Origin: a virus
Virus record (IMG/VR): IMGVR_UViG_3300020442_003391
Location: 1 to 40,764 of that record
Length of the DNA stretch: 40,764 nucleotides
Strand: one strand, 5' to 3'
Below, piece by piece: positions 1-40,764 of the stretch. Positions within the stretch are counted from its first letter, which is position 1, and each line of letters starts with the position of its first letter. A model generated the notes under the pieces. It saw only the letters and a program-made list of their open reading frames with translations, ran no database searches and was not told where the DNA came from. The translations under genes and the position numbers were made by a program.

Positions 1-187
1 AATCGCTTTCTACTTTGCTTCTTCTTTTGTTTTTCTTGCCTTTGAGTGGTGGGCGTGTTTTCTTAAACTTGGCTAATTTCTTGCCTATGTATTTTTTGTT
101 ATTGGTCTTATTGGTTATTAGATATACAAAGCCTTCGCAATCTTGTGGTAATTCTTCGATATTTTCACCTTGATAAGTCCATTGCAT
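1..187 (-). CDS. GIY-YIG-like nuclease family protein (partial, N-terminal 62 codons)
   Basis: Reading leftward from an ATG at 187, the frame stays open to the window edge, so only the first 62 codons are present. The visible protein starts MQWTYQGENIEELPQD and carries GFVYLITN followed by KKYIGKK. This is the spacing and character of the GIY-YIG nuclease signature, with FVY in place of GIY and YIG intact. It then turns strongly basic (KGKKNKRRSK). Similar short proteins are common in marine T4-like phages, where they are annotated as GIY-YIG or Seg-like endonucleases; I state this from memory. The catalytic Arg and Glu of the family would lie further downstream and cannot be checked. It follows the small gene at 206 by 18 bp, in line with one leftward operon. 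Whether it is a homing nuclease, a repair nuclease or an inactive relative cannot be told from this fragment. Confidence 0.6.
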   Translation of the reverse strand, partial: MQWTYQGENIEELPQDCEGFVYLITNKTNNKKYIGKKLAKFKKTRPPLKGKKNKRRSKVESD

Positions 188-205
188 ATGGATACTTACC
201 CAGGC

Positions 206-406
206 CTAATCTTCCGGTGCCTCTTTCTTGGAATGATGCTTCTCGTGTATTTCATCCATACGTTGTTTAGCTAAAGCTCTAATCTCTCTTAGCCATTTAC
301 GGCTTTCTCTGTGAGTTCGTACGGAATTTCTTGCCTCAAATTTCTCATTTGCCTTGAAGTATGCCATATATGCCTTGGTTAGCTTGTCATGTGTATCATC
401 ATTCAT
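206..406 (-). CDS. small conserved hypothetical protein downstream of gp46
   Basis: A short, charged, probably all-helical protein of 66 residues (MNDDTHDKLTKAYMAYF at the N-terminus, EIHEKHHSKKEAPED at the C-terminus). It has no membrane segment, signal peptide or catalytic motif I can name. I chose the ATG at 406 because a GGAA element lies 7 nt upstream and the start then overlaps the gp46 stop by only 8 bp. An in-frame ATG at 430 would add eight residues (74 aa), with a less well spaced GGA. Small proteins of this type, with KFEAR- and EIR-like motifs, sit beside gp46 in other marine T4-like phages, so it is likely real, but its function is unknown. It is probably co-transcribed with gp47 and gp46. 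Confidence 0.65.
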   Translation of the reverse strand: MNDDTHDKLTKAYMAYFKANEKFEARNSVRTHRESRKWLREIRALAKQRMDEIHEKHHSKKEAPED

Positions 407-2174
407 TATGTATTTCCACATCATTTTCATATGATGTAAATCCGTTTTCCTTTAATACCTTTAATACGTGTGTTACTCTTCCAACAAGCTCGTCTTTGTG
501 TGATATTAGATAAACGTTCTTTTCACGTTCACGACCCATTTTCTTTAATATAGCCAACGAATTTTCAACACCACTGGTATCCATACCTGAATCAACAAGC
601 TCGTCAATGAACAGTAAGTTAATGTTCTGATATAAGCTCTCCCAAACATCGCGAAATGCGAAGCTCATTCCTAGTATCAGTCTATTACGCTCACCTCTGG
701 AAAGATTGTCAAAGTCAAGATCCTGTCCAAGCTGTGTTATTTCAACACTTAGGTCATTCATAAACACAACTTGATGAGGGAGACCTAGCTTGTCAAGATA
801 ATGAGTAAGCCTGTTGTTCAGGTATGAAAGATTTTGATCAATGATCTTCTTACGAATAAAGCTATCTTTATTAGTAAGCAGTTTTAGTAAGAACTCTTGG
901 TGTTCTTTTAGATCATTGAATACATTGATTGTTGACCAATCAATTTCTTGAATTCCTGTATTTGTTAAATCGTCAATTTGTTCTTGATAAGGATCATTTT
1001 CTGTTTCGCTATTTTCAAGAGCTTGCTTTAATTGTGCAACATTTTGTTTATGATCATAAACTTCTTTAATAGTTTCATAAAAAGTTTCTGGGCGTCCGTT
1101 TATATCACCAATATCATTTAATTGATCTGTTGCAATTTTTAATTTGTCTGTTATTTCTTTTTGATAGGCCAGAGCATCTTCAAGCTCTTTGGCTTTTTTA
1201 TCTTCAATTTCTTTGACCTTATCTTCCTGTAGCTCTTGACCACAAGCATAACAAACAGCGTTGTCAAGTTCTGATATATCCTTTGTTACTTTATCTACTG
1301 ATTTGTCTGCTCTTAGTAATGCAGACTCGAGTGTTGAAGTTTCCTTCTTAAGATTATTTATTTTTGTGTTGAGCTCTTCCCAGTTTTGTAACTTTTCGTG
1401 TTTGTCAAGTTCGGAATCAACATCAAGATGTTCTAACTCATCTATTCCTTTTTGCAACTTTTCAATGTTTGTTTTCTTTGTTGTTTCCCATGCACTTTGT
1501 TTTAGTTTCAAACTGTCAATTGTTTCTGTAATTCTTTCATTGCTCTGTTGTTGTGCATTTATTTTTGCATTTTCTTCAGTAATCGATTCTTTAGTTTCAC
1601 GTATTTTTTCTTTAAGACGTTCTGCCTTTTCAGAAAGAATAGTAATACCAAGCAACTGTTCAATGATGTCCTTCTGATCATTTACCTTCATGCTTAAGAA
1701 TGGCTCTGTATAGGTGTTCAATGCAAGTATATGCTTGAACATGTTATGGCTCATTCCAAGTAATTCGTTTATAGTTTCTTGTGTTTTTCTGCTGTCTCCT
1801 TGACTTTCATCAATCAATTCTTGTTCTTCATCATTTACAAAAAACTTTAAGACGTTAGGACTGCGTCCTCTTTCTACTTTATAGTTTACATTGTCTTTTT
1901 CAAACGTCAGTGTAACCAACATTCCTTTGTTGTTGGTCTTATTAATTAGATTGTTTCTTTTGATATTTGTTAAAGCAACACCATATAGGGCGTAACTTAA
2001 TGCATTTATGATGGTTGTTTTACCTGTACCGTTTCGTGACCCCATATCGTCACCACCTTGGTCAAGATTTTCACCAAGTACAAGTGTTAATTGTTGTTTA
2101 TCAAAATCAACAGCCTGGGTTTGATTACCCACACTCATAAAATTCTTTACTGTAAGGTTTTTTATCTTAATCAT
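399..2174 (-). CDS. gp46: recombination endonuclease subunit gp46 (Rad50/SbcC-like SMC ATPase)
   Basis: The 591-residue product has the complete Rad50-type layout. The N-terminal ATPase half carries a Walker A motif GSRNGTGKT at residues 45-53. A long coiled-coil arm rich in Glu, Lys and Gln follows, with a zinc-hook CYAC (Cys308, Cys311) near its centre and a returning coil. The C-terminal ATPase half has the ABC signature LSRGE (491-495), Walker B LLFIDE with Asp524-Glu525, and an H-loop SHKDE with His559. T4 gp46 is 560 residues, so the length fits. With gp47 it forms the nuclease complex that resects DNA ends for recombination-dependent replication and helps degrade host DNA. The start overlaps the gp47 stop as ATGA, indicating translational coupling. 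It is probably expressed from the early promoter in front of gp47. Confidence 0.96.
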   Translation of the reverse strand: MIKIKNLTVKNFMSVGNQTQAVDFDKQQLTLVLGENLDQGGDDMGSRNGTGKTTIINALSYALYGVALTNIKRNNLINKTNNKGMLVTLTFEKDNVNYKVERGRSPNVLKFFVNDEEQELIDESQGDSRKTQETINELLGMSHNMFKHILALNTYTEPFLSMKVNDQKDIIEQLLGITILSEKAERLKEKIRETKESITEENAKINAQQQSNERITETIDSLKLKQSAWETTKKTNIEKLQKGIDELEHLDVDSELDKHEKLQNWEELNTKINNLKKETSTLESALLRADKSVDKVTKDISELDNAVCYACGQELQEDKVKEIEDKKAKELEDALAYQKEITDKLKIATDQLNDIGDINGRPETFYETIKEVYDHKQNVAQLKQALENSETENDPYQEQIDDLTNTGIQEIDWSTINVFNDLKEHQEFLLKLLTNKDSFIRKKIIDQNLSYLNNRLTHYLDKLGLPHQVVFMNDLSVEITQLGQDLDFDNLSRGERNRLILGMSFAFRDVWESLYQNINLLFIDELVDSGMDTSGVENSLAILKKMGREREKNVYLISHKDELVGRVTHVLKVLKENGFTSYENDVEIHNE

Positions 2175-3181
2175 ATTTCGTCATAAATCCTTAACAGCAA
2201 ATTTTTATCATATTGTTCTGTATCAATTGCGGTAATCTCCTTTGTGACTATCTGATCAACGCTTTCGAATTGACTAATGTCAATGTCGGTGTGTATTTCC
2301 TCATCTTGCTGACTTGGAATAAGTGTAATTTCTCTACAATCATATTCATTTACAAATGTTTCCTTAATAAAACTTGCTTCTTCATATGAAATAGGCAAGT
2401 CTAATGTTACTCTCAGATACATTTTGCTTTTTAATAACTTTTCTTTTTCGTCTAGTAGTTGTGATAGTTTTACAGTTCTGTATTTCGGACAGTTATCCCA
2501 GTTTAAATATTCAGGTTCTTGATTATTTTCCTTATCAAGTATCATCATTCCACGTTGATCATCCCATGCATCTGCATAGTTGTGCGGAAATGCATTACCC
2601 ATGTAATGAATTTTGCCTTGAACTTGTCTTTTATGAAAATGTCCACTGAAAACATAATCTTGATGTTTGAAATGTTCAGCTCTTAGTTCACCGTGTTCGG
2701 GCATCTTTACCATCGCATTCATATAGAAGTGTGGTAATTCAAAATGTCCAAACATATACTTGGCTTTTATCTTAGAAATCTTCTTCCATTCATCGCCAAC
2801 CAACCAAGGAACAAGTGCAACGTCATCTTCTTCTACTATTTCGTCAACATAAGTTATACCTGGAATGTGTTTTCCAAACTCAAGAGAATAAATGTCTCGC
2901 TTGTCTTTGTAATATAAATCATGATTACCAGCAAAGAAGTAAAACTTGTCAAATGCCGCGCCTAGCTTTTCTAGGCAACGTGTAGTTGCATCTAATGTTT
3001 GTACATTAATACTATTTCTGTTATGATGCCAGTCACCACAGAATATTCCGGTTTCGCAACCGTTTTCTTTTGCTCTATCGATAAACCAATCTACAAATTC
3101 TTCACAGTCTTGTAGATGAATTTTACTGTTAGACTTCAATCCTAAGTGGATGTCCGTAAATACTGCCGCCTTTTTAAACAC
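2171..3181 (-). CDS. gp47: recombination endonuclease subunit gp47 (Mre11/SbcD-like nuclease)
   Basis: This 336-residue calcineurin-like phosphoesterase is close to the 339 residues of T4 gp47. The metal-binding motifs are present in order: FTDIHLG (Asp10, His12), GDWHHNR (Asp50), AGNHD (Asn86, His87), GHFE (His146) and SGHFHKRQ (His181, His183). It supplies the nuclease activity of the gp46/gp47 complex. The first codon is GTG: the coding sequence begins GTG TTT AAA AAG, with a GGAAGG ribosome-binding site 8 nt upstream and no better ATG nearby. A perfect-consensus sigma70-type promoter (3202-3230) lies directly upstream and overlaps the gp55 stop codon. Its predicted leader is only about 14 nt, so the ribosome-binding site sits almost at the 5' end of the transcript. 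gp46 follows with a 4-bp overlap. Confidence 0.96.
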   Translation of the reverse strand: MFKKAAVFTDIHLGLKSNSKIHLQDCEEFVDWFIDRAKENGCETGIFCGDWHHNRNSINVQTLDATTRCLEKLGAAFDKFYFFAGNHDLYYKDKRDIYSLEFGKHIPGITYVDEIVEEDDVALVPWLVGDEWKKISKIKAKYMFGHFELPHFYMNAMVKMPEHGELRAEHFKHQDYVFSGHFHKRQVQGKIHYMGNAFPHNYADAWDDQRGMMILDKENNQEPEYLNWDNCPKYRTVKLSQLLDEKEKLLKSKMYLRVTLDLPISYEEASFIKETFVNEYDCREITLIPSQQDEEIHTDIDISQFESVDQIVTKEITAIDTEQYDKNLLLRIYDEI

Positions 3182-3201
3182 TTCGCAATCCTTCCTTTGT
3201 C

Positions 3202-3230
3202 ATTATAGCTTAAAGTTTGTATAATGTCAA
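3202..3230 (-). promoter_or_regulatory. early sigma70-type promoter for gp47-gp46
   Basis: On the minus strand, TTGACA at 3230-3225 is followed by a 17-nt spacer and TATAAT at 3207-3202. Both hexamers match the bacterial housekeeping consensus exactly, at the optimal spacing. The -35 box contains the TGA stop codon of gp55. Transcription would begin near 3195, just ahead of the gp47 GTG start at 3181. Such promoters are read by unmodified host polymerase early in T4-like infections. Confidence 0.85.
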
Positions 3231-4078
3231 GACTTTTTGGACGAACTATCTGGTGTTGTAACTTCTCCGTGTCTTTCTTTGGATCTTTCCCATTCACCTG
3301 CCGCTTGTCTTGTGTAACTTGGATTCATATTATTCATTTCAAGAATATCATCTCTAATGTTTTGATTACGTTTTTCTATATTGATAACTCTTACAAATGA
3401 ATTCGTTACTGCCGCCGTATAATAGGCGAACGGATTGTTTGACTTTGACTCGTCAAACTGTAAACCAATTTGTGATAGTTGTAAAATTGCTTGTCCTCTC
3501 ATTTCGTCATTATAGGTGTAGCCTCTTACATTACCTCGTGTAGCATATCTATCGCAAAGTTTCATCCACATCAATGCAAGTTTATTAGTTGCTTGTCCAT
3601 GACGGAGATTAAAATAACCGTTTTCCATACCACCTTCCCAGTGGCTTTTGCCTATGCATACAAGTTCATCTTTATCATTAAATCTGAAATGTTGGAACGG
3701 AGGAAAATTAAGTTTTACTTTTGTGTCTGCTACTGTTTTTGGATTTTTCTTTCGACCTGGTTCGTCTGGTACATGATCAAAAGTCATTATTCTAAAAACC
3801 AAATCATATTTGTCAATTTTTCTGTAATCGATGGCAAATTCTGCCAATTTAACTCTTTTGTTCTGTGCTTTTGCTTCTTCAAATGCTTCTTGCTGTAATC
3901 TCTTTGCTTTGTTTCGTTTTGCTTCTGCTATGGTTCTGATGTTTATTTTGTCTTTACTAGGTAATATTATGTCATATTTTGCATAGTCTGGGTCTGTATA
4001 GCTACAGAAAGTGTTTTTGGACTTTGCTATTTCTGCTAATATGTCCTTATTGTTTAGGTAATTGATACGTTTATTCAT
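3227..4078 (-). CDS. gp55: late-transcription sigma factor gp55
   Basis: The 283-residue protein matches T4 gp55 (185 aa) at both ends of its core. The N-terminus has INYLNNKDILAEI, where T4 has YVNNKELL. Residues 163-245 hold the sigma region 2-like part, including KLALMWMKLCDRYATRG, MRGQAILQLSQIGLQFDESK (T4: FDETK), NNPFAYYTAAVTNSFVRVI and a basic EKRNQNIRDD. gp55 replaces the host sigma subunit and directs RNA polymerase to TATAAATA-type late promoters. Two things are odd. About 120 residues (roughly 30-150) stand between the N-terminal motif and the core, which explains the extra length. The C-terminus (GEVTTPDSSSKKS) is hydrophilic and lacks the LDFL-type hydrophobic motif by which T4 gp55 contacts the sliding clamp. 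The ribosome-binding site GGAG lies at 4084-4087. The gene has its own perfect early promoter and is divergent from the late operon it should switch on. Confidence 0.88.
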   Translation of the reverse strand: MNKRINYLNNKDILAEIAKSKNTFCSYTDPDYAKYDIILPSKDKINIRTIAEAKRNKAKRLQQEAFEEAKAQNKRVKLAEFAIDYRKIDKYDLVFRIMTFDHVPDEPGRKKNPKTVADTKVKLNFPPFQHFRFNDKDELVCIGKSHWEGGMENGYFNLRHGQATNKLALMWMKLCDRYATRGNVRGYTYNDEMRGQAILQLSQIGLQFDESKSNNPFAYYTAAVTNSFVRVINIEKRNQNIRDDILEMNNMNPSYTRQAAGEWERSKERHGEVTTPDSSSKKS

Positions 4079-4100
4079 GTTTTCTCCAAGATTATATCAT

Positions 4101-4129
4101 ATTATAAACTACTCTGTTAATTTTGTCAA
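4101..4129 (-). promoter_or_regulatory. early sigma70-type promoter for gp55
   Basis: On the minus strand, TTGACA (4129-4124) is followed by 17 nt and then TATAAT (4106-4101), a perfect housekeeping-sigma consensus. A second TATAAT (4096-4091) lies ten bases further on and may act as an alternative -10 or simply add AT-richness. Predicted transcription starts near 4094, leaving a leader of about 16 nt that includes the GGAG ribosome-binding site. The -35 box directly abuts the late promoter on the other strand (4130-4137). Confidence 0.87.
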
Positions 4130-4137
4130 CTAAATAA
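4130..4137 (+). promoter_or_regulatory. putative late promoter (CTAAATAA) for the baseplate operon
   Basis: CTAAATAA resembles the T4 late -10 element TATAAATA recognised by gp55. It lies 21 bp before the ATG at 4159, giving a predicted start near 4143 and leaving the ribosome-binding site GGAG (4144-4147) at the very start of the message. A second TAAATAAA at 4151-4158 touches the start codon and is too close to serve this gene. Confidence 0.55.
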
Positions 4138-4158
4138 TGTATAGGAGATCTAAATAAA

Positions 4159-5097
4159 ATGTCAACCATTTTCAAAAACGGAATAGTATCAAAAAACGGT
4201 GTCAACCAAGGTGTTAACACTCCACCAACCGGCACTAACGCACCAGGGCAAAACGTTGCTTCTGGAAACGTTCCGGATTTTTTATCGGGCGGATGGAACA
4301 AAGCCAAAGACATTGGACAAAAAGTATTCAGCGGAGTAGGTGAAACAGCAGAAAACTTCATGAGCAACCTCCGCGGTAAGAATTTACCAGGCATGCCAGG
4401 CACTGAACTTTCAGCTGATGGTAAAGCGTTTTGGGGTTACGGTGATTTAGAGGATAGAGATTGGCGAGTGTCTTTGAGTATGCCATCGTCTTTTGAATTA
4501 AGTACATTGTTAGAACCTTTGACGCAAACAGGAAATAAAATGGTATTTCCGTATACGCCAACTATTATCTTGAGTCATTCAGCAAATTATAACCAGATAC
4601 AACCTATACATAATAATTATCCTTTCTTTGCATACAACAACTCACAAGTGGATCAGCTTGTGATTACAGGACAGTTTTACTGCCAAAATAGTATAGAAGC
4701 ACAGTATTGGATCAGTTGTTTGCATTATTTGAGAACAGTTACAAAAATGAATTATGGTGTAGATACTTCTGCATCAAAAGGAGCACCTCCTCCTATTGTA
4801 AAATTAAACGGATACGGTGATTATATTTTCAAAGAAGTACCAGTAATAATTACACAGTTTACAGTTGACTTACCAAACGAGGTAGATTATGTTGCAACAG
4901 GTTTTGCAGTGCCGTCGACAGGAGATCCAGAAGCGGGTGGCGCAGGAAGCCAAGCAACTCCTTCAGATGTTACATGGGCACCCACTGAATCACAATTCAC
5001 AGTAACTTGCCAACCTGTTTACAGCAGAGACAAAGTACAGAAATTTGATTATAATGCCTTTATCAGAGGCGAAAACCTAAGTGATGGATATATCTAA
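4159..5097 (+). CDS. gp48: baseplate tail-tube cap/initiator protein (gp48/gp54-like)
   Basis: A 312-residue protein, first gene of the rightward late block. After a Gly/Asn-rich N-terminal stretch (about 1-95) comes a conserved core with DRDWRVSLSMP, FPYTPTIILSHSANYN, VITGQFYCQNSIEAQYW and LHYLRTVTKMNYG. I recognise this pattern from marine T4-like phages, where the protein is annotated as the baseplate tail-tube cap (gp48). T4 has two related proteins, gp48 (364 aa) and gp54 (320 aa); only one is seen here, so the exact assignment is uncertain. It should sit on the central hub and start tail-tube polymerisation. GGAG at 4144-4147 is the ribosome-binding site. The stop overlaps the gp53 start (TAATG), so the two are translationally coupled. 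Confidence 0.78.
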   Translation: MSTIFKNGIVSKNGVNQGVNTPPTGTNAPGQNVASGNVPDFLSGGWNKAKDIGQKVFSGVGETAENFMSNLRGKNLPGMPGTELSADGKAFWGYGDLEDRDWRVSLSMPSSFELSTLLEPLTQTGNKMVFPYTPTIILSHSANYNQIQPIHNNYPFFAYNNSQVDQLVITGQFYCQNSIEAQYWISCLHYLRTVTKMNYGVDTSASKGAPPPIVKLNGYGDYIFKEVPVIITQFTVDLPNEVDYVATGFAVPSTGDPEAGGAGSQATPSDVTWAPTESQFTVTCQPVYSRDKVQKFDYNAFIRGENLSDGYI

Positions 5098-5387
5098 TGA
5101 GCAGTAGTCCTTATTCAAAAACAAATTTTTCACCAGATGGTACTTTAGGTATTTTGACAATCAGACCTGTACCAGCGTATAGCGATGATGCTTTATATAC
5201 AGTAGAACCACAATATCATCAACGTCCTGATCTGTTAGCTTATGACTTATACAAAGATCAGAAACTATGGTGGATATTTGCACAAAGGAATCTAGACGTA
5301 ATGGAAGATCCTATTTACGATTTAACAGCAGGAAAACAAATCTACTTACCACAAGCGGACAAAGTAAAAGAAGAACTAGGAGACTAA
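5097..5387 (+). CDS. gp53: baseplate wedge subunit gp53 (LysM-like)
   Basis: The 96-residue protein has the LysM-like core of gp53-type wedge proteins: YHQRPDLLAYDLYKDQKLWWIFAQRNLD, read here in two pieces around LAYDLYKD, then DPIYDLTAGKQIYLP. In T4, gp53 (196 aa) clamps neighbouring wedges together during baseplate assembly. This version is half that length and is essentially only the LysM-like domain, as in other marine T4-like phages. It starts inside the stop codon of the tube-cap gene and ends 1 bp before the next ATG. An AGGAG site near its end serves the downstream hub gene. Confidence 0.85.
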   Translation: MSSSPYSKTNFSPDGTLGILTIRPVPAYSDDALYTVEPQYHQRPDLLAYDLYKDQKLWWIFAQRNLDVMEDPIYDLTAGKQIYLPQADKVKEELGD

Positions 5388-5388
5388 C

Positions 5389-8190
5389 ATGGGTTATGTC
5401 TACACGGGTTCAGGCAGAAATAGAAAAAAAGTCTTAGACAGCTCCGGAAATCCAGTTAGATCTGGTAAAGTAGAAAAAGAGCCACCAGCAAAACAACTTA
5501 CACCAGAAGAACAAGAAGCAGGGCGTCAGCAATGGAATAGTCTTGTAGATGCAGGAGTAATTCCAGGTGGATTACATGTTGGTAAAGACGGAAGCATCGG
5601 CGGTAATACAGTAATCTCAAGTGCAACTGATGTCAAAGAAGGTAGTGCAACAGTTGGCACAGATTACACAGATGCAATTATGAGAATTGGACGTGCGGCA
5701 AGTACAGCTGGAAAATTACCTCTAACAAATGAATTAGAAAAATTTACTTCAATAAATCATATTTTTAGTTTTGGTTGTTTGTCAAACGAAGAACTAAACT
5801 TTCCTGACAAAACTTACAGAAGAAATGGTATACAACCAGGACACATGGTTTTACGTTCTGGAGGAACACCTGCAGATTTCAAACCAAGAACCTATGCAGA
5901 ACATGTTTATAAAATAGATACAGAATATTTTATTGACGAAGTTGAAATAGGAACATGGATTGCTCCAAATCCTAAAAGTAGGGCAACAAACTTTCATACA
6001 ATTACTTTTAAAGTTACAGAACCATACAGCATGGGACAACTTTTACAAACAATGCAAATTTGTTCTAAGAATGCTGGACATTTGAACTATTTGGAAGCAC
6101 CTTGGGTTTTAATACTTGAAACAAAAGGATATAATGATAGTCAAAACTTAATAACTGGTCCTAAAAGAATTTTTCCTTTAAAAGTTGTAAGTGTGCAATT
6201 TAATGTTACACAAGATGGTGCCATTTATGATTTTGTTTGCAGTGCGTTTAATGACGAAGCATACACTGATCAAGCACAGTCAATACCAATGGACGTATCT
6301 ATTTCAGGTAGAACTGTTGAAGAATGTTTGCAGTCAGGATTAAACAGTTTAACATCTGCTCTTAACACTAATTTATTAAAAATTCTCAGTGAATCAAAGA
6401 ATCCAAAAATTGACACTGATGAATACATGATTATATTTCCAAAAGAAATAGCAAGTTCTGGTTTTTCTGATCAGTTTGGATTAGTTGACAGCAGTGCTTT
6501 GTCAGGAGATATGGCAAAGAAAGAATTCACTGACGAAGACATCAAAGGTGCTTTTGAATCAGCTGACTCTAATAACGCTGGTGTAGGGTATGTTGAAGCT
6601 GGACCACCAGGAACAACCACTAAGAGAAGTTTTGTTGAAAATAGATTAGGTTACAGTATAAAAAGATCAAACCTTAGTGAAGCATTAAAGAAAAAGTTTA
6701 CTGGCATAGGTGGAGAAGTAAATGACATTGGTGCAGGAAAATTTTTAACAGCAGATCCGTTAAGTTCAGGAAACATGAACTTTGGTTTATCTCAGTTTGC
6801 TTACAACAAAGATTCTAACATTTTAGAGAGAAAAGGAGTAACAGTAGACACCTCTCAAAGAACTATTCAATTCCGTGCTGGAACAAAAATACAAAAAATA
6901 ATAGAAGAGATTATTTTATTAAGTGATTTTGGAAATAAGATTACGGAAGAAGGAGTAGCCGCTAAGAATGGATTGATACGTTGGTTTAGAATACAATCAA
7001 ATGTATATCAATTAGATAGTAAAGATTATGAATCAATTAACGGTAGGTCTCCAAGAATATATGTCTATAGAGTTATACCTTATGATGTTTCTAAATCAGT
7101 ATTTCAAATGCCCAACGATCCACCTCCGGGTTATGCTGAACTAGAAGCACAAGCTGTGAAACATTACAATTACATGTATACAGGACTAAACAAAGACATT
7201 CTTGAATTTGACATACAATTTAATAATGCATTCTATTCGTCAATTAGCAGTGTGAACAATGCCGCCAATACTAAGGACTCTGAAAAAGGTAAAGCAACAC
7301 CAAATGCGGAGTTTGCAAGTTCTGGCGAATCTGCACATCCTTTCAGCACAGGACAAAAAGCGGCCCATGATAATAATCCACCTCCATCTGAAGCACCAGG
7401 AAGTGTGGAAGAAAAAGCCGCTTTAAAAATTGCTAGACAATTCAATGAAGCAGTAATGAATAGTGATGCTGACTTGATCACTGCAAGAATGACCATAATG
7501 GGAGATCCTTATTATATTGCAGATAGTGGTGTAGGAAATTTTAACAGTGAAGCAACAGCATATTTAAACTTGAACGCAGACGGTTCGATGAACCATAGTA
7601 ACAGTCAGGTTGATGTTTTGATTAATTTTAAAACACCTTTAGACATCAATGCAGAAACAGGACCGCAGTTTTCGGGTAGTGCTATCGGAGTTAAAGACTT
7701 CAGTGGATTGTATCAGGTAATTAGTGTTAATAATAGTTTTAGACAAAATGAATTTACACAAGAATTAGAATTGGTAAGACGTAAGAATTATCAAATGAAA
7801 GATGCAGAAGTATTAATTGTTGAAAATCAGCAAGTGCTTAAAAAGAAATATGATGCCGCTGTAGCAGATGCTAAAGAAAACGGCGACAAATACGATATTG
7901 CTTTTGCTCTTGCAGACAAAGATGCAGATGGAAGGCTTACTGTTGCAGAACTTAGAGATTTTGAAACAGCAGTTGGTGCTGACAGTGAAGAATTTAAAAA
8001 TGCAAAAATTAAAGCACAAGGTAAGGCAGATGAAGCCAGAGAAGCAGATGCAAAAGCATTACAGGCTAAACAAGATCAACAGTTAAAAGACTTTAGAAAC
8101 ATAGAAGCATCTTATGGAGCAGGTTCTTTAAACAATAACGCTGTTGACCTACCAGGTGATGACGGCGACTACGGTCCAGGACCGCAATAA
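5389..8190 (+). CDS. large baseplate hub-type structural protein with C-terminal EF-hand
   Basis: A 933-residue virion protein between gp53 and gp5. In marine T4-like phages this position holds a large structural protein that probably serves as the hub (the gp27 role in T4, 395 aa); that role is inferred from position and core pattern. The conserved core (about 90-820) includes NHIFSFGCLSNEELNFPDKT, YKIDTEYFIDEVEIGTWIAP, TFKVTEPYSMGQLLQTMQ and VSVQFNVTQDGAIYDF. Residues 843-854 (DKDADGRLTVAE) form a canonical 12-residue EF-hand loop with acidic residues at 1, 3, 5 and 12 and Gly at 6. A charged, likely coiled-coil segment follows (about 858-910), then an acidic, Gly/Pro-rich end (DLPGDDGDYGPGPQ). 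AGGAG lies 6 nt before the ATG. The product probably contacts gp5, encoded 10 bp downstream. Confidence 0.72.
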   Translation: MGYVYTGSGRNRKKVLDSSGNPVRSGKVEKEPPAKQLTPEEQEAGRQQWNSLVDAGVIPGGLHVGKDGSIGGNTVISSATDVKEGSATVGTDYTDAIMRIGRAASTAGKLPLTNELEKFTSINHIFSFGCLSNEELNFPDKTYRRNGIQPGHMVLRSGGTPADFKPRTYAEHVYKIDTEYFIDEVEIGTWIAPNPKSRATNFHTITFKVTEPYSMGQLLQTMQICSKNAGHLNYLEAPWVLILETKGYNDSQNLITGPKRIFPLKVVSVQFNVTQDGAIYDFVCSAFNDEAYTDQAQSIPMDVSISGRTVEECLQSGLNSLTSALNTNLLKILSESKNPKIDTDEYMIIFPKEIASSGFSDQFGLVDSSALSGDMAKKEFTDEDIKGAFESADSNNAGVGYVEAGPPGTTTKRSFVENRLGYSIKRSNLSEALKKKFTGIGGEVNDIGAGKFLTADPLSSGNMNFGLSQFAYNKDSNILERKGVTVDTSQRTIQFRAGTKIQKIIEEIILLSDFGNKITEEGVAAKNGLIRWFRIQSNVYQLDSKDYESINGRSPRIYVYRVIPYDVSKSVFQMPNDPPPGYAELEAQAVKHYNYMYTGLNKDILEFDIQFNNAFYSSISSVNNAANTKDSEKGKATPNAEFASSGESAHPFSTGQKAAHDNNPPPSEAPGSVEEKAALKIARQFNEAVMNSDADLITARMTIMGDPYYIADSGVGNFNSEATAYLNLNADGSMNHSNSQVDVLINFKTPLDINAETGPQFSGSAIGVKDFSGLYQVISVNNSFRQNEFTQELELVRRKNYQMKDAEVLIVENQQVLKKKYDAAVADAKENGDKYDIAFALADKDADGRLTVAELRDFETAVGADSEEFKNAKIKAQGKADEAREADAKALQAKQDQQLKDFRNIEASYGAGSLNNNAVDLPGDDGDYGPGPQ

Positions 8191-8200
8191 GGAATAAAAA

Positions 8201-10945
8201 ATGGCAATGCATAAAAGAACAGTAGGAGCACCAAAAAGAACAATGCCTCCTGGCCCATTTGTTGCAAGAGTCATTAGCCATTTAGATCCTAGAAGAGGTG
8301 GAGCGTTAAGAGTTGAACTGCTTACAAATGTTACTGAAGGAATAAAGGATCTTGAACCAGGGCAGTTATTTACTGCTAGATATTGTTCTCCTTTCTACGG
8401 AGTTACAAGTATTGATTCTAACACAAAGAATTTAGAATATAATGCAAGTCAACAAAGTTATGGGTTTTGGGCTGTACCACCTGATCCCGGAACAAAAGTT
8501 TTAGTCATATTTGCAGAAGGACAATCCAGCCAGTGTTATTGGATTGGTTGTGTGCAAGATGAATTTATGAATTACATGGTTCCACAAGGTCAACCTGTAG
8601 ACAAGCCAGAAAACATTTTGCAAGAACCTGTGCCTAAAGATTACAAAGATAAAAAATTACCAGTAGGCGAATATAATAAGAAAAGAAATGATCTTCGCGG
8701 AGAAGATCCAGATAAGTTTATGAAGCCACATAATCCTATGTTCACATCTGTGCTTGCAGGACAAGGATTATTAGACGATATTCACAGAGGACAATCTACT
8801 TCAAGTGCTAGAAGAGATATACCTAATACTGTTTATGGATGGAACACACCTGGACCGTTAGATCAAAGGGACGGAGCACCTAAAGGAACCTATGGTGAAA
8901 AGGGACAAGCAATACAATATTGGAGAAGTAGGCTTGGCGGCAGTTCATTTGTAATGGATGACGGCGCATCAGCAATATATAGAATGGGTATAGCAAAAGA
9001 AAATCCTTCTGTATACTACGATATTGAAAATACACCTAGCAATGTGTCAAAGGTAGATAAAACTTTACCTTACAATGAATCAATAAGACTTAGAACAAGA
9101 ACAGGACACCAAATACTTTTACATAATAGTGAAGACTTAATTTACATAGGAAACGCAAAAGGAAGTGCTTGGGTAGAATTAACAGCAAATGGAAAAATAG
9201 ATATCTATGCTCAAGACAGTATTAACATTAGGACTGAAACTGATCTTAATATAAAAGCTGACAGAGATATTAATATTGAATCAGGAAAAGACATTAACAT
9301 AACAGCTGGTAGAAATTATAAATTGATGGTCAATAATGATAGAGATGTCAAAACTAATAAAAATGAAACTACATTTGTTGGTAAAGACAAAAATGACTTT
9401 ATTGGTGATAATAGATTAGTGATGGTAGGTGGCAACGAAGACAAGCAGGTTAAAGGCACACAAAGCAATACAATAAGCGGAGACTACAACTTACAAGTAA
9501 GTCAAGATGGACACATTGCTATTAATGCTAATTTCCATAGCAAAATAGTAGGAGACTATCGACAAACTGTAAATGGTGCATTTAATCTTAACACTGTTGG
9601 CGATAATAAATTCACAAGTGGAGCAAACACACAAATTAAAAGTGCATCTGCAAATAAACTAGATGCAGGAACAATTACAAGCATTTTAAGTGTCGGTACT
9701 CATTCAGAAACAGCATCACAGATTCATATGAACAGTTCTGTTCCTGCTACAGCGGCTGACACAGCAGACGCTATTGGAGATACGTTTACAAAACCAGCAA
9801 CGGATGAATCAGTTGATGACAGTGATCAAATTTTAGATAAAGACGGAAATCCTATTGATGGATTAAAAGTTACGCAAGATGCCGCAAGAGCAAGCGAAGC
9901 AAAAACAGCATTACGTCCAAGACGTATTCCGAAACACGAGCCATGGACAGGACATGAAAACATCAATCCAGGAGGACACACAGCAAGCAATACAGCAAGC
10001 ATTGAAGCACCTTCTCCTGAAGTAAGAACACAAACTCCGTTGTTGGACAAAGATAGTGACATACCTGACTATTCAGAAACTTCAGGTATTTACAGAGCTC
10101 AGGATCCTTATGTTACAAACGCAGACGGACAAAGAGTAAGAGAAGAATTTAATATTGATAAAGTTTCCAATAAAAACACTGACAATTTGTCAGGAAATAA
10201 ACCTGCAGATCCTGTACCAGTAAATGAAATGCAAGAATACATGTTAGGTGAACTTATTAAAGGTTTAGGTTTACCCGCCGCAACATGTTTGAATTCAGCC
10301 AATCCTGCAGATTTAGCACCAGGCGAAGTACCAGGAAACGCACAAGCACTTGCTATGGCACTTGCACAAGTTCAAAAAGAATGTAACTTTGAACCAAGAT
10401 CAGAAAACATGAATTATAGAGTGTCAACATTGCAACGTGTGTGGCCAAACAGGTTTGGTGGTGCTCAAGGAAAACGTAAAGCTGAAGCACTTGTAAACGC
10501 AGGTCCTCCTGCTATTGCAAATTCGGTTTACGGAAATAGAATGGGTAACGGTGGACCAGAAACAGGTGATGGATTTAGATATAGAGGAAGAGGACTAATA
10601 CAAATCACAGGAACAGACAACTACAAAAAATATGGCGGACTTGCTGGTGTTGACATTTACAATAATGCAGACATGGCGAACGATCCAGAAGTTGCAACAA
10701 AGATAGCTGTAGCATATTTAAAAAGCAAAAGTGTAACTTGGACAAGTTTTAATTTTAGCAGTTTAGGAAGTGAATTTAAACGTGCAGTTGGATATGCAGA
10801 CTCTGGAGGGTCTAATACCAACGACAGAATAGGTTTAGGAAAAGGTTTTTACCAAAGGATTGTAGGCGGAGAATTGAAACCTCGTGCAAGTCTTTCAACA
10901 ACGACACCGATTGATGTTGGTGCAGGATCATCGCAGGTACAATAA
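8201..10945 (+). CDS. gp5: baseplate central spike gp5 with C-terminal GH19 lysozyme-like domain
   Basis: The 914-residue protein combines three recognisable parts. Residues about 15-130 form the gp5/VgrG-type OB fold (PPGPFVARVISHLDPRRGG, GFWAVPPDPGTKVLVIFAEG). Residues about 330-510 are rows of short beta repeats (DINIESGKDINITAG, FIGDNRLVMVGG, KIVGDYRQTVNGAF), typical of the trimeric beta-helix needle. A flexible linker follows, with the motif HEPWTGHEN at about 579. Residues about 672-895 resemble glycoside hydrolase family 19: QVQKECNF with a likely catalytic Glu727, SENMNYRVSTLQRVWP, and GFRYRGRGLIQITG. It should puncture the envelope and cut peptidoglycan. T4 gp5 (575 aa) has an unrelated lysozyme domain between OB fold and needle; here the enzyme is after the needle. 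A GGAA ribosome-binding site precedes the start. The stop overlaps the PAAR start. Confidence 0.9.
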   Translation: MAMHKRTVGAPKRTMPPGPFVARVISHLDPRRGGALRVELLTNVTEGIKDLEPGQLFTARYCSPFYGVTSIDSNTKNLEYNASQQSYGFWAVPPDPGTKVLVIFAEGQSSQCYWIGCVQDEFMNYMVPQGQPVDKPENILQEPVPKDYKDKKLPVGEYNKKRNDLRGEDPDKFMKPHNPMFTSVLAGQGLLDDIHRGQSTSSARRDIPNTVYGWNTPGPLDQRDGAPKGTYGEKGQAIQYWRSRLGGSSFVMDDGASAIYRMGIAKENPSVYYDIENTPSNVSKVDKTLPYNESIRLRTRTGHQILLHNSEDLIYIGNAKGSAWVELTANGKIDIYAQDSINIRTETDLNIKADRDINIESGKDINITAGRNYKLMVNNDRDVKTNKNETTFVGKDKNDFIGDNRLVMVGGNEDKQVKGTQSNTISGDYNLQVSQDGHIAINANFHSKIVGDYRQTVNGAFNLNTVGDNKFTSGANTQIKSASANKLDAGTITSILSVGTHSETASQIHMNSSVPATAADTADAIGDTFTKPATDESVDDSDQILDKDGNPIDGLKVTQDAARASEAKTALRPRRIPKHEPWTGHENINPGGHTASNTASIEAPSPEVRTQTPLLDKDSDIPDYSETSGIYRAQDPYVTNADGQRVREEFNIDKVSNKNTDNLSGNKPADPVPVNEMQEYMLGELIKGLGLPAATCLNSANPADLAPGEVPGNAQALAMALAQVQKECNFEPRSENMNYRVSTLQRVWPNRFGGAQGKRKAEALVNAGPPAIANSVYGNRMGNGGPETGDGFRYRGRGLIQITGTDNYKKYGGLAGVDIYNNADMANDPEVATKIAVAYLKSKSVTWTSFNFSSLGSEFKRAVGYADSGGSNTNDRIGLGKGFYQRIVGGELKPRASLSTTTPIDVGAGSSQVQ

Positions 10946-11232
10946 TGCCAGGACTACATACAAATAATCATACAAGAACTTGCGGAGCAAAAACAGTAGT
11001 AACCGGGCAGTCAACTGTCTATGCTGAATCACAACTTGTTGCAGTAAATGGTGATAATAACAGCCATGGATCGGGAAGTTTAATAGCAGGATCAAATCAG
11101 GTATTTGCTAATGGGATAGCGGTGGTTAATAACACACCGGATTCAGCTAATGCTGATGACCTTTGCGATGGAAATAGTCATTGTAGTCCAAACACATCTC
11201 AAGGGTGTACTACTGTATTTGTTGGAGATTAA
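10945..11232 (+). CDS. PAAR-repeat spike-tip protein (gp5.4-like)
   Basis: The 95-residue, Gly/Asn/Ser-rich protein begins MPGLHTNNHTRTCG, keeps short hydrophobic beta pairs (KTVVTGQSTVYAESQLVAV), and has histidines and cysteines at NSHGSG, DGNSHCSP and QGCTTV. Length, composition and the His/Cys spacing fit PAAR proteins, which bind a metal ion and cap the tip of gp5/VgrG needles (gp5.4 in T4). It starts inside the gp5 stop codon (TAATG), as expected for a partner made in step with the spike. The metal ligands cannot be assigned individually from sequence alone. Confidence 0.8.
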   Translation: MPGLHTNNHTRTCGAKTVVTGQSTVYAESQLVAVNGDNNSHGSGSLIAGSNQVFANGIAVVNNTPDSANADDLCDGNSHCSPNTSQGCTTVFVGD

Positions 11233-11250
11233 CATTAGGTAAATATTATT

Positions 11251-11685
11251 ATGGCACAGAATCTTTATAAAGAATTATCAATAAAACCACAAAGGAAACC
11301 TGAGCCTCCTATTAAGCAAAAGTCTTATAGAGGATTCAGCACGGTTAATCCTGAGAACACAAGTTTTCAGCAGTATGATCTTTCTTTAATAAAACAAGAT
11401 TTGTTGAATCATTTTAACATAAGACAGGGCGAAAAAGTAGGAGATCCTACGTTTGGATGCATCATATGGGACGCTTTATATGAGCCACTTACGTTAGAAC
11501 TCAAAGAAGCAATTACAAGAAACGTTACAAATATTGTTAATTTCGATCCAAGAACAAGGGCAAGTGCAGTAAGTGTGACTGAATTTGAGAAAGGTTTACA
11601 AATCGAGTGTACCTTAACTTATCTCACGTACAACATCAGCGAAAATCTAAGATTACAGTTCGACAAAGATGTTGGACTACTGTGA
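11251..11685 (+). CDS. gp25: baseplate wedge subunit gp25
   Basis: The 144-residue protein has the gp25/W-gpW lysozyme-like wedge fold signature: a basic, Pro-rich N-terminus, SLIKQDLLNHFNIRQGEKVGDP, FGCIIWDALYEPL, then an NFDPRTRASAVSV strand region. T4 gp25 is 132 residues. It is a non-enzymatic structural subunit conserved in contractile tails, where it joins gp6 and gp53 in the inner wedge and helps trigger sheath assembly. It begins 18 bp after the PAAR gene. A TAAATA lies only 5 bp before its ATG and is too close to be its promoter. Confidence 0.92.
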   Translation: MAQNLYKELSIKPQRKPEPPIKQKSYRGFSTVNPENTSFQQYDLSLIKQDLLNHFNIRQGEKVGDPTFGCIIWDALYEPLTLELKEAITRNVTNIVNFDPRTRASAVSVTEFEKGLQIECTLTYLTYNISENLRLQFDKDVGLL

Positions 11686-11714
11686 TAGAATTAACCGCAC
11701 ACTTAATTAAATAT

Positions 11715-11722
11715 CATAAATA
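11715..11722 (+). promoter_or_regulatory. putative late promoter (CATAAATA) upstream of gp6
   Basis: CATAAATA differs from the T4 late consensus TATAAATA only at the first base. It lies in the 63-bp gap between gp25 and gp6, 26 bp before the gp6 ATG. A good AAAGGA ribosome-binding site (11737-11742) follows at the right distance. No stable terminator-like stem is seen in this gap. Confidence 0.6.
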
Positions 11723-11748
11723 CTGTAAGTTAAGATAAAGGATTACAA

Positions 11749-14700
11749 ATGTCATCTACCGACAGACAAAATAGATTGTTATTAGCTGAGGATTGGCGTA
11801 AAATTTACCAAAGTTTTAGAAACGCTGAGTTCAAAAGCTATGATTTTGATACCCTCAGAAGGGCTATGATTTCATATCTTAGAACTAACTATCCTGAAGA
11901 CTTTAACGATTACATCGAAACTTCAGAATACCTTGCTCTTATTGATATTATTGCATTCCTTGGGCAAAACATTGCATACAGAGTTGATCTTAACGCAAGA
12001 GAAAATTACTTAGAATTAGCTGAACGTAGAGAATCTGTTCTAAGGTTAGCAAGACTTTTATCTTATAATCCTAAACGTAATCAAGCCGCTAACGGACTTT
12101 TAAAGTTTGATACAATTTCTACTACAGAAAGCATTGTAGACAGCAATGGTACAAATCTCGCAGGACAAACTATTACTTGGAACGATCCATCTAACAGTAA
12201 TTGGGCTGAACAATTTACAAGAGTATTGAATGCAACATTACCTAGTAATAACATTATCGGTAAACCATCTAAGACGACTACGCTTAACGGAGTATTGACA
12301 CAGAGTTATAGAATGAATAGCTCTAGTTCAGATGTGCCGGTTTTTAGTTTTAGCAAAGGTGTAAACGGAATACCTACTCAGTTTGAAATTGTATCAACAG
12401 ATATAAACTTAGACAAATCTATAATAGAAGAAGAAATTCCATTACCTGGAAACCAAGTGTCATTTTTATACCGTGAAGATGGTAGAGGCAATGGAAGTAG
12501 CAACACAGGTTACTTCATGCACTTTAGACAAGGATCACTTAACAGTGGAGAATTTATTATTGATAATCCTTCTTCTAATCAAAGAATAAACATTGAAGCA
12601 AATAACATTAATGATTCTGATGTATGGTTGTATAAATTAGACCAAAACGGTAACATTGAAAAACTTTGGACAAAGGTAGATGCAATAGAAGGAAACAATG
12701 CAATTTACAATAGTCTTGCAAAAAGTATTAGAGATTTTTATGTAGTGCAAACTCGTAAAGATGATGAAATTACTTTTGTGTTTGCAGACGGAACTTTTGG
12801 AAACATACCAAACGGACCTTATAGAACTTTTTATAGACAAAGTGCAAACAGATCAATGCGTATTACTCCTGAAGATTTGACAGATATTAATTTAAGTATT
12901 GACTATGTTAGTGCAACAGGAAAACTTGAAACTCTTACAATGGGCTTAGAATTGAAAGATGTCGTTACTAATGCAAGTATTACTGAAACAAGTGCAAGCA
13001 TAAGAAACAATGCACCACAAACTTATTACACACAAAATAGAATGATTACAGGAGAGGATTATAATATTGCTCCTCTTACTTCAAATCAAGAAATTGTAAA
13101 AGTAAAATCATCTAACAGGATTTCAAGTGGTATAAGCAGATACTTTGATTTAAAAGATGTTACAGGAAAATATTCAAGTACAAACTTATATGCTTCAGAC
13201 GGAATAATTTATAGAGAACCGTATGAAGCAAAAAATTCTTTTACTTTTAGTAACCAAACAGATATCGAAGGACAGATAGAAAATTTAGTTTTGCCTATAA
13301 TCCAAAGCAGAGCAATTAGTAATTTCTATTTTGGAAATTATGCAAAAATTATTGTTAGTGATCTAAATGCAACCTGGACACAAAGTACAAAGTCAACTAA
13401 TCAATCTACCGGATTGTTGAAAAACACAAGTGGTACTCCTTATCAGGTAGGAGCATTTACCGGCGGTTCATTGAAATATGTTGAACCAGGAGCATTGTTG
13501 AAGTTTGTTGCACCTGCAGGTTTTTATTTTATAGGTGAAGGAGAGTTAACTAATGATGCTAATGCCAAAGGCTCAAGCACATACAAATGGGTGAAAGTAA
13601 TCAGCGTAGACGGTGCAGGAACAAATGTAAACAGTACAACAGGTGCAGGACCAATAGTGTTTAATGAAATACTACCAGCGAATAGTGTGCTTGAAGAAGT
13701 AAAACCTAAATTAGTGAAAGATATTACATCAGATGTAAGGTCGCAAATTATTGATCAGGTTTTTGCTTTTAAAACATTTGGGCTACGTTATGATCAAGTT
13801 AATAGAATTTGGCGTGTGATTATTAATGAAAACTTAAACATTTATGATTCTTTTAGTAATGGTAAGACAGGTGACGTAACAAATAACCAACTAGATGCAA
13901 GTTGGATATTACTATTCCAAACTAATGGTGAAAAATATACAGTAACAAATAGAGGATTGAGATATATTTTTGAAAGTGATAAGGAAATTTCATTTTACTA
14001 TGATGGTCAAAGTAAAATTTATGACTCAGCTACAGGACAACTTGTAAAAGATAAAATCAGTATTATGAATTTCAACACAAAACCAGACAGCTTGGAAAAC
14101 TTTAACAATGATGTTAATTGGGAAATTGTTAAAGAATATAGAAATGCCGACGGATACGTGAATAGTAAAAAAGTTGAAATTAGTTTCTTTGACCTAAACG
14201 ATGACGGATCACTTGATGATCCTGATATATTTGACAATGTTGTTGCTCCAGATACCAACAGTCTTTCCAAATATATTTTCTTGAAAAAGGAACTTACCGA
14301 TCAAGGATTTAACAAATACAATTATTATCCTGAAGGGTCTAAAATTATTGTCAAGGCAACGGAAATAGATATCGGTGCTTATACGCAGTATGAAAATGAT
14401 CCACAAATTTTCTACATTGTTGATCAAGGAAACTTTAAAATTTTATCAAATGGAGATATGAGTTTAACAAGTGATTATCTTGCTTATACTGGTAGAGCTG
14501 ATTTGAAATTCCATTATGTGCATAGTGCAAATGAAAGCAACAGGATAGATCCTAGTGTATCAAACATAATAGATGTGTACATGCTTACAAAATCTTATGA
14601 TAGTAGTTTTAGAAAATATCTTAAAGGTACAATAACAAATAAACCACTACCACCAAGCGTAGATGAATTGTTTCAACAATATGGACAAAATATAAACAAA

Positions 14701-15345
14701 ATAAAGAGTATCAGTGATGAAGTAATTTATCATCCAGCAAAGTATAAAATATTATTTGGAGACAAAGCAGATGAAAATCTGCAAGCAGTATTCAAAGTGG
14801 TAAAAAACACTGAGAACGTTGTTAACAATAACGATATTAAGGTAAGAGTAATTGCCGCTATAAACGGATATTTTGCTTTACAAAATTGGGATTTTGGAGA
14901 AACTTTCCATTTTACGGAAATGGCAACTTATGTAATGAATGCCTTAGCACCAGACTTACTAAATTTTATAATTGTTCCTAAACAAGGAACTTTATCTTTT
15001 GGTAGTCTGTATGAAATAAAAAGTGAAAACGATGAAATATTTGTAAGTGATGCAAAGGTGCAAGATGTAGAAATAATAGATTCTATTACTGCTTCACGTA
15101 TTCAAGCTACGGGCAGTGTAGTTTCTACTACAGCAACAACTAATACAGGAATACAAAGTCAAGCATTGACTGTAACCTCCACATCTGCTACAACAACCTC
15201 TACGTCAACATCTACTTCTACTTCTACTTCAACAAGTAGTAGCAGTGGATCTTCAGGATCAAGTGGTTCAGGCGGATCAGGATCAGGCGGATCAGGATCA
15301 GGCGGAGGAGGTAGTTCTGGCGGCGGTGGAGGCTACGGTTACTAA
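11749..15345 (+). CDS. gp6: baseplate wedge subunit gp6 (extended, with Ser/Thr/Gly tail)
   Basis: The 1198-residue protein begins with the conserved gp6/gpJ-type N-terminal region: FDTLRRAMISYLRTNYPEDF, SEYLALIDIIAFLGQNIAYR, ENYLELAERRESVLRLARLL. gp6 dimers form the inner ring of the baseplate wedge and hold gp25, gp53 and gp7. T4 gp6 is 660 residues, so this one is nearly twice as long; the extra length is mostly beta-rich sequence in the middle and C-terminal parts. Residues 1143-1198 form a low-complexity tail, first Ser/Thr, then Gly/Ser, ending GGGGGYGY. The stop overlaps the next start (TAATG), and the GGAGG within the Gly-coding run can serve as that gene's ribosome-binding site. A late promoter motif stands upstream at 11715. 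Confidence 0.88.
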   Translation: MSSTDRQNRLLLAEDWRKIYQSFRNAEFKSYDFDTLRRAMISYLRTNYPEDFNDYIETSEYLALIDIIAFLGQNIAYRVDLNARENYLELAERRESVLRLARLLSYNPKRNQAANGLLKFDTISTTESIVDSNGTNLAGQTITWNDPSNSNWAEQFTRVLNATLPSNNIIGKPSKTTTLNGVLTQSYRMNSSSSDVPVFSFSKGVNGIPTQFEIVSTDINLDKSIIEEEIPLPGNQVSFLYREDGRGNGSSNTGYFMHFRQGSLNSGEFIIDNPSSNQRINIEANNINDSDVWLYKLDQNGNIEKLWTKVDAIEGNNAIYNSLAKSIRDFYVVQTRKDDEITFVFADGTFGNIPNGPYRTFYRQSANRSMRITPEDLTDINLSIDYVSATGKLETLTMGLELKDVVTNASITETSASIRNNAPQTYYTQNRMITGEDYNIAPLTSNQEIVKVKSSNRISSGISRYFDLKDVTGKYSSTNLYASDGIIYREPYEAKNSFTFSNQTDIEGQIENLVLPIIQSRAISNFYFGNYAKIIVSDLNATWTQSTKSTNQSTGLLKNTSGTPYQVGAFTGGSLKYVEPGALLKFVAPAGFYFIGEGELTNDANAKGSSTYKWVKVISVDGAGTNVNSTTGAGPIVFNEILPANSVLEEVKPKLVKDITSDVRSQIIDQVFAFKTFGLRYDQVNRIWRVIINENLNIYDSFSNGKTGDVTNNQLDASWILLFQTNGEKYTVTNRGLRYIFESDKEISFYYDGQSKIYDSATGQLVKDKISIMNFNTKPDSLENFNNDVNWEIVKEYRNADGYVNSKKVEISFFDLNDDGSLDDPDIFDNVVAPDTNSLSKYIFLKKELTDQGFNKYNYYPEGSKIIVKATEIDIGAYTQYENDPQIFYIVDQGNFKILSNGDMSLTSDYLAYTGRADLKFHYVHSANESNRIDPSVSNIIDVYMLTKSYDSSFRKYLKGTITNKPLPPSVDELFQQYGQNINKIKSISDEVIYHPAKYKILFGDKADENLQAVFKVVKNTENVVNNNDIKVRVIAAINGYFALQNWDFGETFHFTEMATYVMNALAPDLLNFIIVPKQGTLSFGSLYEIKSENDEIFVSDAKVQDVEIIDSITASRIQATGSVVSTTATTNTGIQSQALTVTSTSATTTSTSTSTSTSTSTSSSSGSSGSSGSGGSGSGGSGSGGGGSSGGGGGYGY
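15175..15342 (+). repeat. low-complexity coding repeat (Ser/Thr then Gly/Ser tail of gp6)
   Basis: The last 56 codons of gp6 are short tandem repeats at DNA level: ACN/TCN codon alternation (tctact units), then repeated ggatcaggc units, then runs of GGN codons. The repeats could change length by slippage without breaking the frame as long as whole codons are gained or lost. The sequence differs clearly from the rest of gp6, which is not repetitive. Confidence 0.9.
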
Positions 15346-18300
15346 TGGCACAAGACGAAAAACCAATTCAAACAGGCAAAGATGAAAAAAGAGAAGTAGC
15401 ATCTCTTTTACCAAGATACTTTCGTACGTCTGCTAATAAAAAGTTTTTAAGTAGTACGCTAGATCAAATGATGCAACCTGGCGTCATTGAAAAGGTTGAC
15501 GGATTTATTGGTAGGAAAGATGCTAAAGCATTTAGTGCCGACGACAATTACGTTCCTGAAATAAGTTCAGACAGAGAAAACTATCAATTAGAACCTGTAG
15601 CTACCATTCAAAATAATATAGGCGAAACTATATTTTACAGAGATTATAGAGACTATGTAAATTCTGTTAAAATAAGAAATGCAGATACTACTAATCACAG
15701 CATTTTAAATGGGCAAGAATATTATGCTTGGGAGCCTCATATTGATTGGGATAAGTTTACTAACTTTAGAGAATATTATTGGCTTCCTACTGGACCTGAT
15801 AGCATTCCGGTATACGGAACAGCCAGAGATATAACCAGCACCTACAACGTTAAAAAACAGTCTAATGTTGATAACGATTCTTATGTCTTTTCAGATGAGA
15901 ATGCAATTTCTAATCCTACTCTTACGTTATACAAAGGCCAGACATATACGTTTGATATAGATGCGGAGGACATGCCTTTCACCATTAGGACTTCAGTGAA
16001 GGTGGATGATGATTCAAATTTATACAATACAGGAGTAAGTCAACAAAAAGTAGAAAAAGGAAAAGTAACCTGGGAAATAGATTTAGAAGCACCTGATACT
16101 TTATATTATGTAAATGGAAACGATATTGAAGCATCTGGATTAATAGTAATAAAAAATATTATAGATAATACATCTTTAGATGTAGGTGCTGATATCATTG
16201 GAAAGAAAACATATACAATGCAAAACGGTTATGCATTGTCCAATGGAATGAAAGTAGAATTTTTTGGCAATGTAACACCAGCAAGTTACGCAGAAGGAAA
16301 ATATTATGTAGAAGGTGTTGGAGATTCTATTAAATTAATTTCAGAAGGTGATTTAAGTGTAAGTGCAGGATACTTGGCTGATATCAAAACAGAATTTGAC
16401 GGCAATTCATTTGATGCAGTTCCTTTTGATGATGCTTTATCTTTTGCTAACAAAAAAGATTACATCTGTATTAACAAAGCATCTAAAGATAGAAACCAAT
16501 GGAGCAGATACAATTTATGGACACACAAGTCTGTGTTAGAAACGACTGCCGCTATAAACGGAACTCCTGTTGAAATTGATCAAAACTTTAGAGCAACAAG
16601 ACCTATTATTGAATTTGAAGCAGGATTAAAATTAGTTAACTTTGGTACAGAATCAAAAACGTCTGTTGATTTAGTTGACACTGTAACGAAAGATGTTTTT
16701 TCAGATATAGAAGGACAAGTAGGTTATTTTGTTGATGGAACTGAGCTTGTTACAGGAATGCGTGTTCTGTTTACAGCTGATCCAGATTCATTAGTCAACG
16801 GTAAAATTTATACAGTTACATTTATAAATCACAATGGTACAAATCAGATTGCACTTAAAGAAACAACAGATACAACACCATTAGAAAATCAAACGGTTCA
16901 AGTTAAATCAGGAACAAATTTCAAAGGTAAGGTATTTTGGTATAACGGCACCACTTGGAGACAAGGACAAGATAAAACAAGTGTAAACCAGCAACCGTTA
17001 TTTGATATGTACAACAATGAAGGTACATTGCTATCTGCGATTGATGGTAGCACATTTAAAGGTAATAAAATATTTTCTTATAAGCAAGGCGAAGGAACCA
17101 ATGATACAGAATTAGGATTTCCGTTATCTTACAGAACTATAGAAAATAGTGGAGATATCACGTTTGATTTCAATTTACTTAACGATATGTATCAATATGA
17201 TCAAGGAACAAATGTATTAAAAGTAAAAACTGATACTGCACTTTTAAGAAAGTACACAAATAGAACAACATTTACAAGTGTATCTGGTTGGAAAAAGGCT
17301 CCAACCAAATCAGAACAACCAGTAATTTTACAATATGTTACAGGTCCTAGAACAAATAATTTTATAATTGATTGTTATCAACGTAGTGGTGATTTAAATG
17401 ATTTAAAAATAAAAGTATATCTTGATAACAAAAGATGTTACGAAGAAACTGATTATACTATTTTTAGGCAAAACGGATATGCATACGTACAGTTTGTAAA
17501 AGATTTAGAACTGAAGCAAAGTGTAATAATAGAAACAAAGACAGCTACTCCAAAAAATAATAGAGGATACTATAAGTTTCCGATCAACCTAGAAAAAAAT
17601 CCTATGAATGAGAACGTGGTTGATTTTACTTTTGGAGAAGTTTTAGATCACGTCAACAGCATAGTTGATAACAATGACGACTTCACTGGTGTGTTTCCAG
17701 GAGTAGGAAATTTAAGAGATTTAGGACAAGTATCTCAATTTGGATTAAGATTTGTACAACATTCTGGACCAATTAATCTTGCATTATATAATCTTACAAC
17801 AAAAGATTACAACATGCCAAAAGCTATTCAGTTTTCTGGAAACGAATATATCAAATTCAAGAGAGAATTTCTTAGAATTGCAAATGAATTAGGATTTGAA
17901 GGAAGTGATAAAGTCCATGTTGATAAGATACTTTTAGAGCTTACAAAAACAAAAAATAAAAATGATGCATTTTATTTTAGTGACATGGTACCTTTTGGTG
18001 GCGATAATATCCAAGAATATGAAATAGAAGATTCAACACAAAATATTTTTAGTTTAACAAGAAGTGTATCTTTCACTGAGCTAAATGAAAATGCTTGTCT
18101 AATATACTTAGACGAAATGCAACTAATAAAAGACAAAGATTATGCAATTAGTACAGACGGTTTTATCAACATTACAAAACCTTTGGTTGCAGGACAGAAA
18201 GTAAAGATAGTAGAATACGAAACTACTGATGGTTGTTGGATACCACCAACTCCTACAAAACTAGGTTTGTATCCTAAATATGAACCAGAAATTTATCTTG

Positions 18301-21300
18301 ATGACACGTATATTAGTGCAGTTCCTGATAGTACAGGACCTTACAAAATTTATGGTATTGATTCTATAACAACCAAAGGATATAAAGACAAACTAGGTTG
18401 GTTCTATCCAGTGTTCACTGATGAAGTATCTGCTCAGGCTTATGATAGAGTAAATGGTGGTACAGGATTAGCCCATACGCATACTTTTAACGGTTACAAC
18501 AGAGTATTCTTCATGCCAAATTCTTCTATGAATCATGCTACAGGCGATACAACTGAGTTTACCGAATGGAATGCGGCACAACCAGTCTTACAAGGGCACG
18601 ACGGATCAATATGGAAATGTTTTGGTGATTATAGAGATAGACTCCTACTTGAATTTGAAAAAAGAATTTATAATAATTTAAAGCAAGATTACGATGAATC
18701 AATTGTTGACCTAGCTGATTTTATAGAATCAGACTTTAGATCAACAGGTTTTACAAGACAAAAAATTGCTAATGTAATCATAGCAGAGTTTAATACTTGG
18801 CTAGAAACAGTAGGTGTTCCTGATTATACAAAAAATGATGTATTCACAAGAGGAAATAGTTTTACTTACAATTACTCATACTTTGGCAATCCATATGATA
18901 AACCTTTGGCAGGTTTTTGGAGAGCAATTTACAAGGATCTATATAATACCGATAGACCTCATACACACCCTTGGGAATGTTTAGGTTTAAAGATCAAGCC
19001 TAGTTGGTTTGATACTGTATACGGACCTGCACCGTACACAAAAAATAACACACTGTTGTGGCAGGATTTGAGTAAAGGTATTGTTAGAGAACCTAATAAG
19101 AAGATTACGTATAGGAACAAATATAAAAATGCAGATATTTTAAAATATATTCCTGTTGATAAACAAGGAAATCTTGTTAGTCCTGCAGAAGTTGGATATG
19201 CAAGAGGCGGTTTAGATAGCACTTACGTATATGACTTTAAGTTCGGCGATGAAGGTCCAGTAGAAACTGCTTGGAGACGTAGTTCTCATTATCCTTTTGC
19301 TTTAGTTAGAGCTTGGAGTTTATTACAGCCAGCACAGTATTATGGCCTTGCTTGGGATAGAAGTAGAACTGTAAGAAATCTTGCAGGACAATTAGTTTAT
19401 AAAGATACCTCTAAAAGAATAGAACTATCACAGCTGGCATTTCCTAACAGTGCATCTGAAGAAACTCGTGTGCTTACAGCTGGACTTGTAAATTATATTC
19501 AAGGTTATCTATCAGCAAATGAAACATTACAATTTAAAGAATATAAAAACAATTTACAAAGTATAGAAAATAAGATCGGATCTAAAATTGGAGGATTCAC
19601 ACAGAAAAATAAATTTAAATTAATACTTGATAGTAGAACACCTACCAATGAAGGAAATATTTTTATTCCTGAAGAAAACTATGAAGTTATTTTAACAAAG
19701 AGTGTGCCAACCAATGTCCTTTCTTACAGTGGAATTATAATAGAAAAACTTCCGCAAGGGTTTAAAGTAAATGGATATGATAAAGACACACCAGTCTTTA
19801 GAACATTGCCGGTGATGAAAAAGGCAAATGATCCTGTCGTTAACATCGGTGGAGTAAGTGAAAATTTCTTAACCTGGACAACCGGAAAAGTTTATGAACC
19901 AGGACAAGTTGTTAGCTTTAATAGTGTATATTACAGAGTAAAGGTTGGACATACAGCCAGTGATAATTTTAATCCTGATAATTTCCAACAGATGGCAGAC
20001 CTTCCTACAGAAGGCGGAGCAAATGCTACTTTTGCAAATAGTTTTGACACAGTGCAATTTGATGTGCCGTACGGAACCGTATATACAGAAGTGCAAGATG
20101 TGGTAGATTTTATTTTAGGATACCAGCAGTACCTAAAACAAACTGGATTCTTATTTGAGACTTATAATCAAACCTTACAAGAAATAGAAGATTGGAAGTT
20201 AAGTGCCAAAGAGTATATGTTCTGGACAACACAAAACTGGGATAGTGGTGCTGTTTTAACATTAAGCCCTAGTGCTAGACAGATTGCTTTTAGTAATCCA
20301 TATGCAGTTGTAGATGACATTTACAATAATTTTTATGATTATAGTTTACTCAAGGCAGACGGAAAAAGATTGCTTGCTGATTTTGCAACCACAGAACGAG
20401 ACAATACCAACGACTTCGGAATATATGTAAAAAACACACAAGAAGGAATATACCATTTAAAAATTCCTACAATTCAAACAGAACATGCTATAGTTATAGA
20501 CAACGAAACTGTATTCAATGATAAAATTTATACAAGACCGCAAGGTTACAGACAGGAAAGAATTAAAGTAAAAGGATACAGAAGTGATGGATGGAACGGA
20601 GGATTAAATGTTCCTGGCTTTATATTTTCTGATTCTGTAATTAATGAATGGACTCAATGGCAAGATTACAAGATAGGAGATCTTGTCAAATACAAGCAAT
20701 ACTATTATGTTGCAAATAGGAACATAGCAGGAGCCGATAACTTTAACGACAGTGCTTATGTACGTTTAGGAGGCAAACCTGAATCTGCATTACTTCCTAA
20801 TTGGGATTACAAAGCAAAACAGTTTGAGGATTTCTACGATCTAGATTCTGATAATTTTGATGTTGAACAGCAAAAACTTGCACAGCATTTGACAGGATAT
20901 CAGAAAAGGAAATATTTAGAAAATATTATTCCTGATGATGTAAGCCAGTATAAATTTTATCAAGGCATGATACAGGATAGAGGTACCAAAAATGTTCTAA
21001 ATAAATTATTTGACAAATTAGGAAGTGCAAACAAAGATAGCATAGAATTCTTTGAAGAATGGGCTGTACGTGTAGGAAGATATGGCGCAACAGAAGGTGA
21101 TGACACATTTGAAGTTTTACTAGACGAACAAAATTATAGATTAGAACCACAGCCAGTAGAATTGGTCGATGTAGTAAATCCTAAAGATACTTCTTTAATA
21201 ATTGGTATTGATAGAAATAATGTTTATGTGAAGTCAAAAAATTATGATCATAAACCTTTACCAACAAAACATTTCAACGACGAAAACATTTTTGTTCCAT

Positions 21301-24300
21301 CGGCAGGTTATGTTAATCCATCAGATGTGTATACCAGTGTTTTAAATTACAATGATATATTGAATCAAAATATTGATACACTGCAAGCAGGACAGTATAT
21401 TTGGACAGCATTAGAAAAGAACCAAACAACTTGGTCAGTTTACAAGTATGTAGGAAGTGAATTTAAGATACAAAGTGTTGGAAAAAGTGAAAACAATGTA
21501 TTTAAGATTACGCTTAATTCAGAACCTAATTTTGAAGCTGGAGATATTATCGGCATCAAAGAAGTAGGAGACGAAAACAATGGCTTCTTTACTGTTAACA
21601 AAGTAGAATTAAATGTGTTATCATGTAACTCTGTAGAAGATGTTCCTCAAACTGAGGAAGACAAATATGATGGAGAAGGATTCTTAACATATTTCAAAAA
21701 AGTAAGAGTTGCAAATTTAACCGAAGCTAACGCAAACATACAAGAATCAGATGTAACACCGTTTACTATTGTTGGCGATTTACCAACAGGACAGACTATC
21801 TGGGTTGATGATGACGATACAGGTAAATGGACAGTATTAAAAAGTAAACAGGTATATGAATTAAAGCCAAACATTATTAACACTACTGCTGGATTACTAG
21901 ATAGCACACAAAAGGATTTTGGTTCTAGCGTATCGGTAACAGAAAACAACAACACAGTGGCTATTACTGCTCCTAAAGATTTAAATGGTAGTGTTTACAT
22001 CTTTACTAGACCAAGTGACAATACTGAAGTAGGACTTTTACAGCAGATAGATGAACAGGCATTTTTGTATGATAGTAATGGCGGATTTGGTACAAGTGCC
22101 GCTTTGAGTCCAGACGGAAAATATCTGGCAATTGGATCACCCAATGCATCAAATGTAAAATCTAAACTTAAAGGTGATTACGTAAACACAAAAACATACG
22201 CAACTGGTGATATTGTTTTATATAGTGATCAGCTATGGAGAGCAAAACGTCCTATAGAGGCAGATGCTGTACAAAATTTCCAAAGTCACGCTTCAAATCA
22301 ACAAAGTATTTCAGATGATTATGACACTACATCAAGTTCTTATCCTGAAACAGTCTTTATGATGCGTGGAAATTATGCAATGCCTAATTCTGCAACTGAT
22401 CATATTTTGATACGTGCAGAAAAAGAACAATGGGAAGGTACAAAACCAGGAGACATATTAACATTAAAATGGAATCAATTCACATCATTAGCTACAGCAG
22501 GAGTACAACCTTTTAATGGCGATGCCGTTATGAACCAAAGTTTCATAAATGGACAACACGTTATTGCTGGTAAGGTTCAAATGGTTGTTGAAATTATTTC
22601 TGCATTAGCCACACCAGAAGTAGGAGATGAAATTACTACTGAAACTGCTAGAGCCAATGTTCAATATAGATTTATTGATAATGACAATAGATTAATTTTA
22701 TACCTAAACAACGTTAACGGAAATTTATCAACGTCAGGCACAATAGCACAAAACAATATTACTATTGGTACTTACACAGCCATTAATAATATAAATGATA
22801 ATTATCATGCAGGTTGGTGGTATATTAATGTAGGACAATCATTTAATTCAACAAATATAAAAGAAACTAAACCAAATCTTGTAGTTACAGATATTACATT
22901 AGAAGGAGGCACACCTCCAACTCCTATATTCAACAATATTTTAGATACGAAACAAAATGAAGATATAATATCTAATCCTACAAGGGTAAGTTACTATGGT
23001 GTTTTAAGTCACCAGCAAGGAGCAACTGAGATAAACATTCTTGATGATAGATGGTTTATCAGAACAGATGCAACTCAATATGCACAATTACAAGTTGGTA
23101 ATAAAATTAGAACATGGATTTCGGACACTTACGTAAGCGGAACAAGGCAAGATCCTTCAGCAATAGGTCTTACATACGACTATGTAAACAACACTGAACA
23201 CACAATTTTAGATAAATGGAATGGTTGGGTTGATGTTAGGCTAACTAACTTTGATTTAAATGGAGATCCGTTCTTACCTAATGTAGGAGATACAGTCACG
23301 GACACAACTACAGGATCAACTGCTGAAGTTGCTTACATACAAAGACAGTTTGCGGTTGCAAGATTTTTCCTTAAAAATAGAAATGGCACCTGGTCGAAAG
23401 GAAGTGATTTCGGCGAAGCAAGTAATGTAACATTTTTTGAAAATGATTCTACAGTACGAACTGTAGGACCTATCAATAATACCCATGTTGAAAATAATGT
23501 ATCAGGTGGATTAGTAGTAATTAGAAATGCAACTAATATTGCAATACCAGCTGGAAATAGTTACGTACAGGATACAGAGTATTGGATTTATGCTTCTAGC
23601 AACATAGATGGCATAACAGATAGTGCAAATCCTCCAGGACCTTTAAATTTAGATTGGATAAGGGTATACAACATTCCGTTAAGTGCCGCAGGAGAACCAG
23701 CCGCAGAAAATATGGATGCACAAGGTGCTTTTGCAATTTACGAAAAAAGAGGATCAACATATCAATTACAAAATTATTTCACTGTGCCTAATGCCGCTTC
23801 TGGAAGGCGTTTAGGAAATAAAGTAGAGTTTAGAGAAACAGGAGCAGATTCTTACAAACTTTTTGTACATGCGAAAGGTGACGGAACTGAGCATAACCAA
23901 GGTAGAATTTATATAATTGAGAAAAACGCTACTGAAGATTGGTCTTTAGGAATTGATAGAAACTTTAGAGGCTTCCATAGAACATCAGCAACATACTTTG
24001 AAGGAGAGCTTGTTAGAGTAGGAAACGAGATTTACGAAGCAAATACAAATCTTGTACCTGGTACATTTAATCCAGCATTGTGGACACAAAAAACAAGTGG
24101 TTTGGATTTATTAGGATATGTTCCTAATGATACTAATTTTTCATTAAACACAAGCACTTTAGAACAAAACAAATTAGAAGCTTTCGGAGAAAACTTTGAT
24201 GTAGATAAAAAAGGTGATGTCTTAATTGCTTCAACTATGTACACAAGCACATACGAATTAGATAGCTCTGATGGATCTCTTTTATATCCACCTGGCGAAG

Positions 24301-27300
24301 CAGTTGATAGTTCTTTACCAAATGTAAAAGTCGTAGTGTATAGAAGAGTAAATGACCAATATACATATAGTCAAATACTTGAACCTTTTAATCAGTTTGA
24401 AGATTTTGGTAATTCAATAGCAATTTCAAATGACGGTAAAAAAATTGCAGTAGGTGCACCTCTAAATAGCGACCTTACACCAGGCGGCGGCTGTGTATAC
24501 ATATATGTGCAAAATGGCACTACGTTCTCATATAGACAAACCATAAGACCGAGAGATACAAAACCTAATACTCAGTTTGGACATGAAATAGATTTTGATG
24601 GAAATACATTGGCAATTTGTTCTAGAGGAGGAGATTTAGAAACTGTAACAACATTTGATAATTCTCAAACTATCTTTGATAACAAAGCTACACAATTTAA
24701 GTTGATTGACAATGATAGCGGATTAGTAAGCATTTATGAAACAATTAATGATACTTTACTTTACGCACAGGATTTTGCTTATAATGTTGATACAGCAGAT
24801 TTTGGTAACATAATGAAAGTCATGGGCAATCATGTATATTTAGGTTTACCTAAACAGCAAGTGTCTCTTACAAATAGTATAGACAGAGGTGTTGTTGCAG
24901 AATATAGAAAACCACAAGGTGTACAAAATTGGTCAGTTGCAAGAAGTCCTGTAGATCCAGTTGATGTATCAAAATTAAAAGGTGTATATCTGTTTAATAA
25001 AACAGACAACAGTCTTGTAACTTATCTAGATTATATTGATCCATTACAAGGAAAAATTTCTGGCATAGCTGATCAAGAAATAGATTTTAAAACAAGTTAC
25101 GATCCTGCAAGTTACAGTGTAAGCAGTGAAGCAGGAATTGTAGCACAGGCTTTAGACTACACAGCAGAAAAATGGATAGGAAAAGTATGGTGGGATATAG
25201 GAAGTGCCAAATTCATTAATTTCCATCAAGGTGATATTATTGAGTCGACACAAAACTTTAATAAATTATTTCCTGGATCAACAGTGGACGTTTATGAATG
25301 GGTTGAATCAACCTTATTGCCAAGTGAATGGGATACACAAGCTGGTACTGAATCAGGTTTAACAAAGGGTATTAGTGGAACAACAAAATATGGTGATAAC
25401 GCATATAGTGTCAGGAGAAAATACGACACAGCAACACAAACCTTTACCACTTATTACTATTATTGGGTAAAAGATAAGACAACATTACCTGCAATAGAAA
25501 CAAGACGTACAAGTGGCTTTAACATTGCACAAGCTATATCAGATCCTGCAACAGCAGGCACAAGATTTTTAGCACCATTAGGATCAAATAGATTTAGTTT
25601 ATATAATTGTCAAGCATTTATGCAAGATAAAAATGTAGGTGTAAGTTTTAATTGGTGGACTATAGAAAATCAAGAACAAAATACTCATAACGAATATCAA
25701 GTTATTTCCGATGGATTAGCAACAAGTATTCCTAACGCTGATATTGAACAAAAATGGTATGACAGTTTAGTAGGCTTTGATAAAAATGATAGACCTGTAC
25801 CTGATATCAATTTACCAATAAGACAAAAGTATGGAAATTTGAATGAACCTAGGCAAAGTTGGTTTATTAATAAAACAGAAGCAAGAAAACAGTTTATTGA
25901 ACGTGTAAACAAAACACTTAAAACTGAACTTATTGTTGATGATAAGGACTTAACTGATTTAACAAAAATAGATCCGCTACCTACAGTAGCAGAAGGAAGA
26001 TTTGATACAACAAGTGATACTTTTGCTGAACTTTCCTTTGTAAGTGTAGCAAGGCTCAGAAGAGCAAGTGTTTCATTAGAAGTTGAAAATGGAAATATTA
26101 TCAACGTGTTAATTAACGATGGCGGTACAGGTTATATAAATCCACCAACTTATACTATATCTGATTCACGCGGAACAGGTGCAGAAATATCTTTCAGCTT
26201 AGATGCAAACGGATCTATAAACAATGCAACAATTATTAATGCAGGACAAAATTATACTTCTAATGTTTCGATAAGCATGAGACAGTTTGGTGTCCTTGTT
26301 AAAAATGATGAAACTGTTGGAGGTAAGTGGGCTATATTCTCATGGACAGGATCAGAATGGCAAAGATCATTAACGCAAGCCTATGATGCAAATATGTACT
26401 GGAAATATATTGACTGGTATAAAGCAGGATACAATAAGTTTACACCTATTTCATATCAAATTAATTCTAGCTATGAACTTTCTGGATTAGACGATAGCAT
26501 TGGCGATGTAGTCAAAATTGCTAATGTTGGTACAGGTGGCTGGTTATTACTACAGAAAAAAGATAATCAAGACACGTCAGACTATACAGTAAATTATGAT
26601 ACTATAGGTAGACAAAATGGAACGATAGAGTTTTTAAATTCTTTATATGACACTTCAAGTGAAAACATTGCTTACGATGGTGCAAGTTTTGATAAAATAT
26701 TTTATGATACAGAGCCAGTAGAAGAATTTAGAATTGTAATCAATACAATTAAGAATAAACTGTTTATAGACGATCTTGCAAATAAATGGAACGAATTATT
26801 TTTTGCAAGTTTAAGATATGTGTTAGCTGAACAACCAAACGTAGATTGGATGTTTAAAACAAGTTTCATAAAAGCAAAACATAACATTGGTGAGTTAAAA
26901 CAAAAAGTAACATTCCAAAACGATAATTTAGCAAGTTATCAAAATTACATTGAAGAAGTCAAACCATATAAAACTAAGATACGTGAATATCTAAGTTCCT
27001 ATGAAAAAATTGATCCTTCTTCTTCTGTGATAACAGATTTCGATTTACCTCCGGTTTACAATGCTGATGCAGGAAAGATTATTCCGCAAAGTGTGCAAAT
27101 TTTAGATGATACTATTGTATCAGGTATATCTGAAATTACAAAGTTTCCTAGTAAACATTGGGCAGACAACGTTGGTTTTGAACTTACAGATTTAACTATT
27201 GCTGATCCTGGAAGTGGTTATACAATAGCACCAGAAATTAAAATTACAGGTGGCGGCGGCACAGGAGCTCAAGCCCAAGCATTCATTGGAACAAATGGAA

Positions 27301-30300
27301 GACTTACATCTATTGAGGTTACCAAACCTGGAAGTGGTTATCTATCACAGCCTAAGATTGAAATTATAGGATCAATTGAAGACGGTGGAACAGCAGGTAG
27401 ATTAAGTCCTGTATTAGGCAAAGGTAAAGCTAGAGCTATGCATGTGGTTTGCAAGTTTGATAGGGTAACTGGTGCGTACCTGTTTAGCCAATTAACTGAA
27501 ACACAAACTTTTGTCAGTACTATTAATCAACAAATATTTGATTTGAAATGGCCTGTGCAATTGAAATCAACAAGGATTTCTGTAACGGTTGATGGATTAG
27601 ATAGCTTAAGAAGTGAATATAAATTTGAAAATGTAAAAGATACTACAAAAGATCATACAAGATTTAAAGGAAGAATAACATTTACTAATCCGCTAAAAGC
27701 AGGACAAAATATTGTAGTGTCTTATGATAAGGCACCTGACTTGTTACAAGCACAGGATAGAATTAATCTTTACTATAATCCTGCAACAGGAATGTATGGT
27801 AACGACCTAGGTCAACTGTTAGACGGAATTGACTATGGAGGAGTTGAAGTAAGTAGCTACAGCTTTGGATCAGGTACTGGTTGGGATTCCGATGGTTGGT
27901 TTACAGATACATATGATACATTTGACACAGAGTTTGATGACGAAATATTCCAAATGGATGGAAGCACTGAAGTATTCACATTAAGTAAACCTCTAGCAAA
28001 TGGCGTTGTGTATAATGTGTATCTAAACGGAACAAGAATTGATGATCCTAACTTTGGCACAAACGCACAAACTAACACCAATGCAGTGTTACAAAGCATA
28101 GTCGGTGCAGGCCAAACAACAATAACAATTACAAATGATGTGCAAAAATTTGTAGCAAATGATGTTGTGGTGTTTAGAAAAACAACATCTGATGGAGCGT
28201 TTTTACCTGACCCGAGATCCTATGATACAATTTTAAGTGGGGGAGATTTACAATTCTTCACAGCAAAAGGTGTTAATCCAGAAGAAATCGTTGTAGATGG
28301 AGATGGGTTTGTAACTCCAACAACATCTAAAGGACCAGAAGAACAAGTTCCAGGGCAAGTTTTAGATACTGTTGATATCAAAGTATTCCATAGACAAGGA
28401 AAAGGAGGAAGTGTCCTATCCAGTAATTCATATAACGCAGACGGAACACAGGTTGAATTTAGTTTTGGAATCCAACCACAAAACGAAGAAGGATTAATTG
28501 TACGTCTTGATGATATTATTCAAAACAAAAACACTTACAGAGTAGATTATAGACTAAAGAAAGTAAAATTTTTAAATGCTCCGGGAGCAAGTACATTTGT
28601 AAACATCATTAGCGTAAGCGGTAATGGTGAAAACATAGTTGAGTTTGAAGAATTTATAGGTGATGGATGCTCTGTACAATACGTAACTAAAGCAAGATGG
28701 TCACCAAACCTTGATTACTATGCAACAGTAGATGGTAAAGTAGTTGAATCTGTTTTAATCGCAAGCGATGATAGTGGTGCTGAAGATACAAAAGCTGTAC
28801 TATTCTTTGGTAGTCCGCCAGCGGATCAAAGCGTTATTAATTTTGCAGTATACAGCAAAGCTGATAGCTTTAGTAAAATTGAAACACAAGAATTTGAAGG
28901 AGATGGTTCCACACTTAATTTCACTTTAGCTAAAACACCTTATAGTGCATTACCTAACAGCCATAACGTAATTGTAAAACAAGGAAACAGAATTTTAAAT
29001 CCTGGTTACAATCAACAATTTATTGTAGAGGACGGTGTAAAAGAATACTTCTTAGAAATATGGCAACGCCCAATAGGTAGTTTTGATAATACTGATGTAC
29101 TTGTCCTTTTAAACGGTAAAGTGTTATTGATTGCTACTGAATACAATATAAGACCTGCTAACAGCTCTTTGATACTTGAACCAGGTATAGGACAGCCAGG
29201 GGATAAACTAGAAGTCTTTATCAGAACAGATGGTGAATATGCTTTTGGAAGCGTTCAAGTTATCAATAATAATAACACATGGGTAGATAGTGGAAATGTA
29301 TTGCAATTAAAGACTGCACCAGGCAATGGCGAAAAACTTACTGTATACACATTTAATAAACACGATTACATGGACTTTGAAAGACTCAACTATGATGTTG
29401 TTGCGAGATCAACGTTAAGTGTTGGATCAGATGATCATATACAGTATAATCATTTAAAAGCTGGTTTGGTAAAATTAAGAAATCCAGCAATTGACGCACA
29501 GTTTGTTTGGGTAATAGTAAACGGTATATTAAAAACACCAAGTGTAGATTACAAATTGACAGATGATAAGAAATTTATTAAGTATAACGGATCATTTGCA
29601 GATAATGACGTAATTGAATTGATACAGTTTAGTGCATCAGGACCAACTGAACCTAAATTTGGATTTAGTCAATTCAAAGATATCTTGAACAGAAATATTT
29701 ACAAACGATTAGGTGACATTGCACCTTTAAAACTTGCAAAAGATCTTCTTGTTACAGATAAAGAAATTGTTTTAGATGATGCAAGCACAATTAGCTCTCC
29801 TGATAAGAATAGCAGTATTCCAGGGATTGTGTTTATAAACGGTGAAAGAATTGAATTCTTAATCAGACAAGGCAACACTCTAAGACAGTTACAAAGAGCT
29901 ACATTCGGCACAGGCGCACCTGAAGTTCATTTTGCAGGAAGTGATGTGTATAATCAAGGAATTCAACAGACTGCACCGTATGCTGATAAAACTATTACAA
30001 ATACCCTTGTAGGAGACGGATCAACCAGTGTATTTGAGTTAGGATTTACTCCAAAATCTGTAAATGAATTTGAAATATTTGTAGCTGGTAAGCGTCTAAG
30101 AAAGACGGCAATACAGTTATTTGATGCAACAAAAGATCAGGATAGTCCAGAAGCAGATGTTAATGCTCCAGCAGAATTTTCAGTCACAGGAAATACACCA
30201 TTTGTAACTTTGTTAAATACACCAGCATCGGGTGTTAAGATACAAATAATACGTAGACAGGGCACTTTATGGGCAGATCCTGGAGTTTCACTTAATGATT

Positions 30301-30356
30301 CGGAAAGTTTGGTAGCACGTTTCTTTAAGGCAGAAAAGGTGGAGCTACCAAAATAA
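15345..30356 (+). CDS. giant 5003-residue baseplate/adhesion structural protein in the gp7/gp8 position
   Basis: One uninterrupted 15-kb frame. The N-terminus (FLSSTLDQMMQPGVIEKVDG, YAWEPHIDWDKF, REYYWLPTGP) recalls large structural proteins of marine T4-like phages found where T4 has wedge gene 7 (1032 aa). The rest is a mosaic. Four modules near 1508-1552, 1766-1810, 2275-2320 and 2877-2920 resemble CBM5/12-type carbohydrate-binding domains (for example YEPGQVVSFNSVYYRV). FG-GAP-like propeller repeats at about 2184-3190 (FGNSIAISNDGKKIAVGAP) are split by about 540 residues. Two GSGY/GGGGTGA modules lie at about 3587-3646 and 3945-4010. Repeated DGST-type fibre modules start near 4201, 4362, 4517 and 4888. 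It probably joins the wedge to a large receptor-binding structure; this role is inferred. No signal peptide, membrane segment or enzyme motif was recognised. Its start overlaps the gp6 stop, and its own stop is part of a late promoter motif. Confidence 0.75.
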   Translation: MAQDEKPIQTGKDEKREVASLLPRYFRTSANKKFLSSTLDQMMQPGVIEKVDGFIGRKDAKAFSADDNYVPEISSDRENYQLEPVATIQNNIGETIFYRDYRDYVNSVKIRNADTTNHSILNGQEYYAWEPHIDWDKFTNFREYYWLPTGPDSIPVYGTARDITSTYNVKKQSNVDNDSYVFSDENAISNPTLTLYKGQTYTFDIDAEDMPFTIRTSVKVDDDSNLYNTGVSQQKVEKGKVTWEIDLEAPDTLYYVNGNDIEASGLIVIKNIIDNTSLDVGADIIGKKTYTMQNGYALSNGMKVEFFGNVTPASYAEGKYYVEGVGDSIKLISEGDLSVSAGYLADIKTEFDGNSFDAVPFDDALSFANKKDYICINKASKDRNQWSRYNLWTHKSVLETTAAINGTPVEIDQNFRATRPIIEFEAGLKLVNFGTESKTSVDLVDTVTKDVFSDIEGQVGYFVDGTELVTGMRVLFTADPDSLVNGKIYTVTFINHNGTNQIALKETTDTTPLENQTVQVKSGTNFKGKVFWYNGTTWRQGQDKTSVNQQPLFDMYNNEGTLLSAIDGSTFKGNKIFSYKQGEGTNDTELGFPLSYRTIENSGDITFDFNLLNDMYQYDQGTNVLKVKTDTALLRKYTNRTTFTSVSGWKKAPTKSEQPVILQYVTGPRTNNFIIDCYQRSGDLNDLKIKVYLDNKRCYEETDYTIFRQNGYAYVQFVKDLELKQSVIIETKTATPKNNRGYYKFPINLEKNPMNENVVDFTFGEVLDHVNSIVDNNDDFTGVFPGVGNLRDLGQVSQFGLRFVQHSGPINLALYNLTTKDYNMPKAIQFSGNEYIKFKREFLRIANELGFEGSDKVHVDKILLELTKTKNKNDAFYFSDMVPFGGDNIQEYEIEDSTQNIFSLTRSVSFTELNENACLIYLDEMQLIKDKDYAISTDGFINITKPLVAGQKVKIVEYETTDGCWIPPTPTKLGLYPKYEPEIYLDDTYISAVPDSTGPYKIYGIDSITTKGYKDKLGWFYPVFTDEVSAQAYDRVNGGTGLAHTHTFNGYNRVFFMPNSSMNHATGDTTEFTEWNAAQPVLQGHDGSIWKCFGDYRDRLLLEFEKRIYNNLKQDYDESIVDLADFIESDFRSTGFTRQKIANVIIAEFNTWLETVGVPDYTKNDVFTRGNSFTYNYSYFGNPYDKPLAGFWRAIYKDLYNTDRPHTHPWECLGLKIKPSWFDTVYGPAPYTKNNTLLWQDLSKGIVREPNKKITYRNKYKNADILKYIPVDKQGNLVSPAEVGYARGGLDSTYVYDFKFGDEGPVETAWRRSSHYPFALVRAWSLLQPAQYYGLAWDRSRTVRNLAGQLVYKDTSKRIELSQLAFPNSASEETRVLTAGLVNYIQGYLSANETLQFKEYKNNLQSIENKIGSKIGGFTQKNKFKLILDSRTPTNEGNIFIPEENYEVILTKSVPTNVLSYSGIIIEKLPQGFKVNGYDKDTPVFRTLPVMKKANDPVVNIGGVSENFLTWTTGKVYEPGQVVSFNSVYYRVKVGHTASDNFNPDNFQQMADLPTEGGANATFANSFDTVQFDVPYGTVYTEVQDVVDFILGYQQYLKQTGFLFETYNQTLQEIEDWKLSAKEYMFWTTQNWDSGAVLTLSPSARQIAFSNPYAVVDDIYNNFYDYSLLKADGKRLLADFATTERDNTNDFGIYVKNTQEGIYHLKIPTIQTEHAIVIDNETVFNDKIYTRPQGYRQERIKVKGYRSDGWNGGLNVPGFIFSDSVINEWTQWQDYKIGDLVKYKQYYYVANRNIAGADNFNDSAYVRLGGKPESALLPNWDYKAKQFEDFYDLDSDNFDVEQQKLAQHLTGYQKRKYLENIIPDDVSQYKFYQGMIQDRGTKNVLNKLFDKLGSANKDSIEFFEEWAVRVGRYGATEGDDTFEVLLDEQNYRLEPQPVELVDVVNPKDTSLIIGIDRNNVYVKSKNYDHKPLPTKHFNDENIFVPSAGYVNPSDVYTSVLNYNDILNQNIDTLQAGQYIWTALEKNQTTWSVYKYVGSEFKIQSVGKSENNVFKITLNSEPNFEAGDIIGIKEVGDENNGFFTVNKVELNVLSCNSVEDVPQTEEDKYDGEGFLTYFKKVRVANLTEANANIQESDVTPFTIVGDLPTGQTIWVDDDDTGKWTVLKSKQVYELKPNIINTTAGLLDSTQKDFGSSVSVTENNNTVAITAPKDLNGSVYIFTRPSDNTEVGLLQQIDEQAFLYDSNGGFGTSAALSPDGKYLAIGSPNASNVKSKLKGDYVNTKTYATGDIVLYSDQLWRAKRPIEADAVQNFQSHASNQQSISDDYDTTSSSYPETVFMMRGNYAMPNSATDHILIRAEKEQWEGTKPGDILTLKWNQFTSLATAGVQPFNGDAVMNQSFINGQHVIAGKVQMVVEIISALATPEVGDEITTETARANVQYRFIDNDNRLILYLNNVNGNLSTSGTIAQNNITIGTYTAINNINDNYHAGWWYINVGQSFNSTNIKETKPNLVVTDITLEGGTPPTPIFNNILDTKQNEDIISNPTRVSYYGVLSHQQGATEINILDDRWFIRTDATQYAQLQVGNKIRTWISDTYVSGTRQDPSAIGLTYDYVNNTEHTILDKWNGWVDVRLTNFDLNGDPFLPNVGDTVTDTTTGSTAEVAYIQRQFAVARFFLKNRNGTWSKGSDFGEASNVTFFENDSTVRTVGPINNTHVENNVSGGLVVIRNATNIAIPAGNSYVQDTEYWIYASSNIDGITDSANPPGPLNLDWIRVYNIPLSAAGEPAAENMDAQGAFAIYEKRGSTYQLQNYFTVPNAASGRRLGNKVEFRETGADSYKLFVHAKGDGTEHNQGRIYIIEKNATEDWSLGIDRNFRGFHRTSATYFEGELVRVGNEIYEANTNLVPGTFNPALWTQKTSGLDLLGYVPNDTNFSLNTSTLEQNKLEAFGENFDVDKKGDVLIASTMYTSTYELDSSDGSLLYPPGEAVDSSLPNVKVVVYRRVNDQYTYSQILEPFNQFEDFGNSIAISNDGKKIAVGAPLNSDLTPGGGCVYIYVQNGTTFSYRQTIRPRDTKPNTQFGHEIDFDGNTLAICSRGGDLETVTTFDNSQTIFDNKATQFKLIDNDSGLVSIYETINDTLLYAQDFAYNVDTADFGNIMKVMGNHVYLGLPKQQVSLTNSIDRGVVAEYRKPQGVQNWSVARSPVDPVDVSKLKGVYLFNKTDNSLVTYLDYIDPLQGKISGIADQEIDFKTSYDPASYSVSSEAGIVAQALDYTAEKWIGKVWWDIGSAKFINFHQGDIIESTQNFNKLFPGSTVDVYEWVESTLLPSEWDTQAGTESGLTKGISGTTKYGDNAYSVRRKYDTATQTFTTYYYYWVKDKTTLPAIETRRTSGFNIAQAISDPATAGTRFLAPLGSNRFSLYNCQAFMQDKNVGVSFNWWTIENQEQNTHNEYQVISDGLATSIPNADIEQKWYDSLVGFDKNDRPVPDINLPIRQKYGNLNEPRQSWFINKTEARKQFIERVNKTLKTELIVDDKDLTDLTKIDPLPTVAEGRFDTTSDTFAELSFVSVARLRRASVSLEVENGNIINVLINDGGTGYINPPTYTISDSRGTGAEISFSLDANGSINNATIINAGQNYTSNVSISMRQFGVLVKNDETVGGKWAIFSWTGSEWQRSLTQAYDANMYWKYIDWYKAGYNKFTPISYQINSSYELSGLDDSIGDVVKIANVGTGGWLLLQKKDNQDTSDYTVNYDTIGRQNGTIEFLNSLYDTSSENIAYDGASFDKIFYDTEPVEEFRIVINTIKNKLFIDDLANKWNELFFASLRYVLAEQPNVDWMFKTSFIKAKHNIGELKQKVTFQNDNLASYQNYIEEVKPYKTKIREYLSSYEKIDPSSSVITDFDLPPVYNADAGKIIPQSVQILDDTIVSGISEITKFPSKHWADNVGFELTDLTIADPGSGYTIAPEIKITGGGGTGAQAQAFIGTNGRLTSIEVTKPGSGYLSQPKIEIIGSIEDGGTAGRLSPVLGKGKARAMHVVCKFDRVTGAYLFSQLTETQTFVSTINQQIFDLKWPVQLKSTRISVTVDGLDSLRSEYKFENVKDTTKDHTRFKGRITFTNPLKAGQNIVVSYDKAPDLLQAQDRINLYYNPATGMYGNDLGQLLDGIDYGGVEVSSYSFGSGTGWDSDGWFTDTYDTFDTEFDDEIFQMDGSTEVFTLSKPLANGVVYNVYLNGTRIDDPNFGTNAQTNTNAVLQSIVGAGQTTITITNDVQKFVANDVVVFRKTTSDGAFLPDPRSYDTILSGGDLQFFTAKGVNPEEIVVDGDGFVTPTTSKGPEEQVPGQVLDTVDIKVFHRQGKGGSVLSSNSYNADGTQVEFSFGIQPQNEEGLIVRLDDIIQNKNTYRVDYRLKKVKFLNAPGASTFVNIISVSGNGENIVEFEEFIGDGCSVQYVTKARWSPNLDYYATVDGKVVESVLIASDDSGAEDTKAVLFFGSPPADQSVINFAVYSKADSFSKIETQEFEGDGSTLNFTLAKTPYSALPNSHNVIVKQGNRILNPGYNQQFIVEDGVKEYFLEIWQRPIGSFDNTDVLVLLNGKVLLIATEYNIRPANSSLILEPGIGQPGDKLEVFIRTDGEYAFGSVQVINNNNTWVDSGNVLQLKTAPGNGEKLTVYTFNKHDYMDFERLNYDVVARSTLSVGSDDHIQYNHLKAGLVKLRNPAIDAQFVWVIVNGILKTPSVDYKLTDDKKFIKYNGSFADNDVIELIQFSASGPTEPKFGFSQFKDILNRNIYKRLGDIAPLKLAKDLLVTDKEIVLDDASTISSPDKNSSIPGIVFINGERIEFLIRQGNTLRQLQRATFGTGAPEVHFAGSDVYNQGIQQTAPYADKTITNTLVGDGSTSVFELGFTPKSVNEFEIFVAGKRLRKTAIQLFDATKDQDSPEADVNAPAEFSVTGNTPFVTLLNTPASGVKIQIIRRQGTLWADPGVSLNDSESLVARFFKAEKVELPK

Positions 30357-30359
30357 ATA
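30352..30359 (+). promoter_or_regulatory. putative late promoter (AATAAATA) at the end of the giant gene
   Basis: AATAAATA differs from TATAAATA at the first base. Its TAA is the stop codon of the giant gene. It lies 18 bp before the next ATG (30378), with AGGAAAA from 30367 as ribosome-binding site. Confidence 0.6.
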
Positions 30360-30377
30360 CAGTTGTAGGAAAACATT

Positions 30378-30989
30378 ATGATCGATAATTTAAAAGAACA
30401 AAACGGAGTTTTACTCCAAGGACATATAAAAATTCATAACCCTGAAACAGGTGAAATATTAGTGAATAAGCGTAACGCAATTCACTATGAAAACATGAGT
30501 ATATCTTTAGCGGAAAGTTTGGCAAACGCTGGAGAAGGATTTATCTATCAGATGGCATTTGGTAACGGTGGTACAAGTATCGATCCTACAGGTATTATTA
30601 CCTATCTAACACCAAACTCAACTGGTACAAATGCAAGTTTGTACAACCAAACATATATTAAGGTTGTAGATGACAGAAGCGTTAACAACACAGACCCTGC
30701 TCGTAATAAGATAGAATCTAGACATGTAAGCGGAACAAACTATACTGATATTCTTGTTAGCTGTTTGCTTGATTACGGAGAGCCACAAGGACAAGATGCT
30801 ATTGATAATGCTACAAACTCAAATAGTTTATATGTGTTTGATGAATTAGGTTTAGTAAGTTACAGTCCATCAGGGCAAGGAAGACTGTTGACTCACGTAA
30901 TTTTCCACCCAGTACAAAAGAGTTTGAATCGTCTGGTACAGATTGATTATACTGTTAGAGTACAAAGTTTATCAGGATTTAATGAATAA
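30378..30989 (+). CDS. conserved virion structural protein
   Basis: The 203-residue protein has a pattern I recognise as conserved among marine T4-like phages after the baseplate genes: GHIKIHNPETGEILVNKRNA, IHYENMSISLAESLANAGEG, FIYQMAFGNGGTSIDPTG, YVFDELGL and VIFHPVQKSLNRLVQIDYT. It is beta-rich and has no enzyme or membrane features. Position between the giant protein and the fibre genes suggests a connector or fibre-attachment role, in the place of T4 gp9/gp10; that is inference only. It has its own late promoter motif and ribosome-binding site, and its stop overlaps the next start (TAATG). Confidence 0.7.
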   Translation: MIDNLKEQNGVLLQGHIKIHNPETGEILVNKRNAIHYENMSISLAESLANAGEGFIYQMAFGNGGTSIDPTGIITYLTPNSTGTNASLYNQTYIKVVDDRSVNNTDPARNKIESRHVSGTNYTDILVSCLLDYGEPQGQDAIDNATNSNSLYVFDELGLVSYSPSGQGRLLTHVIFHPVQKSLNRLVQIDYTVRVQSLSGFNE

Positions 30990-33070
30990 TGGCTTATACT
31001 ATAAATTACTCAGACAGCAATAAAGGTACTATATCAATTGAAGATAGTACAATCAACCAAGCTACCAGTTTAGACATACCTGGAAGAAATACAACAAGTT
31101 ATGGATCTGTCATTGCAGAAAGTTTCTTACACTTATTAGAAAATTTTGCAAATAATGCGGCACCTAGAAATCCAGTACAAGGACAATTATGGTATGATAG
31201 TTCAACTGGTGTAAACACATTAAAATTATATGACGGTACAGGTTGGATTAACGCAAGTGGACTTAAAAAAGGAAACACTGCTCCTGATGTTGCATCAGCA
31301 TTGACCGGAGACCTTTGGTCAGACACAGACAATAATCAGCTTTATATCTTTACAGGTTCTGGATGGACACTTGTAGGTCCAGAATACAGTGATGGTTTGC
31401 TTACTGGAGCAAAGCCTGTGATTGTTACAGGTAAAGATGAAATCAACTATACAGTATTACAAATTGAAGTAGGTGGTAATCCTGTTGCAATTTATTCAAC
31501 TAAAAACTTTCAACCAAAATCAACTATTGTCGGCTTTAACATAATACAGCCAGGATTAAACTTATCTAGTGCTGATATTGGTGGAGCAGGAATTGGAAAA
31601 TATTTAGGTACAAGTGAGAAAGCAGAAAATCTTGTTATTGGCGGAGTTTCTGTTGCATCTTCAAACTTTTTAAGAGGCGATGTAGCAAGCACATCAACAG
31701 AACAAATTACCATTAGCAACAACAAAGGTATTCAAGTTGGACAGGATGCTATTGTAACACTTGACGTTCAAGGCACGTCAGGAGTCATTACAAACCTTAC
31801 TTCAGGTGCTCCTATTGACTTTAAGGTAAACAATCTAGGTACGCAAGCAAATGTAATTAGAATTGATTCAACTGAAAAAGTTGGAATTAATACATTATCA
31901 CCTGCAGAAGCATTAGATGTTGCAGGTTCTATTCAAACAAGTAACAACCTAATTGTACAAGGAACAACAGATAGTGCAAGTATAGGAACTGGTTCTGTAA
32001 AAATATCAGGCGGTGTTGGAATTGCTAAAAAATTATTTGTAGGTACTGATTTGAATGTTGCTGGCACAAGCACCACAGGATCTATATTACCGAGTGCAAC
32101 ACAAACGCACAGTCTAGGGTCTAGTGATGCAAGATGGTCACAAGTACATGCAGTTGAATTTAGAGGTAACCTAATTGGTAACATTACTGGTACAGTTACA
32201 GGTGGCGCGGCAACTGCAAATAAACTTACAAGTGCAAGCACATTTGAAATTTCAGGAGACGTAAGTTCTAATCAGATTACATTTGACGGTCAAACAGGTG
32301 GTACTACAAAAGTTTTCACAACACAAATTAGTAACACTTTTATTGCAGACAAAAATTTAGCTTCATTACCAAACAATGATGATGAAATTATTATTAATAG
32401 AATTTCAGGTGATGAGACAGGTGTATTTAAAATATCTCAACAAGCGTTGGTTAGTTCAGTACCAGTTATTCCTGTAGGAACTATTGTTCCATTTGGTGGT
32501 GTAAGCACACCTGCAGGATGGTTACTTTGTGATGGTACAGAAGTAAGAATTGCTGATTACTTGAGTCTATATAATGTTATCCAGTATCAATTTAAAGACC
32601 AAAGCCAAGTTGCTTCAGGTTTCTTCGGACTTCCTGACTTTAGAGGTAGATTTCCACTTGGCGCAGATAACATGGGCGGATCAAGTGCTAACAGAGTAAC
32701 TGATGTCAACGCTGATACGGTTGGACTTGGTTCTGGTGTTGAAAGTAGAGCAATTGATGTTAAAAACTTACCAGAACATGAACACGATTTAAGATCACCA
32801 AAAGGTGCACAATTTTATGTTATACTTGACGACAGTGGAACACAACAAGACGCAGACACTATTGTATACGATGCACCTACAGGAACAGGAGCAGGGCAAG
32901 CAAGAACTTCATCAGGAGGTGTGTTGAACAGACGTAACATTGCATACAATCAAAATACTGGAATAGAAGAATTTGAAACATTTGATATTACAGAACTTGG
33001 CACTCCGTATAATGTTATGAACCCGTTCTTAACAGTGAAATATATAATTTACACAGGAGTTGGGGGCTAA
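30989..33070 (+). CDS. fibre/virion structural protein with phage tail-collar domain (paralogue 1)
   Basis: A 693-residue protein. Residues 1-130 are the module shared with the next two genes (SYGSVIAESFLHLLENFANN, NPVQGQLWYD, LKLYDGTGW, GDLWSDTDNNQLYIF). The middle is fibre-like beta sequence with LDVAGSIQTSNNLIVQGT-type repeats. Residues about 490-560 form a phage tail-collar domain (PVGTIVPFGG, PAGWLLCDG, FGLPDFRGRFPLG), followed by LPEHEHDL, whose HxH resembles the metal-binding pair of T4 gp12. Such proteins form short tail fibres or fibre tips that bind the host surface. Translation is coupled to the preceding gene and, by TAATG, to the next. Confidence 0.78.
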   Translation: MAYTINYSDSNKGTISIEDSTINQATSLDIPGRNTTSYGSVIAESFLHLLENFANNAAPRNPVQGQLWYDSSTGVNTLKLYDGTGWINASGLKKGNTAPDVASALTGDLWSDTDNNQLYIFTGSGWTLVGPEYSDGLLTGAKPVIVTGKDEINYTVLQIEVGGNPVAIYSTKNFQPKSTIVGFNIIQPGLNLSSADIGGAGIGKYLGTSEKAENLVIGGVSVASSNFLRGDVASTSTEQITISNNKGIQVGQDAIVTLDVQGTSGVITNLTSGAPIDFKVNNLGTQANVIRIDSTEKVGINTLSPAEALDVAGSIQTSNNLIVQGTTDSASIGTGSVKISGGVGIAKKLFVGTDLNVAGTSTTGSILPSATQTHSLGSSDARWSQVHAVEFRGNLIGNITGTVTGGAATANKLTSASTFEISGDVSSNQITFDGQTGGTTKVFTTQISNTFIADKNLASLPNNDDEIIINRISGDETGVFKISQQALVSSVPVIPVGTIVPFGGVSTPAGWLLCDGTEVRIADYLSLYNVIQYQFKDQSQVASGFFGLPDFRGRFPLGADNMGGSSANRVTDVNADTVGLGSGVESRAIDVKNLPEHEHDLRSPKGAQFYVILDDSGTQQDADTIVYDAPTGTGAGQARTSSGGVLNRRNIAYNQNTGIEEFETFDITELGTPYNVMNPFLTVKYIIYTGVGG

Positions 33071-34905
33071 TGGCATATCAAATTAATAAAACAAGCGGTG
33101 CTTTACTTGTAAATCTAGCAGACGGACAAATTGATACAGCGTCAACTGATATCACACTTATTGGAAAAAATTATTCAGGATTTGGTGAAGCAATAAACGA
33201 AAACTTTGTTAAGATGTTGGAAAACTTTGCAAATGCAAGTGCTCCTTCAAATCCGTTAGCAGGACAAATTTGGTGGGACACTGCTTCTTCAAGGCTTAAA
33301 GTTTACACAGGAACTGCCTGGACAACAGGTGGTGGACCAATTGTTGGACCAACACAACCAACAATGGTGGCTGGTGACCTTTGGATTAACAATGAAGCAA
33401 ACCAGATGTACTTCTTTGATGGTACAGATTTAGAATTAGCAGGTCCTATTTACAATGCTTTCCAAGGACGCTCAGGACCACAGGTTGTAACTGTATTAGA
33501 TGCAACTGGAACAAGTAGAACTATTGTAAAATACTGGGTTGGCGGAACACTTGTTGGACTGTGGAGTAAAATTTCGTTTGAACCGCAGAACATTGATACA
33601 ATTCCAGGATTTACAGGAAACGTAGTAAAAGGATTTAATGTTGTAGATACAGATTTTGTTTTTGCAGGTACAGCAACTAAAACAGAATCATTGGTTGACC
33701 AACAAGGTAATGTTAGAACAGCTGGACAATTTTTAGCAAGTGACTCAGATGATTCAACAAGTGGTGCTTTAACTGTAAGAAACAATAACGGACTTACTGT
33801 TGGATTGACAGACAACCATGTGATAAAAGTTACAAACATCGGTGTTGTTGCAGAAAATAATGTTAGTGGTGAAGACTACACATTAAGAATGACAACCAGT
33901 TTAGGAAAAAGAGATAGTATTACAATCAAATCTACTGAAGGTAGAGTTGGTATTTTCAACACAAGTCCAACAGCAACCTTAGATGTTGGAGGTGACGTAA
34001 ACATTACTGGTAATTTAACTGTAAACGGTACACAAACAATTATTGATGTTGACACTTTAAGGGTAAGAGATAAGCAAATTCAACTTGCTCGAGGTGACGA
34101 TAGCACACTTTTAGATGATGCTGGTGTAGATGAAGCAGGTATTACAGTAGAATCTTCACAAGGCAATAAAGAATTCCTATGGAGAACAGCAACTAACGCT
34201 TGGACATCTAATGTAAGTGTTAATCTTACAGGGACAGCGAAATTAAAATATAATGGAATAGATGTTCTTGATGGAACAAGTGCTCCTGGTATTACATCAA
34301 TTGGTAATTTGACTTCAGCAAATATTGGAAACATCAGTTTTACAGGCGGAGTAGGAATTACAACCGGAAGCACAGACTTAGGCGGCAATGGATTAGCTTT
34401 AACTTTGGCTGGTCCAATGAATTTTGTAAATCAAGTTAGGTTGAAAAACGTTGCAGATCCTGTAGCAGACCAAGATGTTGCTACAAAGAACTATGTTGAC
34501 AGCAGAATTGATTTAGAAGTATTACCACTTACATTAGATATTACAGGATTGGGTACAGGAGCAACATTACATTCAAACATTAGTACAATTATTAATGATA
34601 TTGCTCCAGCAGTCAATAAAAGAAACGGAACTGAAGCAAGAGTTCACTGTACATCCACTGTAGGTGCAACAGCAACGCTTTCTGCGGCTAACTTAAATGC
34701 AAGTTTCAACAAAGATTTGGAAGTTGTGCAGAAATTAGACGGTAGTGGAAATGATGATGGGTCAGCATCTGTTATTGGTGATGCAACATTTAACGATGTT
34801 ACTGGTGCAATTACGTCAACAGTAGCAAGATCATTGAAATTATTTAGGGTAACGAACGGCGCTTGGGGCTATGTGCAAGACCTAACTCCGGGCAATTTAG
34901 TATAA
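33070..34905 (+). CDS. fibre/virion structural protein (paralogue 2)
   Basis: A 611-residue protein whose first 130 or so residues repeat the module of its neighbours (YSGFGEAINENFVKMLENFA, PLAGQIWWD, LKVYTGTAW, AGDLWINNEANQMYFF). The middle carries repeated fibre-type beta sequence (TLDVGGDVNITGNLTVNGT, and DKQIQLARGDDSTLLDDAG). Near 475 it has LKNVADPVADQDVATKNYVD, a motif common in long tail-fibre shafts. No tail-collar domain or chaperone-like C-terminus is visible. It is likely a trimeric fibre or whisker subunit. The stop codon lies within a perfect late promoter (34901-34908) for the next gene. Confidence 0.74.
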   Translation: MAYQINKTSGALLVNLADGQIDTASTDITLIGKNYSGFGEAINENFVKMLENFANASAPSNPLAGQIWWDTASSRLKVYTGTAWTTGGGPIVGPTQPTMVAGDLWINNEANQMYFFDGTDLELAGPIYNAFQGRSGPQVVTVLDATGTSRTIVKYWVGGTLVGLWSKISFEPQNIDTIPGFTGNVVKGFNVVDTDFVFAGTATKTESLVDQQGNVRTAGQFLASDSDDSTSGALTVRNNNGLTVGLTDNHVIKVTNIGVVAENNVSGEDYTLRMTTSLGKRDSITIKSTEGRVGIFNTSPTATLDVGGDVNITGNLTVNGTQTIIDVDTLRVRDKQIQLARGDDSTLLDDAGVDEAGITVESSQGNKEFLWRTATNAWTSNVSVNLTGTAKLKYNGIDVLDGTSAPGITSIGNLTSANIGNISFTGGVGITTGSTDLGGNGLALTLAGPMNFVNQVRLKNVADPVADQDVATKNYVDSRIDLEVLPLTLDITGLGTGATLHSNISTIINDIAPAVNKRNGTEARVHCTSTVGATATLSAANLNASFNKDLEVVQKLDGSGNDDGSASVIGDATFNDVTGAITSTVARSLKLFRVTNGAWGYVQDLTPGNLV

Positions 34906-34908
34906 ATA
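34901..34908 (+). promoter_or_regulatory. late promoter, perfect T4 consensus (TATAAATA)
   Basis: TATAAATA is identical to the T4 late promoter element. Its central TAA is the stop codon of the preceding gene. The next ATG is at 34937, with AGGGG (34925-34929) between them as ribosome-binding site. It is the best-matching late promoter I saw in the window. Confidence 0.75.
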
Positions 34909-34936
34909 CATGTAACACACGATTAGGGGTTAATAA

Positions 34937-36406
34937 ATGGCGTACATAATAAATTTAACGAATGGCACACAGTTAACTTCGGTTGAAGATGGAACTATTG
35001 ACCAAAGCACAACGCTTAAATTAGTTGGTAAAAACTATGCTGGTTATGGGGAAATACAAAACGAAAACTTTGTCCATTTGCTTGAGAATTTTTCAAGTGC
35101 AAACCAACCTGCAAGTCCGTTGTCAGGACAGATTTGGTTTGATAGTGCAGTAAAAAAACTTAAATTTTACGACGGAACTAAATTCAGAACTACAGGTGGA
35201 GCAGAAGTATCCACAACACAACCGGTTGGTTTAACAACAGGTGATTTTTGGTGGGATACAAACAATAACCAATTATATGCACAAAACGCAAACGGTGGAT
35301 TTGTCCTAATCGGTCCACAATCAATTGGTGAAACAGTTTCTGCAATGGTCACTGGAATTGTACGTGACAGTAACCAGGTAAACAGAACTATTATTAAAGG
35401 TACAGTTGAAGATGGAGTTGTATTTGTTGTAAGTAACGCAGAATTCACAATCGATTCAACAGATCCAAACAATGTAATTACAGGATTTGATGTAATTAGA
35501 CAAGGTGTTACACTTAGAAATACAACAGCGGCCACTAATGGTGTTACAGCGACAGCTCATAGATTCCATGGTACTGCAACAAACGCAGAAAAGTTAAATG
35601 GATTACCTGCAAGTGATTACGCTATTGCAGGAAATGCAAACTTTACAAGCACAGTTAGATTAGCAGATGACGGATTGACTGTTGGAGCGGCGAACGATCT
35701 TAAAATTTCCATTGAAAATGGAGATCAAGGTTTAATTGAAAATACCACAGGTACAAAAATTAAATTTAAGGTTAAATCATCAGGTGGTGTAGCAACAGAA
35801 GTTGCAGAATTCCAAGCAACTGGACTTATTCCTGTTACGACTACAACATTTGATATAGGTGATGTAAACTATAAATGGCGTAATATATATGCTACCAACT
35901 TTAATGGGTTGGCTACAAACGCAATTAACCTACAAGTAGGAGCCAATTATAGAACAGGTGACGTAAATGCAACAAATAATACTGTTGCAGTAAGAGATTC
36001 AAGTGGTAATTTAGCGGCAAACGTATTTAACGGTACATCAACAAGTGCAAGATACGCTGACTTGGCTGAAAAATACGTAACAGATAAAGAATATCCAGTT
36101 GGAACATTAATGATGATAGGCGGAGATGCAGAAGCAACAGCATGTGAAAATGAACATGGCATTTGTATTGGTGTAATTAGTACTAAACCTGCCTACTTGA
36201 TGAACTCAGAAGCAGAAGGACAAGCCGTAGCCTTAGTCGGAAGAGTGCCAGTAAGGATCACAGGTCCGGTAAATAAAGGGGAGCCTGTGCATGTAGCAGA
36301 GAACGGTACAGCAAGTGTTGAAGGAAAAGGAGACATGATTGGTATTGCTCTTGAAAGCAACGACAGGCACGAAGAGACATTAGTTGAATGTATTTTGAAG
36401 TTATAA
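34937..36406 (+). CDS. fibre/virion structural protein (paralogue 3)
   Basis: A 489-residue protein with the shared N-terminal module (YAGYGEIQNENFVHLLENFS, PLSGQIWFD, LKFYDGTKF, TGDFWWDTNNNQLYA). The middle has short beta modules (FDIGDVNYKWRNIYATNFNG). The C-terminal 120 residues (SARYADLAEKYVTDKEYPVG, MMIGGDAEATAC, VGRVPVRITGPVNKGEPV) form a domain type common at the end of marine phage fibre proteins, where it may act in trimer formation or as a cap. It is preceded by a perfect late promoter, so it can be expressed separately from paralogues 1 and 2. Confidence 0.74.
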   Translation: MAYIINLTNGTQLTSVEDGTIDQSTTLKLVGKNYAGYGEIQNENFVHLLENFSSANQPASPLSGQIWFDSAVKKLKFYDGTKFRTTGGAEVSTTQPVGLTTGDFWWDTNNNQLYAQNANGGFVLIGPQSIGETVSAMVTGIVRDSNQVNRTIIKGTVEDGVVFVVSNAEFTIDSTDPNNVITGFDVIRQGVTLRNTTAATNGVTATAHRFHGTATNAEKLNGLPASDYAIAGNANFTSTVRLADDGLTVGAANDLKISIENGDQGLIENTTGTKIKFKVKSSGGVATEVAEFQATGLIPVTTTTFDIGDVNYKWRNIYATNFNGLATNAINLQVGANYRTGDVNATNNTVAVRDSSGNLAANVFNGTSTSARYADLAEKYVTDKEYPVGTLMMIGGDAEATACENEHGICIGVISTKPAYLMNSEAEGQAVALVGRVPVRITGPVNKGEPVHVAENGTASVEGKGDMIGIALESNDRHEETLVECILKL

Positions 36407-36421
36407 AATAAAGGAAGTAAG

Positions 36422-37336
36422 ATGGCAGTAGGCGATACAATTACCGCGGCAAGATATAATATTATCCGTGCAAGAATAGCCGCAGTCCTAGGACTAGGAG
36501 CTGGTGACGAAGGATACGGTCAAGCAGTTCAAAGTTCTACAGTCTCAGCAGGAACTAATATCACTGCAACTCACATGTTAGCTTTATATAATGACATGGT
36601 AAAATGTAGAATTCACCAAACAGGTTCTACACCAACAGAGATCGTTGTACCTGTGGTTGGAGATACTGTAGAGGATAGTAACGCAACATCTAAAAAAGGT
36701 TATGCACAATACGAAACATTAAGTAATACTTGTCAAGCGGCAAGGTTAAATGTTGACGCAGGTGAATTAGGCTTGCAGTCAGGTACTTCTAGCTCAAGAT
36801 CTTCTTCATGGTCAGATGATATCAATCATATCTTTACAGTGACATTTGGCGGATATTCGGTCACAAACGGTGACGGTTCAACAACCGTAATAAGCGGCGA
36901 AAATCATATGCGTGTATTTTTTAATGCAGGCGGATCAATTAATATTAGCGGAACAATAGGGTCAGGTAACACAACTATTAATAACGACTGGAGGAACTTG
37001 ATGTCTGCTGTTGGAACAGTAGTTTTTGATAGAGATAACACAAGTAACGGATCAGAAGGTACATCCACTGGTTTTGTAAACTTACCAGGAAGCTATACAA
37101 CTATTTTTAATAAAAATGCAAGTGCTTACAGTGCAAACGATTACTTAATCGAAGCATATAAGAGTGGAGCAACTTTATATTTTAGAGTGACTTTTAACGA
37201 AGACAAAGGACCAAATCCAAATTTTGACGAAGCCGTAACTGCTACAACAACAAGCACAGCTCAGCTTAATCGTCCAAATAATACTAATTCGGTCAACATA
37301 CCAGCACCAACTTTCGTAACAACAGATAATTTATAA
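36422..37336 (+). CDS. conserved virion structural protein
   Basis: A 304-residue protein starting 15 bp after paralogue 3, with AAAGGAAG as ribosome-binding site. The N-terminal third looks helical (ITAARYNIIRARIAAVLGLG, MLALYNDMVKCRIHQTG). The rest is beta-rich and Ser/Thr/Asn-rich, with FTVTFGGYSVTNGDGSTT, HMRVFFNAGGSINISGTIG and YLIEAYKSGATLYFRVTF. I recognise the FTVTFGGY and FFNAGG elements from structural proteins of marine T4-like phages. It is not related to the three preceding paralogues. The exact place in the virion is unknown; its position suggests the fibre network or neck. Confidence 0.68.
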   Translation: MAVGDTITAARYNIIRARIAAVLGLGAGDEGYGQAVQSSTVSAGTNITATHMLALYNDMVKCRIHQTGSTPTEIVVPVVGDTVEDSNATSKKGYAQYETLSNTCQAARLNVDAGELGLQSGTSSSRSSSWSDDINHIFTVTFGGYSVTNGDGSTTVISGENHMRVFFNAGGSINISGTIGSGNTTINNDWRNLMSAVGTVVFDRDNTSNGSEGTSTGFVNLPGSYTTIFNKNASAYSANDYLIEAYKSGATLYFRVTFNEDKGPNPNFDEAVTATTTSTAQLNRPNNTNSVNIPAPTFVTTDNL

Positions 37337-37344
37337 GTTAAATA
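37337..37344 (+). promoter_or_regulatory. putative late promoter (GTTAAATA) before the 115-residue gene
   Basis: GTTAAATA starts directly after the stop codon at 37334-37336. It matches TATAAATA at six of eight bases, including the TAAATA core. Transcription should begin near 37350, inside the left arm of the hairpin at 37343-37371, so late transcripts would lack most of that arm. Confidence 0.5.
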
Positions 37345-37371
37345 GTTATACATTAACTTGGAGTATAACTA
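37343..37371 (+). promoter_or_regulatory. hairpin around the ribosome-binding site of the 115-residue gene
   Basis: TAGTTATAC (37343-37351) and GTATAACTA (37363-37371) are perfect 9-bp inverted arms separated by an 11-nt loop. The right arm ends on the A of the ATG start codon, and the TTGGAG ribosome-binding site (37358-37363) spans the loop and the first base of the stem. In a readthrough transcript the stem could limit ribosome access. The stem is AT-rich and only moderately stable. Confidence 0.5.
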
Positions 37372-37718
37372 TGGACGAAGCATTAGAAAAAGCTCTTGAC
37401 TTTTCTAATTATATGGTTACGTTTAACAACCAAAAGAGAATTATTCGTGAAGAATACGAAAATGATCTCATAATCTATGAAAATGGTGGCAAGTTTTCTA
37501 TATCAAGAGAACTTTTGTCTTTTGTTGGACACTTATGTGATTCTGCAAATACCAAAACTGTTTTGATAGACGATAATGATAATCCTATACTAATTGAAGA
37601 TTTGCAAAAATTCATGCATGACATGAGACTCCAGTATCTTGAAGTATCTACAAAGTATTATGAAAAATACAAAAAGATGATAGAAAAGAGAAATGTGGAA
37701 AGTTTAGTTGATGTCTAA
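37371..37718 (+). CDS. conserved hypothetical protein (115 aa)
   Basis: A small, charged, probably mostly helical protein. It opens with MDEALEKALDFSNYMVTFNN and continues QKRIIREEYENDLIIYENGG, KFSISRELLSFVGHL, TVLIDDNDNPILIEDLQKFM and a helical C-terminus (YEKYKKMIEKRNVESLVDV). I recall close relatives in marine T4-like phages near the fibre genes, but none with a function I know. No enzyme motif, membrane segment or signal peptide is visible. The gene has a late promoter-like motif and a hairpin over its ribosome-binding site. Its end overlaps the next gene by 8 bp, linking its expression to the glycosyltransferase-like genes. A chaperone or fibre-assembly role is possible but unsupported. 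Confidence 0.65.
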   Translation: MDEALEKALDFSNYMVTFNNQKRIIREEYENDLIIYENGGKFSISRELLSFVGHLCDSANTKTVLIDDNDNPILIEDLQKFMHDMRLQYLEVSTKYYEKYKKMIEKRNVESLVDV

Positions 37719-38541
37719 TGGAGTACTATGTTTTGCAAATAACAACGGCAAGATCAATTATATAAAACAAGCTGTATTTTTGGCAAAAAGAATAAAACGA
37801 CATTTAGACGTGCCTACGTCTATTGTAACTTCCACGCCTAATCTTATCAACAAAACTGACCGCAAATTTTTTGATAAGATCATAGAAATTGATGACGAAA
37901 ACATTAATACAAAAAGATATTACAACGGTTCTTTACATCATAGTAATTTAATTTTTAAAAATAACGGTAGATGTCAAAGTTATGATTTATCACCATACGA
38001 TAACACGTTAGTTATGGATACAGATTATGTGATTTGTAATAGTGACTTGCGACATGCTTTTACTTCGATAAATGATTTTCAAATTTATCAAAAAGGCACT
38101 GACTTATGTCCATGGAGAAAGTTTAAAGAATTTGAATACCTTAATGACACAGGTATAAAATTTTACTGGGCTACTGTATTTTGTTTTAAAAAATCTGAAA
38201 ATACAGAAATGTTTTTTTCATTGCTAAAACATATCGAAAAAAATTGGATACATTACAGTCGTGTATATAATTTGGCAGATAGAAACTTTAGGAATGATCA
38301 TTTGTTTAGCATTGCAATACATATGATGAATGGGTTTAGCGAAGGCAGTTGGGCAAAAGAATTGCCTGGAAAAATGTTTTACACACTTGATAGAGATTTC
38401 TTAAAAAATATAGACGACTCAAAACTTACGTTCTTAGTTCAAAAAGAACATTACCTTGGAGAATATATTCTAACAACCACTTATAATAGTAACGTACATG
38501 TAATGAATAAATGGAGTTTAGGGGAAAAAATAAATGAGTAA
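37711..38541 (+). CDS. GT-A type glycosyltransferase-like protein (tandem copy 1)
   Basis: The 276-residue protein has a nucleotide-sugar transferase layout: a beta strand and helix at the N-terminus (GVLCFANNNG, AVFLAKRIKRHL), then SIVTSTPN, and SPYDNTLVMDTDYVICNSDL with a DxD motif (Asp103, Asp105) that would bind metal and nucleotide sugar. The C-terminal half has many aromatic residues and RNFRNDHLFSIAIHMM, as in acceptor-binding halves. I start it at the ATG at 37711; the TTG three bases upstream is in frame but unnecessary. It overlaps the preceding gene by 8 bp and the next by 8 bp. It shares the overall plan and the DTD motif with the next gene. The substrate is unknown; decoration of virion or host surface glycans is a guess from context. 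Confidence 0.65.
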   Translation: MSNGVLCFANNNGKINYIKQAVFLAKRIKRHLDVPTSIVTSTPNLINKTDRKFFDKIIEIDDENINTKRYYNGSLHHSNLIFKNNGRCQSYDLSPYDNTLVMDTDYVICNSDLRHAFTSINDFQIYQKGTDLCPWRKFKEFEYLNDTGIKFYWATVFCFKKSENTEMFFSLLKHIEKNWIHYSRVYNLADRNFRNDHLFSIAIHMMNGFSEGSWAKELPGKMFYTLDRDFLKNIDDSKLTFLVQKEHYLGEYILTTTYNSNVHVMNKWSLGEKINE

Positions 38542-39343
38542 AGGATATATTATGGTTGCTATGGGCGATAATTATGTCCTACAAGCATGTTTATGTGCGA
38601 TGAGCATCAAAAAGACACAATCTATAAAAAACATTTCTCTTGTTACAAGTGATAAAGTACCTAATGAACACAAAAATTTATTTGATAAAATTATAGAAGT
38701 TCCGTGGCACGATAAACACTCAAAAAGTTTCTATAAAACAGAGCATAGATGGAAAGTATTTCATTTAACTCCATATGAAGAAACAGTAGTGTTAGATACA
38801 GATATGTTATTTTTAACAGACATTAGTCATTGGTGGAAATATTTTGCAAAAAATGATGTAGGTTTTATAACAAATGTATTAGATTACAGGAGCAATTTAA
38901 TTACAAGTGATTTTTATAGAAAAACTTTTACTGCAAATGATCTTCCTAACATTTATGTTGCATTTCATTATTTTAAGAAAAACCAAAAGGCTCTTGATTA
39001 TTACAAATTATTAAATATGATCTGTGATAATTGGGAAAAGTTTTACAAAAAATATGTACCAAAATTAACACCTGAAATGTCAAGTATGGATGTCAATCAT
39101 GCTATTGCTTTAAAAATAAGCCAAATAGAAAATTATCAAAGCACAGCTTCGATAAACTTCACACACATGAAAAGTAAAGTACAAGGATGGGAAAATAATT
39201 CAGATAACTGGACAGACATAGTTCCTTATTATTTTACAGATGATAAAGAATTAAAAATAGGAAATTATTTGCAGACAGGTTTATTTCATTATACAGAAAA
39301 CAGTTTTGCTAAAACAGTAGGAGAAGTTTATGGAACACACTAG
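38534..39343 (+). CDS. GT-A type glycosyltransferase-like protein (tandem copy 2)
   Basis: The 269-residue protein follows the same plan as its upstream neighbour: GYIMVAMGDNYVLQACLCAM at the N-terminus, NISLVTSDKVP, then LTPYEETVVLDTDMLFLTDI with a DxD motif (Asp88, Asp90), followed by an aromatic C-terminal half with SSMDVNHAIALKISQIE, comparable to RNDHLFSIAIHMM in copy 1. The two are diverged tandem paralogues rather than a recent duplication, since identity is limited to motif regions. The start overlaps the end of copy 1, and its own end overlaps the next gene by 14 bp. Donor sugar and acceptor are not predictable. Confidence 0.66.
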   Translation: MSKGYIMVAMGDNYVLQACLCAMSIKKTQSIKNISLVTSDKVPNEHKNLFDKIIEVPWHDKHSKSFYKTEHRWKVFHLTPYEETVVLDTDMLFLTDISHWWKYFAKNDVGFITNVLDYRSNLITSDFYRKTFTANDLPNIYVAFHYFKKNQKALDYYKLLNMICDNWEKFYKKYVPKLTPEMSSMDVNHAIALKISQIENYQSTASINFTHMKSKVQGWENNSDNWTDIVPYYFTDDKELKIGNYLQTGLFHYTENSFAKTVGEVYGTH

Positions 39344-39872
39344 GGTAAACACTCCTCAATATGTATGCTTTAATCAAAAGTCTGGAGAAATCTACAGTAT
39401 AGGTGCATCTATAGAAGAAGGGTATCAATATTTTGAAGTTTCCTTAGAAGAAGTTTTACCAATTAAAACTTTCAAAGAAAAGATGACAGATTATATTGTT
39501 GCTTTTGATCGTAATGATAAGAAGTTTGTACTTAAGAAAAATATCTATGTACAACATGAAGCAAAATTCATTGAAATTAAACCAGTTGACGAATCAATCA
39601 TTTACGATCTGTTATTGACGGTTGACAAAGTTACCAAAAGATGTTATATTACTACGGGTATTGAACTATTAGATACAATGAAAACTACAAATGTTGATCT
39701 ACAAAAAGAAATAAGTTTTAGTTTTACAAAAAAAGGTGACCCCCATATTTTGTATGAACAACTTACATTTAAGATTGCATCGAACGAATCTAAACCTTTA
39801 AATATAAAAGGACCATACAGTGTTTACGCTAATTGCGATATGGCGACTTGTATGTATAAGGAGATAACATGA
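39330..39872 (+). CDS. conserved hypothetical protein (180 aa)
   Basis: A beta-rich, soluble protein beginning MEHTRVNTPQYVCFNQKSGE and containing IGASIEEGYQYFEVSLEEV, LTVDKVTKRCYITTGIELLD and LTFKIASNESKPLNIKGPYS. No enzyme motif, repeat or membrane segment is visible and I do not recognise the family. It starts within the end of glycosyltransferase copy 2 (AGGAG ribosome-binding site upstream) and ends as ATGA with the next glycosyltransferase-like gene, so it is embedded in a translationally coupled set. The alternation of strand-like segments could suit a virion or fibre-accessory protein, but this is speculation. Confidence 0.62.
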   Translation: MEHTRVNTPQYVCFNQKSGEIYSIGASIEEGYQYFEVSLEEVLPIKTFKEKMTDYIVAFDRNDKKFVLKKNIYVQHEAKFIEIKPVDESIIYDLLLTVDKVTKRCYITTGIELLDTMKTTNVDLQKEISFSFTKKGDPHILYEQLTFKIASNESKPLNIKGPYSVYANCDMATCMYKEIT

Positions 39873-40764
39873 AGGTAAAAATTGCAGAATTAGATATAAT
39901 TTATTTGAGTTATGATGAACCTAATGCAGAAAAAAACTATGCAGACCTTTTAAGTAAAGTTCCGTGGGCAAAACGTGTGCATGGTGTAGAAGGGTCAGAT
40001 GCGGCACACAAAGCCTGTGCTAAATTATCAGAAACAGATAGATTTGTAACAGTCGACGGCGACAACACAATTCGTCAAGATTTTATAAACCAAGTTTTAG
40101 ACTTTGATGAGCATACAGATCTTGAGCATAGCGTAATCAGTTGGTGCGGAAAGAATACTATCAATGGATTAATGTACGGCAATGGCGGACTAAAATGTTG
40201 GCCAAAGGAATTCGTGTTAGGCATGAAAACACATGAAAATGCAGACCCAGATAATCCACATGCACAAGTAGACTTCTGTTGGGATATTAATTATATCCAA
40301 CAAAATAGTTGTTATTCAAATGTACATAATAACGAAACACCACACCAAGCATGGAGAGCAGGATTTCGTGAAGGTGTCAAGATGGCATTAGACAGAGGAG
40401 TAAAACCTACCAAGGAAGAATTTCTTGCAGGACATTGGAAGAACCTTCATAGGCTATGGATATGGCTTATGGTTGGTGCTGATGTTAAAAACGGAATGTG
40501 GGCAATTTACGGAGCAAGAGAAGGACTCAACATGACAATGTTAAGTGACTGGGATTACACACAAGTTAGAGATTTTGAATATTTAAATGAGCTTTGGGGA
40601 GGTAGAGATGAGCTTCCTGATGATGTTTTACACAGTGAAATTTTTAGTCTTGGAGACCAGCTTACAAACAGATTAGAACTACCAATCGCTGTCCAACCAT
40701 TGAACGAAGAGCAGAGTGCATTTTTTAAAACTGTTTATCAAAATCCAAGCCGTAGTGCAGACCA
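39869..40764 (+). CDS. glycosyltransferase-like protein (partial, N-terminal 298 codons)
   Basis: The frame opens at ATG 39869, overlapping the previous stop as ATGA, with AAGGAG 3-8 bases upstream of it. It runs to the window edge without a stop. The protein starts MKVKIAELDIIYLSYDEPNA and has SKVPWAKRVHGVEGSDAAHK, then DRFVTVDGDNTIRQDF with a DGD motif (a DxD variant), SWCGKNTINGLMYGNGGLK, and QAWRAGFREGVKMALDRG. I recognise this combination from marine T4-like phages, where it is usually annotated as glycosyltransferase-like or left hypothetical. It resembles GT-A folds at the N-terminus but is distinct from the two smaller tandem copies upstream. Length, C-terminus and substrate are unknown because the gene is cut. 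Confidence 0.65.
   Translation, partial: MKVKIAELDIIYLSYDEPNAEKNYADLLSKVPWAKRVHGVEGSDAAHKACAKLSETDRFVTVDGDNTIRQDFINQVLDFDEHTDLEHSVISWCGKNTINGLMYGNGGLKCWPKEFVLGMKTHENADPDNPHAQVDFCWDINYIQQNSCYSNVHNNETPHQAWRAGFREGVKMALDRGVKPTKEEFLAGHWKNLHRLWIWLMVGADVKNGMWAIYGAREGLNMTMLSDWDYTQVRDFEYLNELWGGRDELPDDVLHSEIFSLGDQLTNRLELPIAVQPLNEEQSAFFKTVYQNPSRSAD

Follow-up and report, generated by a model that had tools for sequence, protein, structure and literature searches.

A 5003-residue giant protein at the gp7 position of a marine jumbo phage joins a conserved scaffold to an integrin-like propeller and sugar-binding-like modules

Introduction

According to the part of the AlgoCIS report drawn on here, re-engineering and the binding of fibres are concentrated in the gp7-like region, a hotspot for both, and CBMs can be part of wedge proteins (PMC8894135). 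The gp7 orthologue of XM1, gp17, is given as 242 aa in the corresponding portion of its description (PMC10457771). A survey of huge phages reported proteins of up to 7694 aa, some of which are tentatively structural (PMC7162821). One family of giant phage proteins is already catalogued as PHROG 10938 (“virion structural protein”); although hundreds of jumbo-phage contigs from the environment encode a member, the only labels given are “virion structural” or “hypothetical.”

We analyzed a stretch of viral DNA of 40,764 nucleotides (IMG/VR record IMGVR_UViG_3300020442_003391, hereafter the window) that encodes a member of this family, hereafter the giant; all features described below lie on the plus strand. 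The window, a 40.8-kb record classed as “linear,” covers only part of a jumbo-phage genome. The “compact phage genome” of the initial annotation therefore does not hold: a relative with 66% identity across the whole giant lies on a contig of 261.8 kb, and the isolate relatives are mostly phages of 284–490 kb.

The Giant Gene and Its Neighborhood

The gene (15345..30356) starts with ATG and encodes 5003 aa (560.7 kDa, pI 4.8), which is exactly the single intact frame that had been annotated, and its ratio of 4.85 to T4 gp7 (1032 aa) agrees with the earlier estimate of about fivefold. It is designated here as a giant virion protein and putative wedge protein at the gp7 position, judging from the open reading frame, the PHROG 10938 match, and synteny with PA5oct, Atu_ph07, RaK2, and SCTP-2. 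The remaining five frames across the same interval contain 201–647 stops, so that the open frame of the giant is not due to chance. Essentially the same product is encoded on a second, independent IMG/VR contig (L006), and this near-identical contig together with 41 homologues of the same length rules out an assembly or frameshift artefact. The giant is a genuine virion protein encoded by a marine jumbo phage, neither artefactual nor unique.

Profile matches give the order, from left to right in the window, gp53, a structural protein, gp5, PAAR, gp25, gp6, the giant, a 203-aa protein, and three fibre-like proteins. The wider gene order (gp46-gp47-sigma-...-gp53-X-gp5-PAAR-gp25-gp6-giant-fibres) is the same in PA5oct except that the latter has no PAAR gene; at the left, both have recombination nuclease, SbcD-like, and sigma genes. 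The gp7/gp8 gene position proposed earlier was borne out, the giant lying directly after gp25 and gp6. The gp25-like sheath initiator (11251..11685) matches PF04965 (E 1.4e-10) and phrog_261. The gp6-like baseplate wedge protein (11749..15345, 1198 aa) matches phrog_10646 (E 1.3e-290) and phrog_219, the T4 gp6 family (E 1.6e-19), and ends one base into the giant, whose start overlaps the gp6 stop codon by 1 base (TAATG).

The gp6-like protein is almost double T4 gp6 in size, and its C-terminal end (~15130–15342), just before the giant, is a low-complexity Ser/Thr stretch followed by a Gly/Ser tail (~60–70 residues). In Salicola phage SCTP-2, the gene preceding the giant (gene 141; L005 2624–11914) encodes 3096 aa, so the gp6 position is enlarged there too. 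The gp5-like hub protein of the window (8201–10945) has a gp5 trimer domain and a C-terminal GH19 chitinase-like lysozyme part, which scores below the Pfam cut-off.

Downstream of the giant are three adjacent fibre-like genes (30989..36406), recognized by PF07484 (E 2.2e-15), N-terminal alignment, and PHROG. The first (30989–33070) has the Collar domain and the PHROG tail protein, collar, and fibre matches, the second occupies 33070–34905, and the third (34937–36406) has a weak Peptidase_G2-like end. Their N-terminus of ~100 residues is homologous and their distal parts differ, as if one attachment site served three fibres.

Distribution, Conservation, and Presence in Virions

The PHROG 10938 profile matched three stretches of the giant (E 1.6e-105, 1.2e-138, and 2.4e-85), and the match covers most of the chain. 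Block B2 of the protein (see below) matched 60 isolate records, nearly all of them phages of 284–490 kb, and a homologue is found in PA5oct, RaK2, Atu_ph07, CBB, 121Q, SCTP-2, and others. In IMG/VR, a single scan found 249 relatives and an alignment-based scan found at least 569 stretches. The attribution to one marine phage lineage was too narrow, because the family occurs in jumbo phages of Pseudomonas, Klebsiella, E. coli, Agrobacterium, Salicola, Vibrio, and others, and because comparable giants occupy this position in cyanomyoviruses. A homologue is also present on eight contigs of bacterial metagenome bins, which are probably co-binned phage. Giant homologues nearly always adjoin a gp6-sized gene: among the homologues with ≥3 kb of upstream DNA, 162 of 165 are preceded by an ORF of >700 aa ending within 250 nt.

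In the near lineage, 41 complete homologues measure 4513–5082 aa (mean 4956, s.d. 89), and the giants of distant relatives have 2608–5343 aa. Strong selection on the giant, as suggested initially, is supported by dN/dS values across whole genes of 0.03–0.25 in all pairs counted (Nei–Gojobori method; the most distant pairs have high dS, and the value of 0.25 belongs to a pair with one copy seemingly truncated), and dN/dS is low in every block. The giant of L058, a near-lineage homologue (4513 aa), ends ~500 residues early, with a tail altered compared with its close relative L055 (tail dN/dS 0.46), which is possibly a C-terminal truncation or frameshift.

In relatives, mass spectrometry detected the protein in virions, contrary to the refuting condition of the initial annotation. 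The record of PA5oct gp355 carries the note ESI-MS/MS, and the portions of the reports used here give phAPEC6 gp245 (381.9 kDa; PMC7247149) and CBB_236 (PMC5259590) as virion proteins; gp245 of phAPEC6, a 121Q-like phage, was assigned to the family by position and mass. Virion peptide coverage of the latter two is 7.6–7.7% in those portions (PMC7247149, PMC5259590), a figure that would fit a large protein of low copy number but is no measure of that number.

Scaffold Blocks and Variable Slot

As judged from alignments, the family is built of three collinear scaffold blocks, B1, B2, and B3, with a slot between B2 and B3 whose content and length vary among relatives. B1 (residues 1–1000; 15345..18344), the conserved N-terminal scaffold, is part of the PHROG 10938 match, and its alignable part (~residues 14–990) keeps its collinear place in every one of the complete distant homologues listed. 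Profiles gave no known fold for B1 and no gp7 or gp8 match. Residues 173–344 (15861–16376) form a module that is also present in cyanophage tail-fibre proteins (e.g., of P-SSM2 and P-TIM68). B2 (residues 1064–2067; 18534..21545) begins straight after B1 and is the most widely conserved block in alignments. Its AF2 model (residues 1081–1960) reached a pLDDT of 81.3; the 50 best matches listed in a PDB fold search with this model included CBMs only and no gp7, and a BFVD search returned mainly its own family and no gp7. B3 (residues 3195–3900; 24927..27044), the conserved scaffold after the slot, was identified by blastp to PA5oct, RaK2, SCTP-2, and Atu_ph07 and is found in every complete homologue listed; its structure was modelled in the homologue L169. 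The C-terminal tail (residues 3901–5003; 27045..30353) contains a GxGY pair (3944–4030) and a weak T7-fibre-N-like stretch; its segment 4767–4858 is common to the PA5oct giant (43%), and the tail length in relatives is 44–1365 aa. No solved PDB homologue was found by sequence for either the window protein or the RaK2 giant.

The length of the slot varies across the family from 70 to ~1400 aa, and B1, B2, and B3 are conserved. RaK2 has ~70 aa, PA5oct and SCTP-2 have 90–390 aa, and marine members reach ~1400 aa (a few raw lengths were negative owing to stray profile matches from repeat modules). Its content depends on the lineage: FG-GAP repeats occur in several marine members, L186 has an E1_FCCH-like stretch, and the slots of PA5oct, SCTP-2, and L111 contained nothing recognizable. 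It is also the least conserved part in the near lineage (identity of 0.31–0.47 per 100 residues vs. ~0.5–0.7 in the scaffold). Diversifying selection on the slot was not seen at short range, dN/dS being merely slightly above that of the scaffold.

In the window giant, the slot (residues ~2163–3230; 21831..25034) holds an FG-GAP (integrin-alpha-type) beta-propeller interrupted by inserts, as found by Pfam, Foldseek, and hmmsearch. The giant matches Pfam FG-GAP_2 with E 4.8e-14 (52.7 bits, cut-off 23), and hmmsearch gave integrin alpha-4 with E 4.7e-10. A compact homologue, L169, has the propeller without the extra inserts, and its AF2 model (pLDDT 78.7) matches integrin-alpha headpieces in Foldseek (E 9e-12; TM-score by target length ~0.6, up to ~0.66). 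The propeller claimed in the initial annotation is supported by the above-cut-off FG-GAP_2 match and by the integrin-alpha fold of the L169 model. Two inserts lie inside the propeller: residues 2274–2789 (22164..23711), which are absent from L169 and begin with CBM-like module C, and residues 2868–2929 (23946..24131), a 62-residue insertion relative to L169 that carries CBM-like module D, recognized by its motif. The chain of the giant thus appears, from these comparisons of sequence, to have grown by nested insertion of domains.

A motif scan and alignment located four CBM5/12-like modules in the giant, at ~1508, 1766, 2278, and 2876. Module A (residues 1508–1556; 19866..20012) is the sole one above the cut-off of PF02839 (29 bits, cut-off 26.2) and also matches PDB chitin-binding domains (E 1.6e-5) and their fold (Foldseek prob 1.00). 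The matches of modules B, C, and D to CBM5/12 are weaker; module C (residues 2278–2325) scored 24 bits, below the cut-off, and module B (residues 1766–1814; 20640..20786), found by motif scan and alignment, is missing from RaK2/PA5oct-type homologues, where the alignment has a gap. Modules A and B lie within B2, and some relatives are without them. The sugar-binding-like modules noted earlier are supported by the above-cut-off Pfam match and by chitin-binding folds, and the CBM5/12-like modules of the giant may bind glycans. Structure prediction in segments, which had been proposed earlier, supported the propeller (in the L169 model) and the CBM folds; for the B2 model, no gp7 was among the 50 best PDB matches listed.

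Relationship to gp7

A GxGY glycine-rich repeat module is found in B3 (residues 3575–3647; 26067..26285) as a 73-residue insertion relative to L169; the same module is scattered in the cyanomyovirus gp7 giants and inserted in cyanomyovirus gp8. The matches of the giant to PHROG 438, 708, 2885, 460, 701, and 1922, several of which bear the name “baseplate wedge,” align to the GxGY module (~3580–3650 and 3946–4030). Because they reflect this promiscuous module, they are no evidence for a wedge protein or a fused gp8. A gp8 fused into the giant (phrog_438/2885/708 matches) was ruled out on the same ground; the phrog_438 match spans profile positions ~175–331, not the N- and C-terminal gp8 parts matched by T4 gp8. 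It should be kept in mind that PHROG “wedge” matches on such giants can stem from a promiscuous repeat module.

The “wedge-like N-terminal sequence” of the initial annotation was found by no profile, and the sole wedge-like signal, which is weak, is internal (1847–1902). Neither hmmsearch nor hhalign gave a direct profile match to T4 gp7 in any segment of the giant, and T4 gp7 homology of the N-terminus was not found by profile comparison. Residues 2411–2460 aligned with T4 gp7 777–829 (E 0.008 before correction for ten segments), and this was set aside as chance because it lies in the variable slot. No other recognizable gp7 (phrog_964, phrog_17744) was found in the complete genomes of PA5oct, RaK2, Atu_ph07, and SCTP-2, and no gp8 outside the repeat-module matches.

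The internal signal is a candidate gp7 core-bundle motif (residues 1820–1902; 20802..21050), helical, LTGYQKRKYLENI...YQGMIQDRGTKNVLNKLF, detected by hhalign with cyanomyovirus gp7. Residues 1847–1902 match the N-terminus of the cyanomyovirus giant gp7 weakly (28–37%), and the same cyanomyovirus segment matches T4 gp7 726–760 at 95–96%. The core motif scored 30–32, compared with ≤25.7 in 60 column shuffles and ≤16.5 in all other segments of B2. Residues ~4795–4857 of the giant outscore this motif when aligned with another, beta-rich stretch of the cyanomyovirus N-terminus, so the core-motif signal is suggestive only. The B2 model shows helices in this region at low confidence (pLDDT about 37–76). 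Gene order, the lack of another gp7 in complete relatives, and the weak core-motif match are together suggestive of a gp7 assignment. We think there is a good probability that the giant works in place of gp7, and we do not file it as a proven member of the gp7 family.

Proposed Role and Alternatives

We consider it rather probable that the giant is the gp7-position baseplate wedge subunit of a T4-related marine jumbo phage, enlarged by nested inserted modules. One copy per wedge would join the gp6 dimer via the short helical core at ~1820–1900, and the long N-terminal blocks B1 and B2, together with B3, would make up a large scaffold that extends radially. An FG-GAP propeller of the seven-bladed integrin-alpha type fills the B2–B3 slot, and loops of both propeller and scaffold accommodate the CBM5/12-like and GxGY modules. 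In their exposed position, the propeller and the CBM-like modules would most probably contact glycans or proteins of the host surface, or serve as docking sites for the separate fibres, close to the baseplate. That baseplate wedge and receptor-binding apparatus are fused in one chain, as the initial annotation suggested, is unproven, and three separate fibre-like genes lie just downstream. As a tentative extension, possible but short of likely, jumbo wedges of the gp7 position may be modular scaffolds with one cargo slot between B2 and B3, which grow as CBM in propeller in wedge and use the propeller in host recognition apart from the fibres.

The giant might instead be a fibre or whisker (hair) protein that lies beside gp6 outside the wedge, with an adhesive propeller and CBMs. 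Its fibre-like modules would suit such a role, as would the promiscuous module (residues 173–344) common to cyanophage tail fibres, and tail hairs, whose composition is unknown, are described on the relatives CBB and phAPEC6 in the portions of the reports used here. B1, B2, and B3 are, however, conserved in members with or without the added modules, RaK2-type members retain the scaffold without the propeller, the complete genomes have no other gp7 candidate, and a peptide coverage of 7.6–7.7% seems unlike that of an abundant hair; we therefore regard this explanation as unlikely. A little more weight, though still not much, may be given to a wedge protein whose propeller and CBM-like inserts are purely structural (spacers, fibre docking, or a cage) and never touch the host. 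By analogy, in the part of the AlgoCIS report drawn on here, tail fibres dock on the gp7-like part of Alg12, and two CBMs of Alg11 build the spike cage (PMC8894135); separate fibre genes follow the giant, and the insert is not evolving fast, with dN/dS merely slightly higher. On the other hand, over longer evolutionary spans no part is less conserved than the slot (0.31–0.47 vs. ~0.5–0.7), and its content varies by lineage, both of which are expected of host-facing parts.

Large size and a multi-module build would also fit a polyprotein that is processed post-translationally to give several separate structural proteins. We find this very improbable, because cutting would break the collinear blocks and the inserts nested inside folds, and because phAPEC6 gp245 and CBB_236 are each given as one virion protein, with no processing reported in the portions of the sources used here, a result with which cutting would still be compatible. 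In the reading of the giant as an enlarged wedge subunit, the gp7 placement, the mapped scaffold, and the variable slot provide a testable model of jumbo-phage baseplate enlargement and diversification.

Comparison with Known Systems

The closest proteins are the PHROG 10938 members RaK2 ORF070w, PA5oct gp355, Atu_ph07 gp180, CBB_236, and 121Q gene 582, which follow gp6 and have the collinear B1-B2-slot-B3-tail arrangement, with 3323–4449 aa vs. 5003 aa in the window and ~25–32% identity. RaK2-type giants have about 3330 aa. Unlike the window giant, RaK2 has a slot of ~70 aa without a propeller, and CBM modules B–D were not seen in the RaK2 and PA5oct types.

The giant gp7 proteins of cyanomyoviruses (“baseplate wedge initiator/subunit”), namely those of S-CAM9 (3884 aa), S-SCSM2R (5172 aa), S-CAM8 (~6167 aa), and S-T4 (~4749 aa), resemble the window giant in their location after gp25-gp6, giant size, GxGY module, and weak core motif. 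They differ from it in that the gp7 core is N-terminal and no B1, B2, or B3 blocks were detected; S-CAM9 and S-SCSM2R retain a separate gp8 gene. T4 gp7 occupies the same gene position as the giant and is presumably likewise the partner of the gp6 dimer, but there is no detectable direct sequence similarity between them. Alg12 and Alg11 of AlgoCIS and gp17 of XM1, likened here by their descriptions, show a gp7-like subunit of widely differing size that binds fibres or spikes (PMC8894135, PMC10457771); they are far smaller than the giant, and the portions of these descriptions used here mention no FG-GAP propeller. We found no description of the B1-B2-slot-B3 scheme, or of an integrin-type propeller nested with CBMs, in the open-licence literature searched. 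Giant proteins at the gp7 position are not new; what stands out in the window giant is the nested insertion of an integrin-like propeller and sugar-binding-like modules.
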